The notes under the pieces: model-generated
Told to the model about the DNA's origin: nothing
The model's database searches: none
What the model saw: only the letters and a program-made list of their open reading frames with translations
Position numbers and translations under genes: made by a program
Assembly: GCA_027002265.1 (NCBI GenBank)
Contig: JAMOTM010000002.1
Span: 1-60,818, forward strand
DNA: 60,818 nucleotides
Source: Aquificota bacterium
Lineage (GTDB): Bacteria; Aquificota; Aquificia; Desulfurobacteriales; DQVG01
Direction: 5' to 3'
Part shown: in pieces, positions 1 through 60,818 of the stretch
How the letters are laid out: every line of letters begins with the position of its first letter
How positions within the stretch are numbered: position 1 is the first letter of the stretch

Positions 1-3000
1 TTCTTTTGAATCAAAATCATCATAAAAATCGAAAACTTGGGATCCATCTACATTATTTTTATCTTCTATTTTGGGAACTTGTTTTAAAATCAATGTTATA
101 TAGTCATTAGCAGGTAAGAAAGGAATTCTAACCCATATATATTTTTGTGTTTTCCAATTGATAGGTTCTGCTTTACATTCCCCACTATCTGTTTCAAAAC
201 AATAATTTAATTTCTTAGTACATTCTTCATCCAAACAAACTTCAAATGATGGTTGAGAAGTATTTGTTATATCTGATAAACATTCGCGTATGGATGAAAT
301 ATCTAACTTATATGTATAGTTATAAAGATCACAATTTCCTAAATTATAAACAGGTATTTTTCTTACACATCCTTCAAATGTAGTACTTGAAGATGTTTCC
401 ATAGTGCTATTAAAATAACATATATAAGAGTACTTAGGTTCATATTTAGCTAACTTTCTAACATAAATGTAATCATATATACTGTAACCATTATAACCTG
501 CTAAAATACCAATTTTTCCTTCAGTGAGATTAAGATCTTTAGTTTCTACTTGTTTATTATTATCAATATAGAAAATATGAGTTCCGTTTAGATAGTCCAA
601 TTTTAAAGTATGATACTTATAATTTTCTTCAAAGTTAACTCGATGTACATATATTTTTGTTTTATCAAAAAATGAAATATCTACATATCCTTTTGTTGGA
701 TCATCGTAATCATCATAATTTGAATATCTAGCTACGTATGATTTTTTATCACCTGTAAAATAGGTTATTCCGCATTGTTCATTATTATATTTATCACTTC
801 CTAGTTTACATCTAGCCACTATTTCAAAATATGGAGTTGTTTCTTTAGAGAACGAAGTTGAATAGTAAACTAAAGCATCATTATCATTTTTATCTGTTAT
901 GTTGATAATACCGTCATCTTTTAGTAAAGTATAATTTAAGTTAACTCCATCATTATATAGATCTGTTTTTTTCCATGTTAAACTAATATCATTTTTAAAA
1001 TTCTCATATAGATCAAAAACTTCCTTACCAGTCTTTGCGTAATATCCACTTTTTGGGTATACAATTAAATTTATAGTGCTATTTGCAGGTAATTCTGGTA
1101 CCTTTATCCAAATATTACCTGTCCAAAAATTCTTATCAAAACTATCTTTACAATCTAGATCTTCTTTGGGATCACAAAAAGTAGATTCGCATTCTCCGTT
1201 TTCTCTTTCAAAACAATATGGGACATCTTTCATTCCATCTTGGGTAACGATTTCAAACATATATGTGCCTAAACAATCTACAAGATTAAGAGCATCTATT
1301 TTTATAGGATAGTTATATAAAGGTACATTGTTAGGATTTTGAATTTTTATAACAACAAAATTACCTTTTGGAGGCGCAATGGTTATTGTTGTAGGTGAAG
1401 TTGAAGATGAAGTTTCAAATAAATTTTTTATAGTATTAACAATAACAAATTTTGAAGCAAAATTACCATTTGTATCTTTTACATCTAAGGTGATAATATG
1501 AAAACCTGGATCTTTGATAACGGTTATACATGATGTTTTATAAGATTTTGTAGGTACACTAAATTTTGCTGAACAGATAGGTACCTTTTCACCATCTAAA
1601 TATACATTCGTAGAGCTTAAAGTTGAATTAGGACTATGAACTTCATATGAAATGCTAACTTCCATAGGAGCATTTCCGTAAGTAGGAGTTACAACAAAAC
1701 TATCTATTAGTGGAGGAGGTAAAATTTTTATCGCTTCTCCAGAAGATGTAGAATTTATTGTGCCATTTATAAGCGCGCCTTCTACGATATTGTATACAGA
1801 TAGATTAATTTTGTTAGATTCACATCCACAACTACAGTATACCTTAGCTGTAAAGTCACCTGGTGATTTATAGGTATGAACAACATTATTTATACTTGTT
1901 ATATCCTTAAAATATGCATATTCTCCATCACCAAAACTAATAAAACCATCTTTATTGGTACATGTTGAAGTGCTTTCTACTTTCCATTCGAATTTTACAG
2001 GGTTTTCAGTTAACTTTAAAGTTGCAGTTGCATCTGATGATGAAGCATTGGCTATAAGCGTAAATTTTCCATTATCATTATCAAATTTATAAGCTAAAAA
2101 GGATGATACTTTACATTCTGATTTTGTAGGATCATATATATATACTGTTGTTGTTTTTGTTAATATTAAATTCCCTTCATCATCAAATATTTTTAATATA
2201 GGAGTATAAACACCAGGTGATGAATATGAATGTTCTACCTTATCCTGATAACCAAGACATTCTTCTGGGCCTTCTAAAGAAGCATTTACATTACCATCTC
2301 CAAAATCAACAGCACAAGATATACTTCCTTCTATATTTCCAGATAGGGTTGCAATCCACTTAAATTTAACATTTTCACCTATTTTTTGTTTCTGAGGATC
2401 TGCTTCAAATTTTTCTATTTCACCTACAATGTTCTTTATAGGGCACTCTGCTTTAGCTATGTTTAAAGGTAAATAACTTATAATATCGTCATAGAGCATC
2501 TTTGAGAAAATATCATTATCTGCAACTTTTGATGGGTCAGTAGCAAGTACCCATTCTTCGTTGGGATCATTAATAGTATAATTTTCATTAACCTTCCTGT
2601 AAAAATCAACTTTTTCGGTAGGAGGTATTAATTTTATTACTGGAACAACATAGTTATCGCCCTCTAAGTCAGTATCTAATTTTAAAATTGGAGTTTGTAT
2701 ATTTCCATTTTTTCCGCTGGATAAAATAACAGTAGTTACTTCTTCTAAAGTTCCATTGGCAGCTTTACAATTAAATAAAATTCCTTTGGAAGGATTATAT
2801 TTTTTTAACTCTTTTTTAAATGCTTCGTAATCTTTAATTAAACATACAAATAAATTTGTGTGTTTAAGAACACATGCGGTTGAACTTGATAATTTCTCAG
2901 ATGTTATATAGTAAAAAGGATGTCCCCAAACATCTTTTTTATGAGCAAGATACTCGGGTAGAGAGTATCTACCTAAAGTTCCTTCTTTATTAGCAACAAG

Positions 3001-3174
3001 TTTGAGATAATCTATGTTATCTTGCACATAACTGATAGCTCGTTTTAATTTAAATGTTTCTATTATTTTTGGTATAAAATTGGCAGTCATAGAAAGGATG
3101 ATAGAAATTATTAACATAGCAATGATAACTTCTATTAATGTAAAAGCTCTTTTGAAGTAATTAGAAATTCTCAT
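1..3174 (-). CDS. Giant prepilin-like surface protein with PKD and DUF2341 domains (partial, C terminus off window)
   Basis: The frame is open from the ATG at 3174 to base 1 (1,058 codons), so the C terminus is missing. The N terminus is a class III prepilin signal: short basic leader, likely cleavage after Ala10, then FTLIEV with Glu15 (Glu5 of the mature protein) and a hydrophobic helix to about residue 32. Behind the stem I read two PKD-like Ig domains (about 245-345 and 375-460, each with an FGDG turn), a further Ig-like stretch (about 490-570), a DUF2341-type domain (about 605-722, ending VFDLYENF), a LamG-like segment (about 728-905) and a second DUF2341 copy (about 930-1052, ending VFDFYDDF). 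The start overlaps the stop of the GspL-like gene by ATGA, so it belongs to the secretin operon. I infer a pseudopilus-tip or surface-binding protein. The ligand is unknown and the domain limits are by eye. Confidence 0.85.
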   Translation of the reverse strand, partial: MRISNYFKRAFTLIEVIIAMLIISIILSMTANFIPKIIETFKLKRAISYVQDNIDYLKLVANKEGTLGRYSLPEYLAHKKDVWGHPFYYITSEKLSSSTACVLKHTNLFVCLIKDYEAFKKELKKYNPSKGILFNCKAANGTLEEVTTVILSSGKNGNIQTPILKLDTDLEGDNYVVPVIKLIPPTEKVDFYRKVNENYTINDPNEEWVLATDPSKVADNDIFSKMLYDDIISYLPLNIAKAECPIKNIVGEIEKFEADPQKQKIGENVKFKWIATLSGNIEGSISCAVDFGDGNVNASLEGPEECLGYQDKVEHSYSSPGVYTPILKIFDDEGNLILTKTTTVYIYDPTKSECKVSSFLAYKFDNDNGKFTLIANASSSDATATLKLTENPVKFEWKVESTSTCTNKDGFISFGDGEYAYFKDITSINNVVHTYKSPGDFTAKVYCSCGCESNKINLSVYNIVEGALINGTINSTSSGEAIKILPPPLIDSFVVTPTYGNAPMEVSISYEVHSPNSTLSSTNVYLDGEKVPICSAKFSVPTKSYKTSCITVIKDPGFHIITLDVKDTNGNFASKFVIVNTIKNLFETSSSTSPTTITIAPPKGNFVVIKIQNPNNVPLYNYPIKIDALNLVDCLGTYMFEIVTQDGMKDVPYCFERENGECESTFCDPKEDLDCKDSFDKNFWTGNIWIKVPELPANSTINLIVYPKSGYYAKTGKEVFDLYENFKNDISLTWKKTDLYNDGVNLNYTLLKDDGIINITDKNDNDALVYYSTSFSKETTPYFEIVARCKLGSDKYNNEQCGITYFTGDKKSYVARYSNYDDYDDPTKGYVDISFFDKTKIYVHRVNFEENYKYHTLKLDYLNGTHIFYIDNNKQVETKDLNLTEGKIGILAGYNGYSIYDYIYVRKLAKYEPKYSYICYFNSTMETSSSTTFEGCVRKIPVYNLGNCDLYNYTYKLDISSIRECLSDITNTSQPSFEVCLDEECTKKLNYCFETDSGECKAEPINWKTQKYIWVRIPFLPANDYITLILKQVPKIEDKNNVDGSQVFDFYDDFDSKE

Positions 3175-4514
3175 TTTTCAATCCTCTCTAATGGAACAAC
3201 AACTTTAAACTTAGTTTGAGGTGGTCTGGGATAACGGGGCTCTAAATATATTTTAGAATTTCTAAAGTTATTTCTTAACTCAAAATATATACTTTTTAGC
3301 TTTCCTTTTGTATCACCTATCATTTTTCCCTTAATTAAGAGATATATCTCTTTATTATTCTTTTTTAATTCTATATTATCTATATATAATTCCCTATTGT
3401 ATATTTTCAATAGCTTAATACATTTATTTTCCATTAGTTTTAATGTTTTTAAAAATTTTAAAAAATTAGGTTTATCTATGGATATTAATTTTAACAAAGA
3501 TTCATATTTTTTCCAAAGATCATCAAATAATTTTCTTTTCTTCTCTAATGTAATGTACTGATTACTATAACTTTTTGCTAATTTATTTATTTGTAACTTT
3601 ACATTATCTAATTTATTTTTTAAATTTTTATATGCTGTATATGATGTATAAAAAGTAAAAATAATGTATAAACTTAAGAAGAAGTATAAAAACTTCAGAA
3701 GGTAATTAAAATATACTTTGTAGGATTTTATCTTAAAAATACTTTTTGGAGAGAAAAGTAAGAAGTAATAAATAGTATCCTCTATAATCTTAAAATTAAG
3801 GTTTTCTTTATTTTCGAGCTTTATATCTACTAAGTAAATAAGTTTTAAATTATAGTTACTGTATTTACTTGTGAAGTAAGAGATAATTCTATTTATATAA
3901 TCTAGATAATCGAAAGAAATAAAATCTATTATTATTTCAATTGGAAAATAGTCTTTAACAAGGATTACTTTTAACTCTTCTCCTAACTTTATTAATCCAA
4001 TTCCAAATTCATTATTTTTCAATTCAGATGAAATGCTAGCTGCTACGACAAATTCTATAGGGATTATATATAAATATTCAAAATCTAATTGCTTTTTTAT
4101 TTTCGATATCTCTTTTTTACTTATAAAGATAACTGAAAATATTTTTTCCTTTTTTTCTGGATCTTCATCTATTTCTTTAAAAAGAATATAATAATCTTTA
4201 GGATTTATTTTTAACTTTGCTTCCACATATGTATAAATATAATACTTTACTTTTTTGGGATTAGGTATAGGTAGGCTTATAAATTCCTGTCTAATATTAG
4301 GTATATTGACCACGCAATAATCCACTTTTGATAATTTAAAATCTACAGGTAGAAGTTTTTTTTCTCTTACAATAAAAAATTTACCATTATAAAAAACAGA
4401 AAAAATTTTTTTAGAAAGAAATTTTTCTAGAAGTTTTTTTATAAAGTTAAAATTTATACTATTTATATTTTCCAAATTACTAATTTTATTTTTTATATTT
4501 TCTAATTTTTCCAT
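3171..4514 (-). CDS. GspL / PilM-PilN-like inner-membrane assembly protein
   Basis: A 447-residue bitopic protein of the type II secretion / type IV pilus assembly platform. Residues 1 to about 255 form a cytoplasmic region with the alternating strands and helices expected of the actin-like PilM/GspL fold. A single membrane helix lies near 272-290 (FLYFFLSLYIIFTFY). A coiled-coil segment follows (LKNKLDNVKLQINKLA), then a periplasmic alpha/beta domain resembling PilN or the GspL C terminus. That is the layout of GspL, MshI and the PilO accessory protein of R64-type thin pili. It lies 27 nt after the secretin gene and overlaps the giant prepilin gene downstream by ATGA. In such machines it links the ATPase to the inner-membrane platform. 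Sequence identity to named families looks low, so the call rests on architecture and context. Confidence 0.6.
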   Translation of the reverse strand: MEKLENIKNKISNLENINSINFNFIKKLLEKFLSKKIFSVFYNGKFFIVREKKLLPVDFKLSKVDYCVVNIPNIRQEFISLPIPNPKKVKYYIYTYVEAKLKINPKDYYILFKEIDEDPEKKEKIFSVIFISKKEISKIKKQLDFEYLYIIPIEFVVAASISSELKNNEFGIGLIKLGEELKVILVKDYFPIEIIIDFISFDYLDYINRIISYFTSKYSNYNLKLIYLVDIKLENKENLNFKIIEDTIYYFLLFSPKSIFKIKSYKVYFNYLLKFLYFFLSLYIIFTFYTSYTAYKNLKNKLDNVKLQINKLAKSYSNQYITLEKKRKLFDDLWKKYESLLKLISIDKPNFLKFLKTLKLMENKCIKLLKIYNRELYIDNIELKKNNKEIYLLIKGKMIGDTKGKLKSIYFELRNNFRNSKIYLEPRYPRPPQTKFKVVVPLERIEK

Positions 4515-4541
4515 ATCATATCCCTTATTTTTTTTATTCGA

Positions 4542-6089
4542 TTATCTTACAAGTTTTGCTTGTATGATTATTAAAAGTTGTTTCTTCTCCGATTGTTTAG
4601 ATAATGTTGATGTTAAATAATTAAACAATTTACTATTTGTCTGAGGTAATCCTTCAATATTTGTATTAATAGAATCATTTTTTAGTCCACCGAGAATAAC
4701 TATGTCTCCACTATTAATTTTTAATATTGTACTTATTACATTTGTAGATACAATTGGCGCCTCACTAGAACCATCAGGAGAAACAGACTTACCTTTAATT
4801 ACGTTTTTAACAGGTGTAATAACTAAATATATCTGATTTTGTTCATTAACTCGTGCCTTTAAAATTAAGACATACCCGTTAATGTAATTCTGAAAAGAAT
4901 AATTAGATAATGTTGTTCCATTTACTATGTTAGTAGAACTTTTTGTCCAAAATGGTTTTATTTCACCAGAAATTATTATAGCACTATATCCATTAGTTAG
5001 ACGAATTCTAGGTGTAGATAAAATTTTTACTTTTCCAATTTTTGTAAGAAAATTAAAAATGAAATTTTCTAATTTTGGTCCTGTCCCTACAGAACTTGCT
5101 TTTATAATTAGACCTGTTGCAGCAGTTGTTTCTAAAGGACTATATGCTATATTAAAATTGTCTAGCATTTTTGTTAATGCAATTTGCCAATTAACACCTT
5201 TATTTACTGCATTTTCCTCAGAGAAATCCAAAATAGTAATTTTTACATCTACTTCCTTACTATAGAAATATTTAAATCTTTGTACAATTTTATCTATTTC
5301 TTTTATATTCTTAGGTCTATCAGTAACAAGCAGTGTTCCTGTATCTTCATCTAAATAAAACTTTCCATATTTTGATATTGCTTTTTTTATAGCATTCTGT
5401 AAATTTAAATATGGATCATTAGTTTGAACATTTGTATACGAATTTTCCAAAGAATTTAATGCAGATATTTTATTTTCATTTGTTCCAAATATATTCCCAT
5501 TAATGAAAATAGTGGATTGAGAAGCAACTTTTGGAATTCCTACATCATATATTTTTGTAACGGTATCACTAATGATTAGTGTTCCTTTTTTTATTTCATA
5601 ATGAATATTTGCTATATTAGATATTAAATCTAAAACATCTTTTATTTTCTTGTTTTTTACTTTTATAGAAATTATCTTATCTTCTATTTTTACATTTGTA
5701 TTTAAGTTGTTTTTATATACGATATCTAAATCTGTTGCTTGCGATATTAAGTTTAAAATGTCCTTCAAGGGTGTATTTATAGCAACTATTGATATTTTTT
5801 TATTTAAAGCTTTAATTTGTGCTCCTTCCCATGATGGTAAAAGAATTAAAGGTTCTAAATAATCTTTTGGAATTTCAACCGTTGTTTTATTTTGAAGCAA
5901 TGTCATTATTTTTTTCTGTGTTTGATTAATCTTTTGTTGTGTAGCTATAATATTCGGTGGTTGTTCACCACATCCGAAAAGAAAAAAAGCGGATAAAAAG
6001 ATAAAGAAGATAGAATAAAAAAATCTATAAATATTTAATAATATATAATTTTTAAAATATTTTCCCCTATATGTAATTTTTTCTCCCAT
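4542..6089 (-). CDS. Lipoprotein secretin of type IV pilus / type II secretion family
   Basis: A 515-residue outer-membrane secretin. The N terminus has a hydrophobic signal ending in a lipobox-like FLFGC (Cys40), as in the lipoprotein secretins of IVb pili (PilN, BfpB). About residues 95-170 look like N0/N1 periplasmic domains (IKVKNKKIKDVLDLIS). A second small domain, about 235-270, has the LLVTDRPKNIKEID pattern seen before the barrel. The C-terminal secretin domain includes ILSTPRIRLTNGYSA and ends with DIVILGGLKND followed by GLP, the classic secretin signature. The secretin oligomer would form the outer-membrane gate for the pseudopili encoded nearby. Its start overlaps the upstream gene by 55 nt; no better-placed ATG precedes the signal sequence, so I keep 6089, but a shorter form using a rare start codon is possible. 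Confidence 0.88.
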   Translation of the reverse strand: MGEKITYRGKYFKNYILLNIYRFFYSIFFIFLSAFFLFGCGEQPPNIIATQQKINQTQKKIMTLLQNKTTVEIPKDYLEPLILLPSWEGAQIKALNKKISIVAINTPLKDILNLISQATDLDIVYKNNLNTNVKIEDKIISIKVKNKKIKDVLDLISNIANIHYEIKKGTLIISDTVTKIYDVGIPKVASQSTIFINGNIFGTNENKISALNSLENSYTNVQTNDPYLNLQNAIKKAISKYGKFYLDEDTGTLLVTDRPKNIKEIDKIVQRFKYFYSKEVDVKITILDFSEENAVNKGVNWQIALTKMLDNFNIAYSPLETTAATGLIIKASSVGTGPKLENFIFNFLTKIGKVKILSTPRIRLTNGYSAIIISGEIKPFWTKSSTNIVNGTTLSNYSFQNYINGYVLILKARVNEQNQIYLVITPVKNVIKGKSVSPDGSSEAPIVSTNVISTILKINSGDIVILGGLKNDSINTNIEGLPQTNSKLFNYLTSTLSKQSEKKQLLIIIQAKLVR

Positions 6090-6721
6090 GTATTGTCTCC
6101 TATTTTTATATTTATGATTATATAGTTATTTTTTATATCATTTAAACAAATATACTCTCCTTTACCTATTGAAATGCAGCTATTCTTTTCTAAACAGCTT
6201 GAAAATTTAGATTTATTTTTTAGTAGATTTAAAAATTCTTTTTGCTTTAAAATTTCTAAGCATACAATTTTTTTATATTTGTTATATATAATGAAGGATT
6301 TTACATTTAATCTTAAATTCAAAACCTTTTTTATTTTTTTACTACTATTTCTCTTTGGAATTGTTGAGTTAAATGTTAATTTTGTTATTATTGGAGTATA
6401 TGTATCTTCTTTTATTATAAATACTATAGGTTTTACAGGAAGCAAAGATATATATGTTTTTTTATCAACTTCATAAAGTTTTAAAACGCTATATTGCTTC
6501 AGTAAATTTTTATAATACTTCTTTATTTCCTTTAAATTTACTTTTGGAATTTTTAAAATATCGCTGCTTTTTTTATCAAAATGTATATTAATCTTAGATT
6601 TACAACTCAAATGATAATTTCTAAAAGGATTTATTTTTATAATTGCAATAGCCAAAAAAAGTATAGCTATATTTTTTAATTTAATAAGGTTTTGTAAATA
6701 TTTTCTATATTCTATTATCAT
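6035..6721 (-). CDS. Membrane-anchored protein of the secretin operon, family not recognised
   Basis: A 228-residue protein with a short cytoplasmic start, one membrane helix at about residues 17-32 (LKNIAILFLAIAIIKINPF) and a mostly beta-rich, lysine-rich remainder containing four cysteines in the last third. It is the first gene of the minus-strand group leading into the secretin, and its 3' end overlaps the secretin start by 55 nt, which suggests translational coupling. Position and topology would suit a GspC/PilP-like connector between inner-membrane platform and secretin, but I see no family signature. The gene begins just beside the symmetric promoter at 6743-6770. Confidence 0.6.
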   Translation of the reverse strand: MIIEYRKYLQNLIKLKNIAILFLAIAIIKINPFRNYHLSCKSKINIHFDKKSSDILKIPKVNLKEIKKYYKNLLKQYSVLKLYEVDKKTYISLLPVKPIVFIIKEDTYTPIITKLTFNSTIPKRNSSKKIKKVLNLRLNVKSFIIYNKYKKIVCLEILKQKEFLNLLKNKSKFSSCLEKNSCISIGKGEYICLNDIKNNYIIINIKIGDNTWEKKLHIGENILKIIYY

Positions 6722-6742
6722 TTACTGTTACCTTGAAATTTT

Positions 6743-6770
6743 TGGTATAATACTTAAAATTATTATACCA
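6743..6770. promoter_or_regulatory. Symmetric divergent extended -10 promoters
   Basis: A perfect 10-bp inverted repeat, TGGTATAATA and TATTATACCA, with an 8-nt spacer. Each arm reads as an extended -10 element (TGNTATAAT): one for the plus-strand pseudopilin at 6816, one for the minus-strand operon starting at 6721. Because the plus -10 lies to the left of the minus -10, the two predicted start sites fall inside the repeat and the promoters would exclude one another. A palindromic operator is an alternative reading. Confidence 0.6.
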
Positions 6771-6815
6771 TTAGATAAAACTTTTTAAATACTTTTTCAT
6801 CTATGGAGGTTTAAA

Positions 6816-7580
6816 ATGTTAAGAAAAGCGTTTTCTTTAATTGAATTGTCTATTGTTTTAATTATTATTGGTTTGTTATTAGCAGCCGTAATGAAAGGTA
6901 AAGATTTGATAAGAAGTGCAGAAATGAAAAAATTCTATAATAGATTTGTAAAAGAATGGGAATTGGCATATACTCAATACTATGATAGAACAGGCATGCC
7001 TTTGGGAGGACCATTAGTTACAAATAATACAGGTACAATTCCTGCTTTTGTAGGAGCAGATGCGCTTGTAAATAATACAGATTTTGTACTTAGAAGACCT
7101 GCTACTATAGAAAATCAAATAAATACTGTTGGTCTAGAGGTACCTACAAAGGATTATATTATAACTTTCACAAATGCACCGGCTTCTACTGTTTGGGTAA
7201 CTTTTGGATCTGATCCAGTAATCAAGAATGATAATCTAGAGGTTTGTTTGGAAGATAACTGTACTTCAAAAAATATCAAAGAATTGAATGGAAAGGGTGA
7301 TGGTAAAGGGAATTTTATGATTTTAGTTAATGTTCCATATGATGTTGCAGCTCAAATAGATAGAATTATTGATGGTATTGCAAATGGTAAAGATGGAGAT
7401 GTTGTATGTGTTTCTAATTATAAAGACCCAATAAATGAAGGAAAAATAGAAGATGCTAATATATTTAATACTACAGTCTTTAAAGATTTCGATAATAAAA
7501 CTTCTCCCTGTTTCGGAGCACTACACTGGGGTGATAAAGATCATCCTTACGTAACTCTTATGTACAAACTTGGAATCTAA
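6816..7580 (+). CDS. Type IV prepilin-like pseudopilin (likely major pilin)
   Basis: A 254-residue prepilin. Residues 1-5 form a short basic leader, cleavage is expected after Ala5, and the mature protein begins FSLIELSIVLIIIGLL with Glu10 as the conserved Glu5. The globular domain is neutral to acidic with several Cys (for example VCLEDNC, DVVCVSN and SPCFG near the C terminus) that could form disulfides in the periplasm. An excellent ribosome binding site (GGAGGT, 6806-6811) precedes the ATG. The gene is followed at once by a strong terminator at 7593, so it can be expressed as a single abundant transcript. That, with its own promoter at 6743-6751, is typical of the major subunit. The divergent group encodes the secretin and a giant prepilin-like partner. 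Confidence 0.88.
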   Translation: MLRKAFSLIELSIVLIIIGLLLAAVMKGKDLIRSAEMKKFYNRFVKEWELAYTQYYDRTGMPLGGPLVTNNTGTIPAFVGADALVNNTDFVLRRPATIENQINTVGLEVPTKDYIITFTNAPASTVWVTFGSDPVIKNDNLEVCLEDNCTSKNIKELNGKGDGKGNFMILVNVPYDVAAQIDRIIDGIANGKDGDVVCVSNYKDPINEGKIEDANIFNTTVFKDFDNKTSPCFGALHWGDKDHPYVTLMYKLGI

Positions 7581-7592
7581 TTTTCTATACAG

Positions 7593-7621
7593 GGGCTCTT
7601 TTTTTTCTTGAGCCCTTTTTT
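7593..7621 (+). terminator. Rho-independent terminator after pseudopilin
   Basis: GGGCTC (7593-7598) pairs with GAGCCC (7610-7615) across an 11-nt T-rich loop, followed by six T. It lies 12 nt after the pseudopilin stop. Incomplete termination would allow read-through into the TPR, GspC-like and PilO-like genes. Confidence 0.85.
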
Positions 7622-7661
7622 GTATAATTGTTTTAAAATTTATTATTAATTAGGTAAACCT

Positions 7662-8186
7662 ATGAAGAGAGTATTATTTTTTCTTTTGGTAAGTTTACTT
7701 TTTACAAATTCTTATGCTCTTTCTAAAAAGTATATAGATGGATATATTTGCTATCTTTATAACAAAAGGGATTTTGTAAATTTAGATTATTTTCTTAAGG
7801 AAAAAGTAAAGTTAAAAGATCTTTTTAAGTATCGCTTTTCTGATTGTACTAATAGGGCTCTTGGCCTTTATTTTTATCTAAATAATTGTTATGACTATGC
7901 TCTTTATTTCCTTTTAAAAGTTAGGCATTATACTTTGTCAGACTTGGTCAATCTTTCTGCAATTTATATTAAGAAAAAAGAGTATGACCAAGCTATAAAA
8001 ATTTTGAAACTTGCAAAGATAAAATACGGAGATGAAAAACATATTTTGATGAATTTGGCTATTAGTTATATAGGTAAGAAAAATTACTTAAAAGCAAGAG
8101 AGTATCTTTTAAAACTTTTGGAAATGGATATATCTAAAGATTTAAAAGATAGGGTTTTACAAATATTAAATTATATAGGTTATTAA
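7662..8186 (+). CDS. Secreted TPR protein of the pilus/secretion cluster
   Basis: A 174-residue protein with a Sec-type signal peptide (KRVLFFLLVSLLFTNSYA, residues 2-19). The rest consists of helical repeats. The clearest TPR units are about residues 100-160, with LVNLSAIYIKKKEYDQAIKI and LMNLAISYIGKKNYLKAREY. It sits one base before the GspC/PilP-like gene, in a group placed between pseudopilin and PilO-like genes. TPR proteins such as PilF/PilW act as pilotins for secretins, and that is the likeliest role. There is no obvious lipobox, so membrane anchoring is uncertain. Confidence 0.7.
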   Translation: MKRVLFFLLVSLLFTNSYALSKKYIDGYICYLYNKRDFVNLDYFLKEKVKLKDLFKYRFSDCTNRALGLYFYLNNCYDYALYFLLKVRHYTLSDLVNLSAIYIKKKEYDQAIKILKLAKIKYGDEKHILMNLAISYIGKKNYLKAREYLLKLLEMDISKDLKDRVLQILNYIGY

Positions 8187-8187
8187 A

Positions 8188-8670
8188 ATGTTTTTAAAGC
8201 TTATTTTAAGCTTTTTTATATTTTCAGAAACTTTACCTCCTATAAAGATCCATGATTTCTTTTCTGAGGATGTTTGCAATTTGGTTAAGATTTCTCTTAC
8301 TAAAAAAAATACTTCCAAAATTAATAAAAGGAAATATAGATTAAATAGGAAAAGAAAATTCTACAAAAAGAAAGTATCTAATAATAAGGTAAAATCTAAA
8401 AAACAAAATAAAAAATCTTCTAAAAACTTTCAAAATTTTTCTTATTGCACTTTAATCTCTCCTAAAAGATTTAAAAATATATATCTTGCTATAGCTTTAA
8501 AAGATGGGAAAAAATATCTTCTTTTTAATGGATCTTTGTATAAGGAAGGTGATTTTATTTTAATAGATAGAGAAAGCTATAAAATATTAAAAATTTCTTT
8601 AGACAAGATAATTTTGGAAAAAAATAAAAAATGTTATATTCTTCCGGTAGCGTTAAAAATAAACTCCTAG
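8188..8670 (+). CDS. GspC/PilP-like periplasmic connector (tentative)
   Basis: A 160-residue protein. A hydrophobic N terminus (FLKLILSFFIFSETL) is followed by a short acidic patch, then a very basic linker of about 40 residues (roughly 35-75, nearly all Lys, Arg, Asn, Ser). The C-terminal domain of about 75 residues is beta-rich (IALKDGKKYLLFNGSLYKEG, then GDFILIDRESYKILKIS). Small beta-sandwich domains with a strand-turn-GD pattern of this size are typical of the HR region of GspC and of PilP, which bind the secretin N0 domain. The gene lies 1 nt after the TPR gene and 13 nt before the PilO-like gene. The functional call is inference from fold pattern and context. Confidence 0.5.
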   Translation: MFLKLILSFFIFSETLPPIKIHDFFSEDVCNLVKISLTKKNTSKINKRKYRLNRKRKFYKKKVSNNKVKSKKQNKKSSKNFQNFSYCTLISPKRFKNIYLAIALKDGKKYLLFNGSLYKEGDFILIDRESYKILKISLDKIILEKNKKCYILPVALKINS

Positions 8671-8683
8671 TTTAGAGGAAAAA

Positions 8684-9202
8684 ATGAACTTTATAAAAAA
8701 ATATAAACTAGAAATTTTTTCTATTTTTCTTTTAATTTTAGCTGCCTTATCTGCTTTTTTCCAAGCTCAAGCTAAACTTATAGAGAAAAAAGTTGAAATA
8801 TATGAAAAAAAGATAAATAAAGAAAAAGCTTTGCTAAAAAAACTTTCTCAAAATATAAATACATTAACAAAATATATTATGGCTTTGCAAAAATTTAAGG
8901 AAATAGAAAAAAAATATGAACCTTTAGAAGTAGATTATACTACCGCCATTAATACTTATAATCAAATATTAACCTTAAAGAATTTATCTGAAAATAAAAA
9001 TAAACTTGAAATTACAACTCCCCAGACAAAGGGTAAGGAATTTTATTTTTATGTGACTATATCGGATCCAAAACTTTTTAATGATATTACAAAAAATCTC
9101 ATATTGACAAAAGATAAATTATTTTGTAGGGTGGAAGATTATAAAGATACTCGAAGTAAATATTTAGTAAAATTAAAATTGTTTTATATTTTAAAGGAGT
9201 AA
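8684..9202 (+). CDS. PilO/GspM-like inner-membrane protein
   Basis: A 172-residue bitopic protein: short basic N terminus, one membrane helix at about 8-26 (LEIFSIFLLILAALSAFFQA), a long coiled coil to about residue 75 (KLIEKKVEIYEKKINKEKAL) and a small alpha/beta periplasmic domain with alternating strands. This is the PilO/GspM plan: helix, coiled coil, ferredoxin-like domain. These proteins pair with PilN/GspL, here the product at 3171-4514. Start chosen at 8684 after AGAGGAAAAA. It is the last gene of the plus-strand group and converges on the ech operon. Identity to PilO is low, so the exact family stays open. Confidence 0.62.
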   Translation: MNFIKKYKLEIFSIFLLILAALSAFFQAQAKLIEKKVEIYEKKINKEKALLKKLSQNINTLTKYIMALQKFKEIEKKYEPLEVDYTTAINTYNQILTLKNLSENKNKLEITTPQTKGKEFYFYVTISDPKLFNDITKNLILTKDKLFCRVEDYKDTRSKYLVKLKLFYILKE

Positions 9203-9209
9203 TGAAAAA

Positions 9210-9227
9210 GGGGGGATAAAAACCCCC
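9210..9227 (-). terminator. Terminator of the ech operon
   Basis: GGGGG and CCCCC arms (9211-9215 with 9223-9227) around a 7-nt loop lie just past the echF stop at 9236. On the minus strand the hairpin is followed by CTTTTTC, a usable T tract. On the plus strand the tail is poor, so any effect on the convergent PilO-like gene would be weaker. Confidence 0.75.
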
Positions 9228-9235
9228 AAATTGTA

Positions 9236-9712
9236 TTAATTCTTTTTATCTTGATTATCTTCCTTTTTTCCTTGTTTAGCTTGCTGAGCTTTTTTAAGAG
9301 CTTCTTGTCTTTTTTTAGCAAGAGCTAGTTGCCATTTCTTTTTGCTTTCTTCGGCAAGCTTTTCAATTTCAAACCAAGTTTCATTTGGATTATCTTCCTT
9401 GGTAGCAGGCTCTGGCATCTTATCAGTTTGAATTAAAGCACCTTCTTTTGGACACTCTCTAACACACTCTCCACAATATATACATAGATAAGGATTATAT
9501 TTGTATTCTAGATTTCTAGAACCATCTTCTGGATAGATAAATCTTATAGCTCCAGCCGGACATACAAGTTCACATTTAGTACAAAATATACATTTTTCCT
9601 TGTTATAAACAATTAAACCTCTATAACCCTTTGGAGGTTCAGTTCCAAAACCAGGTAAAGTAGCTGGTTCACTAAATAAATTTTTTAAAGATTCTATAAA
9701 CATCTTAAGCAT
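9236..9712 (-). CDS. echF: Ech hydrogenase 2x[4Fe-4S] subunit EchF
   Basis: A polyferredoxin subunit of 158 residues. It carries two classical [4Fe-4S] motifs, CIFCTKCELVCP (about 41-52) and CIYCGECVRECP (about 77-88), the pattern of EchF, HycF and NuoI. These clusters pass electrons from soluble ferredoxin to the EchC cluster and the NiFe site. The final 50 residues are a highly charged Lys/Gln/Glu tail (AKQGKKEDNQDKKN at the end), longer than the minimal ferredoxin fold. It is the last gene of echABCDEF, 14 nt after echE, with a terminator 9 nt past the stop. Confidence 0.93.
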   Translation of the reverse strand: MLKMFIESLKNLFSEPATLPGFGTEPPKGYRGLIVYNKEKCIFCTKCELVCPAGAIRFIYPEDGSRNLEYKYNPYLCIYCGECVRECPKEGALIQTDKMPEPATKEDNPNETWFEIEKLAEESKKKWQLALAKKRQEALKKAQQAKQGKKEDNQDKKN

Positions 9713-9726
9713 TTTTCACCTCCAAA

Positions 9727-10812
9727 CTACCTTGCCGTACAAGATAGACAAGGATCAAAACTAATTATAATAGCTGGAACATCTGCGTAATTTGCACCTA
9801 TAAAAAGCTCTTTCAAAACGGGTATGTTTGAAAAGGTAGGAGTTTTTACTCTCATTCTAGTTAAGATTTGCTTTCCATCTCCCCTAACATGATAAAAAAG
9901 CTCTCCTCTTGGAGCTTCCCAACGACATACAGCTTCTCCTTTTGGCATACCTTTTACATTTTCTTTGTAATTTCCTTCTGGAAGGCCATCTAAAACATTC
10001 CATATCATTCTCATGGAAATAAGAAGCTCATCCATTCTCACCATATTTCTTGCCCAAATATCACCATCTTCATAAACTACCATTTCAAAACCAAGTTCTC
10101 TATAGGGAAGAGCATCAAATTCAGCTCTTGCATCTGTTCTTACTCCAGAACCTCTTGCAACGGGACCTGCTGCATTATATTTTTCTGCCATTTCTTTTGG
10201 AATTACTCCAACACCTTTCCATCTTAAATTTAAGGTATAGTCGTTTAAATATACATCTCTAAACCAAAAGAGCCTTTCTTCAAGTTTTTTCAATTTTTTT
10301 CTGAGCTCTTTTTCAACTTCTGGAGTTAGATCTCTATTTACTCCACCTATGCATCCATAGTCAAACTGAACTCTGTTTCCCGTAAGAAGCTCCAAGCATT
10401 CCATTACAAGTTCTCTATCTCTAAAAAGATACATAACTAAATTTTCATAACCTGCAGCTTCAGCTACGTGAGCCATTGCAAAAAGATGAGAGTGGATTCT
10501 ATCAAGTTCATGAGCTAAAACTCTTAGGTATTTAGCTCTTTTTGGAGCTTCAAATTCTAGGAGTTTTTCTATAGCAATTATATAGGCCATATTATGAGAT
10601 ATAGAACATAATCCACAAATTCTTGGAACAACGTATGCTACTTGTTTATAACCAATTTTAGTTTGACAAGCTTTTTCTATACCTCTGTGAACATATCCAA
10701 CATCTACTTCTACATTTGTAATTATTTCATTTTCTGTTTCAAAAACAAATCTTACAGGTTCTGGTAAAGCAACGTGTTGACTACCAAAAGGAACAATCAT
10801 TTTATTTCCCAT
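9727..10812 (-). CDS. echE: Ech [NiFe]-hydrogenase large subunit EchE
   Basis: The catalytic subunit of a group 4 energy-converting [NiFe]-hydrogenase, 361 residues. The L1 motif RICGLC gives Cys66 and Cys69. The L2 motif DPCLSCTAR at the very C terminus gives Cys355 and Cys358. All four Ni/Fe ligands are present, so this is a true hydrogenase rather than a complex I NuoD relative. The protein stops right after L2, as described for EchE and CooH, so no C-terminal peptide needs to be removed by a maturation protease. The start at 10812 has AAGGAGGT 8 nt upstream. It lies within the complete echABCDEF gene order. It reduces protons with electrons from ferredoxin or runs in reverse. Confidence 0.96.
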   Translation of the reverse strand: MGNKMIVPFGSQHVALPEPVRFVFETENEIITNVEVDVGYVHRGIEKACQTKIGYKQVAYVVPRICGLCSISHNMAYIIAIEKLLEFEAPKRAKYLRVLAHELDRIHSHLFAMAHVAEAAGYENLVMYLFRDRELVMECLELLTGNRVQFDYGCIGGVNRDLTPEVEKELRKKLKKLEERLFWFRDVYLNDYTLNLRWKGVGVIPKEMAEKYNAAGPVARGSGVRTDARAEFDALPYRELGFEMVVYEDGDIWARNMVRMDELLISMRMIWNVLDGLPEGNYKENVKGMPKGEAVCRWEAPRGELFYHVRGDGKQILTRMRVKTPTFSNIPVLKELFIGANYADVPAIIISFDPCLSCTAR

Positions 10813-10815
10813 AAT

Positions 10816-11169
10816 TTATGACCTCCTTAGTGGTGCAGGTGGGCTATCGGGTTCTAAAAAGAGACCTTTTTGAGCACCTTCTATTTTTAATCCAAACAAA
10901 TCTGCAAGCTCAGCTTCGGATATCCAAGCAGAAGGAATAATATCTGTTATAGTTGGAATGGTATCTTCGTACGTAACGTCTAAAGAAAAGGCTATTGGCT
11001 CTTCCATAGTATCATATTTTGAAAAAAAGTATTTTAAATTCACTTTACCATTCCCAAAATCTATTGCATTTATAGTTATAAAGTGATATTTAGAAGGATC
11101 ATAAAAATTTTTAATATCATCCTTTAATTTTTCCAAAGAAGTTTCTATAACTTTAAAGTTTTTATACAT
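10816..11169 (-). CDS. echD: Ech hydrogenase subunit EchD (NuoC-like)
   Basis: A small peripheral subunit corresponding to NuoC (30-kDa subunit) and EchD. I place the start at ATG 11169 (MYKNFKVIE), preceded by GGGAGG with a 6-nt spacer. A start 39 nt further upstream would lie inside echC and lacks this signal. The protein is then 117 residues. It has the NuoC-like end AELADLFGLKIEGA, close to the ELYDMFGI element of the family, and finishes with PPAPLRRS. The subunit holds no cofactor and stabilises the EchE-EchC core. It lies 3 nt before echE. Confidence 0.88.
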   Translation of the reverse strand: MYKNFKVIETSLEKLKDDIKNFYDPSKYHFITINAIDFGNGKVNLKYFFSKYDTMEEPIAFSLDVTYEDTIPTITDIIPSAWISEAELADLFGLKIEGAQKGLFLEPDSPPAPLRRS

Positions 11170-11185
11170 TATTATCCTCCCTTTT

Positions 11186-11755
11186 TTAATCACATTTAGG
11201 AGTTTCAAGCTTTCTTTGAATATATTTAGAAACTAAATCATAAATAATCTTTCTTCTATCCACTACCTGACCGTGCATAAGCATTTTTGCTACTATTTTT
11301 TCATATTCCTTCTTTATTACAGTTGGAATTTCTATAGTATCTTTAGTTTTCTTTTCCCAAATTTCTAAAGCTAAAGCTATTCCCTTAAGTATATTTTCAG
11401 GCCTTGCAGCACACCCGGGAACATAAACATCAACGGGAATATATCTATCTACTCCATTTTCTACATTATACATATGTCTAAATACTCCCCCAGTACAAGC
11501 GCAAGCCCCTACCGCAACTACAACCTTAGGTTCGGGCATTTGCATATATAGTCGAAGTAACCTAGCTCTTGTTCTTTTTGTAACGGGACCTGTTACAACT
11601 AAAATATCTGCTTGCTTTGGATTACCTTTATTTATAATTCCAAATCTTTCTACATCATACTTTGGTCCAGTACAAGCTAAAATTTCAATATCACATCCAT
11701 TGCAACTCCCACAGTTATAGTGAAGAATCCATGGAGATTTTTTTCTTATACTCAT
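11186..11755 (-). CDS. echC: Ech hydrogenase small subunit EchC (NuoB-like)
   Basis: Subunit that carries the [4Fe-4S] cluster next to the NiFe site, homologous to NuoB. The N terminus has CGSCNGCDIE, then VVAVGACACTGG and VYVPGCAARPENI, which supply the cluster cysteines. The start is ATG 11755, which has GGAGGT 7 nt upstream and overlaps the echB stop by ATGA. A longer in-frame form starting at 11770 lacks a good site. The product is 189 residues with a C-terminal helical tail of about 50 residues. Expected role: electron transfer from the EchF clusters to EchE. Confidence 0.95.
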   Translation of the reverse strand: MSIRKKSPWILHYNCGSCNGCDIEILACTGPKYDVERFGIINKGNPKQADILVVTGPVTKRTRARLLRLYMQMPEPKVVVAVGACACTGGVFRHMYNVENGVDRYIPVDVYVPGCAARPENILKGIALALEIWEKKTKDTIEIPTVIKKEYEKIVAKMLMHGQVVDRRKIIYDLVSKYIQRKLETPKCD

Positions 11756-12597
11756 AGTACATACCTCCATAGGGCTAAAACAAAAATATTAAGTGCAGCA
11801 AGAGGTAAAAGGAAAAACCAAGCAAATTTAATCATTTGATGGAAAGTAGTTCTACAAGTAGAGTTGTCTAAAGCATTGACGAAGATGAAAACAATTAATG
11901 AAAGTGCAAGTCCGAGCCACCAATTAGCACCAGTAAATAAAAATACTATAGCAAATACAAAAACATATTCTATCCATTTAGCAGTGTATATTGCTTCGTA
12001 GAAAAAGCCACTATAATCTACCTCAGGTCCTCCAATAATTTCTTGATGAGCCTCCGAAATATCAAAAGGAGATTTTTTTAGTATTGCTGGAATTGCAAGG
12101 ACAAAAGCGATAAATACTAAAGGTAAATAAACTAAAGGTATTCCAGGGTATTTAAACATTTCTTCTACACTCCAAGTTCCCGTTACTAAAAAGAGTCCAA
12201 CAGCTAGTAAAATTAAAAGAGGTTCTACTGCCATCAAATGAACTATTTCTCTTAAAGATCCCATAACGCTATAGGGAGAAAGTACACTAAATCCACCTAT
12301 AATGAAAAATGCCATAGCTAAAATATGAAGAAAAAGACCTACTAAAATATTTGGTCCACATAAAAAAGCCGATAGAGCAAACCACGTTGCAAAAAAGAAG
12401 GCAATACCCATCATACTGTGAAAAGAGTGAACTTGAATAGGTCTTTTTTGTAAAAGTTTTACAAAATCATAAAAAGGTTGTAAAAGTGGAGGACCTTGTC
12501 TATTTTGCATTCTAGCTCTTACTATTCTTTCAAATCCATATATAAATCCGCCTATAATAGGAGATAAAAACGCTATTGTTTTTAATATCCACGCCAT
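11752..12597 (-). CDS. echB: Ech hydrogenase membrane subunit EchB (NuoH-like)
   Basis: A 281-residue integral membrane subunit with about eight hydrophobic helices, homologous to NuoH, HycD and EchB. It anchors the hydrogenase module to the ion-translocating membrane part. Recognisable NuoH-like elements are the amphipathic loop ERIVRARMQNRQGP near the N terminus and the acidic loop FDISEAHQEIIGGPEVDYSG at about 178-197, which includes the conserved EA.QE and GPE.DYSG motifs. The start touches the echA stop and the end overlaps echC by ATGA, so the operon is tightly coupled. Confidence 0.95.
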   Translation of the reverse strand: MAWILKTIAFLSPIIGGFIYGFERIVRARMQNRQGPPLLQPFYDFVKLLQKRPIQVHSFHSMMGIAFFFATWFALSAFLCGPNILVGLFLHILAMAFFIIGGFSVLSPYSVMGSLREIVHLMAVEPLLILLAVGLFLVTGTWSVEEMFKYPGIPLVYLPLVFIAFVLAIPAILKKSPFDISEAHQEIIGGPEVDYSGFFYEAIYTAKWIEYVFVFAIVFLFTGANWWLGLALSLIVFIFVNALDNSTCRTTFHQMIKFAWFFLLPLAALNIFVLALWRYVL

Positions 12598-14456
12598 TAG
12601 ATCATACCTCCACCAAAGATGAGAGTAAGAATTATTAAAGCTAAAGCTATATACTCAACATAAGGAGTTACCTTATCTAAGCATTCTAAACTGTATGTTC
12701 CAACTCTAACAGGAATAGTTTCTCCACATAAATACTCGGGTACTCTATCAGCTTTAAGACGTATTCTGTATGCTATTAAAGGTACAATGGTTACAAAAGC
12801 TAAAGCTAAAGCTATTACCCAGAAAGGAATAACTAAATTTCCTACTACTAGATCTAAAGTTCCCATTTTTACTGGTAAACTTACTCCAAGAACGTGGATA
12901 ACAATAGGGTTAAATACTTTCTGAATTAAAGGTGCTATAAATAAAGTTCCAAAAAATGCAGCTAATACATATAAAAAGTTTGGAATAAAATAAGCGGCAG
13001 GTATTTTTTCAAATTTTACTTTTACATCTTCTTCATTATGGGTAACAATTACTCCAAGCACTTTCAAATATAAACTTGTTAAAGATACTCCACCAATGGC
13101 AAGCATAACAATAGTAATGACATGAGCCGCTCTATTTAAAAGACCAGCCACTTCAGATAAAGTGAACCATTTAGCTATAAACATTGCAAATGGAACCATG
13201 GTCATACTTAAAAGTCCAAAGAGGATAAATAGAACAGTTATAGGAGCTTTATTAATTAAACACTTAATATCATATATAGTTTTTGCGTGGTAAAGCTTTT
13301 CGATAACTCCAGCTTCAAGGAAGAGTAAAGCTTTAGAAATTGCGTGGAAGAGCATTAAAATAGCTGCGGCTGCAACAGCTATAGGAGTTCCAATCGCACC
13401 TGCAAGCATCATTAAAGCTAAAAGAGAAATTGTGGAGTAGGCCAAGATCTTTTTAAAGTAAACTTCTTTAAGAGCAAAAAGTGCTGCTACTACAAATACA
13501 AAACCCGTTGTAATAATTAAAAGTTTAGAAAGTAGAGTTCCAGTTATCGCAGGGGATAATCTTAAGATTAAGTAAGGAGCAATTTTTACCATAGTAGCTG
13601 AGTGTAAAATTGCAGATACTGGAGTAGGAGCAACCATAGCTCCAAGAAGCCACTTATGAAATGGAATTTGAGCTCCTTTAACTAAGGCAGAAATTACTAA
13701 AAATGCAAGTGGAATTATAGATAAAACTGTTGCTCCAATATTAAGAATATCTGTAAAGTGATATACTCCATAATAGTGGATAAAAAATAATAAAGAAATT
13801 AAAATTGCAACTCCTCCAATTTGGTTCATCCAAAGAGCTAAAAGTGCATTTCTAATAGACATAGCATCTTTTCTAAATCTGATTAAAAGGTACGAAGCCA
13901 AAGTTGTAGTTTCAAAAAGTGCGAAAAACCATTCTAAGTTATTTACAGCTACAGCATAATTCATTACACCTAAAAACCATAAAAGTAAAGCTACAAAAGG
14001 TGCAACTTTTTTCTCATCCTCATCTGCCATATATTGATTTGCAAATATAACAATTAAAGAACCTATAAAACTAACAATTAGAAACATAAAAGCTGACAAT
14101 TTGTCAATATAGATGTTAGGAGTTTGAGAATGAGGCATTATCCATACATTCCATAAAAGTAAAAAGATTTGCGCAAAAGCTAGAAGATAAATAAGCTTAT
14201 GCTTGTACTTTATACCTTGATGAACAAAATAGAAAAGTAGTAAAAAGTCATATAAAAGCATAAGACCGTCAAGCCAGTGAGGCGTTTCGATAAAGGTTGG
14301 TAAAGGAGCTTTGAAGAAGAACCAAAAAGCAATAGGTGCCATTAAAAGAAAATTAATGGTGGATATTAAAATTGAAAAATTTTTGTCTCGGATAATTGCT
14401 ACTAAAAAAGCAAATATCCACGGCAGCAAGACTAGTAACCAAAATAAAGTTTCCAT
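12597..14456 (-). CDS. echA: Ech hydrogenase antiporter-like subunit EchA (NuoL/MrpA family)
   Basis: A 619-residue, highly hydrophobic protein of the proton-conducting membrane family (NuoL/M/N, MrpA/D, EchA). It contains the core motif with lysine and histidine residues, LVISALVKGAQIPFHKWLLG, followed by APTPVSAILHSATMVKIAPY, the conserved signature of this family. A glutamate for ion translocation is seen in ALFETTTLASYLL. The C-terminal part has VPEYLCGETI, also typical of EchA-like proteins. It couples electron flow to H+ or Na+ pumping. It is the first gene of echABCDEF, with GGAGGCC upstream and an extended -10 at 14501-14509. Confidence 0.94.
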   Translation of the reverse strand: METLFWLLVLLPWIFAFLVAIIRDKNFSILISTINFLLMAPIAFWFFFKAPLPTFIETPHWLDGLMLLYDFLLLFYFVHQGIKYKHKLIYLLAFAQIFLLLWNVWIMPHSQTPNIYIDKLSAFMFLIVSFIGSLIVIFANQYMADEDEKKVAPFVALLLWFLGVMNYAVAVNNLEWFFALFETTTLASYLLIRFRKDAMSIRNALLALWMNQIGGVAILISLLFFIHYYGVYHFTDILNIGATVLSIIPLAFLVISALVKGAQIPFHKWLLGAMVAPTPVSAILHSATMVKIAPYLILRLSPAITGTLLSKLLIITTGFVFVVAALFALKEVYFKKILAYSTISLLALMMLAGAIGTPIAVAAAAILMLFHAISKALLFLEAGVIEKLYHAKTIYDIKCLINKAPITVLFILFGLLSMTMVPFAMFIAKWFTLSEVAGLLNRAAHVITIVMLAIGGVSLTSLYLKVLGVIVTHNEEDVKVKFEKIPAAYFIPNFLYVLAAFFGTLFIAPLIQKVFNPIVIHVLGVSLPVKMGTLDLVVGNLVIPFWVIALALAFVTIVPLIAYRIRLKADRVPEYLCGETIPVRVGTYSLECLDKVTPYVEYIALALIILTLIFGGGMI

Positions 14457-14500
14457 GGAAGGCCTCCTAAGTTTTCTTTATATGGAGTTGATTATATAAA

Positions 14501-14509
14501 ATTATAACA
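14501..14509 (-). promoter_or_regulatory. Extended -10 promoter of echABCDEF
   Basis: On the minus strand the sequence reads TGTTATAAT, an exact TGNTATAAT extended -10. It lies about 45 nt upstream of the echA ATG, giving a short leader with the GGAGG site. No clear -35 at 17 bp. The rest of 14510-14659 is AT-rich and shows no other structure. Confidence 0.55.
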
Positions 14510-14659
14510 AAATTTTTGCAAGAAATTTACATGTTAGTATTACCTAACTATTAATTGTTATTACTTACTTTTACTTATTTAAATATAAAAATAGTTTTTA
14601 TTTTGAAAGAATTAAAAATTGAGAATTTAAAGATAAAAATAGATTAAAAGGAAAATTTT

Positions 14660-16705
14660 TTAAGATTTTTCTTTAAGAAACTTAAGAGCATCTTCTAAAG
14701 ACATAGGTTTACCAATGTAAAAACCTTGTAAAAAGTCTACTCCAATATTTCTTAATACTTTTATAGTTTCTTCATCTTCAACAAATTCTGCAATAGTTTT
14801 TAGATCTAATTTTTTAGCCATAGCAACAATAGCTTCTATGGCATGTTGTTTGTATGTATCTTTCGCTATATCTTTTACTAAGGATCCATCTATTTTTAAA
14901 TATTTGATAATATTTTCCGAAGCTAAATCTATAACCGTTTTTAAAGAAGAAAATCCACTTCCAAAATCATCTACTGCAAAAACCTTTTTGTATATTTTTG
15001 CAAGCTCTTTTAAAAAATCTATATTTTGAACAATATGTTGCTCGGTAATTTCAAAAATACAATCTTTAAAACCAAAAGTTACACGTTTTATTATTTGTTC
15101 ATCATATAAAGATTTTGGAGATAAGTTAATAAATAATTTTATAGGAATTTTATCTCTTATTTTTTCTATATACTCTAACATTTTTAAATCTATTTTAGTA
15201 ACTAATCCACTTTCGGTTGCTACATCAATAAACATGCCGGCAGGTAAAATTTTATCTTTGTCTTTAATACGGGCTAAACATTCAAATGCGTAGGGTTTTA
15301 AGCTGTCGGCATATACAATAGGCTGAAAGTAAGCTATAATAGCATCTTCTTTTAATTTCCTTTCTAAGAAAGCTTGCTTTTCTAAATTTTCTTTGATAAT
15401 AAGCCTTACATCTTTTTTTTGTTCATATAGATATACATCTCCCTTTTTTTGTTTTTTACTTTCTGCGATAATATATTCTATAGTTGAAGCAAAATTTCTC
15501 TTCCAAGCGTTATCTTGGGAAGTATTATCAATATAATAAACACCTATAGTAAACTTTGGAGAATACTCTAGATTTTGATCTTTAAGTTTAATATCAAGTT
15601 TGATATTTTCAAGTTTCTTTTTTATTTCTTCAATATTTATAGGTTTATCGGGAATAAAAGCTACAAAAGTATTTCCTGAAAATCTACTGATATAGGCATC
15701 TTTTAAAATTTCTTTTATTTTTTGAGAAAGTTCTTTTAAAACAATATCTCCTATTTGATGACCATAAAGTTCATTTATATATCTGAAATTAACAATATCT
15801 AAAGTTAATATATGAGCTCGATAAAATGGAGTTTTTAAAATATTTTTTATAAAAGTTTGTCTATTTGGAAGAGAAGTTAATCTATCTTTTTCGGATAATT
15901 CTTTCCATTTTCTTCTATCTCTAATTAAAGTTATAATAATGTAGGCATTAGAAATAAATACTGCTAAAACCAAAATAGTAAATATAAAACCAAGATACCT
16001 TTTATGAAAAGTGCATTTACTTTTCTCCTTTTGAATACTTGTAAGAAGATTATTTAAAAGATTATCTTGAAATTTTGAAAATTCATTTAGAGTTTTGAAA
16101 TATAATTTAGAAGATTGATTTATAGAAACTTTATTTAAGTTTTCATTTAGTTTTAAAAGAAATTGAGAAATATAGTGGCTATCATCTAAAATAGAAAAAT
16201 CTTTTATATTCTTAAAATAATTTTTTACCTCTTTGAGAGGAGAAGTTTCATTTATATTTGATCTTAGAAAATAATTTGATACTTTATTTTGAACTATATC
16301 TGAAAATAGGATGGATTTGTATTTATCAATAAAATCTATTTTTACCTTTATATCCTTTGGTAGTGTTAGATTAGTAATTATTCTATTATTTAAGTTTTCA
16401 AAATTTTCAATAGTACTTTTAAGTTTAAAAGTATCTAAAAACTGAATTTCCTTTTTTAATTCTGGTGAAATATCTTTTAAATTGCACTCAGGTATAGTCT
16501 TATTAAAGTAATTTTTTAAGATATAACAATACTCTAGCTTTTGCAGGGTTCTTAATTTTTCTTGACTGCTTTTTAATCTTAAAACAGCTTTTTCTGTTAC
16601 TTTTAAGTTCCTTATATTTTCCGAAACTGTATCCATATATTTATAAGTAATAACAGAAAGTAATATGAATGATAATATTAATACTGTTAATGCTTGAAAC
16701 TCCAT
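14660..16705 (-). CDS. Membrane GGDEF-EAL protein, likely c-di-GMP phosphodiesterase
   Basis: A 681-residue signalling protein: membrane helix near the N terminus (LTVLILSFILLSVITYKYM), an all-helical periplasmic sensor of about 210 residues, a second helix near 235-255, then GGDEF and EAL domains. The GGDEF active site is degenerate: the loop reads RFSGNTF where R.GGDEF is expected, so cyclase activity is unlikely. The EAL domain looks complete: ECLAR in place of EALLR (the Glu is kept), FINLSPKS, FEITEQ, VDDFGSGFSSL, LKIDGSL, IAEFVE and LQGFYIGKP. I infer phosphodiesterase activity, with GGDEF perhaps as a GTP sensor. Last gene of the tsaC-ribD-chaperone operon, 2 nt after its neighbour. 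A possible target is pilus function, but that is only context. Confidence 0.9.
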   Translation of the reverse strand: MEFQALTVLILSFILLSVITYKYMDTVSENIRNLKVTEKAVLRLKSSQEKLRTLQKLEYCYILKNYFNKTIPECNLKDISPELKKEIQFLDTFKLKSTIENFENLNNRIITNLTLPKDIKVKIDFIDKYKSILFSDIVQNKVSNYFLRSNINETSPLKEVKNYFKNIKDFSILDDSHYISQFLLKLNENLNKVSINQSSKLYFKTLNEFSKFQDNLLNNLLTSIQKEKSKCTFHKRYLGFIFTILVLAVFISNAYIIITLIRDRRKWKELSEKDRLTSLPNRQTFIKNILKTPFYRAHILTLDIVNFRYINELYGHQIGDIVLKELSQKIKEILKDAYISRFSGNTFVAFIPDKPINIEEIKKKLENIKLDIKLKDQNLEYSPKFTIGVYYIDNTSQDNAWKRNFASTIEYIIAESKKQKKGDVYLYEQKKDVRLIIKENLEKQAFLERKLKEDAIIAYFQPIVYADSLKPYAFECLARIKDKDKILPAGMFIDVATESGLVTKIDLKMLEYIEKIRDKIPIKLFINLSPKSLYDEQIIKRVTFGFKDCIFEITEQHIVQNIDFLKELAKIYKKVFAVDDFGSGFSSLKTVIDLASENIIKYLKIDGSLVKDIAKDTYKQHAIEAIVAMAKKLDLKTIAEFVEDEETIKVLRNIGVDFLQGFYIGKPMSLEDALKFLKEKS

Positions 16706-16707
16706 AG

Positions 16708-18012
16708 CTACTTAACTATCTCTTTATTTATATATATTGGGATCTTTTGAGTTTGAGTATTTATAAAATAATTTAAAATAAATTTTTGTTTATAGCTAAG
16801 TATTTTCGATTTGAGAGTTTCAAGTTTGGTATTATTTATTTCATTTTTAGTTACAAAATAATATTTTTCTGGAATAACAATAATTATACCTTCCTTTGTT
16901 GGAAGAGGTGGTACGGGTACATTTTCAGGCCACATATAAAGTAAACTTACATCTTCAGGATTTAATAAATGAAAATTTTTTAAAAACTCTTCTTGATTGT
17001 ATAAAACAAACTGCCATTGAGTATTTTTTGGTAATTTCACTTGTTTTCCATTTAAAAGATCTTGATAAAGTTTTTGAGCGTAAGCTACTAATTTTTCTTT
17101 AGTTTTTTCAAGTTTTACAGCTTGTAAAAGTTTTGGAGGAAAACTTTCTATATCTTTTCTTAAATCATAAGTTACTTTATAGAAAACTAAACTTCCATTT
17201 ATTTCTAAAGTTCCTTCTAGAGAGGAAGGAGTTTTAAACTTTAAAATAAATTCTGAATAAGGCATACAAGACAGTTTTTTATAATTTTCATCTTGCTTTA
17301 AAAATAGAATTTCTTTTTTTATTTTTTTTAAACTTTCACTTTTTGGGAAAACTTTATAATAAACTATTTTTTCTAACAAATTTTCATATCCATCTTTATG
17401 AGAATTTATAAATTTAATAATATCCTCTCTTCTTATCTTTACTTTAAACATTGAGGGTGTAAGCTCTAAAATTTTAAAATTTCTTTTAGCAAAGCTAATT
17501 TGGTAAAGAGCTAGAGCTTCTAAATTTGTAACATAAGGAGCTTGAGAAATATAAAATTTTACCTTTTCCAAGAGAAGCTCTTTTTTTATTTCTTTAAAAA
17601 GCTCACTTGGTGAATATCCTATTTGATGAGCATATTTTGAAAAAGCTTCTGCAGAAAAAACGTTACTTTTCAAAAAGGTTTCAGCAATAAATTCTTTTAC
17701 AAAATCATCTGAAATATATATCTTATTTTTTTTAGCAAAATCTAATAATATACCTTGAGTAATTAAATAGTTTAAAACAAGTTTTTTTAAAGTATCTTCA
17801 TCTAAATTTGAAAACTTTTGTCTTAATCTATCATAAGTTCTTATATATTCGTACTTTGAAAAGGTAATGTCCCCAACTTTAATAGCATAATGGGAAAAAA
17901 TAGAACTTATATTAAATCCAAGGGTGTAAGACAAGCCCCCTATAAAAGCTATACTTGTAATAATAACTAAAATTTTATTTATATTTTTATACTTTGAGAA
18001 AAACTCTATCAC
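16708..18012 (-). CDS. PpiD/SurA-like membrane-anchored periplasmic chaperone
   Basis: A 434-residue protein with an N-terminal membrane anchor (about 12-33) and a SurA/PpiD N-terminal chaperone region: TFSKYEYIRTYDRLRQKF, then TLKKLVLNYLITQGILLDFA and a long helical section with FSAEAFSKYAHQIGYSPSEL, typical of the SurA_N_3 domain in PpiD. In full-length PpiD (about 620 residues) parvulin domains follow. Here the C-terminal half shows no clear parvulin motif, so the peptidyl-prolyl isomerase part seems lost or very diverged. Likely role: holding secreted polypeptides as they leave the Sec channel. It overlaps ribD by ATGA. Confidence 0.75.
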   Translation of the reverse strand: MIEFFSKYKNINKILVIITSIAFIGGLSYTLGFNISSIFSHYAIKVGDITFSKYEYIRTYDRLRQKFSNLDEDTLKKLVLNYLITQGILLDFAKKNKIYISDDFVKEFIAETFLKSNVFSAEAFSKYAHQIGYSPSELFKEIKKELLLEKVKFYISQAPYVTNLEALALYQISFAKRNFKILELTPSMFKVKIRREDIIKFINSHKDGYENLLEKIVYYKVFPKSESLKKIKKEILFLKQDENYKKLSCMPYSEFILKFKTPSSLEGTLEINGSLVFYKVTYDLRKDIESFPPKLLQAVKLEKTKEKLVAYAQKLYQDLLNGKQVKLPKNTQWQFVLYNQEEFLKNFHLLNPEDVSLLYMWPENVPVPPLPTKEGIIIVIPEKYYFVTKNEINNTKLETLKSKILSYKQKFILNYFINTQTQKIPIYINKEIVK

Positions 18013-19145
18013 TTTTCTACCTCAAAAATTTCCTTTAGATATCCTTCAACTAAAAAATCTTCTTTTATTTTTTTATAATTAACATATTTTAATTTTTCAT
18101 TTAAAGTAATACCTTCCAAAAATTTTATACCTGAACCAAATAACTTAGGTGCATAAAACAAAAATACTTTGTCAATTATACCCTCTTTTAAAAAATAAGA
18201 AAATATTTTTGATCCACCTTCTACTAAAATTGAGTAAATTTGTTTTTCAAAAAGTTTTTGATAAAGTTCGTTTTTGTTTTTATAAAAAATTACATCTATA
18301 TTTTGATCTAAAAAAATTTTTTCTATTTCCTTATTTTGAGTAAGAATAGTAGTTTCTTTTTTTCTTTCTCTAAATAAATAATATTTTTCAAAATTATCTA
18401 AATTTTTTAAGGAATTTATCATAATTAAAGCTTTCGGTTGATAATCTGTTTTAACATGTCTAATAGTTAATTTTGGATTATCGTATATTAGTGTATTTTT
18501 TCCTATTAAAATAGCATTTACTGTTTTTCGCAATTTATGAACAAGCTTTCTACTTTCTAAGGAAGTTATCCATTTTGAAGAAAAATCTTTTTTTGCAATA
18601 TATCCATCTAAAGTAAGAGCGGCTTTTAAAATAAAAAATGGTTTATTAAACTTATTTATAACAATAAAATCATCTATAAGTTTGTAAGCTTCAAGTAAAA
18701 GTTTATCTTTTTTGTTTTTTACGTATTCTTCATAACAAAAATATTTAATATTTTCCTTTTCAAATATAGAAATTGAACCTTTTCTATTTTTAGGATTTAC
18801 ATCCCAAATTAGAAAATAAACCTCTTTTATTTTTTCTTTAGAAATTTTTAAAGCACAAGGGGGGGTTTTACCATAAGTAGAGCAAGGTTCTAAGGTAACG
18901 TAAATTCTAAAGTTTCCGTATTTCCCAAGAGGTTCTTTTTTAGGAATATTTAAAATTTTTTTTGCTTTTTCAATAGCTAAAACTTCCGCGTGTTTTTCCC
19001 CGGCTTTTTTATGAGCTTCCTTACATATAAAGATTTCTTTTCCATTTTCTAATTTTGTAATTACAGCTCCTACCGCTGGATTAGGCAGAGTTCTACCTTT
19101 GTATTTTAATGCCTCTTTTAATGCAATCTGAAAGTATTTTTTCAA
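18009..19145 (-). CDS. ribD: Bifunctional riboflavin deaminase/reductase RibD
   Basis: Second and third steps of riboflavin synthesis: deamination of the pyrimidine formed by RibA, then reduction of the ribosyl side chain with NADPH. The N-terminal cytidine-deaminase-like domain has the zinc motif HAEV (His52, Glu54) and TLEPCSTYGKTPPC. The C-terminal reductase domain (about 160-370) begins PFFILKAALTLDGYIA and has ILVEGGSKIFSYFL. The length (378) is usual. The start MKKYFQIALKEAL aligns with other RibD proteins, although it overlaps the upstream tsaC-like gene by 53 nt. A second riboflavin gene, ribE, is at 37177, so the pathway is dispersed. Confidence 0.95.
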   Translation of the reverse strand: MKKYFQIALKEALKYKGRTLPNPAVGAVITKLENGKEIFICKEAHKKAGEKHAEVLAIEKAKKILNIPKKEPLGKYGNFRIYVTLEPCSTYGKTPPCALKISKEKIKEVYFLIWDVNPKNRKGSISIFEKENIKYFCYEEYVKNKKDKLLLEAYKLIDDFIVINKFNKPFFILKAALTLDGYIAKKDFSSKWITSLESRKLVHKLRKTVNAILIGKNTLIYDNPKLTIRHVKTDYQPKALIMINSLKNLDNFEKYYLFRERKKETTILTQNKEIEKIFLDQNIDVIFYKNKNELYQKLFEKQIYSILVEGGSKIFSYFLKEGIIDKVFLFYAPKLFGSGIKFLEGITLNEKLKYVNYKKIKEDFLVEGYLKEIFEVEK

Positions 19146-19719
19146 AGTCCTCTCCTTTTCGAAGAATTTTTAAAGTGTTTTTATCTATTATTTCTAAAAT
19201 ACTAGAAGGTTTTTTTGATATTTTTCCTTGAACAAAAAATTTTACATTTTTTTCAAAAAATTTTTTTGCTTCCCTTAAATGTTTTATGGGTTCTTTTCCA
19301 CTTATATTTGCACTTGGAGCTACAATAGGTTTATTAAATTTATTTATGGCTTTTAAAAGAAAGTATTTTTTAGGAATTCGAAATCCAATTTTTGAGGTAT
19401 TAAAAATTTCTTTAAAAATTTTATTTAGGGTTTTATCGTAAGATTTTGTAATTATAGTAACCTTATATATTAATAAAAAATTAAAATTTTTGGGAAAATA
19501 GAAATTCTTAAGTAGGTTCTCATTTATAAGCACTAAAAAAGGTTTGTTTATAGGCCTTTTTTTTATTTTTATTATTTTATTTATAACCTTAATCGAAGTA
19601 GCATCCCCTAAAAAACCATACAAGGTATCTGTTGGATAAATAATTATGTTTTTATTCTTCCATATATTTACAATTTCCTTTATATGGTACTCTTTTAAAA
19701 CTTGCATTTTGAAAGTCAC
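19093..19719 (-). CDS. tsaC: Sua5/YciO/YrdC-family threonylcarbamoyl-AMP synthase
   Basis: A 208-residue enzyme of the YrdC fold that makes threonylcarbamoyl-AMP from threonine, bicarbonate and ATP for the tRNA t6A37 modification. Signature segments: IIIYPTDTLYGFLGDATS near the N terminus, IKKRPINKPFLVLI, FRIPKKYFLL, and KPIVAPSANISGKEP at about 130-144, the nucleotide-binding element. The size matches the short TsaC form rather than the two-domain Sua5. First gene of a minus operon. Its 3' end overlaps ribD. YciO-type paralogs look similar, so the precise substrate is somewhat less certain than the family. Confidence 0.88.
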   Translation of the reverse strand: MTFKMQVLKEYHIKEIVNIWKNKNIIIYPTDTLYGFLGDATSIKVINKIIKIKKRPINKPFLVLINENLLKNFYFPKNFNFLLIYKVTIITKSYDKTLNKIFKEIFNTSKIGFRIPKKYFLLKAINKFNKPIVAPSANISGKEPIKHLREAKKFFEKNVKFFVQGKISKKPSSILEIIDKNTLKILRKGEDFEKILSDCIKRGIKIQR

Positions 19720-19736
19720 AAAATTTTTCGTAGGTA

Positions 19737-19745
19737 TGATATAAT
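19737..19745 (+). promoter_or_regulatory. Extended -10 promoter for the K+ channel-purF-purN group
   Basis: TGATATAAT fits TGNTATAAT exactly and lies 36 nt before the channel ATG at 19781, in the 61-nt space between divergent genes. No matching -35 at 17 bp. Confidence 0.5.
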
Positions 19746-19780
19746 ATTATTTATTTTATATTTTATAGCATTTAAATAAA

Positions 19781-20479
19781 ATGACCGAAAAAAGTCCAAA
19801 TAGAAATAATATAGCACTAAAAATATTTTTTATCTTAGATATTATATTTACTCTTGAAATAGCTATATCCTTTGTCCTTTCTACTTATAATTTCAATTTT
19901 GGACCTATTCTGCTAAAATTAGATTTTTTAGCTCTAACTTACTTTTTAATAGAGTTTGTTATTAAATTATATATATATCGCTATCACCTCAAAGAATTTT
20001 TCTCAGATTTTTACAACATAATAGATTCCCTTGTTATTATAGCTTTTTTGGGATATCTTTTGTTTGATTTTACATCTACAAGAGCAATCATAGAAATAAG
20101 AATGGTTAATTTACTTAGATTACTTTTACTTTTAAGAGTTTTAAAACTTCGAAAATACTCTCAATCTCCCTTTGTTTTAAATTTTTTAACTATATTAACT
20201 TTGATGTTTATTTATGCTTGCTTAATTTGGGTAGTTGAATATAAAGTAAATGAAAATATAAACAATTTTATGGATGCTTTTTATTTTACAGTTATTACCT
20301 TTACAACTATAGGATACGGAGACATCACTCCAAAAACAACCTTAGGAAAACTTATAGTAATTTTTGGAATAATTGCTATAATTTCTGGTCTAACTACTAA
20401 TTTACAAAAGTATTTAGTAAGTCAAATCTCTGAGGAAGAAAATAAAACCAAAAAGAGCAAAGTTAGAGGAAAAAAATGA
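19781..20479 (+). CDS. Voltage-gated-type potassium channel
   Basis: A 232-residue channel of the ion transport family. Six hydrophobic helices can be read; the fourth contains a regularly spaced basic series (LLRLLLLLRVLKLRKYSQ) like a voltage sensor. The pore loop has TFTTIGYGDITP, the exact potassium selectivity filter, at about residues 168-179, followed by the inner helix. A short charged tail (KTKKSKVRGKK) closes the protein, with no RCK domain. The 3' end overlaps purF by ATGA, an unusual pairing of ion transport and purine synthesis. The ribosome binding site is weak. Confidence 0.92.
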   Translation: MTEKSPNRNNIALKIFFILDIIFTLEIAISFVLSTYNFNFGPILLKLDFLALTYFLIEFVIKLYIYRYHLKEFFSDFYNIIDSLVIIAFLGYLLFDFTSTRAIIEIRMVNLLRLLLLLRVLKLRKYSQSPFVLNFLTILTLMFIYACLIWVVEYKVNENINNFMDAFYFTVITFTTIGYGDITPKTTLGKLIVIFGIIAIISGLTTNLQKYLVSQISEEENKTKKSKVRGKK

Positions 20480-21807
20480 AAGAATACTGTGCAGTATTTG
20501 GAGTTTATGGACATAAGCAAGCAACTTATTTAACTTATTTAGGTCTCTTTTCTCTTCAACATAGAGGTCAAGAGTCGTCGGGAATAGCTATATATAAAGA
20601 TGGAAAACTAGAAGTATATAAAGGCCTAGGTTTGGTTTCCCAAGTTTTCAACAAGCAAATTTTAGATTATCTGCAAGGAGAAATTGCTATTGGACATAAT
20701 AGATATTCTACTGCAGGAGATAAAGATTTAAAAAATGCTCAACCTATAGTTTTTCAAGATATAGCTATTGTTCATAATGGTAATTTAAGAAACTATGAAG
20801 AGCTTAAAAATTTATGCGCATCTTTAAATATATCTCTGGAGACTACTACCGATTCAGAGGTGATTTTAAAGCTTTATGCTTACTATAAAAATAAATATAA
20901 AAATATAAAAAAAGCTTTAATAGAAACTTTTAAGCATTTAAAAGGGGCTTTTTCTGTTATCATTTTAGACAAAAACACTATGATTGTAGCTCGAGATAAA
21001 TGGGGTTTTCGTCCTTTAGTTATGGGAGAAAAGGATGGAGCTTATATCTTTGCCTCTGAGACCTGTGCTTTAAATGTTTTAGATGCAAAATTTATTAGGG
21101 AAGTAAAAGAGGGAGAAGTTATTATTTTAAATAAAGATAAAATTGAAAACTTTTTGTATGATAAACCCCAAAAAAGAGCTTGTATCTTTGAACTTATATA
21201 CTTTGCGCGTCCAGATAGTTTTATTTTTGGAAGAAATGTTTATGATGTAAGAGAGAATATGGGTAGAATTTTGGCTAGAGAAAGCTATATAGATGCAGAT
21301 GTTGTTGTTCCAATTCCAGATTCTGGAGTAATATCTGCTCTTGGTTTTTCAAGAGAAAGCAAAATTCCTTTTGAATGGGGACTTTTAAGAAGCCACTATA
21401 TGGGAAGAAGTTTTATAAATCCGACTCAGGAACTTAGAGATTTAGCAGTTAGACTTAAACTTTCTCCTATAAAATCTGTTTTAAATGGTAAAAGGGTAGT
21501 TTTGATTGATGACTCTTTAGTTAGAGGTACTACGGCAAAAAGAATTATAAATATGGTGAGAAAAGCCGGAGCAAAGGAAGTTCATTTAAGAATTTCCTCT
21601 CCACCTATAAAACATCCTTGTTTTTATGGAATTGATACTCCAACTTACGAAGAGCTTATAGCTTCTAAATTAAAAACCCAGGAAATTGCAAAGCTTATAG
21701 GTGCAGATTCTTTGGCCTATCTCTCTATAGATGGTCTTTTAAAGGCTTGTAATGCAAATAAAGATGAATTTTGTTTAGCCTGTTTTAATGGGGATTATAT
21801 TGTGTAG
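20476..21807 (+). CDS. purF: Amidophosphoribosyltransferase PurF
   Basis: Commits PRPP to purine synthesis by adding ammonia from glutamine. The Ntn-type nucleophile is Cys5 after a four-residue propeptide (MKEY then CAVFGVYGH), which must be removed. The glutaminase domain has SLQHRGQESSGIA and IGHNRYSTAG. The phosphoribosyltransferase domain carries VVLIDDSLVRGTTAKRI, the PRPP loop. Four cysteines placed like the Bacillus-type [4Fe-4S] ligands are present (RACIFE, KHPCFYG, CLACFNG), so this is the iron-sulfur form, which fits an anaerobe. Length 443 is close to the usual 460-480. It is followed 16 nt later by purN. Confidence 0.96.
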   Translation: MKEYCAVFGVYGHKQATYLTYLGLFSLQHRGQESSGIAIYKDGKLEVYKGLGLVSQVFNKQILDYLQGEIAIGHNRYSTAGDKDLKNAQPIVFQDIAIVHNGNLRNYEELKNLCASLNISLETTTDSEVILKLYAYYKNKYKNIKKALIETFKHLKGAFSVIILDKNTMIVARDKWGFRPLVMGEKDGAYIFASETCALNVLDAKFIREVKEGEVIILNKDKIENFLYDKPQKRACIFELIYFARPDSFIFGRNVYDVRENMGRILARESYIDADVVVPIPDSGVISALGFSRESKIPFEWGLLRSHYMGRSFINPTQELRDLAVRLKLSPIKSVLNGKRVVLIDDSLVRGTTAKRIINMVRKAGAKEVHLRISSPPIKHPCFYGIDTPTYEELIASKLKTQEIAKLIGADSLAYLSIDGLLKACNANKDEFCLACFNGDYIV

Positions 21808-21823
21808 GGTGGAGGATTTTTAT

Positions 21824-22630
21824 ATGAAAAAGCTTATTGTTTTTGGATCCGGAAGAGGTTCTAATTTTGAAAGTATATATAAATATATTGAAAAAGGTAT
21901 TATAAAAGCAAAAGTAGTTGCTGTTGTAAGTAATAAAGAAAATGCTCCTATTTTGGAAAAAGCAAGAAAAAGGAAAATTCCAGCTATTTATGTAAATCCA
22001 AAAAACATAACTAGAGAAGAGTTTTTCAGAAATTATGATTTTATAAAAAATTATTTAACTGAAGAAGATAAAAATTATCTTTTAAAAGCTCCTGAAAATC
22101 ATGAATTTTTTTCTTCAAATAAATTTAAGGAACTTAAAAGAATTTTATATGATCATAAAATTTTTCACACTATAAAAGAATTTGAAGCTGATGGAATCAT
22201 TTTAGCAGGTTATATGAGAGTAGTTTCAAAATATTTGATAGATAAATTTCCAAATAAAATATTAAATATTCATCCCTCTTTACTTCCATCCTTTGTTGGG
22301 TTAAACGCTCAAAAACAGGCTTATGACTATGGGGTAAAGATAGCCGGAGCTACAGTTCATATTGTTAATGAAGTTCTGGATGGGGGTCCTATAATTATTC
22401 AAGCTGCAGTTCCTGTAAGAGAGGATGATACTGAAGAAAGTTTGACTAAAAGAATTTTAAAATATGAGCACAAAATTTATCCCCAAGCTGTTAAATGGTT
22501 TTGCGAAGATAGATTGTTGGTAGATGGAAGAAAAGTAAAAATAGATTTAACAGATTTAAAACTAAAAAATATAGTAAATAATGAGGCTTTAATTTCTCCA
22601 GGTTTAGAAGAAGTGTTTTTAGAAAATTAA
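21824..22630 (+). CDS. purN: Phosphoribosylglycinamide formyltransferase PurN with insertion
   Basis: Transfers the formyl group of 10-formyl-THF to GAR in purine synthesis. I start it at ATG 21824 because GGTGGAGG at 21809-21816 precedes it; an upstream in-frame ATG at 21788 lies inside purF. The product is 268 residues. N-terminal VFGSGRGSNFESI is the phosphate-binding loop. The catalytic Asn-His pair is in ILNIHPSLLPSF, and the Asp is in VNEVLDGGPI, with GATVHIV before it. Compared with the common form of about 210 residues there is an extra segment of roughly 50 residues between KIPAIYVNPKN and ADGIILAGYMR (about residues 68-118). The 3' end overlaps convergent marC by 4 nt. Confidence 0.93.
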   Translation: MKKLIVFGSGRGSNFESIYKYIEKGIIKAKVVAVVSNKENAPILEKARKRKIPAIYVNPKNITREEFFRNYDFIKNYLTEEDKNYLLKAPENHEFFSSNKFKELKRILYDHKIFHTIKEFEADGIILAGYMRVVSKYLIDKFPNKILNIHPSLLPSFVGLNAQKQAYDYGVKIAGATVHIVNEVLDGGPIIIQAAVPVREDDTEESLTKRILKYEHKIYPQAVKWFCEDRLLVDGRKVKIDLTDLKLKNIVNNEALISPGLEEVFLEN

Positions 22631-23262
22631 AACCATAAACCTTTAATTCCAGATATAACAAATTGGATTCCTACAGCTCCAGTTACTATACCCATAATTC
22701 TTTTTAATATATTCATCCCTGTTATTCCAAGGGCCTCAGATATTTTGCGTGAGTAAACTAAAGATAAGTAAGCTATGAAAGTAACTAATAGAAAAGCTAA
22801 AAACAAATCCAAGCTTAAAATAAAATTTTTCTTAACTTCACTTCTAAATACAAGTAAAGTAGTAAAAACTCCAGGTCCAAATAAAATTGGAATACCAAGA
22901 GGAATAACGGCAATATCATCTCTATTAAAAGCTTCCATCGTCTCTTCGTGAGTACTTTTAATCTCACTTACTCTTGCTCTTATCATATCCAAACCCATTA
23001 AAATGAGTAATATTCCTCCAAAGGCCTTAACAGAAAAAATATTTATTCCAAAAATTTTTAAAATAGCATCTCCTAAAAGAATGGTTAAAAGACCTGAGGT
23101 TAAAATAGTTAAAGTGGTTTTTTTTGCAATTTTCTTTATTTCTTCTTCTGAGGCATTTGGAACTAAAGATAAAAGCATTGCAGCTCCAAGAAGAGGATCC
23201 ATAATAACTAAAATAGAAGTAAAATAAAAGAAAAATTTTGACATAGGTTCAAATTCTGTCAT
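22627..23262 (-). CDS. MarC-family (UPF0056) membrane protein
   Basis: A 211-residue protein with six membrane helices, matching the MarC/UPF0056 family in length and pattern: FTSILVIMDPLLGAAMLLSL at the start, KAFGGILLILMGLDMIRA in the third helix, IPLGIPILFGPGVFTTLL (the N/GP-containing repeat) and ILKRIMGIVTGAVGIQFV near the end. The biochemical role of the family is not established; despite the name, a link to multiple antibiotic resistance has not held up. It overlaps the rimI-like gene by ATGA and is the last gene of a long minus operon. Confidence 0.9.
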   Translation of the reverse strand: MTEFEPMSKFFFYFTSILVIMDPLLGAAMLLSLVPNASEEEIKKIAKKTTLTILTSGLLTILLGDAILKIFGINIFSVKAFGGILLILMGLDMIRARVSEIKSTHEETMEAFNRDDIAVIPLGIPILFGPGVFTTLLVFRSEVKKNFILSLDLFLAFLLVTFIAYLSLVYSRKISEALGITGMNILKRIMGIVTGAVGIQFVISGIKGLWF

Positions 23263-23672
23263 CTTTTTTCCCTCATCATAATATATGCATCTTTACCTTT
23301 GTAAAAGTTTTTTCTTACTCCTATAATCTTAAAATTAAATTTCTTGTAAAGATTTATAGCTTTTCTGTTGTCTTTAAATACCTCTAAAAAAATGTTTTTT
23401 TTGTTTACATTATAAAGAAAAAATTTTAAAAATAATTTTCCAAAACCTTTTCCTTGAAAAGTTTTTTTTATTCCGAAATTTAAAATATGAACTTCATCTA
23501 AAATTTCTTGGTATGTCAAAAAGCCAAGAGGAATATTTTCCAAAAATAAAAATAAAGTTGGGAAATCTTGAAAATAGTTATCTAAAGGAAATATGGAAGT
23601 ATCTTGAAAATAACTTTCAAGTATTTTTAATTCTTGCTCTTTAAGTTTAAAGGAATATGTAAGATATATCAT
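23259..23672 (-). CDS. rimI: GNAT N-acetyltransferase, RimI-like
   Basis: A 137-residue GNAT acetyltransferase. The acetyl-CoA pyrophosphate loop is KKTFQGKGFGKLFL (Q/R-x-x-G-x-G/A pattern) at about residues 75-88. It is followed by NIFLEVFKDNRKAINLYKKF and the C-terminal FKIIGVRKNFY, which is the RimI arrangement. RimI acetylates the N-terminal alanine of ribosomal protein S18, though related enzymes have broader substrates. It lies between nadC (26 nt upstream) and marC (ATGA overlap). Confidence 0.85.
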   Translation of the reverse strand: MIYLTYSFKLKEQELKILESYFQDTSIFPLDNYFQDFPTLFLFLENIPLGFLTYQEILDEVHILNFGIKKTFQGKGFGKLFLKFFLYNVNKKNIFLEVFKDNRKAINLYKKFNFKIIGVRKNFYKGKDAYIMMREKR

Positions 23673-23698
23673 AGCTAGAGAATTTTGTTAAACTTAAT

Positions 23699-24592
23699 TT
23701 AATCTAGAATTTCCAAAGAATAATCTACAGCTTTAGCTTGTAAAATAGTTTTACTTGTTGAAATAAAATCTGGCTCTAGTTTTGCAATTTCTTCTATAGT
23801 GTCTAAATTCACACCACCAGAAACTTCTATATAGGTTTTTGGAAAATGTTTTTTTACATAAGGAATAATTTCTTTTAATTTTTCTACAGAAAAATTATCA
23901 AGCATTAAAATATCCACTTCATCTTGAAGATTATTTTCTATTATTTCATCTATTTGAGCTTTGTTTTCTACTTCTACCTCAAGTTTTAAAGTTATAGGTA
24001 TATGTTTTTTTATTTCTTTAATAGCTTTTGAAACACTTCCAAAAATTTTTATATGATTATCCTTTATCATTACTCCATCTGATAAAGATAAACGATGATT
24101 TTTTGCTCCTCCAACTAAACTTGCATATTTTTCAAGTAATCTAAAACCTGGCGTAGTCTTTCGAGTATCCAAAAGATAAGTTTTTTTACTAACTTTTCTT
24201 ATTTTCTCCACAAATTTTCTTGTTAAATTTGCAATTCCAGATAGTCTTTGCAAAATATTTAAAGCAAGTCTCTCTCCCTTTAAAATTTTACTTGCTTTAC
24301 CTTCCAAAATAATTACATTAGCTGGAACTTTTTCTATATAGCTGCCTTCTTTATATAAACTTTTTACTTTTACATTCAAAATTTCTTCAAAAAGAACTTT
24401 TATAAAGGGAAGACCGCAAAGAAAGGAAGGCTCTTTTAAAAGAATAACAGCCTTTATATTTTTATCGAGAAAAAACGAAGAGTAATCTACCCCTAAAGGA
24501 ATATCCTCTTTTAAAAATTCTAAAAGTTTTTCCCTTACATTAATGTTTTCAAAGATATAGTTTTCAAAGTATATTTTATCTTTAATGTTCAT
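23699..24592 (-). CDS. nadC: Nicotinate-nucleotide pyrophosphorylase NadC
   Basis: Makes nicotinate mononucleotide from quinolinate and PRPP in de novo NAD synthesis. Length 297 is typical. Motifs: LALNILQRLSGIANLTRKF (substrate helix), LLDTRKTTPGFRLLEKYA, GGAKNHRLSLSDGVMIKDNHI, EVEVEN, VDILMLDNFSVEKLKEI and EVSGGVNLDTI, the phosphate-binding end. All basic residues that bind quinolinate (the Arg in DTRKTTPG, the His in NHRLSLSD and the Lys in IKDNH) are present. Part of the rluB-nadC-rimI-marC string on the minus strand; nadA and nadB are not in the window. Confidence 0.95.
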   Translation of the reverse strand: MNIKDKIYFENYIFENINVREKLLEFLKEDIPLGVDYSSFFLDKNIKAVILLKEPSFLCGLPFIKVLFEEILNVKVKSLYKEGSYIEKVPANVIILEGKASKILKGERLALNILQRLSGIANLTRKFVEKIRKVSKKTYLLDTRKTTPGFRLLEKYASLVGGAKNHRLSLSDGVMIKDNHIKIFGSVSKAIKEIKKHIPITLKLEVEVENKAQIDEIIENNLQDEVDILMLDNFSVEKLKEIIPYVKKHFPKTYIEVSGGVNLDTIEEIAKLEPDFISTSKTILQAKAVDYSLEILD

Positions 24593-24641
24593 TATATCTC
24601 CATTCTATTTTAGAAAACTTTAGTAATAAAACAAACTTAGT

Positions 24642-24851
24642 CTAAACATAAATGTCTACTAAATTCCCTTTATAAAGATCTAAATATTCTAAGTTTGTAG
24701 ATGTAGTAGTGGAGGTTAAATCTAAGTTAGGAGTAACTACACTTGATAGAAGTTTATCTACAAGATTTTTTTCTAAATTAAACATCTGTTTAGTAACACT
24801 TGCACTTATTTCAAGTTGAGGAGGAACTATATTAATTCCAGTTACGCTCAT
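24642..24851 (-). CDS. Small uncharacterised protein coupled to rluB
   Basis: A 69-residue protein whose ATG overlaps the rluB stop (ATGA). It has no signal peptide or membrane helix. The middle is an amphipathic helix (VTKQMFNLEKNLVDKLLSSV) and the tail is Thr/Ser-rich before ending YKGNLVDIYV. The size and the final G-x-x-VDI-x-V pattern recall the short YjfB-like putative motility proteins, but the match is weak and made by eye. I would leave it unnamed. Confidence 0.55.
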   Translation of the reverse strand: MSVTGINIVPPQLEISASVTKQMFNLEKNLVDKLLSSVVTPNLDLTSTTTSTNLEYLDLYKGNLVDIYV

Positions 24852-25597
24852 TTTTTAACCTCCTTTTTTAAACTTTCTACTTCTTCATTTGATAAATATC
24901 TCCATTTTCCTACTGGTAGATTTTGTAATTTAATCGGACCAAAACGAACTCTTTTTATAGATAAAACATCATATCCTAGATTTTTAAAAATATTTTTTAT
25001 CTCGTGATATTTCCCTTCAGTTAAAACAATTTTTAAAAGAGTTTTCCCATCTTTTTTTTCTATAACTTCTATACTTTTAGGTTTATAGATGCCTTCTTTT
25101 TTCTTTTTTTTATCAAAGTATTTGATTCCATTTAAGGCTTTGTTTATATCTTCATCCTTTAGCTCGCCTTTAACTTCTACTAAATATTCTTTTTCTACTT
25201 TATATTTAGGATGAGTAAGTTTATGAGCAAGCTCGCCATCATTTGTTAAAAGTAAAAGACCGGTTGCATCTTTATCTAATCTTCCTACAGGAAAAAGATC
25301 TTCTATTTTATTCGCTCCATATAGAAGGTTAATAACCGTTGGATTTTGAGGATCAGAAGTTGAGGAAACATAACCTTCAGGTTTGTTTAAAAGAATATAG
25401 ACTTTATCTGGAGCTCTTTTTAAAATTTCACTTTCAAAAATAACTTCATCTTCATCTGAAACTTTAAAAGCTGGATCTCTTATTACTTTGCCATTAACAA
25501 GAACATAACCTTTTAAAATAAATCTTTTTGCTTGAGAACGGGATCCTGCAACTCCAGATTCGCACAAAAATTTATCTAACCTTAGTTTTTTGCTCAT
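24848..25597 (-). CDS. rluB: 23S/16S rRNA pseudouridine synthase, RluB/RsuA family
   Basis: A 249-residue two-domain pseudouridine synthase. The N-terminal S4 RNA-binding domain (about 1-60) has LDKFLCESGVAGSRSQAKRF. The catalytic domain starts near VYILLNKPEGYVSS and includes GRLDKDATGLLLLTNDG with the catalytic Asp, then LTHPKYKVEKEYLVEV. The C-terminal LTEGKYHEIKNIFKNLGY is typical of RluB/RsuA. I favour RluB (23S, helix 89 region) by similarity of length and the C-terminal part. The 5' end overlaps the HEAT repeat gene by 26 nt and the 3' end overlaps the next small gene by 4. Confidence 0.92.
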   Translation of the reverse strand: MSKKLRLDKFLCESGVAGSRSQAKRFILKGYVLVNGKVIRDPAFKVSDEDEVIFESEILKRAPDKVYILLNKPEGYVSSTSDPQNPTVINLLYGANKIEDLFPVGRLDKDATGLLLLTNDGELAHKLTHPKYKVEKEYLVEVKGELKDEDINKALNGIKYFDKKKKKEGIYKPKSIEVIEKKDGKTLLKIVLTEGKYHEIKNIFKNLGYDVLSIKRVRFGPIKLQNLPVGKWRYLSNEEVESLKKEVKK

Positions 25598-26801
25598 GTT
25601 TCCTCTTTTCTCCTTTTTGTATATTATCTAAAATATCTTTAATATAGCTTTTAATATCATCTAAACCTTCTTTCTCATAAAGAAACTTAAGCTTAAGTTT
25701 ATTTTTTTCAAGAGCTTTTTTATCTATAAATTTTAAAAATCTAGCTGCAGCAAGTCTTAAGCTATCATTATTTTGTAAATTGGAAATCGTTATTATTAGA
25801 TAATTTAAAGCATAAGGACAGTTTAATTTGGATATTGCCCAAAGATAAGCCTCTTTTACATTTTCGGAAATAGGTTTGTAAATAAAATTTTTTAAAAATA
25901 AACAATATTTTTTATTTTTTGAATTCCCTATATAAGTTAAAGCTGCTATTTTGATAAAATCTCTTTTGTCATTTAAAAAAATATTTAAAGTAGATAAAGG
26001 TAAATTTTTATTTTTTAAAAAAGGTAATCTATAAGCTATTCTTTTTCTTATATCTTCATCTGAAAGTGCAAAATTTAAGTAATCCTCTTCAACAAGATTT
26101 GAATTTTCTAAAAGAACTTCTAAAGCTAAAGCTTTTACTTGAGGATCTAAATCATTTTCAAAAATATTTTTTATGTTCTCTACAATTTCTTTTGAAGGAG
26201 GATTATATAAATAATATTTTAAAGCTGCTACTTTTAAGTCTTTATTAGAAGAATTTAAAAATTTTAGCAGAAGTTTTTCGTCTACCTTTATTTTATATAA
26301 AGCAAATATTTTTAAGATTTTAGCTTGAAAGTGTGGATTGTTTGAATTATATAAGTATTTTTTTAAAAGATTTAAACAAACTTTAGGATTTTTCATAAGA
26401 CCAGATATTGCTATAGATTTTAAGTTTTCATCTTTTGTAGAATTTAAAACTTTACAAAAAAATTTTGTTACATTTTCATTTTCAAATCCGATTAAGTTTA
26501 AAAGAATTTCTTTTTTTACCTTTATATCTTTTTCTTGCCTATAAGCTTTCAAAAGACACTTTAAAGATTTTGTATTGTTTTGATAATTTCCTAGAGCTTG
26601 GGCTGAGGCTATTTTTATTTTTCTATTCGCAGAATTTAAAAGAAAATTACAGAATTTATCTATATAAATAGGATTTTTAGTTTGAGAATAATAAAAAATT
26701 GCCGCATAAAGTTCAGTTGGATCTGTAGAATTTAAACTAAATGCAAAACAAAACGAGAAAATAAAAGATAGACCTATGTATATTTTCAAAAATTTCCGCA
26801 T
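25572..26801 (-). CDS. Secreted HEAT-repeat protein
   Basis: A 409-residue protein with a Sec signal (FLKIYIGLSFIFSFCFAFS) and then about ten two-helix HEAT-like repeats through most of the chain, for example IKIASAQALGNYQNNTKSLK, VKKEILLNLIGFENENVTKF and LKVAALKYYLYNPPSKEIVE. Such repeats make an elongated binding surface and appear in phycobilin-lyase-type and chaperone-like proteins; no catalytic motif is seen. It sits between a SurA-like periplasmic protein (32 nt upstream) and rluB, with which it overlaps. A periplasmic protein-binding role is inference. Confidence 0.75.
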   Translation of the reverse strand: MRKFLKIYIGLSFIFSFCFAFSLNSTDPTELYAAIFYYSQTKNPIYIDKFCNFLLNSANRKIKIASAQALGNYQNNTKSLKCLLKAYRQEKDIKVKKEILLNLIGFENENVTKFFCKVLNSTKDENLKSIAISGLMKNPKVCLNLLKKYLYNSNNPHFQAKILKIFALYKIKVDEKLLLKFLNSSNKDLKVAALKYYLYNPPSKEIVENIKNIFENDLDPQVKALALEVLLENSNLVEEDYLNFALSDEDIRKRIAYRLPFLKNKNLPLSTLNIFLNDKRDFIKIAALTYIGNSKNKKYCLFLKNFIYKPISENVKEAYLWAISKLNCPYALNYLIITISNLQNNDSLRLAAARFLKFIDKKALEKNKLKLKFLYEKEGLDDIKSYIKDILDNIQKGEKRKHEQKTKVR

Positions 26802-26832
26802 TTAGGATGCCTCATTCTCTAAATATCATTAT

Positions 26833-27543
26833 TTAATTATTTTTCTTTTCCAGCTTTCTTAAAAGCTCAGTATTAATTGTAACATTATACATGTTCCATA
26901 AATAATTTGAAAATTCATTAGCCACTCTGTAAGCTTTTTCCGTTTTTATTATTTCTATAAGTTGTTGTTTTGAAATAATTTTCATTTTTGGATGTTTAGG
27001 ATCTTTTTTAAAACCATATTCTCCCTTATGAGCAAGCATAAAATTATTTATATCTTCACTTGTAACTTTTAGATAAGGTTCTAAATTTTTTTCCAAATAA
27101 GCTTTTTTTAGATAATAGTTATAAATTCTTTCTTTTAAATTCTTTTTTAAAATTTGCTCTTTATCTTTAGAAATCTTTTCCTGTTTTATTAAATTATTAA
27201 CATATTTATCTATACTTTTATATTCTTTTTCTATTTTAGACTTATATCTTTCAAAATATTTTGTTTTTTCTATTCCACTTTTTTTTGCCTCTTTATATAA
27301 AATTTTCTCAAATGCTAAAAGTTTAGCAGCTTGGATCATATCCGCTAAGGTAAAATACCAATTTCCTTTTCCTACTTGAGAAAGAATTTGTTTTTTGTAA
27401 TTTTTATAATAACTTTCAAATTCCTTTGGAGTTATACATAAATTATATTTTTTGGAGTAAGCAACACAATTTTGGTCGTAATCCAAACTTTGGGAAAAGG
27501 AAATAATAATCAAAGAAAAAAGAATAAATACAATTTTTATCAT
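26833..27543 (-). CDS. SurA-N-like periplasmic protein
   Basis: A 236-residue secreted protein: signal peptide at residues 1-18 (KIVFILFSLIIISFSQS), then an almost entirely helical chain that looks like the SurA/PrsA N-terminal chaperone domain (ITPKEFESYYKNYKKQIL, LLAFEKILYKEAKKSGIE, TSEDINNFMLAHKGEYGF). No parvulin domain follows, so a prolyl isomerase activity is not supported. Two cysteines near the N terminus of the mature part may form a disulfide. First gene of the HEAT-rluB-nadC operon, separated from the cytochrome gene upstream by a terminator. Confidence 0.68.
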   Translation of the reverse strand: MIKIVFILFSLIIISFSQSLDYDQNCVAYSKKYNLCITPKEFESYYKNYKKQILSQVGKGNWYFTLADMIQAAKLLAFEKILYKEAKKSGIEKTKYFERYKSKIEKEYKSIDKYVNNLIKQEKISKDKEQILKKNLKERIYNYYLKKAYLEKNLEPYLKVTSEDINNFMLAHKGEYGFKKDPKHPKMKIISKQQLIEIIKTEKAYRVANEFSNYLWNMYNVTINTELLRKLEKKNN

Positions 27544-27560
27544 AATATCCTCCTAAAATA

Positions 27561-27586
27561 AAAAAGGGGGCTTTTTAAAAGCCCCC
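27561..27586 (-). terminator. Terminator after the octaheme cytochrome
   Basis: An almost perfect palindrome, GGGGGC (27566-27571) with GCCCCC (27581-27586), extended inward by T/A pairs. On the minus strand it is followed by six T. It ends the cytochrome transcript before the SurA-like gene. Confidence 0.9.
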
Positions 27587-27608
27587 TAAATATTTTTTGA
27601 AATAAAAT

Positions 27609-29129
27609 TTATTCTTCGTTAAACTCTTCCATTTCCTTATATTCTTTTAGCTTTTCTTCATATTCCTTAATCCAAGGAACATATTTACTTACATAATCAG
27701 CACCAAGTCTTGGTGCCACACTTTCTTCTAACCACTCAACAAGTTCAGTAGCTGCTTTAAAGACTCCGTCCCACCAAATATATCCAGGAGCGTAGTGGAA
27801 CATTGCAATTTCAGTTGGTCTTACAGCCATGGCTCCAATATTTCTTACAATTTTTCTATCAAGAGGAGTAGCAAGTCCTCTTTTTTCAAGTTCATTTTCA
27901 ACTTCAAATGCTATTCTTCTTAAAGAATCTAAAAATCCAATAGAAAGATCTCCACCAATTAAACAATTTGCAGCCCACTCTCTGCTGTGACATTGAGTAC
28001 ATACTGCAAATGCACGTTTTCTATTTTCAAGACCATCAGTTGGATATTTAACAGAAGGTAAAGCCGGATGAGGTTTTCCAGGCTTTCTTACAAATACAAG
28101 TTTCCACATACCAAGTTTCCACTTACAAATAGAAGCTGGATTGTGGGTTGGTGGATAGATCATTTTGTCTCCCTTAAATACTGCACCCATATGACAGATC
28201 GCACAACTTGGAGCAAAATAATCTTCACCTGGTTTAAGAATAGTTTTATCTAAATTCCATTCATGGAACTGTGATAAGAACATAGCTCCATGCATAGATT
28301 TTCCAAACATTTCATAGTTGGGATGATCCTCAGACTCATGACATCTACCGCAAGCTCCAATTCCTGCTCTTACAATTTTTAGTCTGAAGCTATGAAACGG
28401 ATGACAAGCTGCACAATTTCCAATAGATCCATCTGGATTAACGGTTCCAGCTCCGGTCATGGGCCAAGTTCTAAAGTCAAAGTATACTTTATCTTTAGTT
28501 TTTTTAACAATTTTTACAACAGTTCCATGACAAGAGTAACATCCCCAATTAGCAAAAATTTTTACAACGTCTGCAGCTTTTGGGTTTGGAACTTGAAGTT
28601 CTTTAGGAACTCCGGCATATTTCCATACGGGATCATTTATAATATCTTGCCAGGTAGACTCGCCATAAGTGTTTTGATGCGGAATGGGTTTATCTTCAGA
28701 CCAACCTAGAACCTTAAGAACAATTACTGCAAAATTTCCACCCGCTTTAGCTTCTGCTTTTTGAGCAATAAGTCCAGAGTGAGCATGAACAGATTTTGTA
28801 TATTCTTCTACAATCTTTTTATGACATCTTGCACATTGCTTTGGAGTTACAAGCAAGGAAATTGTATATCCACAATGTTCAAAAGCTGCTGGATTACTTT
28901 CATCAGCTTGATGACACTCATAACAACCAACTTTATGGGTATAATGTTTAGAACGCATCCAATCTTTTACAATAAATGGAGTCTTCTTTTGATGACATTC
29001 TATACAATTTTGATCAATTTTTGAAAAACCTTTATCTGTGGAAGAATATAAAATGGGATTCATAGGTTTACCTGCTAAGGCTAAAGCAGGTAAACTACTT
29101 AAAGTTAATACTTTTAAAAGACTTCTCAT
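27609..29129 (-). CDS. Octaheme c-type cytochrome of the hydroxylamine oxidoreductase (HAO) family
   Basis: A periplasmic multiheme cytochrome of 506 residues. I start it at ATG 29129, which has GGAGGT 6 nt upstream and gives a proper Sec signal (RSLLKVLTLSSLPALALA); an upstream in-frame ATG lacks a site. Eight CxxCH haem motifs occur in order: CIECH, CYECH, CARCH, CYSCH, CAACH, CGRCH, CAICH, CTQCH. Their spacing and the following sequence match the octaheme HAO family. Related proteins in anaerobes (epsilon-Hao) reduce nitrite or hydroxylamine to ammonium, and this direction is likelier here than ammonia oxidation. Tyrosines near the C terminus (FHYAPGYIWWDG) should be compared with the haem-crosslinking Tyr of nitrifier HAO. 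No quinol dehydrogenase partner gene is next to it. Confidence 0.9.
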   Translation of the reverse strand: MRSLLKVLTLSSLPALALAGKPMNPILYSSTDKGFSKIDQNCIECHQKKTPFIVKDWMRSKHYTHKVGCYECHQADESNPAAFEHCGYTISLLVTPKQCARCHKKIVEEYTKSVHAHSGLIAQKAEAKAGGNFAVIVLKVLGWSEDKPIPHQNTYGESTWQDIINDPVWKYAGVPKELQVPNPKAADVVKIFANWGCYSCHGTVVKIVKKTKDKVYFDFRTWPMTGAGTVNPDGSIGNCAACHPFHSFRLKIVRAGIGACGRCHESEDHPNYEMFGKSMHGAMFLSQFHEWNLDKTILKPGEDYFAPSCAICHMGAVFKGDKMIYPPTHNPASICKWKLGMWKLVFVRKPGKPHPALPSVKYPTDGLENRKRAFAVCTQCHSREWAANCLIGGDLSIGFLDSLRRIAFEVENELEKRGLATPLDRKIVRNIGAMAVRPTEIAMFHYAPGYIWWDGVFKAATELVEWLEESVAPRLGADYVSKYVPWIKEYEEKLKEYKEMEEFNEE

Positions 29130-29300
29130 TATAATACCTCCAATGAAACATATTTTCAAATAGATTTATTTATCTGCTTGTCTATTATTAATATTAATAC
29201 TTATAAAATATTTTTTCAAGTGCAACTGTAGTAAATTAGAAAAGTTATATCATTGTATATGTATATACGAAGAATTTTTTAAAAAAGAGAACATTAGAAT

Positions 29301-29462
29301 TTAAAAAGTATTTTTATTTTTGTTTTTTTTTAAAGTTTTAAAGGTATGTTTGGTAGTAAGGTAAGCTTTAAAAAAAAGTTGAAAGGTTGCTAGAAAGAAA
29401 AGAATAAAAATTAATATAAATACGAAAAATTGTTTAAGGGATAAGCTTTTAAAAAACTCCAT
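29301..29462 (-). CDS. Small single-helix membrane protein (53 residues)
   Basis: A short reading frame, ATG at 29462 to TAA at 29301, 18 nt after the DedA-like gene, with GGAGTAAAG directly upstream of the start. The product has one strong membrane helix (FFVFILIFILFFLATFQLFF, about residues 12-31) and a basic tail rich in Lys, Asn and Thr. No family is recognised. The ribosome binding site, spacing and position in the same operon support a real gene. It fills most of the otherwise empty stretch 29160-29480. Confidence 0.55.
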   Translation of the reverse strand: MEFFKSLSLKQFFVFILIFILFFLATFQLFFKAYLTTKHTFKTLKKNKNKNTF

Positions 29463-29480
29463 CTTTACTCCACTAATTTT

Positions 29481-30050
29481 TTAAGTTTTTGCTTTCAAAA
29501 AAAATATAAAAAATGTAAATAAAAGTAATGTAATAATAATAGTAGTATATTTAAACTTTAAAAATAAATTTTCATTTATACCGAAAAAATATCCAAAAAA
29601 AACTAAACTTGAGTTCCAGAGAAAAGCACCTAAAAATGTAAGAATACTAAAACTAAGAAAATTCATTTTAAAAAGACCTGCAGGTAAAGAGATATATTGT
29701 CTAATTCCGGGTAGTAGTCTTCCAATAAAAATAGCTAAAATATCGTACTTTGAAAATAAGTTTTCACTTTTTAAAAAATATTTTTTTGGCATAATTTTCT
29801 TTACAAATTTTCTTCCAAATTTTAAAGCTAAAAAGTAATTTATCCATGCCCCAATTAGACTACCTAGACTTCCAGAAATAACACATAAAAGCAAATTTAA
29901 TTTTCCTTTACTTGCAAAATAACCAGCGGGAATCATAACAATTTCGCTTGGAAAAGGTATAAAAGAACTTTCAATAGTCATAAAAAACAGTATGGCTAGA
30001 TATCCATAGTTTGTTATAAATTTTTCTATAAAGTTAATATTTTCTAACAT
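29481..30050 (-). CDS. DedA-family membrane protein
   Basis: A 189-residue polytopic membrane protein of the DedA/VTT family. The N-terminal re-entrant region is FFMTIESSFIPFPSEIVMIP (the E-x-x-x-P-x-P-x-E pattern of the family). It is followed by GSLGSLIGAWINYFLALKFG and FIGRLLPGIRQYISLPAGLF (the R-x-x-P-x-x-R motif). DedA proteins act in phospholipid flipping, including undecaprenyl phosphate recycling, and in membrane potential maintenance. It follows a small unknown gene and fliR in a minus operon. Confidence 0.93.
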   Translation of the reverse strand: MLENINFIEKFITNYGYLAILFFMTIESSFIPFPSEIVMIPAGYFASKGKLNLLLCVISGSLGSLIGAWINYFLALKFGRKFVKKIMPKKYFLKSENLFSKYDILAIFIGRLLPGIRQYISLPAGLFKMNFLSFSILTFLGAFLWNSSLVFFGYFFGINENLFLKFKYTTIIITLLLFTFFIFFLKAKT

Positions 30051-30082
30051 TTTTATGTTTTATCCACTCTGCTTCTTTGTTT

Positions 30083-30400
30083 TTACTTTAATAAAAAATT
30101 TTCTGGATAATCTGTAAGCTTTATATTACAAATTTCATTAATATCATCATAACTTGTTTTTATATTAGGTAAATTTGATAAATTTAAGCAACAATATGAA
30201 GTATTAAAATTACTCTTGCAATTATAAAAAAGAGTTTTTATATGCCTTATAAATTTATATTTTCTATATAAATTTTGATAAGTTTTATTATAAGACATTA
30301 AAAAAGCTTTATAAGAATTCTCAAAAAAAATTAAATTACTAAATTTTTTTGAAAATAGAGATAAGCTTAGTATTAAGTTAAAAATCAAAATAATAAACAA
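30083..30400 (-). CDS. Small secreted cysteine-containing protein, unknown
   Basis: A 105-residue reading frame starting with TTG, one base after the fliR stop. The N terminus (FIILIFNLILSLSLFS) is hydrophobic like a signal or an anchor. The remainder is basic and aromatic and has four cysteines (FYNCKSN, SYCCLNL, EICNIK) in the last half, which would fit disulfides in the periplasm. No family is recognised. The tight spacing to fliR on one side and dedA on the other favours a gene, but its low complexity leaves doubt. Confidence 0.5.
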   Translation of the reverse strand: MFIILIFNLILSLSLFSKKFSNLIFFENSYKAFLMSYNKTYQNLYRKYKFIRHIKTLFYNCKSNFNTSYCCLNLSNLPNIKTSYDDINEICNIKLTDYPENFLLK

Positions 30401-30401
30401 T

Positions 30402-31190
30402 TTATTTTCCTATATTAAAAATTAATTTATCTAAATATAACAAAAATTCTTTAAACCATCCAAAATAGGCATGCGAAAACATGTTGAAAATAAGAGTTAA
30501 AACTAAAAGACCGACCATTAAATTTAATGGTAATCCTACAAAAAATATATTTATTTGGGGAGCAAATCTATTTAATATGGCAAATATTATATAAATTCCT
30601 AGAATAACTATTAAAATAGGAGAAGATAAAGAAAAACCAAGTTTAAAACATTTACTAAAAAAATGAATAATTTCTTCGCCCAAAAGAGGATTTAAGTTAA
30701 CACTTCCTGGAGGAATAGCTTTAAAAGTATCATCTATTACTTTAAAAAAATATAGATGCAAATTTGTAACCATCATTAGAAAATAGGCGTAAAAAATTAA
30801 AAACTTTTCTAAGGGGGAAACTTGACCAAAACTTGGATCAAATAAATTCACCATTGAAAATCCAATTAGGTTGCTTACTATTCGTCCAAATATTGCTGTT
30901 ATGGATATAAAAGTATTTACAAAAAAAGCAAGTAAAATTCCTAAAAGAAACTCCTTTAAAAGCAATATCCCAAATTCTAAAAGAGAAAGTTTAGTTACAT
31001 CTATTACAAGTTTTGGATAATATAAAGAAGTGAAAAATATACTAAGTGCAAAAACTAAACTTATTTTTATATATCCAGGAATTAAAGGCCCTCCTATAAA
31101 AGGAATAAAAAGAAAAAGGGAAGCTAGGCGGGAAAGAACAAGGAAAAAAGTGCAAAATTCTTTGAAAGAGACATAATCTAAAAATTTCAT
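30402..31190 (-). CDS. fliR: Flagellar export apparatus protein FliR (isolated)
   Basis: A 262-residue membrane protein of the FliR/SctT family, a component of the core export gate of flagellar and injectisome type III systems. Supporting segments: LVLSRLASLFLFIPFIGGPL at the start, FGRIVSNLIGFSMVNLFDPS (close to the family element G.Q.G...A...DP), then LEKFLIFYAYFLMMVTNLH and FAPQINIFFVGLPLNLMVGL (the A.Q.N.F..G.P. pattern). No other flagellar gene is nearby. It overlaps the coiled-coil lipoprotein upstream by ATGA. Either flagellar genes are scattered in this genome or fliR travels alone. Confidence 0.9.
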   Translation of the reverse strand: MKFLDYVSFKEFCTFFLVLSRLASLFLFIPFIGGPLIPGYIKISLVFALSIFFTSLYYPKLVIDVTKLSLLEFGILLLKEFLLGILLAFFVNTFISITAIFGRIVSNLIGFSMVNLFDPSFGQVSPLEKFLIFYAYFLMMVTNLHLYFFKVIDDTFKAIPPGSVNLNPLLGEEIIHFFSKCFKLGFSLSSPILIVILGIYIIFAILNRFAPQINIFFVGLPLNLMVGLLVLTLIFNMFSHAYFGWFKEFLLYLDKLIFNIGK

Positions 31191-32218
31191 TTTGTCTCAG
31201 CTGGTTTAATTTCTTCAACTTTAATTATTGGAATTTTCTTTATATAATCTTTTATCTTTAATATTTGATTTTGTAAATTTTCTAATTTTAGGTTTATATT
31301 TTTTATATTTTCGTCAGATAAGGTTTTAAAATTCTTAAGTTCCTTTTTTATTTTTAAAAGTTCCTTAGAAAGTTTATCTAAATTATTTTGAATATATCTA
31401 ACTTCAGCTTGAATTTGCTCAATTTTCTTAGAATTTTCTTTTATTCTTACATCTAAAACAAGCTTTATCTTTTCTGTTTCTAATTTTAATTTTTGAAGTT
31501 TTTGGTTAATGTTTTCTATCCTATTTTCTATATTATTTAATTTGGTATATATATCCGTAATTTGGGAAGAAAAGATCTTTAATTTTTTGTTATAATTATT
31601 TAAATTATTTTTAATATTTTCTATTTTATTTTCGTTTTCTTGGGTTTTAGCTATTGTAATATTTAAAGATTTATTTAATAAATTCATACTTTTTGTAATA
31701 TTATCCATTTTTTGAGTTAATTTTTTGATATTATTTTTGTATATATTAATTTGCTTCTTAAGTTTGGAAATAGCTAATGTATTAATTTTAAGGTTTTCTT
31801 CTATATTTTTCACAGTTTGAGTTACATTGGAAATATTTTTAGCATTTTTAGTAATGCTAGCATTCAGAATTTCTAACTGTTTTTCATTTTTCTTAACATT
31901 CTCTTCAAGATAATTCATTTTTTGTTGAAGAGATAGTAAATTTTTATTTAAGTTGTTTATTTGATTAGTTAAATTTTCAAGATTTTTAGTTAATTTTTTT
32001 ATATTATTATGATAACTTTTTAAAATAACTTCTAAATCTTTTTGAATGTTTTGAAGTTTTTTTTCAAGAACCATTACTTTTTTTCTATTTGCCGTTATAT
32101 TCTCTTGAATAGCATATTGTTTTTTTGTTGCATTTGGATTTGTAAAGATTGCTGTATTACAACCAGTTAACAAAAAAATGTTTATAAAAATTAAAAATCT
32201 TAAATTTATCCTTATCAT
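31187..32218 (-). CDS. Long coiled-coil lipoprotein
   Basis: A 343-residue lipoprotein: short basic start, hydrophobic helix and the lipobox LLTGC (Cys20). From about residue 45 to 320 the chain is a near-continuous heptad coiled coil rich in Lys, Asn, Leu and Ile. It ends YIKKIPIIKVEEIKPAETK. The same end motif (K-I-P-x-I-K-x-E-x-I-x-P) closes the divergently encoded lipoprotein at 32362, so the two are related. It overlaps fliR by ATGA. A structural or periplasm-spanning role, comparable in shape to Lpp or TolA-like spacers, is inference. Confidence 0.8.
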   Translation of the reverse strand: MIRINLRFLIFINIFLLTGCNTAIFTNPNATKKQYAIQENITANRKKVMVLEKKLQNIQKDLEVILKSYHNNIKKLTKNLENLTNQINNLNKNLLSLQQKMNYLEENVKKNEKQLEILNASITKNAKNISNVTQTVKNIEENLKINTLAISKLKKQINIYKNNIKKLTQKMDNITKSMNLLNKSLNITIAKTQENENKIENIKNNLNNYNKKLKIFSSQITDIYTKLNNIENRIENINQKLQKLKLETEKIKLVLDVRIKENSKKIEQIQAEVRYIQNNLDKLSKELLKIKKELKNFKTLSDENIKNINLKLENLQNQILKIKDYIKKIPIIKVEEIKPAETK

Positions 32219-32361
32219 TTTTTCACCTAAGACTTTTTCTATTATCTTGTTACTATAATATTAACTTTAATCGTCCAAAAGTAATAATTATTTCAACAGT
32301 TTATAGTATAATTAAGTAAAATTATCCTTACAACTTGCTTAGTTTTTAGGGGGATAACATT

Positions 32362-32940
32362 ATGCATCGAAATATTTTTATACTCAACATTTTTATCTTG
32401 AATTTTCTTCTTTTTGGATGCACCTTTAAAAAGCCCCAAACATATCAAAATAAATCTGCTCAATATCTTAAATCTAATTATACTAAATCCTTAGAAAAAA
32501 AGAATAACTATCAAAGCTTAAATAAGCAGCTTTTAATTTTAGAATATAGATTAGACCAAATTACTCAAAGTTTAGCGAACTTGAAAAAACTTCATGAGAA
32601 AGATATTAAAGCCTTAAAGTCTCAAATAAAAGCTTTAAAAGAAGACCAAGATGCTATTTCTAAAAGTTTAGATAGTATCTCTTCTCAAATTGATCTAATA
32701 GAAAAAAAACTTTCTAACTTAGAGCAAAGATTAAAACTTCTTGAAAATGCTTATTTTAGACTTGTTAAGGTTTCTAATAATCTTTCAAAGGAAGATGAAA
32801 AACTGAAATTTCTTCTTCGGAGGAATTTTCAGATATTACAAGGAGAACTTGCAAAGATAAAACTAAATATAAAAAGAATTAATAAAGCATTAAGAAAAAT
32901 TCCAGTTATCAAAATAGAAAAAATTTCTCCTTCAAATTAA
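32362..32940 (+). CDS. Short coiled-coil lipoprotein, paralogue of 31187-32218
   Basis: A 192-residue lipoprotein with lipobox LLFGC (Cys20), a Gln/Asn/Ser/Lys linker, then coiled-coil heptads from about 45 to 170 (LKSQIKALKEDQDAISKSL, IDLIEKKLSNLEQRLKLLE). It ends LRKIPVIKIEKISPSN, which matches the end of the divergent 343-residue lipoprotein. GGGGGATAACATT before the ATG gives a ribosome binding site. It lies upstream of rel with a 74-nt gap. Same fold class as its neighbour but shorter by about 150 residues. Confidence 0.8.
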   Translation: MHRNIFILNIFILNFLLFGCTFKKPQTYQNKSAQYLKSNYTKSLEKKNNYQSLNKQLLILEYRLDQITQSLANLKKLHEKDIKALKSQIKALKEDQDAISKSLDSISSQIDLIEKKLSNLEQRLKLLENAYFRLVKVSNNLSKEDEKLKFLLRRNFQILQGELAKIKLNIKRINKALRKIPVIKIEKISPSN

Positions 32941-33014
32941 ATATCTTTTAATATAAAATTTAAATTTTCTCTGTTGTAAGTGTCAAAAATATTTTGTCTT
33001 GTGGAGATATCATT

Positions 33015-35150
33015 TTGAAAACTCTAGATGAAATTAAAGAAGAGATAAGAAAGCATAGAAAAAATTTTGATGAGAAGCTTATAGAAAAAGCCTATCATTT
33101 TGCTCAAAAAAAACATGAAGGTCAATTTAGAAAAAGTGGAGAACCTTTTTTTAGTCATCCTACCGAAGTAGCTTATATTCTTGCTCAAAGGAAAATGGAT
33201 ACAGAAACTATAGCGGCAGGTCTTCTTCACGATGTTTTAGAAGATACCAATACAACTTATGAGGAACTTGAAAGAGAATTTGGAAAGGAAATCGCTTTTT
33301 TAGTTGAAGGAGTGACTAAGCTTCACAAGTATCACTTTAAAAGTAAGGAAGAGCACAAAGCTGAAAGTTTTAGAAAGATGCTTTTATCTATGGCTCAGGA
33401 TATTCGGGTTTTAATTATAAAACTTGCGGATCGCTTGCATAATATGAGAACTTTAGAATTTATGAGAAAAGAGAAGCAAAAGGAAATTGCTTATGAAACC
33501 TTAAATATTTATGCCCCTTTAGCTGGAAGACTTGGAATGTACGGAATAAAAAATGAACTAGAGGATTTATCTTTAAAGTATTTAAATCCGGATATTTACG
33601 AAAAAATAAAAGCTTTAAGAGATGAAAAAATAAAAAAAGTTTTACCTTATTTTGAAGAAATAATTAAAAAAGTAAGAGAAAAGTTAAAAAGAAATAATGT
33701 TCCAGCGGAAATTACGTGGAGATTTAAACATATTTATGGCATTTATAGAAAAATGGTATTAAAAAATGTTCCTTTTGATGAGGTTTATGATATTATTGGT
33801 ATTAGAGTTATAACAGATACTATAACAAACTGCTATATAACTTTAGGATTAATCCACTCTTTATATCCTCCGATTCCTGGGCGTCTTAAAGATTATATAG
33901 CTAATCCAAAAAGTAATTTATATCAATCTTTGCATACTACAGTTTTAGGTCCTAAAGGACAATTTATAGAATTTCAAATAAGAACTAAAAAGATGCATGA
34001 AGTAGCTGAAAACGGAATAGCTGCTCATTGGATTTATAAAGAAGGTAACAAAAGTTTACAAGAAGAACTTAAAAGATTTAATTGGCTAAAAGAACTTTTA
34101 AATATTATAAAGGAAGAAAAAAATCCAAAGGAATTTTTTAATCAAGTAACGTCCAATATATTTGATGATACAATTTATGTATTTACTCCAAAAGGAGATG
34201 TAATAGAACTTCCATATGGAGCCACAGCTTTGGATTTTGCTTTTGCTATTCATACTGAACTTGGTTTAAAATGTAAAGGTATAAAGGTTAATGGAAAGAT
34301 TGTTCCCCTTGATTATACTCTTTCCTCTGGAGATAAAGTTGTTGTTTTAAAAGACAAAAATTATAAAGCTCATGCTAGCTGGCTTAGAATAGTTAAAACT
34401 TCAAAAGCTCGTCAAGCTATAAGAAGTTTTCTTAGAAAGCAGCAAGCTGAAAAAGCCATTGAATTTGCAAAAAAACTTTTAGAAAAACATCTTTCTTATC
34501 ATAAACTTCATTTTTCAGACTTTCCTGAAGAGAATTTAGAAAATATTGCAAAGAAACTTGGATATGCAAAATTTGAAAGTCTTTTACTAGATTTGGGTTT
34601 AGGTAGAATTTCTTTAGAAAAAATTTTAAAAGAATTTTTACCAAGATCTGAAAAAGAGGATAAAAAAGAAGATAAAAAGGAATTATCTCAGGATAAACCT
34701 CTAGAAATAGAAGAAATAGATAATATAGTAGTTAAATTTTCCAAATGTTGCTATGTTCTTCCCGGAGATGAAATTGTAGGAGTTATAAAAACTGGAAATG
34801 CCATATTTTTGCATTTTCCGGATTGTCCAGTTGTAAAGCAAATAGAAGAAAAGGATCCAAATCGTATTATTAAGGTACGCTTAAAACCTTCTAATAAGCG
34901 TTATAAAGCAGTTTTGCGTGTCTTAGGTGCAGATCGCCCAGGTCTTCTTGCAGATATTACTCAAAATATTTCAAAAAAAGGAGTAAATATTATTATGTCT
35001 ATTACAAAAACAAAATTTGGAAGTGCAGTTTTAGACTTTATTGTAGAAGTAAAAAATAAAGAGGAGCTTGAAAATTTAATTTCTAGTATAAAAAGTATAG
35101 AAGGTGTAAAAAACGTAAAAAGAATAAGAAGATATTTGGCAAAGGTGTAA
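33015..35150 (+). CDS. rel: Bifunctional (p)ppGpp synthetase/hydrolase Rel
   Basis: Long RelA/SpoT homologue, 711 residues from the TTG at 33015 (M-KTLDEIKEEI), which has GGAG 9 nt upstream; an earlier TTG at 32994 is possible. The N-terminal HD hydrolase is intact: FFSHPTEVA, GLLHDVLEDT, LADRLHNMRTL. The synthetase follows with WRFKHIYGIYRKM (the RxKD-type loop of bifunctional Rel), YDIIGIRV and NLYQSLHTTV, then IEFQIRTKKMHE. TGS domain at about 380-450 (YVFTPKGDVIELPYGATALD), the Cys region near 575-620 (KCCYVLPGDE) and a C-terminal ACT domain (VLGADRPGLLADITQNI). It both makes and breaks the alarmone in response to starvation. The next gene starts 3 nt later. Confidence 0.95.
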   Translation: MKTLDEIKEEIRKHRKNFDEKLIEKAYHFAQKKHEGQFRKSGEPFFSHPTEVAYILAQRKMDTETIAAGLLHDVLEDTNTTYEELEREFGKEIAFLVEGVTKLHKYHFKSKEEHKAESFRKMLLSMAQDIRVLIIKLADRLHNMRTLEFMRKEKQKEIAYETLNIYAPLAGRLGMYGIKNELEDLSLKYLNPDIYEKIKALRDEKIKKVLPYFEEIIKKVREKLKRNNVPAEITWRFKHIYGIYRKMVLKNVPFDEVYDIIGIRVITDTITNCYITLGLIHSLYPPIPGRLKDYIANPKSNLYQSLHTTVLGPKGQFIEFQIRTKKMHEVAENGIAAHWIYKEGNKSLQEELKRFNWLKELLNIIKEEKNPKEFFNQVTSNIFDDTIYVFTPKGDVIELPYGATALDFAFAIHTELGLKCKGIKVNGKIVPLDYTLSSGDKVVVLKDKNYKAHASWLRIVKTSKARQAIRSFLRKQQAEKAIEFAKKLLEKHLSYHKLHFSDFPEENLENIAKKLGYAKFESLLLDLGLGRISLEKILKEFLPRSEKEDKKEDKKELSQDKPLEIEEIDNIVVKFSKCCYVLPGDEIVGVIKTGNAIFLHFPDCPVVKQIEEKDPNRIIKVRLKPSNKRYKAVLRVLGADRPGLLADITQNISKKGVNIIMSITKTKFGSAVLDFIVEVKNKEELENLISSIKSIEGVKNVKRIRRYLAKV

Positions 35151-35153
35151 ATA

Positions 35154-35705
35154 TTGAAGATTGATTTAAAAAATATAAAAGATATAAGTGTATATAAACT
35201 AAATGAAATTTATAAACTTCCCGTTTTAACCCTAATTATACTTTTTACTTTTTTAAGTTTTTCCTTTTTTAAGTACTATAATGCTTTGAATTTAAATAAG
35301 AACTTGAATTTTAAAAAAGAAATTTTAAGAATTTATAAAGGAAAAATAGAAGTGAAAGAAAAAAATATCCTTTCTTTAAAACGAGAATTTAATAATACCT
35401 TGAAAATACTAAACTCCATTTCTATATATTCTCCTAAAAATGCTATAGATCTTATAACATCTTATAAAAATATATTTGTCCTTGATTATAAATATAAAGT
35501 TTTGAGAAAAAAAGGTTTTTATAAAATAGCTAAAGGTAAAATTTCATTTTTATCAAATTATGATACATTGAAAAAATATTTGAGTTTTTTAAGAAAACAT
35601 GGATTTTATCTTCTTGATATTACCTTGAAAAAATATAAATATAACCAAGACAATATTTCTTTGGTGTGCACCTTAAAGTTTGCCTTCTTAACAAAATCCT
35701 TTTAG
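35154..35705 (+). CDS. PilO/GspM-like membrane protein, unassigned
   Basis: A 183-residue protein starting at TTG 35154, 3 nt after rel. One membrane helix lies at about 23-40 (LPVLTLIILFTFLSFSFF), then a basic coiled coil to about 85 and a small alpha/beta domain with alternating strands (FVLDYKYKVLRKKGFYKIAK, YLSFLRKHGFYLLDITLKK). This plan resembles PilO/GspM, and resembles the product of 8684-9202 in size and topology. However, its neighbours are rel and dnaB, not pilus genes, and no family motif is visible. The function is not established. Confidence 0.6.
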   Translation: MKIDLKNIKDISVYKLNEIYKLPVLTLIILFTFLSFSFFKYYNALNLNKNLNFKKEILRIYKGKIEVKEKNILSLKREFNNTLKILNSISIYSPKNAIDLITSYKNIFVLDYKYKVLRKKGFYKIAKGKISFLSNYDTLKKYLSFLRKHGFYLLDITLKKYKYNQDNISLVCTLKFAFLTKSF

Positions 35706-35722
35706 GAAAATAAGGTAGGAAG

Positions 35723-37180
35723 ATGGTTATAAAAAATGACTATGAATTTTTAGTTTTAGGAACGATTTTAGAATATCCAAGATATTTACCTACGGTAATA
35801 AATACTTTAAAGCCGGAAGATTTTGAACTAGAAATAAATAAAGTTTTATATGAGATTATAAGAGATATTGTTTCAAAATCCTCTTTTAAAAACATTCATA
35901 TAGATTTAGTAACGGTTCTAGAAAAATTAAAAGAAAGAGGATATGAACACTTTGATGACTTAATTCCAAAATATATTTCCTATGCATGTGACAGTGAGGA
36001 AATTTTAGAAAAAGCTATAAAAAAAATTAAGGAAAACTCAGTTTTAAGAAAACTTTTAAAACTTTCAGATCAAATTAGAGAAAAAAGTTCCTCTTTATCT
36101 GCGGCAAATCTTTTAGAAGAGGTAGAAAAAGCTGTTTTAGAGATAACTTTATCTCAGACAGAAAATAAAATAAAAAAAGTTGGAGATGTTATTGATGAAA
36201 TTATAGATGCTATATCAAAAAGAAGGGAGTATAGAGAAAGGACAACTATTGGAATTCCAACTGGATATAAAAAATTAGATTTATTAACAAGTGGATTTAG
36301 AGAAACAGATTTAATTATTATTGCAGCACGTCCATCTATGGGTAAAACTGCTTTTGCTTTATCTTTAATGTATAACATGGCAAAGGAAAATCATAGTGTT
36401 TTGTTTTTTTCTCTTGAAATGGGAATAGTTCAAATTGTGGAGCGTCTTTTAGCTCAAGCTTCAAAAGTTCCCTTAAAAAAAATAAGAGAAGGAAAGCTTA
36501 ATGATAAAGAATTTGAGAATTTATTAAAAGCTGTAGAAGAACTTAGAAATCTTCCAATTTATATAGATGATACTGCCGGTTTAAATATTTTTGAAATTCG
36601 TTCTCGTGCAAGAAAGCAAAAGATAAAAACAGGAGTAGATATTATTTTTGTGGATTATCTTCAACTTATTAGAGGAACTGGAAGGTATGATTCCCGTCAA
36701 CAAGAGGTTGCCGAGATTTCTGGTTCTTTAAAGACCTTAGCTAAAGAGCTTGAAATACCAGTTGTAGCTTTATCTCAACTTTCTCGTCAGGTAGAACAAA
36801 GAAGTAATAAACGCCCTCAACTTTCAGATTTAAGAGAAAGTGGAGCTATAGAGCAAGATGCAGATTTAGTTATGTTTATTCATAGAGAAGATTTTTATAA
36901 AAATGAACCTACTACGGAAACCGAAAGTATCGCTGAGATTCTTTTAGAAAAACATCGTAATGGCCCTACTGGAATAGTGAAACTTAGGTTTATAAAGCCT
37001 ATAGCTCGTTTTGAAGATTTTGAGGAAAGTGATTTAATGGAAAGTGAAGAAGATATAGAAATTAAAAATTTATCTTTAGATGATTTAGAAAAAAATGAAA
37101 CTTCCGAAGATATACCTATTGAAAATCCTCAATTTGAAGAAGTTTTTGAAGATGACATAGATATAGATTTGGGATTTTAA
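35723..37180 (+). CDS. dnaB: Replicative DNA helicase DnaB
   Basis: A 485-residue hexameric helicase that unwinds DNA at the fork. The N-terminal domain (about 5-105) is helical and includes FLVLGTILEYPRYLP. A linker is followed by the RecA-like motor with TTGIPTGYKKLDLLTSGFRE (family spacing), the Walker A RPSMGKTAFAL at about 206-216, VLFFSLEMG, DIIFVDYLQLI (Walker B) and ALSQLSRQVEQR, with LRESGAIEQDADLVMFIHR near the end. No intein is present. A 50-residue acidic tail (ending EDDIDIDLGF) extends past the usual C terminus and may bind partners. The stop overlaps convergent ribE by 4 nt. Confidence 0.96.
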   Translation: MVIKNDYEFLVLGTILEYPRYLPTVINTLKPEDFELEINKVLYEIIRDIVSKSSFKNIHIDLVTVLEKLKERGYEHFDDLIPKYISYACDSEEILEKAIKKIKENSVLRKLLKLSDQIREKSSSLSAANLLEEVEKAVLEITLSQTENKIKKVGDVIDEIIDAISKRREYRERTTIGIPTGYKKLDLLTSGFRETDLIIIAARPSMGKTAFALSLMYNMAKENHSVLFFSLEMGIVQIVERLLAQASKVPLKKIREGKLNDKEFENLLKAVEELRNLPIYIDDTAGLNIFEIRSRARKQKIKTGVDIIFVDYLQLIRGTGRYDSRQQEVAEISGSLKTLAKELEIPVVALSQLSRQVEQRSNKRPQLSDLRESGAIEQDADLVMFIHREDFYKNEPTTETESIAEILLEKHRNGPTGIVKLRFIKPIARFEDFEESDLMESEEDIEIKNLSLDDLEKNETSEDIPIENPQFEEVFEDDIDIDLGF

Positions 37181-37791
37181 AAAAGAAATGTTTTTAAAGC
37201 TTTTTTCTCAAATTTATTTTGTAACTCTAAGTTTCTTACTACATATTTTCCCAAGATATCTGCTTCGAAATTACAAATATCTCCCATTTTTCTATATTGC
37301 AAATTTGTACTTTTATAAGTATGAGGGATAACAGCAACTTCAAAACTTTGTGAAGTTAAAGAGGCTACGGTTAGAGAAATTCCATCTATAGCAACTGAAC
37401 CTTTATAAACTAAATATTTTTCAAAGTTTTTTGGAATATCATACTTAAAAATATAAAAATCCCCTTGTTTTTTTATATCTAAAATCTTTATAGTAGTGTC
37501 AACATGACCAAGGACAAAATGTCCATCTAGGCGGGAATTTATTTTTAAAGCCTTTTCCAAATTTACAAAATCTCCGGGTTTTAAAAATTTTAAATTAGTT
37601 TTTTCTAAAGTCTCAAAAGAAACTTCAAATTTTAATGGATTTATATTTATAACAGTTAAACATGCTCCATTTACACTAATACTACTTCCAAGTTTAATAT
37701 CTTTTAAAAAAGTATCTTTTACTTTAATTTCTAAAGTATTTTTTGAAAGGGAAATAACTTTTCCAAGTTCTTCTATTATTCCTGTAAACAT
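37177..37791 (-). CDS. ribE: Riboflavin synthase alpha chain RibE
   Basis: Dismutates two molecules of 6,7-dimethyl-8-ribityllumazine to riboflavin. A 204-residue protein made of two lumazine-binding barrels. The first begins MFTGIIEELGKV and has ISVNGACLTV. The second starts near LDGHFVLGHVDTT and has VAIDGISLTVAS, then AVIPHTYKSTNL. The duplicated GxSLTV/GACLTV motif is diagnostic. Third gene of rpoZ-pyrK-ribE on the minus strand, 1 nt after pyrK. Confidence 0.95.
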   Translation of the reverse strand: MFTGIIEELGKVISLSKNTLEIKVKDTFLKDIKLGSSISVNGACLTVININPLKFEVSFETLEKTNLKFLKPGDFVNLEKALKINSRLDGHFVLGHVDTTIKILDIKKQGDFYIFKYDIPKNFEKYLVYKGSVAIDGISLTVASLTSQSFEVAVIPHTYKSTNLQYRKMGDICNFEADILGKYVVRNLELQNKFEKKALKTFLF

Positions 37792-37792
37792 T

Positions 37793-38560
37793 TTAGAAAC
37801 TACTTTCCATTAATTCTTCAATAGAAAAAACTGGACCTTCTTTACAACATCTTTTATATCCATTTTTCGTCTCTATAGTGCAACCTAGGCAAACTCCAAT
37901 ACCGCAAGCCATGTAGGTATCCAAAGAAAAGAAAATATCTTTTTTGTTAAGTTTCTTTCCAAGCTCAAAAATTGCCTTCATCATAGCCTTAGGTCCGCAT
38001 ACAAGCCAAGTGTAATCCAAGTAATTTTCTAAATCTTGGCTTACAAGGCCTTTTTTGCCAAAACTTCCATCTTCAGTGTAGTAAGTAGTATCAAGATTAT
38101 ATTTTTCAAGGAAATATCTTATTTCTAAATCTTTTTCAGTTCTTCCACCAAATAAAAGCTTTACTTTTTTTCCTAAATTTTTATAAACAACTCCGGCCCA
38201 AAAAATTCCTGCTATTCCTATGCCACCTGCTACTAAAAGAATTTTATCTTTTTTAGGATAAAAAGGATTTCCAAGAGGGTAGGTAATATCAAATTTAAAA
38301 CTTTCTTTTATATCTTTTACAATTATAGAGCTTCCTCTTCCAAAATTTCTAATAAAAAGACCAATTTTATCGTCTTTTTGAAAAAGAATTCCAAAAGGTC
38401 TTTTTAAAAATGGATCAAAACTTTTTTTAAAGGTTGCTGTAAGCATACAAAATTGGCATGGCTTTACTTCTTTTTTTTCTTTTACTTTTAAAACTAAAAA
38501 CGCATCTTTTTCGCTTAAAATTCTTTTTTCTTCTAAAACAGCTTCACACTGAGTAAACAT
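37793..38560 (-). CDS. pyrK: Dihydroorotate dehydrogenase electron transfer subunit PyrK-like
   Basis: A 255-residue FAD/[2Fe-2S] reductase subunit. The N-terminal FAD barrel contains the RPFGILF segment. The NAD-binding part has ILLVAGGIGIAGIFWAG and VCGPKAMMKAIFEL. The C-terminal iron-sulfur loop is ACGIGVCLGC with a further Cys after KNGYKR, the PyrK arrangement. PyrK couples dihydroorotate oxidation in PyrDB to NAD. No pyrD gene is adjacent, so a role as an electron-transfer partner for another dehydrogenase is possible. It lies 14 nt after rpoZ and 1 nt before ribE. Confidence 0.88.
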   Translation of the reverse strand: MFTQCEAVLEEKRILSEKDAFLVLKVKEKKEVKPCQFCMLTATFKKSFDPFLKRPFGILFQKDDKIGLFIRNFGRGSSIIVKDIKESFKFDITYPLGNPFYPKKDKILLVAGGIGIAGIFWAGVVYKNLGKKVKLLFGGRTEKDLEIRYFLEKYNLDTTYYTEDGSFGKKGLVSQDLENYLDYTWLVCGPKAMMKAIFELGKKLNKKDIFFSLDTYMACGIGVCLGCTIETKNGYKRCCKEGPVFSIEELMESSF

Positions 38561-38574
38561 AAAACTCTCCTAAC

Positions 38575-38784
38575 TTAAGATTTAATTTTTGGTTTAATTT
38601 TCCCTTCTGCAAGTTCCATAATAGCATAAGCAGTTTTTTTATGAAGTTCTCCGTGAATATCTGCTATGAAAGTGTAGTTATCTACTTCAAAAAGATATCT
38701 TGCTCTTTTCGCACAAGTATGAACTGCAACATAATAATTTCCGGCATTTTTAACAGCTTTTTCTAAAGGTAATCTTTTTGACAT
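38575..38784 (-). CDS. rpoZ: RNA polymerase omega subunit RpoZ (probable)
   Basis: A 69-residue protein of the right size and pattern for a thermophile omega subunit. The N terminus resembles the family (MSKRLPLEKAVKNAGNYYVA). It is followed by HTCAKRARYLFE, the R-A-R element of omega, and the C-terminal helix TAYAIMELAEGKIKPK, comparable to the usual V-x-A-L-x-E-I-A-x-G-K-I. Omega assists folding and assembly of beta-prime. It is the first gene of the group with pyrK and ribE. Confidence 0.78.
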   Translation of the reverse strand: MSKRLPLEKAVKNAGNYYVAVHTCAKRARYLFEVDNYTFIADIHGELHKKTAYAIMELAEGKIKPKIKS

Positions 38785-38905
38785 AAGTATCCTCCCGATT
38801 TTTAGATATAAATAGAATTTGTATAAGATATTTTAAATCATTTTAAGAGAGAAAAAAAAGTATTAAAATTTAGTATAGATAAATAATATAGAGTTAAAAA
38901 ACATT

Positions 38906-39202
38906 ATGAAGAAAAAAGTTAGACTTTCTTTAGAAGAAATAAAAATTATAAAAGATATTATTAAAAAATATGATGAGAATGCGAAGGTAATTTTATTTGG
39001 AAGTCGGGTAGATTTAAACAAAAAGGGTGGGGACATTGACCTTCTTATTATTTCCAAAAAAATAGATTTAAAAAAAATTCTTGATATAAAAGCTGATTTT
39101 TTCATATATTTTGGAGACAGAAAAATAGACTTAATAGTCACAGATAATATAGAACAAAATTCTTTTTATAAGTTTGCTTTTCAAAGCGGAGTGGAGTTAT
39201 GA
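38906..39202 (+). CDS. mntA: MNT-type nucleotidyltransferase antitoxin
   Basis: A 98-residue minimal nucleotidyltransferase. The active site pattern is FGSR with Gly32-Ser33, then Asp43 and Asp45 in GGDIDLLII, and Asp at about 74 in RKIDLIVTD. That is the GSX9DXD plan of MNT proteins, which transfer AMP to a tyrosine of their HepT partner and so inactivate it. The downstream hepT starts within its stop codon (ATGA), the standard pair order. The ribosome binding site is weak. Confidence 0.88.
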   Translation: MKKKVRLSLEEIKIIKDIIKKYDENAKVILFGSRVDLNKKGGDIDLLIISKKIDLKKILDIKADFFIYFGDRKIDLIVTDNIEQNSFYKFAFQSGVEL

Positions 39203-39678
39203 CAAGTATTGAGTTAGGAAAGCAAAATCTTAAAGAAAGCATGGAAAACTTAAATGAGATTTTGGATTTACTGCGTTATATTTTAAAGAAAATACAAACA
39301 GAAAATTTAATAGAGAAAATAGAAAATAAAGAATATTTTTTAAATTACGAAGAAAGAATTTTAATATCTTCTTTTTTTCAAAATTTTTCTTTGGCTGTAG
39401 ATATATTGTTAAATAGAATTCTAAGGAGCCTAGATATTATTGAACAAGAAGATATTAGTAGGAAACTTGATATTGTTATAAGAGCAGAAAAAAGAGGTTT
39501 TGTTAAAGATTATAAGGAATTAATAAAATTAAAAGATTTAAGAAATAAAATTGCACATGAATATTTAAAACTTACTTATGAAAAAGAACTTTTAAAATTA
39601 GTTTTAGATTATATTCCCTTACTTTTTGATATATATAAAAAAGTACATGACTATGCAAAAAGATATAGATACATCTAA
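39199..39678 (+). CDS. hepT: HepT-type HEPN ribonuclease toxin
   Basis: A 159-residue all-helical HEPN protein of the DUF86/HepT group. The signature RX4HXY is RNKIAHEY, with Arg115, His120 and Tyr122. Arg and His form the ribonuclease site and the tyrosine is the residue modified by the MNT partner. Several helices precede it. Overlap with mntA by ATGA marks a two-gene toxin-antitoxin unit, placed between rpoZ (divergent) and a BioF-like gene. Target RNA is unknown. Confidence 0.88.
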   Translation: MTSIELGKQNLKESMENLNEILDLLRYILKKIQTENLIEKIENKEYFLNYEERILISSFFQNFSLAVDILLNRILRSLDIIEQEDISRKLDIVIRAEKRGFVKDYKELIKLKDLRNKIAHEYLKLTYEKELLKLVLDYIPLLFDIYKKVHDYAKRYRYI

Positions 39679-39724
39679 AAAATATATTTGAGATTTTTAA
39701 AACTTAAGAAGAGGTTCTTAGACC

Positions 39725-40831
39725 TTGGAATTAGACAATTTCTTAGAAAAATTTTTAAATGAACTAAGAAAAAATAATCTTTTTAGAGAAAATATAAAAG
39801 AAAATACTTTGAGCTTTATTATAAATGATTATCTTGGTTTAAGAAATAGAAAAGTACCTTTTAAAATTTTTAGCAAATTTAAAAAACTTTTTACTTCTTC
39901 AGCTTCGCCACTTTTGGGAGGATATTCTAATTTAAAAGAAGCTTTTTCTAATTATTTAAAATTTCTATATAAAAAAGAAGCTTTAATTTTTAACACCGGC
40001 TATAGTGCAAATCTTGGAGTATTATCTTCTTTAAAACATATAGATAATTTAGTTATTTTAGTCGATAAATTAGCTCATGCTTCTATCTATGATGGTATCT
40101 TACTTTCCAAAAAACCTTTTTATAGATTTTTTCATAATGATGTAAATCATCTTGAGGATTTGTTAAAAAAGTTAAGAAAAAAATATAAATATTTATATGT
40201 AATTACTGAAAGTATTTTTTCTATGGACGGGGATGTAGCTCCTATAAAGGATATTTTAGAACTTAAAGAAAAATATAATTTCACTCTTCATATTGATGAA
40301 GCTCACGCCTTTGGAATATATGGAAAAAACTCTCTTGGTATTTTTGAAAACTACAAGGAAAAAATAGATGTCATTACCATTACTTTTGGAAAAGCTCTTG
40401 GAAGTTTTGGAAGTGCAGTTTTAGCTTCCGAAAGGTTTATAAATTTTTTAATTAATACTTCTCGAAGTTATATATATTCTACTCATATCCCAGATATAAA
40501 CGTTCTGATAAGCTATCTTAACTTTCTTTATATAAGAAAAACTCCTAGCTTAAAAAAAAGACTTTTTGAAAATATAATTTATTTTAGAGATACTTTAAAA
40601 AAGGCAGGTTTTATTCCACTATCTAATACTCCAATTCAACCTATTTTTATTGGAGAAAAAGATATAAAAGAAGTTTTGGAAAAAATAAAAAAAATGAAGG
40701 TTCAAATTTCCTTAATAAGATCTCCTACTGTTCCCAAAGGAAAGGAGCGTTTAAGAATATCTTTAAGAAGGGATCATACGAAAAAAGATATAGATATCTT
40801 AATAGAAAATTTAATATTTCTTTTAAAATAG
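39725..40831 (+). CDS. bioF: Alpha-oxoamine synthase, BioF-like (8-amino-7-oxononanoate synthase)
   Basis: A 368-residue PLP enzyme of the alpha-oxoamine synthase family. Start TTG 39725 with AGAGGT upstream. Motifs: SASPLLGGYSNLKEAF (substrate loop), ALIFNTGYSANLGVLSSL, HASIYDGILLS, HIDEAHAFGIYG (PLP aspartate and histidine) and TITFGKALGSFGSAVLAS with the Schiff-base lysine, then PTVPKGKERLRISL near the end. The size and motifs fit BioF, which condenses pimeloyl-ACP with alanine in biotin synthesis; Kbl uses glycine and is close in sequence. No other bio genes are near. Confidence 0.85.
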   Translation: MELDNFLEKFLNELRKNNLFRENIKENTLSFIINDYLGLRNRKVPFKIFSKFKKLFTSSASPLLGGYSNLKEAFSNYLKFLYKKEALIFNTGYSANLGVLSSLKHIDNLVILVDKLAHASIYDGILLSKKPFYRFFHNDVNHLEDLLKKLRKKYKYLYVITESIFSMDGDVAPIKDILELKEKYNFTLHIDEAHAFGIYGKNSLGIFENYKEKIDVITITFGKALGSFGSAVLASERFINFLINTSRSYIYSTHIPDINVLISYLNFLYIRKTPSLKKRLFENIIYFRDTLKKAGFIPLSNTPIQPIFIGEKDIKEVLEKIKKMKVQISLIRSPTVPKGKERLRISLRRDHTKKDIDILIENLIFLLK

Positions 40832-40837
40832 AAAATA

Positions 40838-40855
40838 GGGGCCAGAAAAAGCCCC
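40838..40855. terminator. Terminator between convergent bioF and rpsI
   Basis: GGGGC (40838-40842) pairs with GCCCC (40851-40855) across an 8-nt loop. It lies between the convergent stops at 40831 and 40864. T tracts on either side are interrupted, so efficiency is likely moderate; it may serve both strands. Confidence 0.6.
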
Positions 40856-40863
40856 AGTATATA

Positions 40864-41274
40864 TTATCTTTTGGACCATTGATAAGATGCTCTTGCTCCT
40901 CTTTGTCCGTATTTCTTTCTTTCTTTTTCTCTTGCGTCTCTTGTTAAAAGTCCAGCTTTTTTAAGAGCTGGTCTTAATTCTGGATTATATGCAAGTAAAG
41001 CCTTTGCAATTCCATATTTTAAAGCATCTGCTTGAGCAGCAACTCCGCCACCTTTTAAAGTGGCCCAAACATCAAACTTTCCTAAAGTATCTGTTACTTC
41101 AAAAGGACGATTTATAATTTGTAAAAGAGTATCTCTTGCAAAATATTCTTTTGCATCTCTTTCTTTTCCATTAACAGTTTTTACAGTAATTTTTCCAGTT
41201 CCACCTGGAAAGATCCAAACTCTTGCTACAGCTTCTTTTCTTCTTCCAGTTCCATAATATTTTTCCTTCGCCAT
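40864..41274 (-). CDS. rpsI: Ribosomal protein S9
   Basis: A 136-residue small-subunit protein. [20 protein letters not shown] at the N terminus and [16 protein letters not shown] plus [17 protein letters not shown] at the C terminus are the S9 signature; the final basic tail reaches the P-site tRNA. It follows rplM by 12 nt, the universal L13-S9 pair. Confidence 0.98.
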
Positions 41275-41286
41275 TGGTTCCCCCTA

Positions 41287-41724
41287 CTACTCTTCAATTT
41301 CAAGTGGTTTTAAATTTTGAGCTTTGTGAGGATGCTCATTTCCAGCATATATTTTAAGTCTTTTAAGCATTCTTTTTCTTAGTTTATTTTTCGGAAGCAT
41401 TCCTCTAACTGCTAAAAATAATACTTCTTCTGGTTTTCTTTCTAGTTTTTGTCTTAAGGTTTCTTCCTTTAAATGTCCAAAGTATCCAGTATGTCTGTAG
41501 TACATTTTCTTATCCAATTTTTTTCCAGTTACATGAATTTTATCTGCGTTAATAACTACTACAAAATCTCCATTATCCACATGGGGAGTATAAGTTACTT
41601 TATGTTTACCCATCAAAATTTTTGCAATTTGTGTAGCAAGTCTTCCCAAAGTTTTTCCAGCAGCATCTACTATATACCAATTTCTTTTTACATCTTCTTT
41701 CCTAAGCATAAAAGTTTTTTTCAT
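41287..41724 (-). CDS. rplM: Ribosomal protein L13
   Basis: A 145-residue large-subunit protein with [20 protein letters not shown] at the N terminus, [16 protein letters not shown] in the middle and [20 protein letters not shown] near the end, all typical for L13. Forms a pair with S9; both here follow pheS rather than standing alone. Confidence 0.98.
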
Positions 41725-41743
41725 CTTTCCCTCCTACTTTCTT

Positions 41744-42790
41744 TCAAGCTAAAATAGGTTTAAATTGTTTTAAAAATCTAATATCATTTTCAAAAAGAAG
41801 TCTAATATCGTCTATTCCATACTTTAACATAGCTAGTCTTTCTACACCCATACCAAATGCAAAACCTTGATATTTATTTACATCAATGTTTGCATTTTTA
41901 AGAACGTTTTCGTGAACCATACCACATCCAAGTACTTCAAGCCAACCTGTTCCTTTACAAACTCTGCAACCTTTACCATTACAGATAACACATCCAATAT
42001 CTACTTCTGCACTTGGTTCTGTAAATGGGAAATAAGAAGGTCTAAATCTAACTTTTGTATTTTCTCCAAAAAATTCTTTTAAAAATAAATCCAAAATTCC
42101 CATAAGGTCAGTAAAAGTAACTTTTTCGTCAATTAAAAGACCTTCCACTTGATGAAACATAGGAGTATGAGTTGGATCTGAATCTCTTCTATATACCTTT
42201 CCAGGTGCAATAATTTGTATAGGAGGTTTTTGAGAAAGCATAGTTCTAACTTGAATGGGCGATGTATGAGTTCTAGGTAAAATTTCTTTTGTTATATAAA
42301 AAGTATCTTGCATTTCTCTTGCAGGATGTCCTTTTGGAATATTTAAAGCTTCAAAATTATAAAAATCAAGTTCTATTTCAGGGCCATCTGCTACAGCAAA
42401 TCCCATATTTGTAAAAATTTCTACAATCCTATTTAAAGTTTTTGTTATAGGATGTAAACTACCAGCTTCAAACTCCTTAAATTTTACAGTTATGTCTGTA
42501 TATTCTTTTTTTAACTTTTCCTCTTTTTCTATTTCCTTTAAAAGATTTTGATATTCTTTTAAAGTTTTTTCTACTTCTTGTTTTAATAAATTAATTTTTT
42601 GTCCAAATTCCTTTCTTTTTTCGGGAGGAACTTCCTTAATTTTTTTAAAAAGATTTGGAATAATTCCTTCTTTTCTTCCAAGATATCTAACTTTTACTTC
42701 CTCAAAAAATTTTTTAGCTTCTCTAAGTTCTTTTTCTTTTATCTTTTCTATTTCTTCTTTAAATTTATTTAAAATTCCATTTAAATCCAT
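41744..42790 (-). CDS. pheS: Phenylalanyl-tRNA synthetase alpha subunit PheS
   Basis: A 348-residue class II synthetase subunit. An N-terminal coiled-coil arm of about 85 residues is followed by the catalytic domain with [47 protein letters not shown] (motif 2), [17 protein letters not shown] and [15 protein letters not shown] (motif 3). A zinc-type cluster of cysteines ([17 protein letters not shown]) lies in the C-terminal third. The beta subunit gene pheT does not follow; rplM comes next, so pheT must be elsewhere. Confidence 0.97.
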
Positions 42791-42803
42791 TTCTAGCCTC
42801 TTT

Positions 42804-43160
42804 TTAAGCTACTCCTAAGGCTTCTTTAGCTTTATTTACTAAAACTTCAAATTCTTTTGGATTATTTACAGCAAGTTCAGCAAGAATCTTTCTATCAAGT
42901 TCAATTCCAGCTTTTTTTAGTCCTTCAATAAACTTAGAATATTTTAATCCAAATTGTCTTGCTGCAATATTTATTCTTGTAATCCAAAGTCTTCTAAAAT
43001 CCCTTTTTCTTTGTTTTCTATCTCTATAAGCATACATTAAAGATTTCATTACTTGAATTTTCATAGTTCTATAAAGCTTATGTTTAGAACCAAAATATCC
43101 TTTTGTAAGTTTTTTAAGCTTTTTCCTTCTTTGTCTTCTTGGACTATATTTAACTCTCAT
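42804..43160 (-). CDS. rplT: Ribosomal protein L20
   Basis: A 118-residue large-subunit assembly protein. [20 protein letters not shown] at the start, [20 protein letters not shown] and [19 protein letters not shown] match L20 throughout. It lies 43 nt after rpmI and 13 nt before pheS. In several bacteria L20 represses its own operon; the short leader of this operon does not show an obvious site. Confidence 0.98.
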
Positions 43161-43203
43161 TTTTTCCTCCTTTTTGAATTCTTCCTAAAGCTTTCTAATA
43201 AAT

Positions 43204-43395
43204 TTACATATAAGGTACTAACAATTTATAGTTTCTACCTTGTTGACCAGTTAAAATTTTAGCTTTTTTCAATCTTCTAAGTCTTTTTTTATCTTTTTTT
43301 CTATTTAGGTGGCTCTTTCCTGGGGACCAATGTTTTATCTTTCCTCTTGCAGTAATTTTTATTCTCTTAGCAGCACTTTTTTTTGTTTTCATCAT
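43204..43395 (-). CDS. rpmI: Ribosomal protein L35
   Basis: A 63-residue large-subunit protein beginning M-MKTKKSAAKRIKITA. I choose ATG 43395 because GGAGG lies 10 nt upstream and L35 proteins start here; a longer in-frame form from 43437 would begin at the promoter -10 itself. The remainder (RGKIKHWSPGKSHLNRKKDK) is typical. infC, the usual first gene of this operon, is absent. Confidence 0.96.
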   Translation of the reverse strand: MMKTKKSAAKRIKITARGKIKHWSPGKSHLNRKKDKKRLRRLKKAKILTGQQGRNYKLLVPYM

Positions 43396-43437
43396 GATAA
43401 ATTTTCCTCCACTTTTTATATTCCTTTTGGAACTCAA

Positions 43438-43466
43438 ATTATATTAAATTAAGCATGTGTTTTCAA
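43438..43466 (-). promoter_or_regulatory. Sigma-70-type promoter of rpmI-rplT-pheS-rplM-rpsI
   Basis: On the minus strand TTGAAA (43466-43461) and TATAAT (43443-43438) are spaced by exactly 17 bp. The predicted start near 43431 gives a leader of about 35 nt to the rpmI ATG at 43395. Confidence 0.8.
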
Positions 43467-43570
43467 GAAAACTAAAAAAGTTATATAACAAGTTTAAAAC
43501 AGGTTTAACTTAAAAAATTTAAAACGGAAGTTATTTACATAAAATTCCAAAATGTATTAATACTATATAA

Positions 43571-43978
43571 CTATATAATTTCAAATTCAGCTACATTTTC
43601 TTTGGCAAAACATACATTTTCTTCTTCGTCTACTATACCACGATAATGAACTTGCTTTTCCACCCTTTGAGGTTTTAATTTTTTTACAATATAATCAAAA
43701 GCTTTGAAAGCTGCTTCATGAGGACCACAGGTATATACATCAATTGCAGCATATCCATGTTCTGGCCAAGTATGGAAAGATAGGTGAGACTCAGAAATTA
43801 CTACTACTCCGGTAGCTCCGAAGGGATGAAATTGGTGGTAATGAGAAGATAGTTTATTTAATTTTGCAAACTTAACTGCTCCTTCAAAAATATCTGCCAT
43901 TTTTGTAGCAGATTTCAAAATTTCTGGATCACATCCGTAAAGGTCTGCTACAATGTGGACTCCCAATGTTTTTGCCAT
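43571..43978 (-). CDS. speD: S-adenosylmethionine decarboxylase proenzyme SpeD
   Basis: A 135-residue pyruvoyl enzyme that makes decarboxylated SAM for spermidine and longer polyamines, important in thermophiles. The self-cleavage site is ISESHLSFHTWPEHGYAAID, with cleavage expected between Glu63 and Ser64 and the serine becoming the pyruvoyl group. His69 and Cys84 correspond to the processing and catalytic residues known in the Thermotoga enzyme. The start has GGAGG close upstream. The leader contains a hairpin and an overlapping upstream reading frame (43948-44031). No speE gene is adjacent; mtnN at 51411 removes the methylthioadenosine by-product. Confidence 0.96.
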   Translation of the reverse strand: MAKTLGVHIVADLYGCDPEILKSATKMADIFEGAVKFAKLNKLSSHYHQFHPFGATGVVVISESHLSFHTWPEHGYAAIDVYTCGPHEAAFKAFDYIVKKLKPQRVEKQVHYRGIVDEEENVCFAKENVAEFEII

Positions 43979-44031
43979 CTTTCTCCTACCTCCTTTCTAA
44001 TTTTTAAAATAATCCTGTCTACTTCAAGCAT
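43948..44031 (-). CDS. Possible upstream ORF in the speD leader (27 codons)
   Basis: An ATG at 44031 opens a 27-codon frame that runs past the speD start and stops at TAG 43948, in a different frame from speD. AGGAGG (44049-44044) lies 13 nt before the ATG, with a perfect 6-bp hairpin (GGCTAA-TTT-TTAGCC) in between. Translation of this frame would occlude or couple the speD start. It may be chance; no homologue is known to me. Confidence 0.3.
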   Translation of the reverse strand: MLEVDRIILKIRKEVGERWQKHWESTL

Positions 44032-44077
44032 GGCTAAAAATTAGCCTCCTGGAAATTTTTAATCTAAAAGCAATGTG

Positions 44078-44105
44078 ATTATAATTCTTTTGAAAGGAAA
44101 GTCAA
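44078..44105 (-). promoter_or_regulatory. Sigma-70-type promoter of speD
   Basis: TTGACT (44105-44100) and TATAAT (44083-44078) are separated by 16 bp on the minus strand. The predicted transcript starts near 44071, giving a leader of about 90 nt with a hairpin and an upstream reading frame. Confidence 0.75.
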
Positions 44106-44132
44106 GAAGTATATAAGGATAAGGAAGAGAAA

Positions 44133-45509
44133 TTAAACTAAAAGAGTTTTATAATTTCTGTATGTCACCTTAGAAGATGTTCCTTTTATTTTTCTAACAT
44201 CTTTTAAGAATGTAAAATCAACTTCTGCTTTTTTTCTATTATCTTTTAAAAGTTTATCTAAATTTTTTAATTTTTCATCTATACTCTCTTTATATAGAGA
44301 AGAAAATATCTTTGCATATTTTGCTGCTAGGTAAATGTTTTCCCTCTCCTTATTTAAGGTCTCTTCTAAAGAGGAATATTTTTTGTTTAATTTTAAAATG
44401 ACATGACTTCCTGGATAGTTTTTTGTATGAAACCAAATATCGTTTTTATCTCCCAAAATTTTTAAAATTTTTTGATTTCCTTTTTCATTTTTTCCTACAA
44501 AAATTAAACTTCCATCTTTAGTTTTAAAAATTAAAACATTTTCAAATTCTTCTTTATCTTTTTTTCTTTCCGTTTTCTTAAAAAGAATTTCTAAAAGTTT
44601 TTTGTTATACAAGTTTTCTTTAGCTAAATTCTTAAGAAAATATATGTAATTTTCTATTTGCGTTTTCTTTCTTACTAGGACTTCTTTTATTTTTTCTTGA
44701 TTTTCTTTTTTTCTTTTTAATTTTTTATACTGCTTAAAAAAATTATCAAGATTATCTTTTAAAGAAAGAGAAGGATTTAAATTTATTTTTTGATTTTCCC
44801 CGCTTTCAAAATCAAGGACTTCAATTTCTTGATAGTGTTTATTTGGATCATACTTATATAAATTTGCTTTAATAAGTTCGGCTAACTTTAAATATTTTTC
44901 TGGATTTTCAATATTTTTTAAACTATTGATTTCCTCTTTAAGCTTTTGAAGTTTTTTTTCTAGATTTTTTATCTTTTGATTTAAAACATTTTCAACTTGT
45001 TTTTTAAAAGAATTTAAAAACTTTCTTTTTTCTGTCTCAAAATCTATATTTTTTTCTTTAGAAACATCAAAAAATATAGGAGGAAATTTATATTCTGAAC
45101 CAACTTTAAGATTTCTTACTTGACTTTGGAAATCCCTTAACATATATAAAATTTTTCTATTTTCATCTAGGATAAAAAAATTACTATTTTTTCCAGTAAT
45201 TTCAAAGATTAAGTAGTAGCTTTTTTGTTTTTGAGGACAAAAGAGTTTTAAAGCTAAAATCTTATCATCTTTTTTTAGTTTTCCATTTACTATTTTAAAA
45301 CTTTTTATAGGCAAATTTACTTCTTCTAAGAGAGGTACTTTATCTTTTTCTAAAAGAAAAAGACCACTTGGACTATAGGAAAAACATAGAAAAGTATTTT
45401 TATCTATTTCTAAAGCTAGACCATTTGGAATCTTATAAATATTTTTTATACTTTTTCCAAAATATTTCTTTAAGTTATCAAAAATTGTTTTTAAATTTTC
45501 ATATGTCAT
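44133..45509 (-). CDS. rqcH: NFACT family protein, RqcH-like
   Basis: A 458-residue NFACT (FbpA/RqcH) protein, a ribosome quality control factor that binds stalled 50S subunits and recruits tRNA-Ala to add alanine tails. An N-terminal NFACT-N-like part (about 1-170, ending VRNLKVGSEYKFPP) is followed by a long coiled coil (about 175-330). The NFACT-R domain has GDKNDIWFHTKNYPGSHVIL and ends with AEVDFTFLKDVRKIKG then YRNYKTLLV. It is shorter than the usual 550-570 residues, mainly in the N-terminal half, so the helix-hairpin-helix part may be reduced. Confidence 0.85.
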   Translation of the reverse strand: MTYENLKTIFDNLKKYFGKSIKNIYKIPNGLALEIDKNTFLCFSYSPSGLFLLEKDKVPLLEEVNLPIKSFKIVNGKLKKDDKILALKLFCPQKQKSYYLIFEITGKNSNFFILDENRKILYMLRDFQSQVRNLKVGSEYKFPPIFFDVSKEKNIDFETEKRKFLNSFKKQVENVLNQKIKNLEKKLQKLKEEINSLKNIENPEKYLKLAELIKANLYKYDPNKHYQEIEVLDFESGENQKINLNPSLSLKDNLDNFFKQYKKLKRKKENQEKIKEVLVRKKTQIENYIYFLKNLAKENLYNKKLLEILFKKTERKKDKEEFENVLIFKTKDGSLIFVGKNEKGNQKILKILGDKNDIWFHTKNYPGSHVILKLNKKYSSLEETLNKERENIYLAAKYAKIFSSLYKESIDEKLKNLDKLLKDNRKKAEVDFTFLKDVRKIKGTSSKVTYRNYKTLLV

Positions 45510-45591
45510 ATCTTTTCCCCTATGATTTTGTTAAAATTTGTAAAATTTTCTCCAATATAAAAACAATATAATTTTTATAAGGAGCTTTTAT

Positions 45592-46047
45592 TTGTTTTTT
45601 AAGGTATTTTTATTTCTTTTTACCTTTTTCTTTTTTTATGTAAGTTATATTCTAACAAGAGAAACTAAATTCCTATTTTCTACTTCTAATAATATTTTAG
45701 ATAGAGTAAAACTTGCAAGTTTTCTTTTAACAGTAAGAGACGAATTTTTTTATAACTCTAAAAATACTTTCTTTCCTTTTCCTTATTTTAAGGATAATAC
45801 TTTATTTATTAAGTATTCCTTTGAAGAGCCATTTACAGAAACATCGGAAAAAATTTGTATTTCTTATAAAACAAAAAATGGCTATATTTATAAGTATATT
45901 GATAAAGGGTGTGATGGAAGCTATAAAGCTTATAAACTTTTTAAAGGAAAGCTTTTAGATTTAGAAAGTATAGGAGAAGGTAAATACTACCTTTATGGAA
46001 AGTATAAAAATATAAATTTTAAAATTCTTCTTTTAAATCCATTTTAG
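45592..46047 (+). CDS. Small membrane-anchored protein, unknown
   Basis: A 151-residue protein from TTG 45592, with AAGGAG upstream. The N terminus is a strongly hydrophobic helix (FFKVFLFLFTFFFFYVSYIL) serving as signal or anchor. The remainder has beta-type alternation and aromatic content with two cysteines (KICISYK and KGCDGSY) suited to a disulfide. No family is recognised. It is divergent from rqcH and convergent with tsf; a terminator lies just beyond. Confidence 0.6.
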   Translation: MFFKVFLFLFTFFFFYVSYILTRETKFLFSTSNNILDRVKLASFLLTVRDEFFYNSKNTFFPFPYFKDNTLFIKYSFEEPFTETSEKICISYKTKNGYIYKYIDKGCDGSYKAYKLFKGKLLDLESIGEGKYYLYGKYKNINFKILLLNPF

Positions 46048-46063
46048 GTTGTTTAGATAAAAA

Positions 46064-46081
46064 GGGGGATAACACCCCCCC
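46064..46081 (-). terminator. Terminator of the rpsB-tsf operon
   Basis: GGGGG (46064-46068) pairs with the C run at 46075-46081 across a loop of about 6 nt. On the minus strand it is followed by CTTTTTAT. It lies 7 nt past the tsf stop. Confidence 0.8.
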
Positions 46082-46087
46082 ACGTAT

Positions 46088-46978
46088 TTATACTCCAACT
46101 TCAAATCTTACAAATCTTGTCACTTTAATATCTTTTCCAACTTTTTTGCTAACTTCTTTAATAAGTTTTTCTACTTTGATTTTATCGTCTCTAATATAAG
46201 GTTGTTTTAAGAGACATACTTCTTCGTAAAATTTAGAAAGTTTACCCTCTACGATCTTTGGAATAATATGTTCTGGTTTTCCTTGTCTTTTAACTTCTTC
46301 TGCGATAATTTCTCTTTCTTTATTTAAAACTTCTTCTGGAATATCCTCTGGAGATAAATACTCCGGTCTCATAGCTGCAATTTGTAAAGTTAAATCTTTT
46401 ACTAAGTTTTGAACTTCCTCGTTTTGAAAAGCTTCTTCATCTGCTTCTACACCTAAAAGAACTCCAATTTTGCCTGGAGGATGTATATAAGTGAAGAATT
46501 TTTCATTTTCATTTTGACTATCAAATCTTGCAAATCTTCTAACTTGGATATTTTCTCCAATTCTTGCAATATATTCTTTTACAAATTCATCTACGGTTTT
46601 TCCTTCTTCAATTTTAGCTTCTTTTAATTTTTCACCTTCAGCAACCCCAGTATTTTTAAACGCTTCGTTTTTAGCTACAAATTCTGCAAGCTTTTTTGTA
46701 AGTTCTTTGAATAAATCATTTCTAGCTACAAAATCTGTTTCACAATTTACTTCTACTAAAACTCCCGTTTTTCTATCTTCAGAAACGAAATCAGCTACAA
46801 GTCCTTCTTTAGTCTCACGAGAAGCTTTTTTTTCTGCCTTTGCCATTCCTTTTTTTCTTAAAATCTCAACAGCTTTTTCTATATCTCCCTGAGCTTCTTC
46901 CAAAGCTTTTTTACAATCTACTACTCCAGCTCCAGTTATTTCTCTTAATTTTTTTATTAATTTCATATCTACAGCCAT
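46088..46978 (-). CDS. tsf: Elongation factor Ts
   Basis: A 296-residue guanine nucleotide exchange factor for EF-Tu. The N-terminal UBA-like part has LIKKLREITGAGVVDCKKAL and the core contact ETDFVARNDLFKEL (about 80-93). Two EF-Ts dimerisation-like subdomains follow, then VCLLKQPYIRDDKIKVEKLI near the end. Length matches the two-subdomain form. It follows rpsB by 12 nt. Confidence 0.97.
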   Translation of the reverse strand: MAVDMKLIKKLREITGAGVVDCKKALEEAQGDIEKAVEILRKKGMAKAEKKASRETKEGLVADFVSEDRKTGVLVEVNCETDFVARNDLFKELTKKLAEFVAKNEAFKNTGVAEGEKLKEAKIEEGKTVDEFVKEYIARIGENIQVRRFARFDSQNENEKFFTYIHPPGKIGVLLGVEADEEAFQNEEVQNLVKDLTLQIAAMRPEYLSPEDIPEEVLNKEREIIAEEVKRQGKPEHIIPKIVEGKLSKFYEEVCLLKQPYIRDDKIKVEKLIKEVSKKVGKDIKVTRFVRFEVGV

Positions 46979-46990
46979 CTTTTTCCTCCT

Positions 46991-47812
46991 TTAGAAGCTA
47001 AAATCTTCTTGAGCTTCAGCTTCTTCTTTTTGAGCAAGTTCTTTTTGTTCTCGAATTCTTTTTCCTTCTAAAACTGCGTCTGCGAGTCTTGAAGTTATAA
47101 GCCTAATAGCTCTAATAGCATCATCATTTGCTGGAATTGGTAAATCTACAAGTTCAGGATCTGCATTTGTATCTACCATAGCTACAATTGGAACACCTTT
47201 TTTATTAGCTTCTTTTACAGCTATATCTTCTCTAACGATATCTACAATAAAAATAGCATCTGGAAGCTTTTTCATATTTTCAATTCCGCCTAAAATCTCT
47301 TGGAGTTTTGCAAGTTTCTTTCTCATACGCGAAGCTTCTTTCTTTGGAAACTTATCTAAAATACCTTCTTCTTCCATTTTCTTTAAAACTTTAAGCTTAA
47401 AGATAGATTTTCTAATTGTTTGAAAATTAGTTAAAGTTCCTCCCAGCCATCTTTTTGCAATATATGGCATTCCACATCTTTGGGCTTCTTCTTTAATAAT
47501 ATCCTGGGCTTGTTTTTTAGTTCCAACAAAAAGAACTGTTCCTCCATTTGCCACTAAATCTACAATAAAGTCATAAGCTTTGTTAAAGTACTCTATAGTT
47601 TTTTGAAGGTCAATAATGTGAATTCCATTTCTGGTTGTAAAAATGAATTTTTTCATTTTGGGGTTCCATTTATCTTTTGGATGCCCAAAATGAACCCCAG
47701 CTTCCAAAAGCTCTTTCATAGTAATTCTAGGCTTGGGTTTTTGGGTTTGGGTTTCTTTGTTTTGGGTTTGTTCCTTTACTTCTGGATTTTGAACTTCTTT
47801 TTTCTCTTCCAT
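46991..47812 (-). CDS. rpsB: Ribosomal protein S2 with N-terminal extension
   Basis: A 273-residue small-subunit protein. The usual start [20 protein letters not shown] lies at residue 32; before it is a Gln/Thr/Lys/Pro-rich tail of 31 residues. GGAGG sits close upstream of the ATG at 47812, so the extension is likely translated. Core motifs [36 protein letters not shown] and [19 protein letters not shown], then [20 protein letters not shown], are typical of S2. A GC-rich structured leader lies directly upstream. Confidence 0.96.
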
Positions 47813-47842
47813 AATATCCTCCTTTTTTTATGGTTTAGCCTC

Positions 47843-47903
47843 CCTAACCTTCATCCCGGAAAGGAACCCTAAAACAGGGCACCCCCTCTCCGGTCCGGTT
47901 AGG
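47843..47903 (-). promoter_or_regulatory. Structured 5' leader of rpsB (putative S2 autoregulatory RNA)
   Basis: A GC-rich island in an AT-rich genome, between the rpsB promoter and start. Three nested stems can be drawn: an outer 7-bp stem (47897-47903 with 47843-47849), a 9-bp stem including one G-U pair (47885-47893 with 47856-47864), and a short apical stem of 4-5 bp (47876-47880 with 47866-47870) with a U-rich loop. Internal bulges on both sides break the helix. A ribosomal-protein or S2-responsive leader is the natural reading, since rpsB is feedback-controlled through its leader in E. coli; no named motif is claimed. Confidence 0.65.
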
Positions 47904-47921
47904 TGAGTTTTTGTAAGGGAA

Positions 47922-47930
47922 ATTATAGCA
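47922..47930 (-). promoter_or_regulatory. Extended -10 promoter of rpsB-tsf
   Basis: The minus strand reads TGCTATAAT, an exact extended -10. A TTGACA further upstream is 21 bp away, too far for a normal -35. The predicted start near 47915 places the structured leader at the transcript 5' end. Confidence 0.7.
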
Positions 47931-48015
47931 TTACAAAAATTAAGTTTCTGTCAAATTTAGTTAAAAATTTACTTATTTTTAAGATTTCTAAATTGATATT
48001 TAAAACTAATTAAAG

Positions 48016-49533
48016 CTAATCTACAATTAAGCAAACTCCACCTCTTCTTATATCTCCTGCTCCATCACTTAAAGTAACAGCTTGAACTCCACCGAAGTAT
48101 AAATTTTTTTCTTTAAATAAGCTAACTTTAAATCCATGTTTCTCTATTTCAGAAATATACTCTAGGGGAATACCAGGTTCCATATAAACCGTATTTTCCT
48201 CAACATGAATTCTAGGAGCATCTATAGCTTCTTTTATATTTAATTTAAAAATTAAATAGTTTATTAAGACTTCAAAAATAGCACTTCGAATTCTTTTACT
48301 ACCTGCACTTCCTAAAGCTAAAATAGGTAAATTTCCTTTTTTGACTATGCAGGGACACATCATAGATGGAAGGCGTTTGTAAGGTGAAATTTTAAAAAAT
48401 CCAAAGGGATTTAGATCTTCTTCTCCAAGCATGTTATTTAACATTATTCCAGTTTCTGGAATTACAATTCCTGAACCCTCTCCATTTGTAGTGGTAATGC
48501 TAACAATGTTTCCTTCTTTATCTTTAATAGATATATGAGTAGTATTTCCCAGGGAGTTAAAAAGAAATTTTTTCTCATATTTTTCAAAGTAATTAAAAAG
48601 CTCCTTTATATTTTCCTTTTCTTCTTTTAAAAATTTATCTAAAACTTCCTTTCTAAACTCTTGAGAAATATACAAACTTTGAATAACTCCCAAAATATGT
48701 TTTAGACTCATAAAGTCTTTAGGTTTTAAATTAAGATTTTCAAAACATTTTAAAGATAAAGCTATTAAAATGCTTCCAATAGACGGAAAATTTGAAAGAT
48801 AAATTTCATAATCTTTAAAATGAATTTTTATAGGTTCCTTTTCATAAACCTTGTAGTTTTTTAAATCTACTTTCCTGAGATTTCCACCTTCTTTCTCCAT
48901 TATCTTTTCTATTTTATCTGCAATATCTCCTTTATAAAAAATTTCGTCTTCATATTTTTCAAAGATTTCCAAAGTATTTGCGTAATCTTCATTTCTAAAT
49001 AAAGTATTTTCATCTATAAGTTTTCCATTTGGAGCAAAAATTTTTCTTGCTTCCTTACTGAAAGTATAAATAGGTTCTAAAAGTTTTAAAAAGTACGCCT
49101 GTAAAGGTTCCAAGTAAATTCCATTTAATGCATAATCTTTAGCTACTTTCTTTAGTTCTTTGAAAGGTAAAGTAGCATAATTTTTATATAAATAAAAAAG
49201 CCCCTTAACAAGACCTGGAATTGCGACTGAAGCTGCTCCAATATAAAAAGTTTGTTTTGCACCTCCAAAATCTACTACTATACTATCTAAGTTTTCTGGT
49301 TTCGTTCTATATTTTGGAGCTTCTACAAAAAAATCTAAAAAAATTATTTTTTTTTCTTTTTTTAAATATATTAAAGCTAAGCCTCCTCCACCCAAGCTTG
49401 TTAAGGCTGGCTCTGCTAAAGGTGCTGCAAGAAGTGCACTTATAGCTGCATCTATAGCATTTCCACCTTTTTTTAAAGCATATACTGCTGCTTTTGCAGT
49501 TAGTTTTGAACCCGCGGCTATAATATGAGACAT
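48016..49533 (-). CDS. ggt: Gamma-glutamyltransferase family enzyme
   Basis: A 505-residue Ntn hydrolase that would self-cleave before Thr331 in GNTTHISIKD. The large subunit has AVYALKKGGNAIDAAISALL and SLGGGGLALIYL. The small subunit has VSITTTNGEGSGIVIPETG, LNNMLGEEDLNPFGF and RLPSMMCPCIV, then LGSAGSKRIRSAIFEVL. No signal peptide is seen, so it may act in the cytoplasm, unlike the periplasmic E. coli enzyme. Reaction: hydrolysis or transfer of gamma-glutamyl groups from glutathione-like donors. The natural substrate is uncertain, as many relatives act on other amides. Confidence 0.9.
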   Translation of the reverse strand: MSHIIAAGSKLTAKAAVYALKKGGNAIDAAISALLAAPLAEPALTSLGGGGLALIYLKKEKKIIFLDFFVEAPKYRTKPENLDSIVVDFGGAKQTFYIGAASVAIPGLVKGLFYLYKNYATLPFKELKKVAKDYALNGIYLEPLQAYFLKLLEPIYTFSKEARKIFAPNGKLIDENTLFRNEDYANTLEIFEKYEDEIFYKGDIADKIEKIMEKEGGNLRKVDLKNYKVYEKEPIKIHFKDYEIYLSNFPSIGSILIALSLKCFENLNLKPKDFMSLKHILGVIQSLYISQEFRKEVLDKFLKEEKENIKELFNYFEKYEKKFLFNSLGNTTHISIKDKEGNIVSITTTNGEGSGIVIPETGIMLNNMLGEEDLNPFGFFKISPYKRLPSMMCPCIVKKGNLPILALGSAGSKRIRSAIFEVLINYLIFKLNIKEAIDAPRIHVEENTVYMEPGIPLEYISEIEKHGFKVSLFKEKNLYFGGVQAVTLSDGAGDIRRGGVCLIVD

Positions 49534-49691
49534 TTTTACAACCCTCTAAAATAAGTTTTTGATTTAAAATATAGAAAATATTTTTTTATTTGAAAAGAGC
49601 AAAAAAAATTGAAACATAGTCTATTTTGTAAAACTAAATAAAAAATATAATCATTTAGGTAAATCTTAAAAGATTTTAGGAGCTTTTTATT

Positions 49692-50612
49692 ATGGAGAAA
49701 AGTTATCTTTTAGTTTCCATGGGAGGACCTAAAAAGGAAGAGGATTTAAAAGTTTTTTTAAAAAATATGTTTCTAGACGAACATATTATCCCTTATAATA
49801 TAATTATAAGAAAATTACTTTCATTTTTTATATCTACTTTCCGTCCTAAAAAAGTTTTACCACACTATAAAAAAATAGGTTTGCCTTCCCCTATTATCCT
49901 TCAGACTTATGAGCAAGCAAAGGCATTAGAAAAATTTTTAAAAAAGAAAATAAATGTTGCTTTTTCTTATATAGATCCATATGTAAAAGATGTAATAAAA
50001 ACTTTAAAAAAAAATATTTTTTTAATACCAATGTATCCTCACTATTCTTATTCTACCTTTCAAGCGGTTGTAGATGATGCAAAAAAACATAAGCTTTCCT
50101 TTCAAAATCTCTATGTTATAAAACCTTTTTATGATAAAGATTTTTTTATAAATTATTATCAAAGAAAAATAAAGGAGCTTTTAAAAGATATAAAGGGAGA
50201 AAGTTTAATTATATTTAGTGCTCATTCTATACCTTTGTACCTTGTAGAAAAATTTAAAGATCCTTATCCTCAGCAAGTAGAAAAAAGTGTTTATCTTATT
50301 ATGAAAAATATAAATATTCCCTATGTTTTAGCCTATCAATCAAAGCTTGGTCCTGTTAAATGGCTTAAACCTTCGGTAGAGGAAATTTTAAAAAAATATA
50401 AGGGAAAATATAAAAATATAATTTTTGTTCCCATATCCTTTTTATGTGAGCACCTGGAAACTTTGTATGAGATCGATAAAGAGTATAAAGAACTTGCATA
50501 CTCTTTGGGATATAAAAATATTTATAGGGTTCCAACACCTTATATTGATAAAGATTTTATAGAAAGTTTTACAAAATATATATCCGAGGAAAAAAATTAT
50601 GAAAAAGTCTAA
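49692..50612 (+). CDS. hemH: Ferrochelatase HemH
   Basis: A 306-residue enzyme that inserts iron into porphyrin (protoporphyrin or coproporphyrin). The start YLLVSMGGPKKEEDLKVFL and the middle LIPMYPHYSYSTFQAVVDDA fit the family. The metal-site histidine is in IIFSAHSIPLYL and the glutamate in VPISFLCEHLETLYEIDKEY. The length fits the bacterial soluble form. It fits the c-type cytochrome seen at 27609. The downstream tlyA start overlaps by 14 nt. Confidence 0.92.
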   Translation: MEKSYLLVSMGGPKKEEDLKVFLKNMFLDEHIIPYNIIIRKLLSFFISTFRPKKVLPHYKKIGLPSPIILQTYEQAKALEKFLKKKINVAFSYIDPYVKDVIKTLKKNIFLIPMYPHYSYSTFQAVVDDAKKHKLSFQNLYVIKPFYDKDFFINYYQRKIKELLKDIKGESLIIFSAHSIPLYLVEKFKDPYPQQVEKSVYLIMKNINIPYVLAYQSKLGPVKWLKPSVEEILKKYKGKYKNIIFVPISFLCEHLETLYEIDKEYKELAYSLGYKNIYRVPTPYIDKDFIESFTKYISEEKNYEKV

Positions 50613-51414
50613 AAATAAAGAAAGACTTGATAAACTTCTTGTAGAAAAGGGTCTTGTAGAAAGCCGTCAAAAGGCTCAAAGTTTAATAATGGCAGGAAAT
50701 GTTTTTGTAAATGGAGAAAAAATATTAAAACCATCTACTTTAGTGGATAAAAATGCAAAAATTGAGATAAAGGAAAACTTAAAATATGTTTCAAGAGGCG
50801 GTTTAAAATTAGAAGGAGCCTTAAAGGATTTTAATATAAATGTAAAAGATAAAATCTGTTTGGATGTTGGGGCTTCTACCGGTGGATTTACAGATGCTCT
50901 TTTAAAGCATGGAGCAAAGAAAGTTTTTTCTATAGATGTTGGAAAAAATCAGCTTCATTATTCTTTAAGAAATAATAAAAAAGTAAGTTTTATAGAAGAA
51001 TTTAACGTTCGGTATATAGATGATAAAGATTATATAGAAATTTTTTTAGAGAAAAAGAAAAAATATAAAGAGGCTTTAAAAGAACTTTTAGAAAACAAAG
51101 GAAATATAGATTTTTTAGTTATGGACGTTTCTTTTATTTCTGTAACTAAGCTTTTAGATAAAGTTTTACCTTTTTTAAAAAAAGGTGGAGAATTTTTAAT
51201 TTTAGTAAAGCCTCAATTTGAACTTAACTATAAAACGGTTTCTAAATATAAAGGTGTAATAAAAGATGAAAAAGAGCAAAAAAAAGCTTTAGAAAAAGTA
51301 AAAAATTTTCTCTTGTCTTTGCCTTTTTCCATTGATATACTTGGAGAAACAAAAAGTAAGATAAAAGGTCAAGATGGGAATCAAGAATACTTTATATGGG
51401 GGAAAATAAAATGA
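50599..51414 (+). CDS. tlyA: TlyA-family rRNA 2'-O-methyltransferase
   Basis: A 271-residue protein with an N-terminal S4 domain (KERLDKLLVEKGLVESRQKA) and an FtsJ-like Rossmann methyltransferase. The SAM loop is CLDVGASTGGFTDALLKHGA. Further motifs are YVSRGGLKLEGAL, FLVMDVSFISVTKLL and EFLILVKPQFEL, with the K-D-K-E catalytic set of the family likely present (Lys in GLKLEG, Asp in MDVSF, Lys in VKPQF, Glu in QFE). TlyA methylates 16S C1409 and 23S C1920 in actinobacteria; naming as hemolysin is historic. Overlaps hemH and mtnN. Confidence 0.93.
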   Translation: MKKSKNKERLDKLLVEKGLVESRQKAQSLIMAGNVFVNGEKILKPSTLVDKNAKIEIKENLKYVSRGGLKLEGALKDFNINVKDKICLDVGASTGGFTDALLKHGAKKVFSIDVGKNQLHYSLRNNKKVSFIEEFNVRYIDDKDYIEIFLEKKKKYKEALKELLENKGNIDFLVMDVSFISVTKLLDKVLPFLKKGGEFLILVKPQFELNYKTVSKYKGVIKDEKEQKKALEKVKNFLLSLPFSIDILGETKSKIKGQDGNQEYFIWGKIK

Positions 51415-52106
51415 AAGTAGCTATAGTTTCTGCTATGCCGGAAGAACTAAAACCAGTTCTGGAGGTTGTAAATATAAAAAAAGAAGAAAAATTTGGAATT
51501 CCACAAAAATTTATAGAAGCAAAGTACAAAGATAATGATCTTGTTTTATGTGTAGGGGGTATTGGAAAAGTAAATGCAGCTATATCTACTACTCGTCTTA
51601 TAGAAAAGTATAATCCAGATGTTCTTATAATGATAGGGGTGGCTGGAGCTTTAAATCCAAGTTTGAAAATAGGGGATATAGTTGTTGCAAAAGATGCGGT
51701 ATATCATGATGTGGATGTTACACCTCTTGGATATAAAATAGGAGAAGTTCCAGAAACCGGCATTATTTGGAAAGGGGATGAAGATTTAGTAAAAGACTTT
51801 GAAAATATTTGCAAAGAAAATTTAAAAGATAAAAAGGTTTTAGTTGGAAGAATTGCATCTGGAGATCAGTTCGTAGCGAGCAAAGATAAAGCAAATTGGA
51901 TAAGGGAAACATTCCAAGCAGATGCTATTGAAATGGAAAGTGCATCTTTTTATCACACTTTAAATCTTTATGGAAAGAAAGGCGTTGTTTTAAGAGCTAT
52001 TTCGGATAGTGCGGATGAAGAAGCAAATATTGACTTTCCTACATTTTTAAATGAGGTTTCCCAAAAATTTAGAGATATAATTCTTTCTTATTTAGATAAG
52101 ACATAA
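51411..52106 (+). CDS. mtnN: 5'-methylthioadenosine/S-adenosylhomocysteine nucleosidase
   Basis: A 231-residue MtnN/Pfs enzyme cleaving MTA or SAH to adenine and the thioribose. The start is ATG 51411, overlapping the tlyA stop as ATGA and with GGGGG upstream; an in-frame ATG at 51396 is less suited. Motifs: VAIVSAMPEELKPVL (Glu in the active site), GVAGALNPSLKIGDIVVA, YHDVDVTPLGYK, GDQFVASKDKANWI, AIEMESASFYHTL (ribose-binding Glu) and LRAISDSADEEA with the catalytic Asp. It clears by-products of SpeD-driven polyamine synthesis and SAM-dependent methylation. Confidence 0.94.
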   Translation: MKVAIVSAMPEELKPVLEVVNIKKEEKFGIPQKFIEAKYKDNDLVLCVGGIGKVNAAISTTRLIEKYNPDVLIMIGVAGALNPSLKIGDIVVAKDAVYHDVDVTPLGYKIGEVPETGIIWKGDEDLVKDFENICKENLKDKKVLVGRIASGDQFVASKDKANWIRETFQADAIEMESASFYHTLNLYGKKGVVLRAISDSADEEANIDFPTFLNEVSQKFRDIILSYLDKT

Positions 52107-52127
52107 AAGGGGCTAAAGCCCCTTATT
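52107..52127 (+). terminator. Terminator after mtnN
   Basis: AAGGGGC (52107-52113) pairs with GCCCCTT (52118-52124) around a TAAA loop, followed by a short AT-rich tail. It ends the hemH-tlyA-mtnN transcript 14 nt before the MCE gene start. Confidence 0.7.
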
Positions 52128-52140
52128 TAAAGGGTTTGTA

Positions 52141-53499
52141 ATGCAAAGATATCTAAAAAATATAAAATCATCATATTTCTATGTTGGTTTTTTTATTTTT
52201 GTTTTTACTTTATCTATTTATTATCTTTTTACGAAAATATTGCCAAATTATTTTTATAACCAAAATTTAAAGGAGTATTGTCTAATTTTTGAAGATGTAA
52301 AAGATATAGTTCCTGGCACAAAAGTAAGTGTAGCTGGAGTAAAAGTAGGTTTTGTAAAAGAGATACGTCTTTTAAAAAACAAAGCTCAAGTTATTATAGC
52401 TATAGATAAAAATATAGATTTAACAAACAATACTCGAGCTTATCTTACTTCTGCCTCTCTTTTAGGCGGTTATTATATTTCCCTTGATATAAAACCTGGA
52501 AAAAAAATTTCAAGTAATGTGTGCCTTAATAATACATCTTCTTTGACAGTAGAGGATCTTATAAATCAAATCGGCCAGAATTTAAAAAAGGTAAATATTT
52601 CCAAAATAAATGAAATAATAAATAATACAAATACTTTGATTTTGGACATAAATAAATCCCAGAAAGAAATAAAATTATCTATAAATAAAACTTTAAAAAA
52701 TATTAATGCAAATTTAAATCTAATTTCAAAAAAATTTTCAAAACTTATAGATAATACTAATATTGCTCTTATTTCTTTATCTAAAAAAACAAATTCTACA
52801 TTATCTTCTTATGAAGATTTAGCCCGAACTTTAAGTTTCTCCATAAACGAAACAACTGCTCTTTTGAAACTAAATTTAGAGAATTTAAATTATCTTTTAA
52901 ATGAAACTAAAAATGAAAAACTTTTAAAAGCTTTAAAGAAAAATCTAGACGAAAGTTATAAAGTTTTAAAAAATTTAAATGATATTTTAGTAAGAGTAAA
53001 AAATTCAAATGGAACCTTGTGGAAGCTTATAGAAGGAGATGAGCTTTATAAAAATATAGAAAGTTCTCTAGAAAACATTACTTATCTTGAGAAAAGGGTA
53101 AATAATTTTCTTTCAAAAAAGTATGAATTTAATAAAAAAATAATTTTTAGAGCAAATACAAATAAAAATTTTTCTTATGGATTTTCTAGTAGTTTAAAAT
53201 TGAATAATAATGAAATTAGACTTGATTTTCTGGAAAAGGAAGATACTTTAAAATTTACTTTTTTGTTCTCTAGATATTTAAATCCTTATTTTTCTTTAGA
53301 AGCTGGATTTTATGAAAGTAAGCTTGCTTTAGGTTATAAGCTAACAAACAAGAAATATTTCTTTGAAAACTTTATTTTTCCTTATTTTGAAATAAATACT
53401 GGAAGAAAATTTAATTATTTTTCTATTTTTGTTGGAACAAGATATTTGTATGATAAACATACTTTGGAAGGATTTGCGGGGACAAGCGTTGATTTTTAA
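52141..53499 (+). CDS. mlaD: MCE/MlaD-family protein with beta-rich C-terminal domain
   Basis: A 452-residue lipid transport protein. One membrane helix at about 14-33 (FYVGFFIFVFTLSIYYLF) is followed by an MCE domain (about 45-125, with DIVPGTKVSVAGVKVGFVKE and SASLLGGYYISLDI). About 130-335 is helical coiled coil. The last 110 residues are an alternating, aromatic-rich beta region (IIFRANTNKNFSYGFSSSLK, IFVGTRYLYDKHTLEGFA) ending with GTSVDF, a terminal Phe like outer-membrane strands. This could bridge inner membrane to outer membrane. No MlaE/MlaF permease and ATPase genes are adjacent. The MCE call is firm, the beta-barrel reading is inference. Confidence 0.85.
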   Translation: MQRYLKNIKSSYFYVGFFIFVFTLSIYYLFTKILPNYFYNQNLKEYCLIFEDVKDIVPGTKVSVAGVKVGFVKEIRLLKNKAQVIIAIDKNIDLTNNTRAYLTSASLLGGYYISLDIKPGKKISSNVCLNNTSSLTVEDLINQIGQNLKKVNISKINEIINNTNTLILDINKSQKEIKLSINKTLKNINANLNLISKKFSKLIDNTNIALISLSKKTNSTLSSYEDLARTLSFSINETTALLKLNLENLNYLLNETKNEKLLKALKKNLDESYKVLKNLNDILVRVKNSNGTLWKLIEGDELYKNIESSLENITYLEKRVNNFLSKKYEFNKKIIFRANTNKNFSYGFSSSLKLNNNEIRLDFLEKEDTLKFTFLFSRYLNPYFSLEAGFYESKLALGYKLTNKKYFFENFIFPYFEINTGRKFNYFSIFVGTRYLYDKHTLEGFAGTSVDF

Positions 53500-53575
53500 T
53501 TTTCTGTGTTAAAATACTTTCAAGTTGATTTAATTAAAACTAAGAACAAAAGAAAAAGACTAGGAGCATCTAAAA

Positions 53576-55240
53576 GTGCAACAACCTAAAGTTCGTTTAG
53601 GAGAAATTCTTGTAAAACTTGGTTTTATTACAGAAGAGCATATTGAAGTTGCCTTAAAAATTCAAAAAATTCATAAAAAGAAACTTGGAGAAATTTTAAA
53701 AGAACTTGGATTTGTATCTCCAAGAGAATTGGCTTTAGCTTTAGCTTATCAAGCAAATTTACCATATATAAATCTAGAAGAGTACTATCCGAAAAAGGAA
53801 GCTTTGTTTTTACTTACAAAAAGAATTTCTAGTTTATATAATGCTCTTTGTGTGGATATTGATCCTAAAGAAAATAGTGTATTAGTTGTAATAGATGATC
53901 CTTATGATATTAGAAAACAAGCTACTATAAGAAGTTTATTAAAAAACTATAAAGTAAAATTTGCCATTTCTGAGCCGGAAGCTATAATTCGAGCTATAGA
54001 AATTTACTATACCTACTATACAAATCCATTAGATAAGCAATTTACCGAAGAAGTTTTAAAACCTGATCCAGATATAGAAAAAGTAGTAGATTTAATTTTA
54101 AATATGGCAATATACTATAACGCTTCAGATATTCATATAAATCCTCTTTCTAATATATCTTTCTTATTTTTAAGAATAGATGGAATTTTACAACCTATGA
54201 CAGTTATACCTTACTCTTTGCATGGGCCGATAGTTTCAAAAATAAAGCTTATGGCTAATATGAATGTTGCAGAAAGAAGAATTCCTCAAGATGGATCATT
54301 TAGCTATTCGAGTTTAGGACAAAAAGTAGATGTTAGAGTATCTACCCTTCCAACGGCCTTTGGTGAAAAAGTTGTTATGAGAGTCCTTAAAAAGGATATC
54401 TCTAAACTTAACCTTGATTTTCTTGGTTTCTTGGAACCTCAGAAGCAGCTTCTTAGAAAAGCAATTAATTTATCTTTTGGAATGGTCATAGTTTCAGGTC
54501 CAACTGGTTCGGGGAAATCTACAACTTTATATTCTCTTTTAAGAAGTATTAATTATTTAAAGCGAAATGTAGTTACTGTAGAAGATCCAATAGAATATCG
54601 CTTTAATTTTATTTATCAAACGGAAATAAACACTGCAATTGGATATAAATTTTCTACAGCTTTAAAATATTTTATGCGTCAGGACCCAGATGTTATTTTA
54701 CTTGGGGAAATTAGAGATGATGAAACTGCAAACACTGCCATAGAGGCAGCAAACACAGGTCATTTACTTTTATCAACTATTCATGCTAACTGCTCTGTTA
54801 CAACTGTTCAAAGACTTTTAAATTTAGTTCGTGATAAGGATATGGCTTTATCGGTTTTAAAAGTAATCTCTGCTCAAAGACTTTTAAGAAAGCTTTGTCC
54901 TTTCTGTAAAGAAGAAGCAAAAGAAGATATTGAAATTTTAAAATCAAAGTATCCTACAGTTTTTGAACTTTTAAAAGAAGAACCAAAGGTGTATAGAGCA
55001 AAGGGTTGTGAAAGATGTGGGGGAAGAGGATATATTGGTAGAACGGTTTTAGCAGAAGTATTAGAGTTAGATGATAATTTAATTAATATGTTTTATCAAA
55101 ATGCTTCCTTAGTAGATATCAAAAAGAAACTTGAAGAACAAAATTTTTTAGATATGTCAAAAGTTGCAGCTTACAAGATTCTTACCGGTGAAACCGATAT
55201 AAATGAAGCCAAGCGGGTTCTTGGGGCAAATTTTGTGTGA
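53576..55240 (+). CDS. Type II secretion / type IV pilus assembly ATPase (GspE/PilB)
   Basis: A 554-residue hexameric motor. Start GTG 53576 with AGGAG upstream. The N-terminal MshEN domain (about 5-75: KVRLGEILVKLGFITEEHIE) may bind c-di-GMP, which fits the EAL protein at 14660. The ATPase has Walker A VSGPTGSGKSTTLYSLL (about 306-322), an Asp box DVRVSTLPTAFGEKVVMRVL, Walker B DPDVILLGEIRDDETA, His box GHLLLSTIHANCSVTT and a zinc tetracysteine (LCPFCKEE and CERCGGRGY). It powers pseudopilus assembly. The next prepilin gene overlaps its 3' end by 38 nt. Confidence 0.93.
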   Translation: MQQPKVRLGEILVKLGFITEEHIEVALKIQKIHKKKLGEILKELGFVSPRELALALAYQANLPYINLEEYYPKKEALFLLTKRISSLYNALCVDIDPKENSVLVVIDDPYDIRKQATIRSLLKNYKVKFAISEPEAIIRAIEIYYTYYTNPLDKQFTEEVLKPDPDIEKVVDLILNMAIYYNASDIHINPLSNISFLFLRIDGILQPMTVIPYSLHGPIVSKIKLMANMNVAERRIPQDGSFSYSSLGQKVDVRVSTLPTAFGEKVVMRVLKKDISKLNLDFLGFLEPQKQLLRKAINLSFGMVIVSGPTGSGKSTTLYSLLRSINYLKRNVVTVEDPIEYRFNFIYQTEINTAIGYKFSTALKYFMRQDPDVILLGEIRDDETANTAIEAANTGHLLLSTIHANCSVTTVQRLLNLVRDKDMALSVLKVISAQRLLRKLCPFCKEEAKEDIEILKSKYPTVFELLKEEPKVYRAKGCERCGGRGYIGRTVLAEVLELDDNLINMFYQNASLVDIKKKLEEQNFLDMSKVAAYKILTGETDINEAKRVLGANFV

Positions 55241-56603
55241 TAATAAAAGAAAATCTATTTCTCAAACCGTAACTCAAAGATTAAAATTAAAAAAACAAAG
55301 AAAAAAGTTTTTTAAATGTTCTTATACCTTAATAGAAATTGCAATTGTTCTTTTAATTCTTGGAATATTAATTTCTATCTTTTCTTCAACCTGGACAGCT
55401 TTTATTGCATATTACCATCAATTAAAATATGAAGAAAGAATAAAAAAAATAAAGTCAGAGCTTCTTTCTAACTCTTTAGATTTAGATGATTTTAATTTAT
55501 TTTTAAGTTCTTCTCTTTTAAAAAAATATTATCCACAAAGTTATATGATATATTCTCAGGCTTTTTTAAAAACTTATCCTATGCCCTGCAATTATCAGAT
55601 TGATAGTCCTAAAAATTTTGATGCAAGTTTTTTAAAATTAAAATATTTAAACCAAGATATAAATAATATTCTTTATATAGTTGTTCTAGATGGGAAAGGT
55701 AAGGTAAATAAAGATTTTAAATTTCTAGATGAAAACTATCTTGAGGTTAAAGATCCTAAACTTAAATTTTTTTATGTTACTTTGGATGATTTGAAATATA
55801 AATATTGTCCTTCAAAAAAAATATCAAATTACTATATAGATTGTGTAAAACCAAAAGAAATTATTAACTTTTATAAAGAAGCTTCTTTAAAAATAATATA
55901 TCCTGCAAAATATACATACTTAAAATATTCTACTTTTAATACCGTTTACTCTTTATCTAAAAGTAAGAAAAATATAAATATAGCTTTATCTTCCCCTATA
56001 AATTCTTTTACATTTTTTCTTTATGATTCTTCGATGAACTTGATTGATAAAAGGAAAGAGTATTTAGCTTATCTAGATGAAAATTTGATTCCTGAAGATT
56101 ATAATCTTACTTTAAAAGTGTCCTCTTTAGGAAAAAATCTATATAAAATTTCTTGGAAAATTGGAAATTTAAATATGAAAACATATAAATGCTTAATTGA
56201 TTTTGGAGATGGAGAAAACATGTATATTCCAAATTGTGAAAAATATAGCTATCTTCTTCATAGATATAAATACGAAGGAAATTTTGAACTTAAATTTTTT
56301 ATAAGTAATGGAGATAAAATTTTATATAATCAAACTTTATTATCTATTGAAAATTATAATCTTAAGCCGTATATAGATTTTTTTCAAAATAAGGAGCTTT
56401 TGGAATTTTTCATTTCAGATAATGCAGAAGATAAAGATATTTGTTATGTGTATTTAAATAGTAAGCTTTTTTTAAAATCAAATAACTGCAAACATATATC
56501 TTTGAAACTTACAAAATACGATTTTCCATGTAGTTTAAAGTTAGTTATTCTTGATAAAAACAAACAAAAAACTTCTTTATGTGATATTCTTAACTTGAAA
56601 TAA
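55203..56603 (+). CDS. Large prepilin-like protein with PKD-like C-terminal domain
   Basis: A 466-residue prepilin-like protein with an unusually long leader: about 40 basic residues before the stem SYTLIEIAIVLLILGILISI, with Tyr at +1 and Ser at -1 where Phe and Gly are common. Glu is at mature position 5. The globular part is long and beta-rich. A PKD-like segment (CLIDFGDGENMYIPNC, about 335-350) lies in the last third with several paired cysteines. The start overlaps gspE-like by 38 nt; an internal TTG at 55233 would shorten the leader by 10 residues. It is the second prepilin-PKD fusion in the window and may be a minor or tip subunit. Confidence 0.78.
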   Translation: MKPSGFLGQILCDNKRKSISQTVTQRLKLKKQRKKFFKCSYTLIEIAIVLLILGILISIFSSTWTAFIAYYHQLKYEERIKKIKSELLSNSLDLDDFNLFLSSSLLKKYYPQSYMIYSQAFLKTYPMPCNYQIDSPKNFDASFLKLKYLNQDINNILYIVVLDGKGKVNKDFKFLDENYLEVKDPKLKFFYVTLDDLKYKYCPSKKISNYYIDCVKPKEIINFYKEASLKIIYPAKYTYLKYSTFNTVYSLSKSKKNINIALSSPINSFTFFLYDSSMNLIDKRKEYLAYLDENLIPEDYNLTLKVSSLGKNLYKISWKIGNLNMKTYKCLIDFGDGENMYIPNCEKYSYLLHRYKYEGNFELKFFISNGDKILYNQTLLSIENYNLKPYIDFFQNKELLEFFISDNAEDKDICYVYLNSKLFLKSNNCKHISLKLTKYDFPCSLKLVILDKNKQKTSLCDILNLK

Positions 56604-56606
56604 TTT

Positions 56607-57860
56607 TTAGAATCCTCCGCCTTTTCCAATAATTTTTCCAATTTGAGAGTAAATTGGATAAAATACAGCCATAATCATAGCTAAAGTAATAATACCTGTA
56701 AATGCAATTAGTAAAGGTTCTATTAATTTTGGAATAGTAGATAAAACTCTGTCAAGCTTTTCCTTATAAAAATTTGCAATAACTTCAAGTTGTTCATCTA
56801 AAGTACCTGTTTTTTCTCCTACCGCTACATATCTTAAAAAGAAAGGAGGAAACAAATTTGTAGCTCTAAAAGCTTCGGCTAAAGATTCTCCCTTATTTAC
56901 CCTTTCATTAATTTCATTTATAGCTCTATAAAATACAGCATTATCTATAACTGAACGTAAAATAGCAAACATTTTTTCCATACTAGAACCTGATTTTAAA
57001 AGAGAAGACATAAAAGAAGCTATTAAAAAAAGATAGTACTCTTTTGTTAATCTTCCAATAATTGGGAGTTTCATTTTTATTTTATCTATTATATAAATAA
57101 GAAAATGATCCTTCCCATAGTGTCTCTTTATAAATTTTAAAAGAATTATAAAACCAAATATAAAACCTATTACTTTTAAAAAGTAAATTAAAATTAGCTC
57201 TCTTTGTTTAGAAAGCTTTAAAAGAAATAGCGTATAAGCTGGAAGCTCCAAACCTAAACTAGATAAAAATGTACTTATTTTGGGGATAACAACGTATATC
57301 CAAACAAATAAAGACGCAATTATTACAATCAAACTAATTATAGGGTATATTGATGCACTTTTAATTTGGGATTTAACATTTTCTATAAATTCAATTCTTT
57401 GAGATGCATAAATTAAGTTTTCAGCTAGATTACCTGTTTCTTCCCCAATTTCTGCAAAAGCAATTACAATAGGTGGAACAAACTTTAGTTTTTTTAAAGC
57501 TTGAGTAAAGGTCCCTCCAGAAGACAAAGTTTGAATAATTTCTCTAACCGCAGCTTTGCCTCGACGAGACTCTATTTCCTCTTGAATGGAGATAAGAAGT
57601 TCAAGTAAGGGTATACCTGCTTTAATACCTATTCCAACGGACTTTAAAAAGTCTGCAAGTTCCCGAGGTGACATATAGGGAGAAGGAGAAAATATGTATT
57701 TTATTAGGTAATATATAATCGAAGGTATTCTTATTAATCGTTCAGGAATTAAAGATAAAGCTGTAAGTCTTTCAATGGCATCAGCTTTATCTATAGCTTC
57801 TATAATACCTGATACAGTTTCTCCGCTTGGATCTGTAGCTCTGTAGTAATAATAAGCCAT
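56607..57860 (-). CDS. Type II secretion / type IV pilus platform protein (GspF/PilC)
   Basis: A 417-residue polytopic inner-membrane protein of the GspF family. Two T2SSF repeats: about 65-190 with LADFLKSVGIGIKAGIPLLE and FAEIGEETGNLAENL, and about 275-400 with ASFMSSLLKSGSSMEKMFAI and YVAVGEKTGTLDEQL. The paired motifs GEETGNL and GEKTGTL are diagnostic. Three membrane helices lie in the second half of each repeat. It is convergent with the prepilin gene, the stops being 3 nt apart. It acts with the ATPase at 53576. Confidence 0.93.
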   Translation of the reverse strand: MAYYYYRATDPSGETVSGIIEAIDKADAIERLTALSLIPERLIRIPSIIYYLIKYIFSPSPYMSPRELADFLKSVGIGIKAGIPLLELLISIQEEIESRRGKAAVREIIQTLSSGGTFTQALKKLKFVPPIVIAFAEIGEETGNLAENLIYASQRIEFIENVKSQIKSASIYPIISLIVIIASLFVWIYVVIPKISTFLSSLGLELPAYTLFLLKLSKQRELILIYFLKVIGFIFGFIILLKFIKRHYGKDHFLIYIIDKIKMKLPIIGRLTKEYYLFLIASFMSSLLKSGSSMEKMFAILRSVIDNAVFYRAINEINERVNKGESLAEAFRATNLFPPFFLRYVAVGEKTGTLDEQLEVIANFYKEKLDRVLSTIPKLIEPLLIAFTGIITLAMIMAVFYPIYSQIGKIIGKGGGF

Positions 57861-58028
57861 TTATTTTTACTCCTAAAAATAAAAAAAATTTTTTATGAAT
57901 TTTAATATATTGCATTTAATATTTTTGTTTAATATATAAAATATTCTTTTAATTTTTCTAATATAAACTTGATATATTTTTTAAAAATATTATTTTAATA
58001 TTTAGAGTAAATAAAAAAATATATTTAA

Positions 58029-58043
58029 AACTTAATTTAAGTT
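58029..58043. repeat. Short inverted repeat upstream of the nuclease-like/RAMP pair
   Basis: AACTTAA and TTAAGTT, a perfect 7-bp palindrome with one central base, 72 nt before the start at 58115. In so AT-rich a stretch (57861-58114) such repeats arise easily, so an operator is only possible. The remainder of this 254-nt gap shows A/T runs and an AGGAGG site at 58098-58103, nothing else. Confidence 0.25.
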
Positions 58044-58114
58044 AGGTTTATATACTAATTTTTAATTGCCAAAATTTAAAAAAATAATATTTAAAAAGGA
58101 GGTTAAATAGCAAA

Positions 58115-58825
58115 ATGCTTATTACTCGTCAATGGCAAATTAAAGAACTTCAAATTATAAAAACTTTAGTTTTTGAAAAATTTGGGGATGTTGAAAAACA
58201 TGTGGAATTTAAAATTAAGGATCTTCAAAGATGGGGATTTGATTTAATGTTTGGATTAAAGGACGGAAAAGAGACTTTTTTTGCTGTGGAGAGTAAAGCA
58301 AAGAAAATAAATGAAGAATTTGAGTATGAAGGTGTTAAATATAAAATTAAGGAAGTTCTTGATAAACTTCCAAAAAATAAAAAGCTTATATGTTATATAG
58401 AAATTAGAGATGGGATAGCCTATTTAATTGGGGATCTAGTAGAGGAAAATGAGGAAGATATTCGTATTTTAGAAGTTCCTGCTGGAGAAGTTTTATTAAC
58501 TTACTTTAAAAAACAAAAGCTTAATTATTTAATAGAAGCTATTAGAAATGTGGGTTTAGTAACAGAATTTATAAAACATAAAGGTGAGCAAGGTAAACCT
58601 TATGCATATCATGAACTTCCTCCCAAAGCTCGAGAATTTTTAAAAGAAGCAAAAAAGATTGCAAAAGAGACAGATTTTTATAGACTTTCTTTTGCTTACT
58701 TTGGGGAAAATAAAGATAAAAAACCAAGATATTGGTTTTCTTGGCTTGTACCTACAATATCTTTATTTGATTTAGGAATAGCGAAAAAAATAGATCAAAA
58801 TATTGCCCTTTGGGATGTTAAATAA
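58115..58825 (+). CDS. PD-(D/E)XK nuclease-like protein paired with a RAMP gene
   Basis: A 236-residue protein, family not recognised. The first half matches the PD-(D/E)XK nuclease core: an N-terminal helix with Glu (KELQIIKTLVFEKFGD), then WGFDLMF with Asp43, a turn, and FFAVESKAKK with Glu59 and Lys61 (the ExK), followed by a helix and the strand LICYIEI. The D-x15-ExK spacing is normal for this fold. The second half (about 115-236) is a mixed region with AYHELPPKAREFLKEAKKIA and PRYWFSWLVPTISLFDLG and no known motif. AGGAGG lies 11 nt before the ATG. It precedes the RAMP gene by 22 nt with a shared terminator, so the two form an operon. Nuclease activity is inference. Confidence 0.6.
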   Translation: MLITRQWQIKELQIIKTLVFEKFGDVEKHVEFKIKDLQRWGFDLMFGLKDGKETFFAVESKAKKINEEFEYEGVKYKIKEVLDKLPKNKKLICYIEIRDGIAYLIGDLVEENEEDIRILEVPAGEVLLTYFKKQKLNYLIEAIRNVGLVTEFIKHKGEQGKPYAYHELPPKAREFLKEAKKIAKETDFYRLSFAYFGENKDKKPRYWFSWLVPTISLFDLGIAKKIDQNIALWDVK

Positions 58826-58847
58826 TTATTTAAAAGGGAGGATATAA

Positions 58848-59558
58848 ATGCTTATAGCTTATACTCCAGTTACATTTTATAAAAAAGAATTTTTAAGAGA
58901 TGAAGATGGAAAACCTTATTTGCCGGGTTCTTTAGTAAGAGATGCAATAAAAACTGCCTCAATATTTTACTTTATAAAGAAGGATAAAGAGATTGAAAAT
59001 AAAGTGAAAAAATATTTGCTTTCCGAAAAGTTAAAACTAGAAGAGGTTGTAGATACTATTGAAGATATAGTTTTTAAAAAACATCCTATTTTAGATGGTT
59101 TAGAAGTAGATGAGAAAATATATCTTCCCGAAGAGAAAATTAAGGAAGCAAATGTAGCTGTTTTTGATTTAAAAACAAAGGTTATAAAAGAATTTTTTAA
59201 AGCCGAAGTTTTTAAAGGAAGTGTAGATGTAAAGTTTTCTTCTCCTTATAAAGAAAAAATAAAGGCTGCCTGTCATTCTTTTTGTGAAGCTTTAGCAAGG
59301 ATAGAGCATGAAATGCTTAAAGATCATCCTTTAGATATGTTTTATCAAGAACTTCTAAATCAAATAAAACATTTTGAAATTCCTTTGAGACTTGGTTTTT
59401 GGACTCGGGTAACATTTGGTGGAAATTTACTTTTCTTCTGGAAAATAAAAGAAGTAAGAGAATTTATTATGAAAAAATTAAAAGTTGATATCTTGCCTCG
59501 CTATATACTATTCATTCCTTCCGAAAATGCAACTTTAGGTTGGTCAGAAATTAAATAA
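58848..59558 (+). CDS. Compact RAMP-superfamily protein, Csm5-like
   Basis: A 236-residue protein with the marks of type III CRISPR RAMP proteins of the Csm5 kind. The first strand is IAYTPVTFYK (usual form: TPVHIG), followed by KPYLPGSLVRDAIKTA (23-37; usual PYIPGSSIKGAIRTA). The middle has FFKAEVFKGSVDVKF, like the family's E-x-x-P-x-G-x-x-F-x-G. The C-terminal RLGFWTRVTFGG (181-192) stands where the Gly-rich loop is expected, and the end ATLGWSEIK resembles the LGW-x-K/R-L end of Csm5. It is shorter than Csm5 (350-450), lacking long insertions. No array, cas10 or other csm gene is in the window. GGGAGG precedes the ATG. A terminator follows directly. Confidence 0.65.
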   Translation: MLIAYTPVTFYKKEFLRDEDGKPYLPGSLVRDAIKTASIFYFIKKDKEIENKVKKYLLSEKLKLEEVVDTIEDIVFKKHPILDGLEVDEKIYLPEEKIKEANVAVFDLKTKVIKEFFKAEVFKGSVDVKFSSPYKEKIKAACHSFCEALARIEHEMLKDHPLDMFYQELLNQIKHFEIPLRLGFWTRVTFGGNLLFFWKIKEVREFIMKKLKVDILPRYILFIPSENATLGWSEIK

Positions 59559-59559
59559 G

Positions 59560-59577
59560 GGGGGAAATCCCCCTTTT
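59560..59577 (+). terminator. Terminator of the nuclease-like/RAMP operon
   Basis: GGGGG (59560-59564) pairs with CCCCC (59569-59573) around AAAT, followed by TTTTG. It begins 2 nt after the RAMP gene stop and marks the pair as a closed transcription unit. Confidence 0.88.
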
Positions 59578-59715
59578 GTCTTTAATTTCGTTTCTTTAAA
59601 ACGTCCTTTAATTTGTTTCTTCAGTGTTTTTTCAAAAATTAAATAATTTTTTTAAAAAAATTAAATAATTGTGCGAAAATTATTTATTGTTTATCTTCTT
59701 TTCATGGAGGGAATT

Positions 59716-60818
59716 ATGAAAAGCTCAAGAAGTTTTTCTTTTTGGTTTATTTTTTCTGCGAGTATATCAATAATAGTTTTCTTCCTTGTAGGTTTTATAA
59801 CTTATTTTGTAATTAAAAATATTTTATTTGAAAATCAAAAAAATAAAGCAAAAAATTTGACTCAACTTGCATATTCTGTAGCTAACTACTATTACAAAGA
59901 GTATAAAATGAATCATCTAACAGAAACTGAAGCTAAAAGAAAGGCAGAGAAAATTATAAAAAATTTAAATTATGGAAATAATCAAGGTATTTTTCTTTTT
60001 TATAAAAATACAAAAAATAAAGATTTTCAAAAACTTTATAAAAATATAAAGAAAAGTAAAGTTTCTGAAAGTTTTTATAAAAATATATATGGAAAAGAAT
60101 TTAAGCCTTGGAATTTTGTAATTGGAACTAGTATTTCAAACAAAACCTATTTTCTCCAGAAAGAAGATTTAAAAAGAAAAATATTTTATATTATATTTTT
60201 TAGTATACTATTTGTGGTTCTAATAAATCTTATTCTTATAACTCTTTTAAAAAGAAATTTAGAAAAAGAGCTTCACAGTTTAGAAAAAACTTTAGAAAAA
60301 GTTACAAATGGAAATTTAAAAGTTCGTTTAAGGGAAGGAAGCGATGAAATAGGAAGGATTGGAAAGATCATTAATGAATTTTTGGAAAAATTAAATATTA
60401 TCTTAGATAGTATTTCTCAAACTGCTTTAGAGATATCAAAGGGAAATTTAAATGTAAAACTTAATGAAAATATTTTTAAAGGAGATTTTAAAAAATTAAA
60501 GGCAGCGTTAGAGAAAATAATAAATGTTAATAAAACAATTTTAGAAGATATAAAATCTATATCAAATAAAATCTCACAAGGAAATATCAATATAACCTTA
60601 AAAGATGATATTTTTCAAGGAGACTTAAAAACCTTAAAGGTATCTTTGGAAAATATTATAGAAAACTTAAAAAAAATAGTAAGTTTTGTAGAAGAGCTTT
60701 CAAAAGATTTGCAAAAATTTGAATTTAAAACTTACGATGAAAATATACTTCCTGGAGATTTAAAATCTATTGTGAAAAATATAAATCTTGCTACAAATAA
60801 GATTCTAAAGACTTTAGA
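59716..60818 (+). CDS. Chemoreceptor or sensor kinase with poly-HAMP array (partial, C terminus off window)
   Basis: The frame opens at ATG 59716 with GGAGGG upstream and runs past the window end (367 codons seen). Two membrane helices (about 9-35 and 155-178) flank a periplasmic sensor of about 120 residues that looks like a single Cache domain (YGNNQGIFLFYK, then PWNFVIGTSISN). At least four HAMP-like units follow in tandem: near 183-228 (LEKVTNGNLKVRLREGSDEI), 230-275 (ALEISKGNLNVKLNENIF), 275-318 (ISNKISQGNINITLKDDIF) and 322-361 (FKTYDENILPGDLKSI). Output domain is beyond the edge, so chemotaxis receptor against histidine kinase cannot be decided. Confidence 0.85.
   Translation, partial: MKSSRSFSFWFIFSASISIIVFFLVGFITYFVIKNILFENQKNKAKNLTQLAYSVANYYYKEYKMNHLTETEAKRKAEKIIKNLNYGNNQGIFLFYKNTKNKDFQKLYKNIKKSKVSESFYKNIYGKEFKPWNFVIGTSISNKTYFLQKEDLKRKIFYIIFFSILFVVLINLILITLLKRNLEKELHSLEKTLEKVTNGNLKVRLREGSDEIGRIGKIINEFLEKLNIILDSISQTALEISKGNLNVKLNENIFKGDFKKLKAALEKIINVNKTILEDIKSISNKISQGNINITLKDDIFQGDLKTLKVSLENIIENLKKIVSFVEELSKDLQKFEFKTYDENILPGDLKSIVKNINLATNKILKTL

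Follow-up and report, generated by a model that had tools for sequence, protein, structure and literature searches.

The window analysed here, 60,818 bases long, is an entire contig (C2) of a 1.39-Mb genome assembled in 81 contigs. At its left end lies a reverse-strand open reading frame of 1,058 codons, which runs from position 3174 to position 1 free of stops and is cut off by the contig end. The end of another contig, C43, is identical to positions 1-127 of the window. This exact 127-base overlap is of the kind that assemblers leave at a break, and no further occurrence of the stretch was found anywhere in the genome. The frame runs on into C43 for 1,858 residues, to a stop at C43:99937, and the joined protein has 2,916 residues, with a mass of ~331 kDa and a pI of 5.0 before processing. 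The window encodes ~36% of it, about the first third. The initial annotation had reported more than 1,000 residues downstream of a prepilin signal and had advised obtaining the rest of the gene; the open frame bears out this length, and the remainder is located on C43. The features of the gene and of the pilus genes around it are given in Table 1.

Table 1. Features of the giant prepilin gene and of the pilus genes in the window
Feature	Position	Strand	Basis or remark
Giant modular prepilin gene, 5' part (1,058 of 2,916 codons)	1..3174	-	Continues into contig C43
Class III prepilin signal, leader ending KRA/FTLIE (Ala at -1, Glu at +5)	3085..3153	-	PF07963, TIGR02532
Minor-pilin domain common to the phylum	2440..3174	-	Residues 1-245; profile A3
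PKD domain 1 (FGDG)	2143..2379	-	PF00801, best stretch residues 266-344
PKD domain 2 (FGDG), limits approximate	1795..2037	-	Second PF00801 stretch, residues ~380-460
Ig-like segment, limits approximate	1420..1734	-	Residues ~481-585; position and sequence only
DUF2341 copy 1	1027..1362	-	PF10102; resembles copy 2 (2.8e-10)
Lectin-like segment 1 (inferred)	439..1026	-	VFDLYENF start and YIYVRK end, as in other segments
DUF2341 copy 2, continued on C43	40..417	-	PF10102 on both contigs
447-aa protein with a single membrane helix between cytoplasmic and periplasmic parts	3171..4514	-	MshI/PilN-like by layout only
Secretin, closest to MshL	4542..6089	-	PF00263, 1.3e-18
Prepilin, likely major pilin	6816..7580	+	TIGR02532 above cut-off
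TPR protein with two small single-pass neighbours	7662..9202	+	TPR families; other two by position only
Pilus extension ATPase, PilB/MshE type, c-di-GMP-binding motif	53576..55240	+	T2SSE 8.8e-111, MshEN
Second modular minor pilin of 466 aa, with the giant's pilin domain and one FGDG module	55203..56603	+	A3, 9.5e-44
Inner-membrane platform protein, PilC/GspF type	56607..57860	-	T2SSF 7.9e-45

The class III prepilin signal noticed initially was recovered above cut-off by both Pfam (N_methyl, residues 8-30, 8.4e-6) and NCBIfam (6.4e-6). Its alanine instead of glycine at position -1 may lower processing. The minor-pilin domain has full-length matches to its profile in many genomes of the class (6.2e-64 for the giant's own match), and the N-terminus matches Desulfurobacteriales minor pilins in phmmer searches (6e-9 to 1.8e-7). 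The protein has the features of a modular type IV pilin, namely a class III signal, a pilin module homologous to other pilins and added domains that are not pilus-specific (PKD, DUF2341, L-type lectin and GGGWT).

The cargo behind the minor-pilin domain comprises ~2,650 residues. The pilin domain is followed by two PKD domains, an Ig-like segment, DUF2341/lectin-like units, Cys-rich IDPDG repeats and a fibrinogen-like GGGWT C-terminus. Pfam, the check proposed in the initial annotation, found PKD twice (7.4e-11) and DUF2341 twice (1.2e-11) in the window protein, in agreement with the two FGDG-type PKD modules and two DUF2341 copies first read there. The near-identical VFD-F/L-Y-x-x-F motifs are also both present (VFDLYENF at residue ~719, VFDFYDDF at ~1047) and mark the end of DUF2341 and the start of the next segment. 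The proposed LamG-like region did not hold, as no LamG or Laminin_G model matched within the window; a clear lectin lies just past its edge. The Ig-like segment belongs to no curated family and gave nothing significant in Pfam.

In the joined protein, DUF2341 copies lie near residues 605-716, 920-1045, 1275-1490, 1690-1790, 1850-1956 and 2070-2193. Five are found by Pfam and the fourth by internal comparison, while a degenerate seventh near 2378-2475 was placed from a motif alone, for a total of six or seven. Five lectin-like segments stand behind copies 1, 2, 3, 5 and 6; they start with F-x-F/L-Y-x-x-F, and several end in DWIRxRK. The first (~717-912), within the window, had no Pfam match and is considered lectin-like from its position and its start and end motifs. 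The second (~1046-1272) matched PF18483 with 47.8 bits (E 2.1e-12), below the curated cut-off of 78.3. It retains ADGIGY and LELDTYKN, the motifs with which L-type lectins bind sugar and metal, and appears to be a recognisable L-type lectin. In Pfam, four of the five segments had no lectin family match, and PDB sequence searches with the lectin segments returned a weak seed-lectin match alone (E 0.17). A predicted structure of a DUF2341-lectin unit (pLDDT 44.6) was discarded. The Cys-rich C..IDPDG repeats (~2515-2715) resemble the start of the fibrinogen-like domain by internal comparison.

This last domain (residues ~2690-2916) closes the joined protein and scores above the NCBIfam cut-off for GGGWT_bact (NF040941, 38.8 bits against 30). 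It retains 35 of the 37 columns conserved in its relatives. The best of these, among the top 80 of over 386 loci in the named genomes, is a Bacteroidota protein (L043) with 44% identity over 210 aa. A structure model was made from L043 (pLDDT 97.4); the domains that it matched, with probability 1.0 and TM 0.46-0.49, were those of angiopoietins and ficolins. In the alignment behind the second scan (A1), four of the rows were variants invented to broaden the motif; its matches were used and its conservation was not. Among the 136 genomes of the class, the fibrinogen-like domain was found in this genome only. Its DNA has a G+C content of 33.8%, versus ~28% in the rest of the gene, which is consistent with later acquisition; no donor emerged from a tree of such domains. 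Several tandem fibrinogen-like domains per protein were observed in Lentisphaerota and Myxococcota (L045, L046, L051, L061).

The giant gene's start and the stop of the gene before it overlap (ATGA), and that gene in turn follows the MshL-like secretin gene. The 447-aa protein had no family match. With the secretin, TIGR02519 (MshL) scored 104.9 bits, compared with 59 for PilQ and 57 for GspD, none above cut-off. The likely major pilin has counterparts in Desulfurobacterium thermolithotrophum and in a further genome (G014), and the TPR protein and its two small neighbours are probable pilus assembly accessories. The extension ATPase scored 62 bits with NF053729, above cut-off, and 430 bits with PilB versus 406 with GspE, whereas the platform protein scored 195 bits with GspF and 170 with PilC. 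A prepilin peptidase and PilT are encoded on other contigs. Among the PilT, c-di-GMP motif, secretin and PilB-versus-GspE scores, the family cut-off is exceeded by PilT and the c-di-GMP motif only. In Vibrio cholerae, c-di-GMP bound to MshE drives extension of the MSHA pilus and PilT drives its retraction (PMC7096442). The MshL-like secretin, the ATPase with its c-di-GMP motif and PilT together favour a retractable MSHA-like pilus, with MshL and MshE as best matches and the secretin below the MshL cut-off.

Elsewhere in the window, the genes at 9236-14456 resemble, on reading their sequences, a membrane-bound group 4 NiFe hydrogenase complex. A lone Csm5-like RAMP protein (58848-59558; PADLOC Csm5, 3e-6) is encoded beside a UPF0128 protein, and no other CRISPR genes were seen within the stretch read.

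The pilin-domain profile had matches in 119 of the 136 genomes, many of them short and covering the signal region alone; among the matches listed, full-length ones lie in frames of ~270-773 residues. Loss of the prepilin site in relatives had been named as an observation that would refute the pilus-presented tip adhesin, and the site is kept in the relatives of the pilin domain. When the cargo of 26 relatives was scanned, He_PIG was found in 15, an L-type lectin in three and DUF2341 in one. DUF2341 occurs in 2 of the 136 genomes of the class. One relative of 694 aa (G099) carries two Ig domains and one DUF2341-lectin unit and is plausibly a simple form of the giant. In D. thermolithotrophum the secretin, TPR protein, minor prepilins and PilB are clustered and the prepilins match the N-terminus of the giant; the present genome belongs to the same taxonomic order but to another family. 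No ortholog emerged for the protein as a whole, and a search of the named genomes with the window protein gave no relative. Minor pilins from another family of the class (f3; L149, L151, L154, L156) carry C-terminal L-type lectins whose binding motifs are intact. A 511-aa prepilin on contig C8 (L029, 181-1716) has an FGDG module and, towards the C-terminus, a stretch rich in Gly and Arg.

Our preferred explanation, which we consider probable, is that the giant belongs to the modular minor type IV pilins, sits at the tip of a retractable MSHA-like pilus and acts there as a multivalent glycan adhesin, the tip location and the binding both being deduced. The adhesin argument is carried mostly by the lectin and fibrinogen-like modules, both beyond the window. 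That C2 and C43 carry one gene is suggested by a computational join. The join is supported by DUF2341 copy 2, which is completed across the junction. That the assembler left the contigs unjoined and that the proteins are repetitive might suggest instead an artefact, by which two separate genes with a common repeat have been merged. Against this stand the exact and genome-unique overlap, the continuous frame, the completion of copy 2 and the near absence of DUF2341 otherwise from the class, and we regard such an artefact as extremely improbable.

The cargo could also be mainly structural, a long spacer or shield on the pilus or the cell surface, with the giant still a minor pilin and ligand binding left to the fibrinogen-like domain or to nothing at all. 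Recognisable binding motifs occur in one lectin-like segment only, and there is no shown ligand for PKD or DUF2341; however, the L-type lectin and the fibrinogen-like domain retain conserved residues and lectin cargo recurs among the relatives, which makes a mainly structural role unlikely. The initial annotation placed a modular adhesin or substrate-capture device on a pseudopilus. Its adhesin part fits and is strengthened by the lectin and fibrinogen-like modules, but the pilus genes with PilT point to an MSHA-like pilus and away from a type II secretion pseudopilus with the giant as its substrate-capture tip. Pseudopilins do carry the same signal, and the platform protein is slightly closer to GspF than to PilC. 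The secretin (MshL over GspD) and the ATPase (PilB over GspE) lean the other way, both with scores below cut-off, and together with the presence of PilT they render a type II system very unlikely.

For the MSHA-like tip adhesin that we favour, prepilin peptidase would cleave the leader and the PilB/PilC-type machine would insert the giant pilin at the start of the pilus. The cargo would precede the shaft on the way out through the MshL-like secretin, passage of the large folded chain being assumed. It would form a long flexible tip fibre with several weak carbohydrate-binding sites in series and the fibrinogen-like domain distal, of some tens of nanometres as estimated from the domain count. 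PilT retraction would pull the cell towards the bound target, for example other cells or biofilm polysaccharide. We infer presentation at the tip from the published model for modular pilins (PMC8179133, PMC9934059). A fuller version, with a fibre of tens of nanometres, many glycan sites in series and a horizontally acquired, animal-like fibrinogen cap serving to recognise and reel in cells, is offered tentatively, the chances being somewhat against it as a whole.

The giant illustrates the reach of the strategy of grafting modules onto a pilin in a diderm thermophile. Its simple relatives in the same phylum let the expansion of the cargo be traced stepwise, and it makes the passage of a very large folded cargo through a pilus secretin testable. 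Among the papers searched, none mentions fibrinogen-like, type IV pili and prepilin together.

The initial annotation compared the protein with PilV or PilY1, but their defining domains are absent and its relatives are the modular pilins PilB and PilC of Streptococcus sanguinis. The N-terminal domain of R64-type PilV shufflon proteins had no Pfam match in the giant. DUF6701, a domain of MshQ, was not found in it by Pfam either, and MshQ is set apart by this domain only. PilC/PilY1 are tip adhesins, similar in concept to the role proposed for the giant as large proteins displayed at the filament tip, and are not pilins; their beta-propeller (IPR008707 in PMC8179133) has no Pfam match in the giant, in which a prepilin signal is present. 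MshQ is a large putative adhesin of the MSHA pilus (PMC7096442), as we propose for the giant. The fibrinogen-like recognition fold is held in common with ficolins and bacterial GGGWT proteins; unlike the giant, the bacterial GGGWT frames showed no prepilin signal in a motif scan (top 80 of over 386 loci).

Modular pilins number more than 1,200 proteins in 264 architectures, and the most extreme one named has 860 residues with 12 copies of one motif (PMC8179133). Like the giant, S. sanguinis PilC and PilB have a class III signal and a pilin module followed by non-pilus domains (PMC9934059, PMC8179133). PilC, which binds glycans, has an Ig-like module followed by a ConA-like lectin module (PMC9934059), in principle the same order as in the giant. 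The giant differs in its size (~331 kDa versus 50.5 kDa for PilB), its tandem DUF2341-lectin units, its fibrinogen-like end and its diderm MSHA-like system. The modular minor pilins of its own phylum (for example G099, 694 aa, and G052, 614 aa) share its pilin domain and likewise carry Ig-like cargo and then an L-type lectin or a DUF2341-lectin unit. They have a single unit instead of five or more, are without the fibrinogen-like domain, and reach at most ~773 aa among the matches listed, compared with 2,916. The giant is thus an extreme variant of the known modular pilins and not a new kind.
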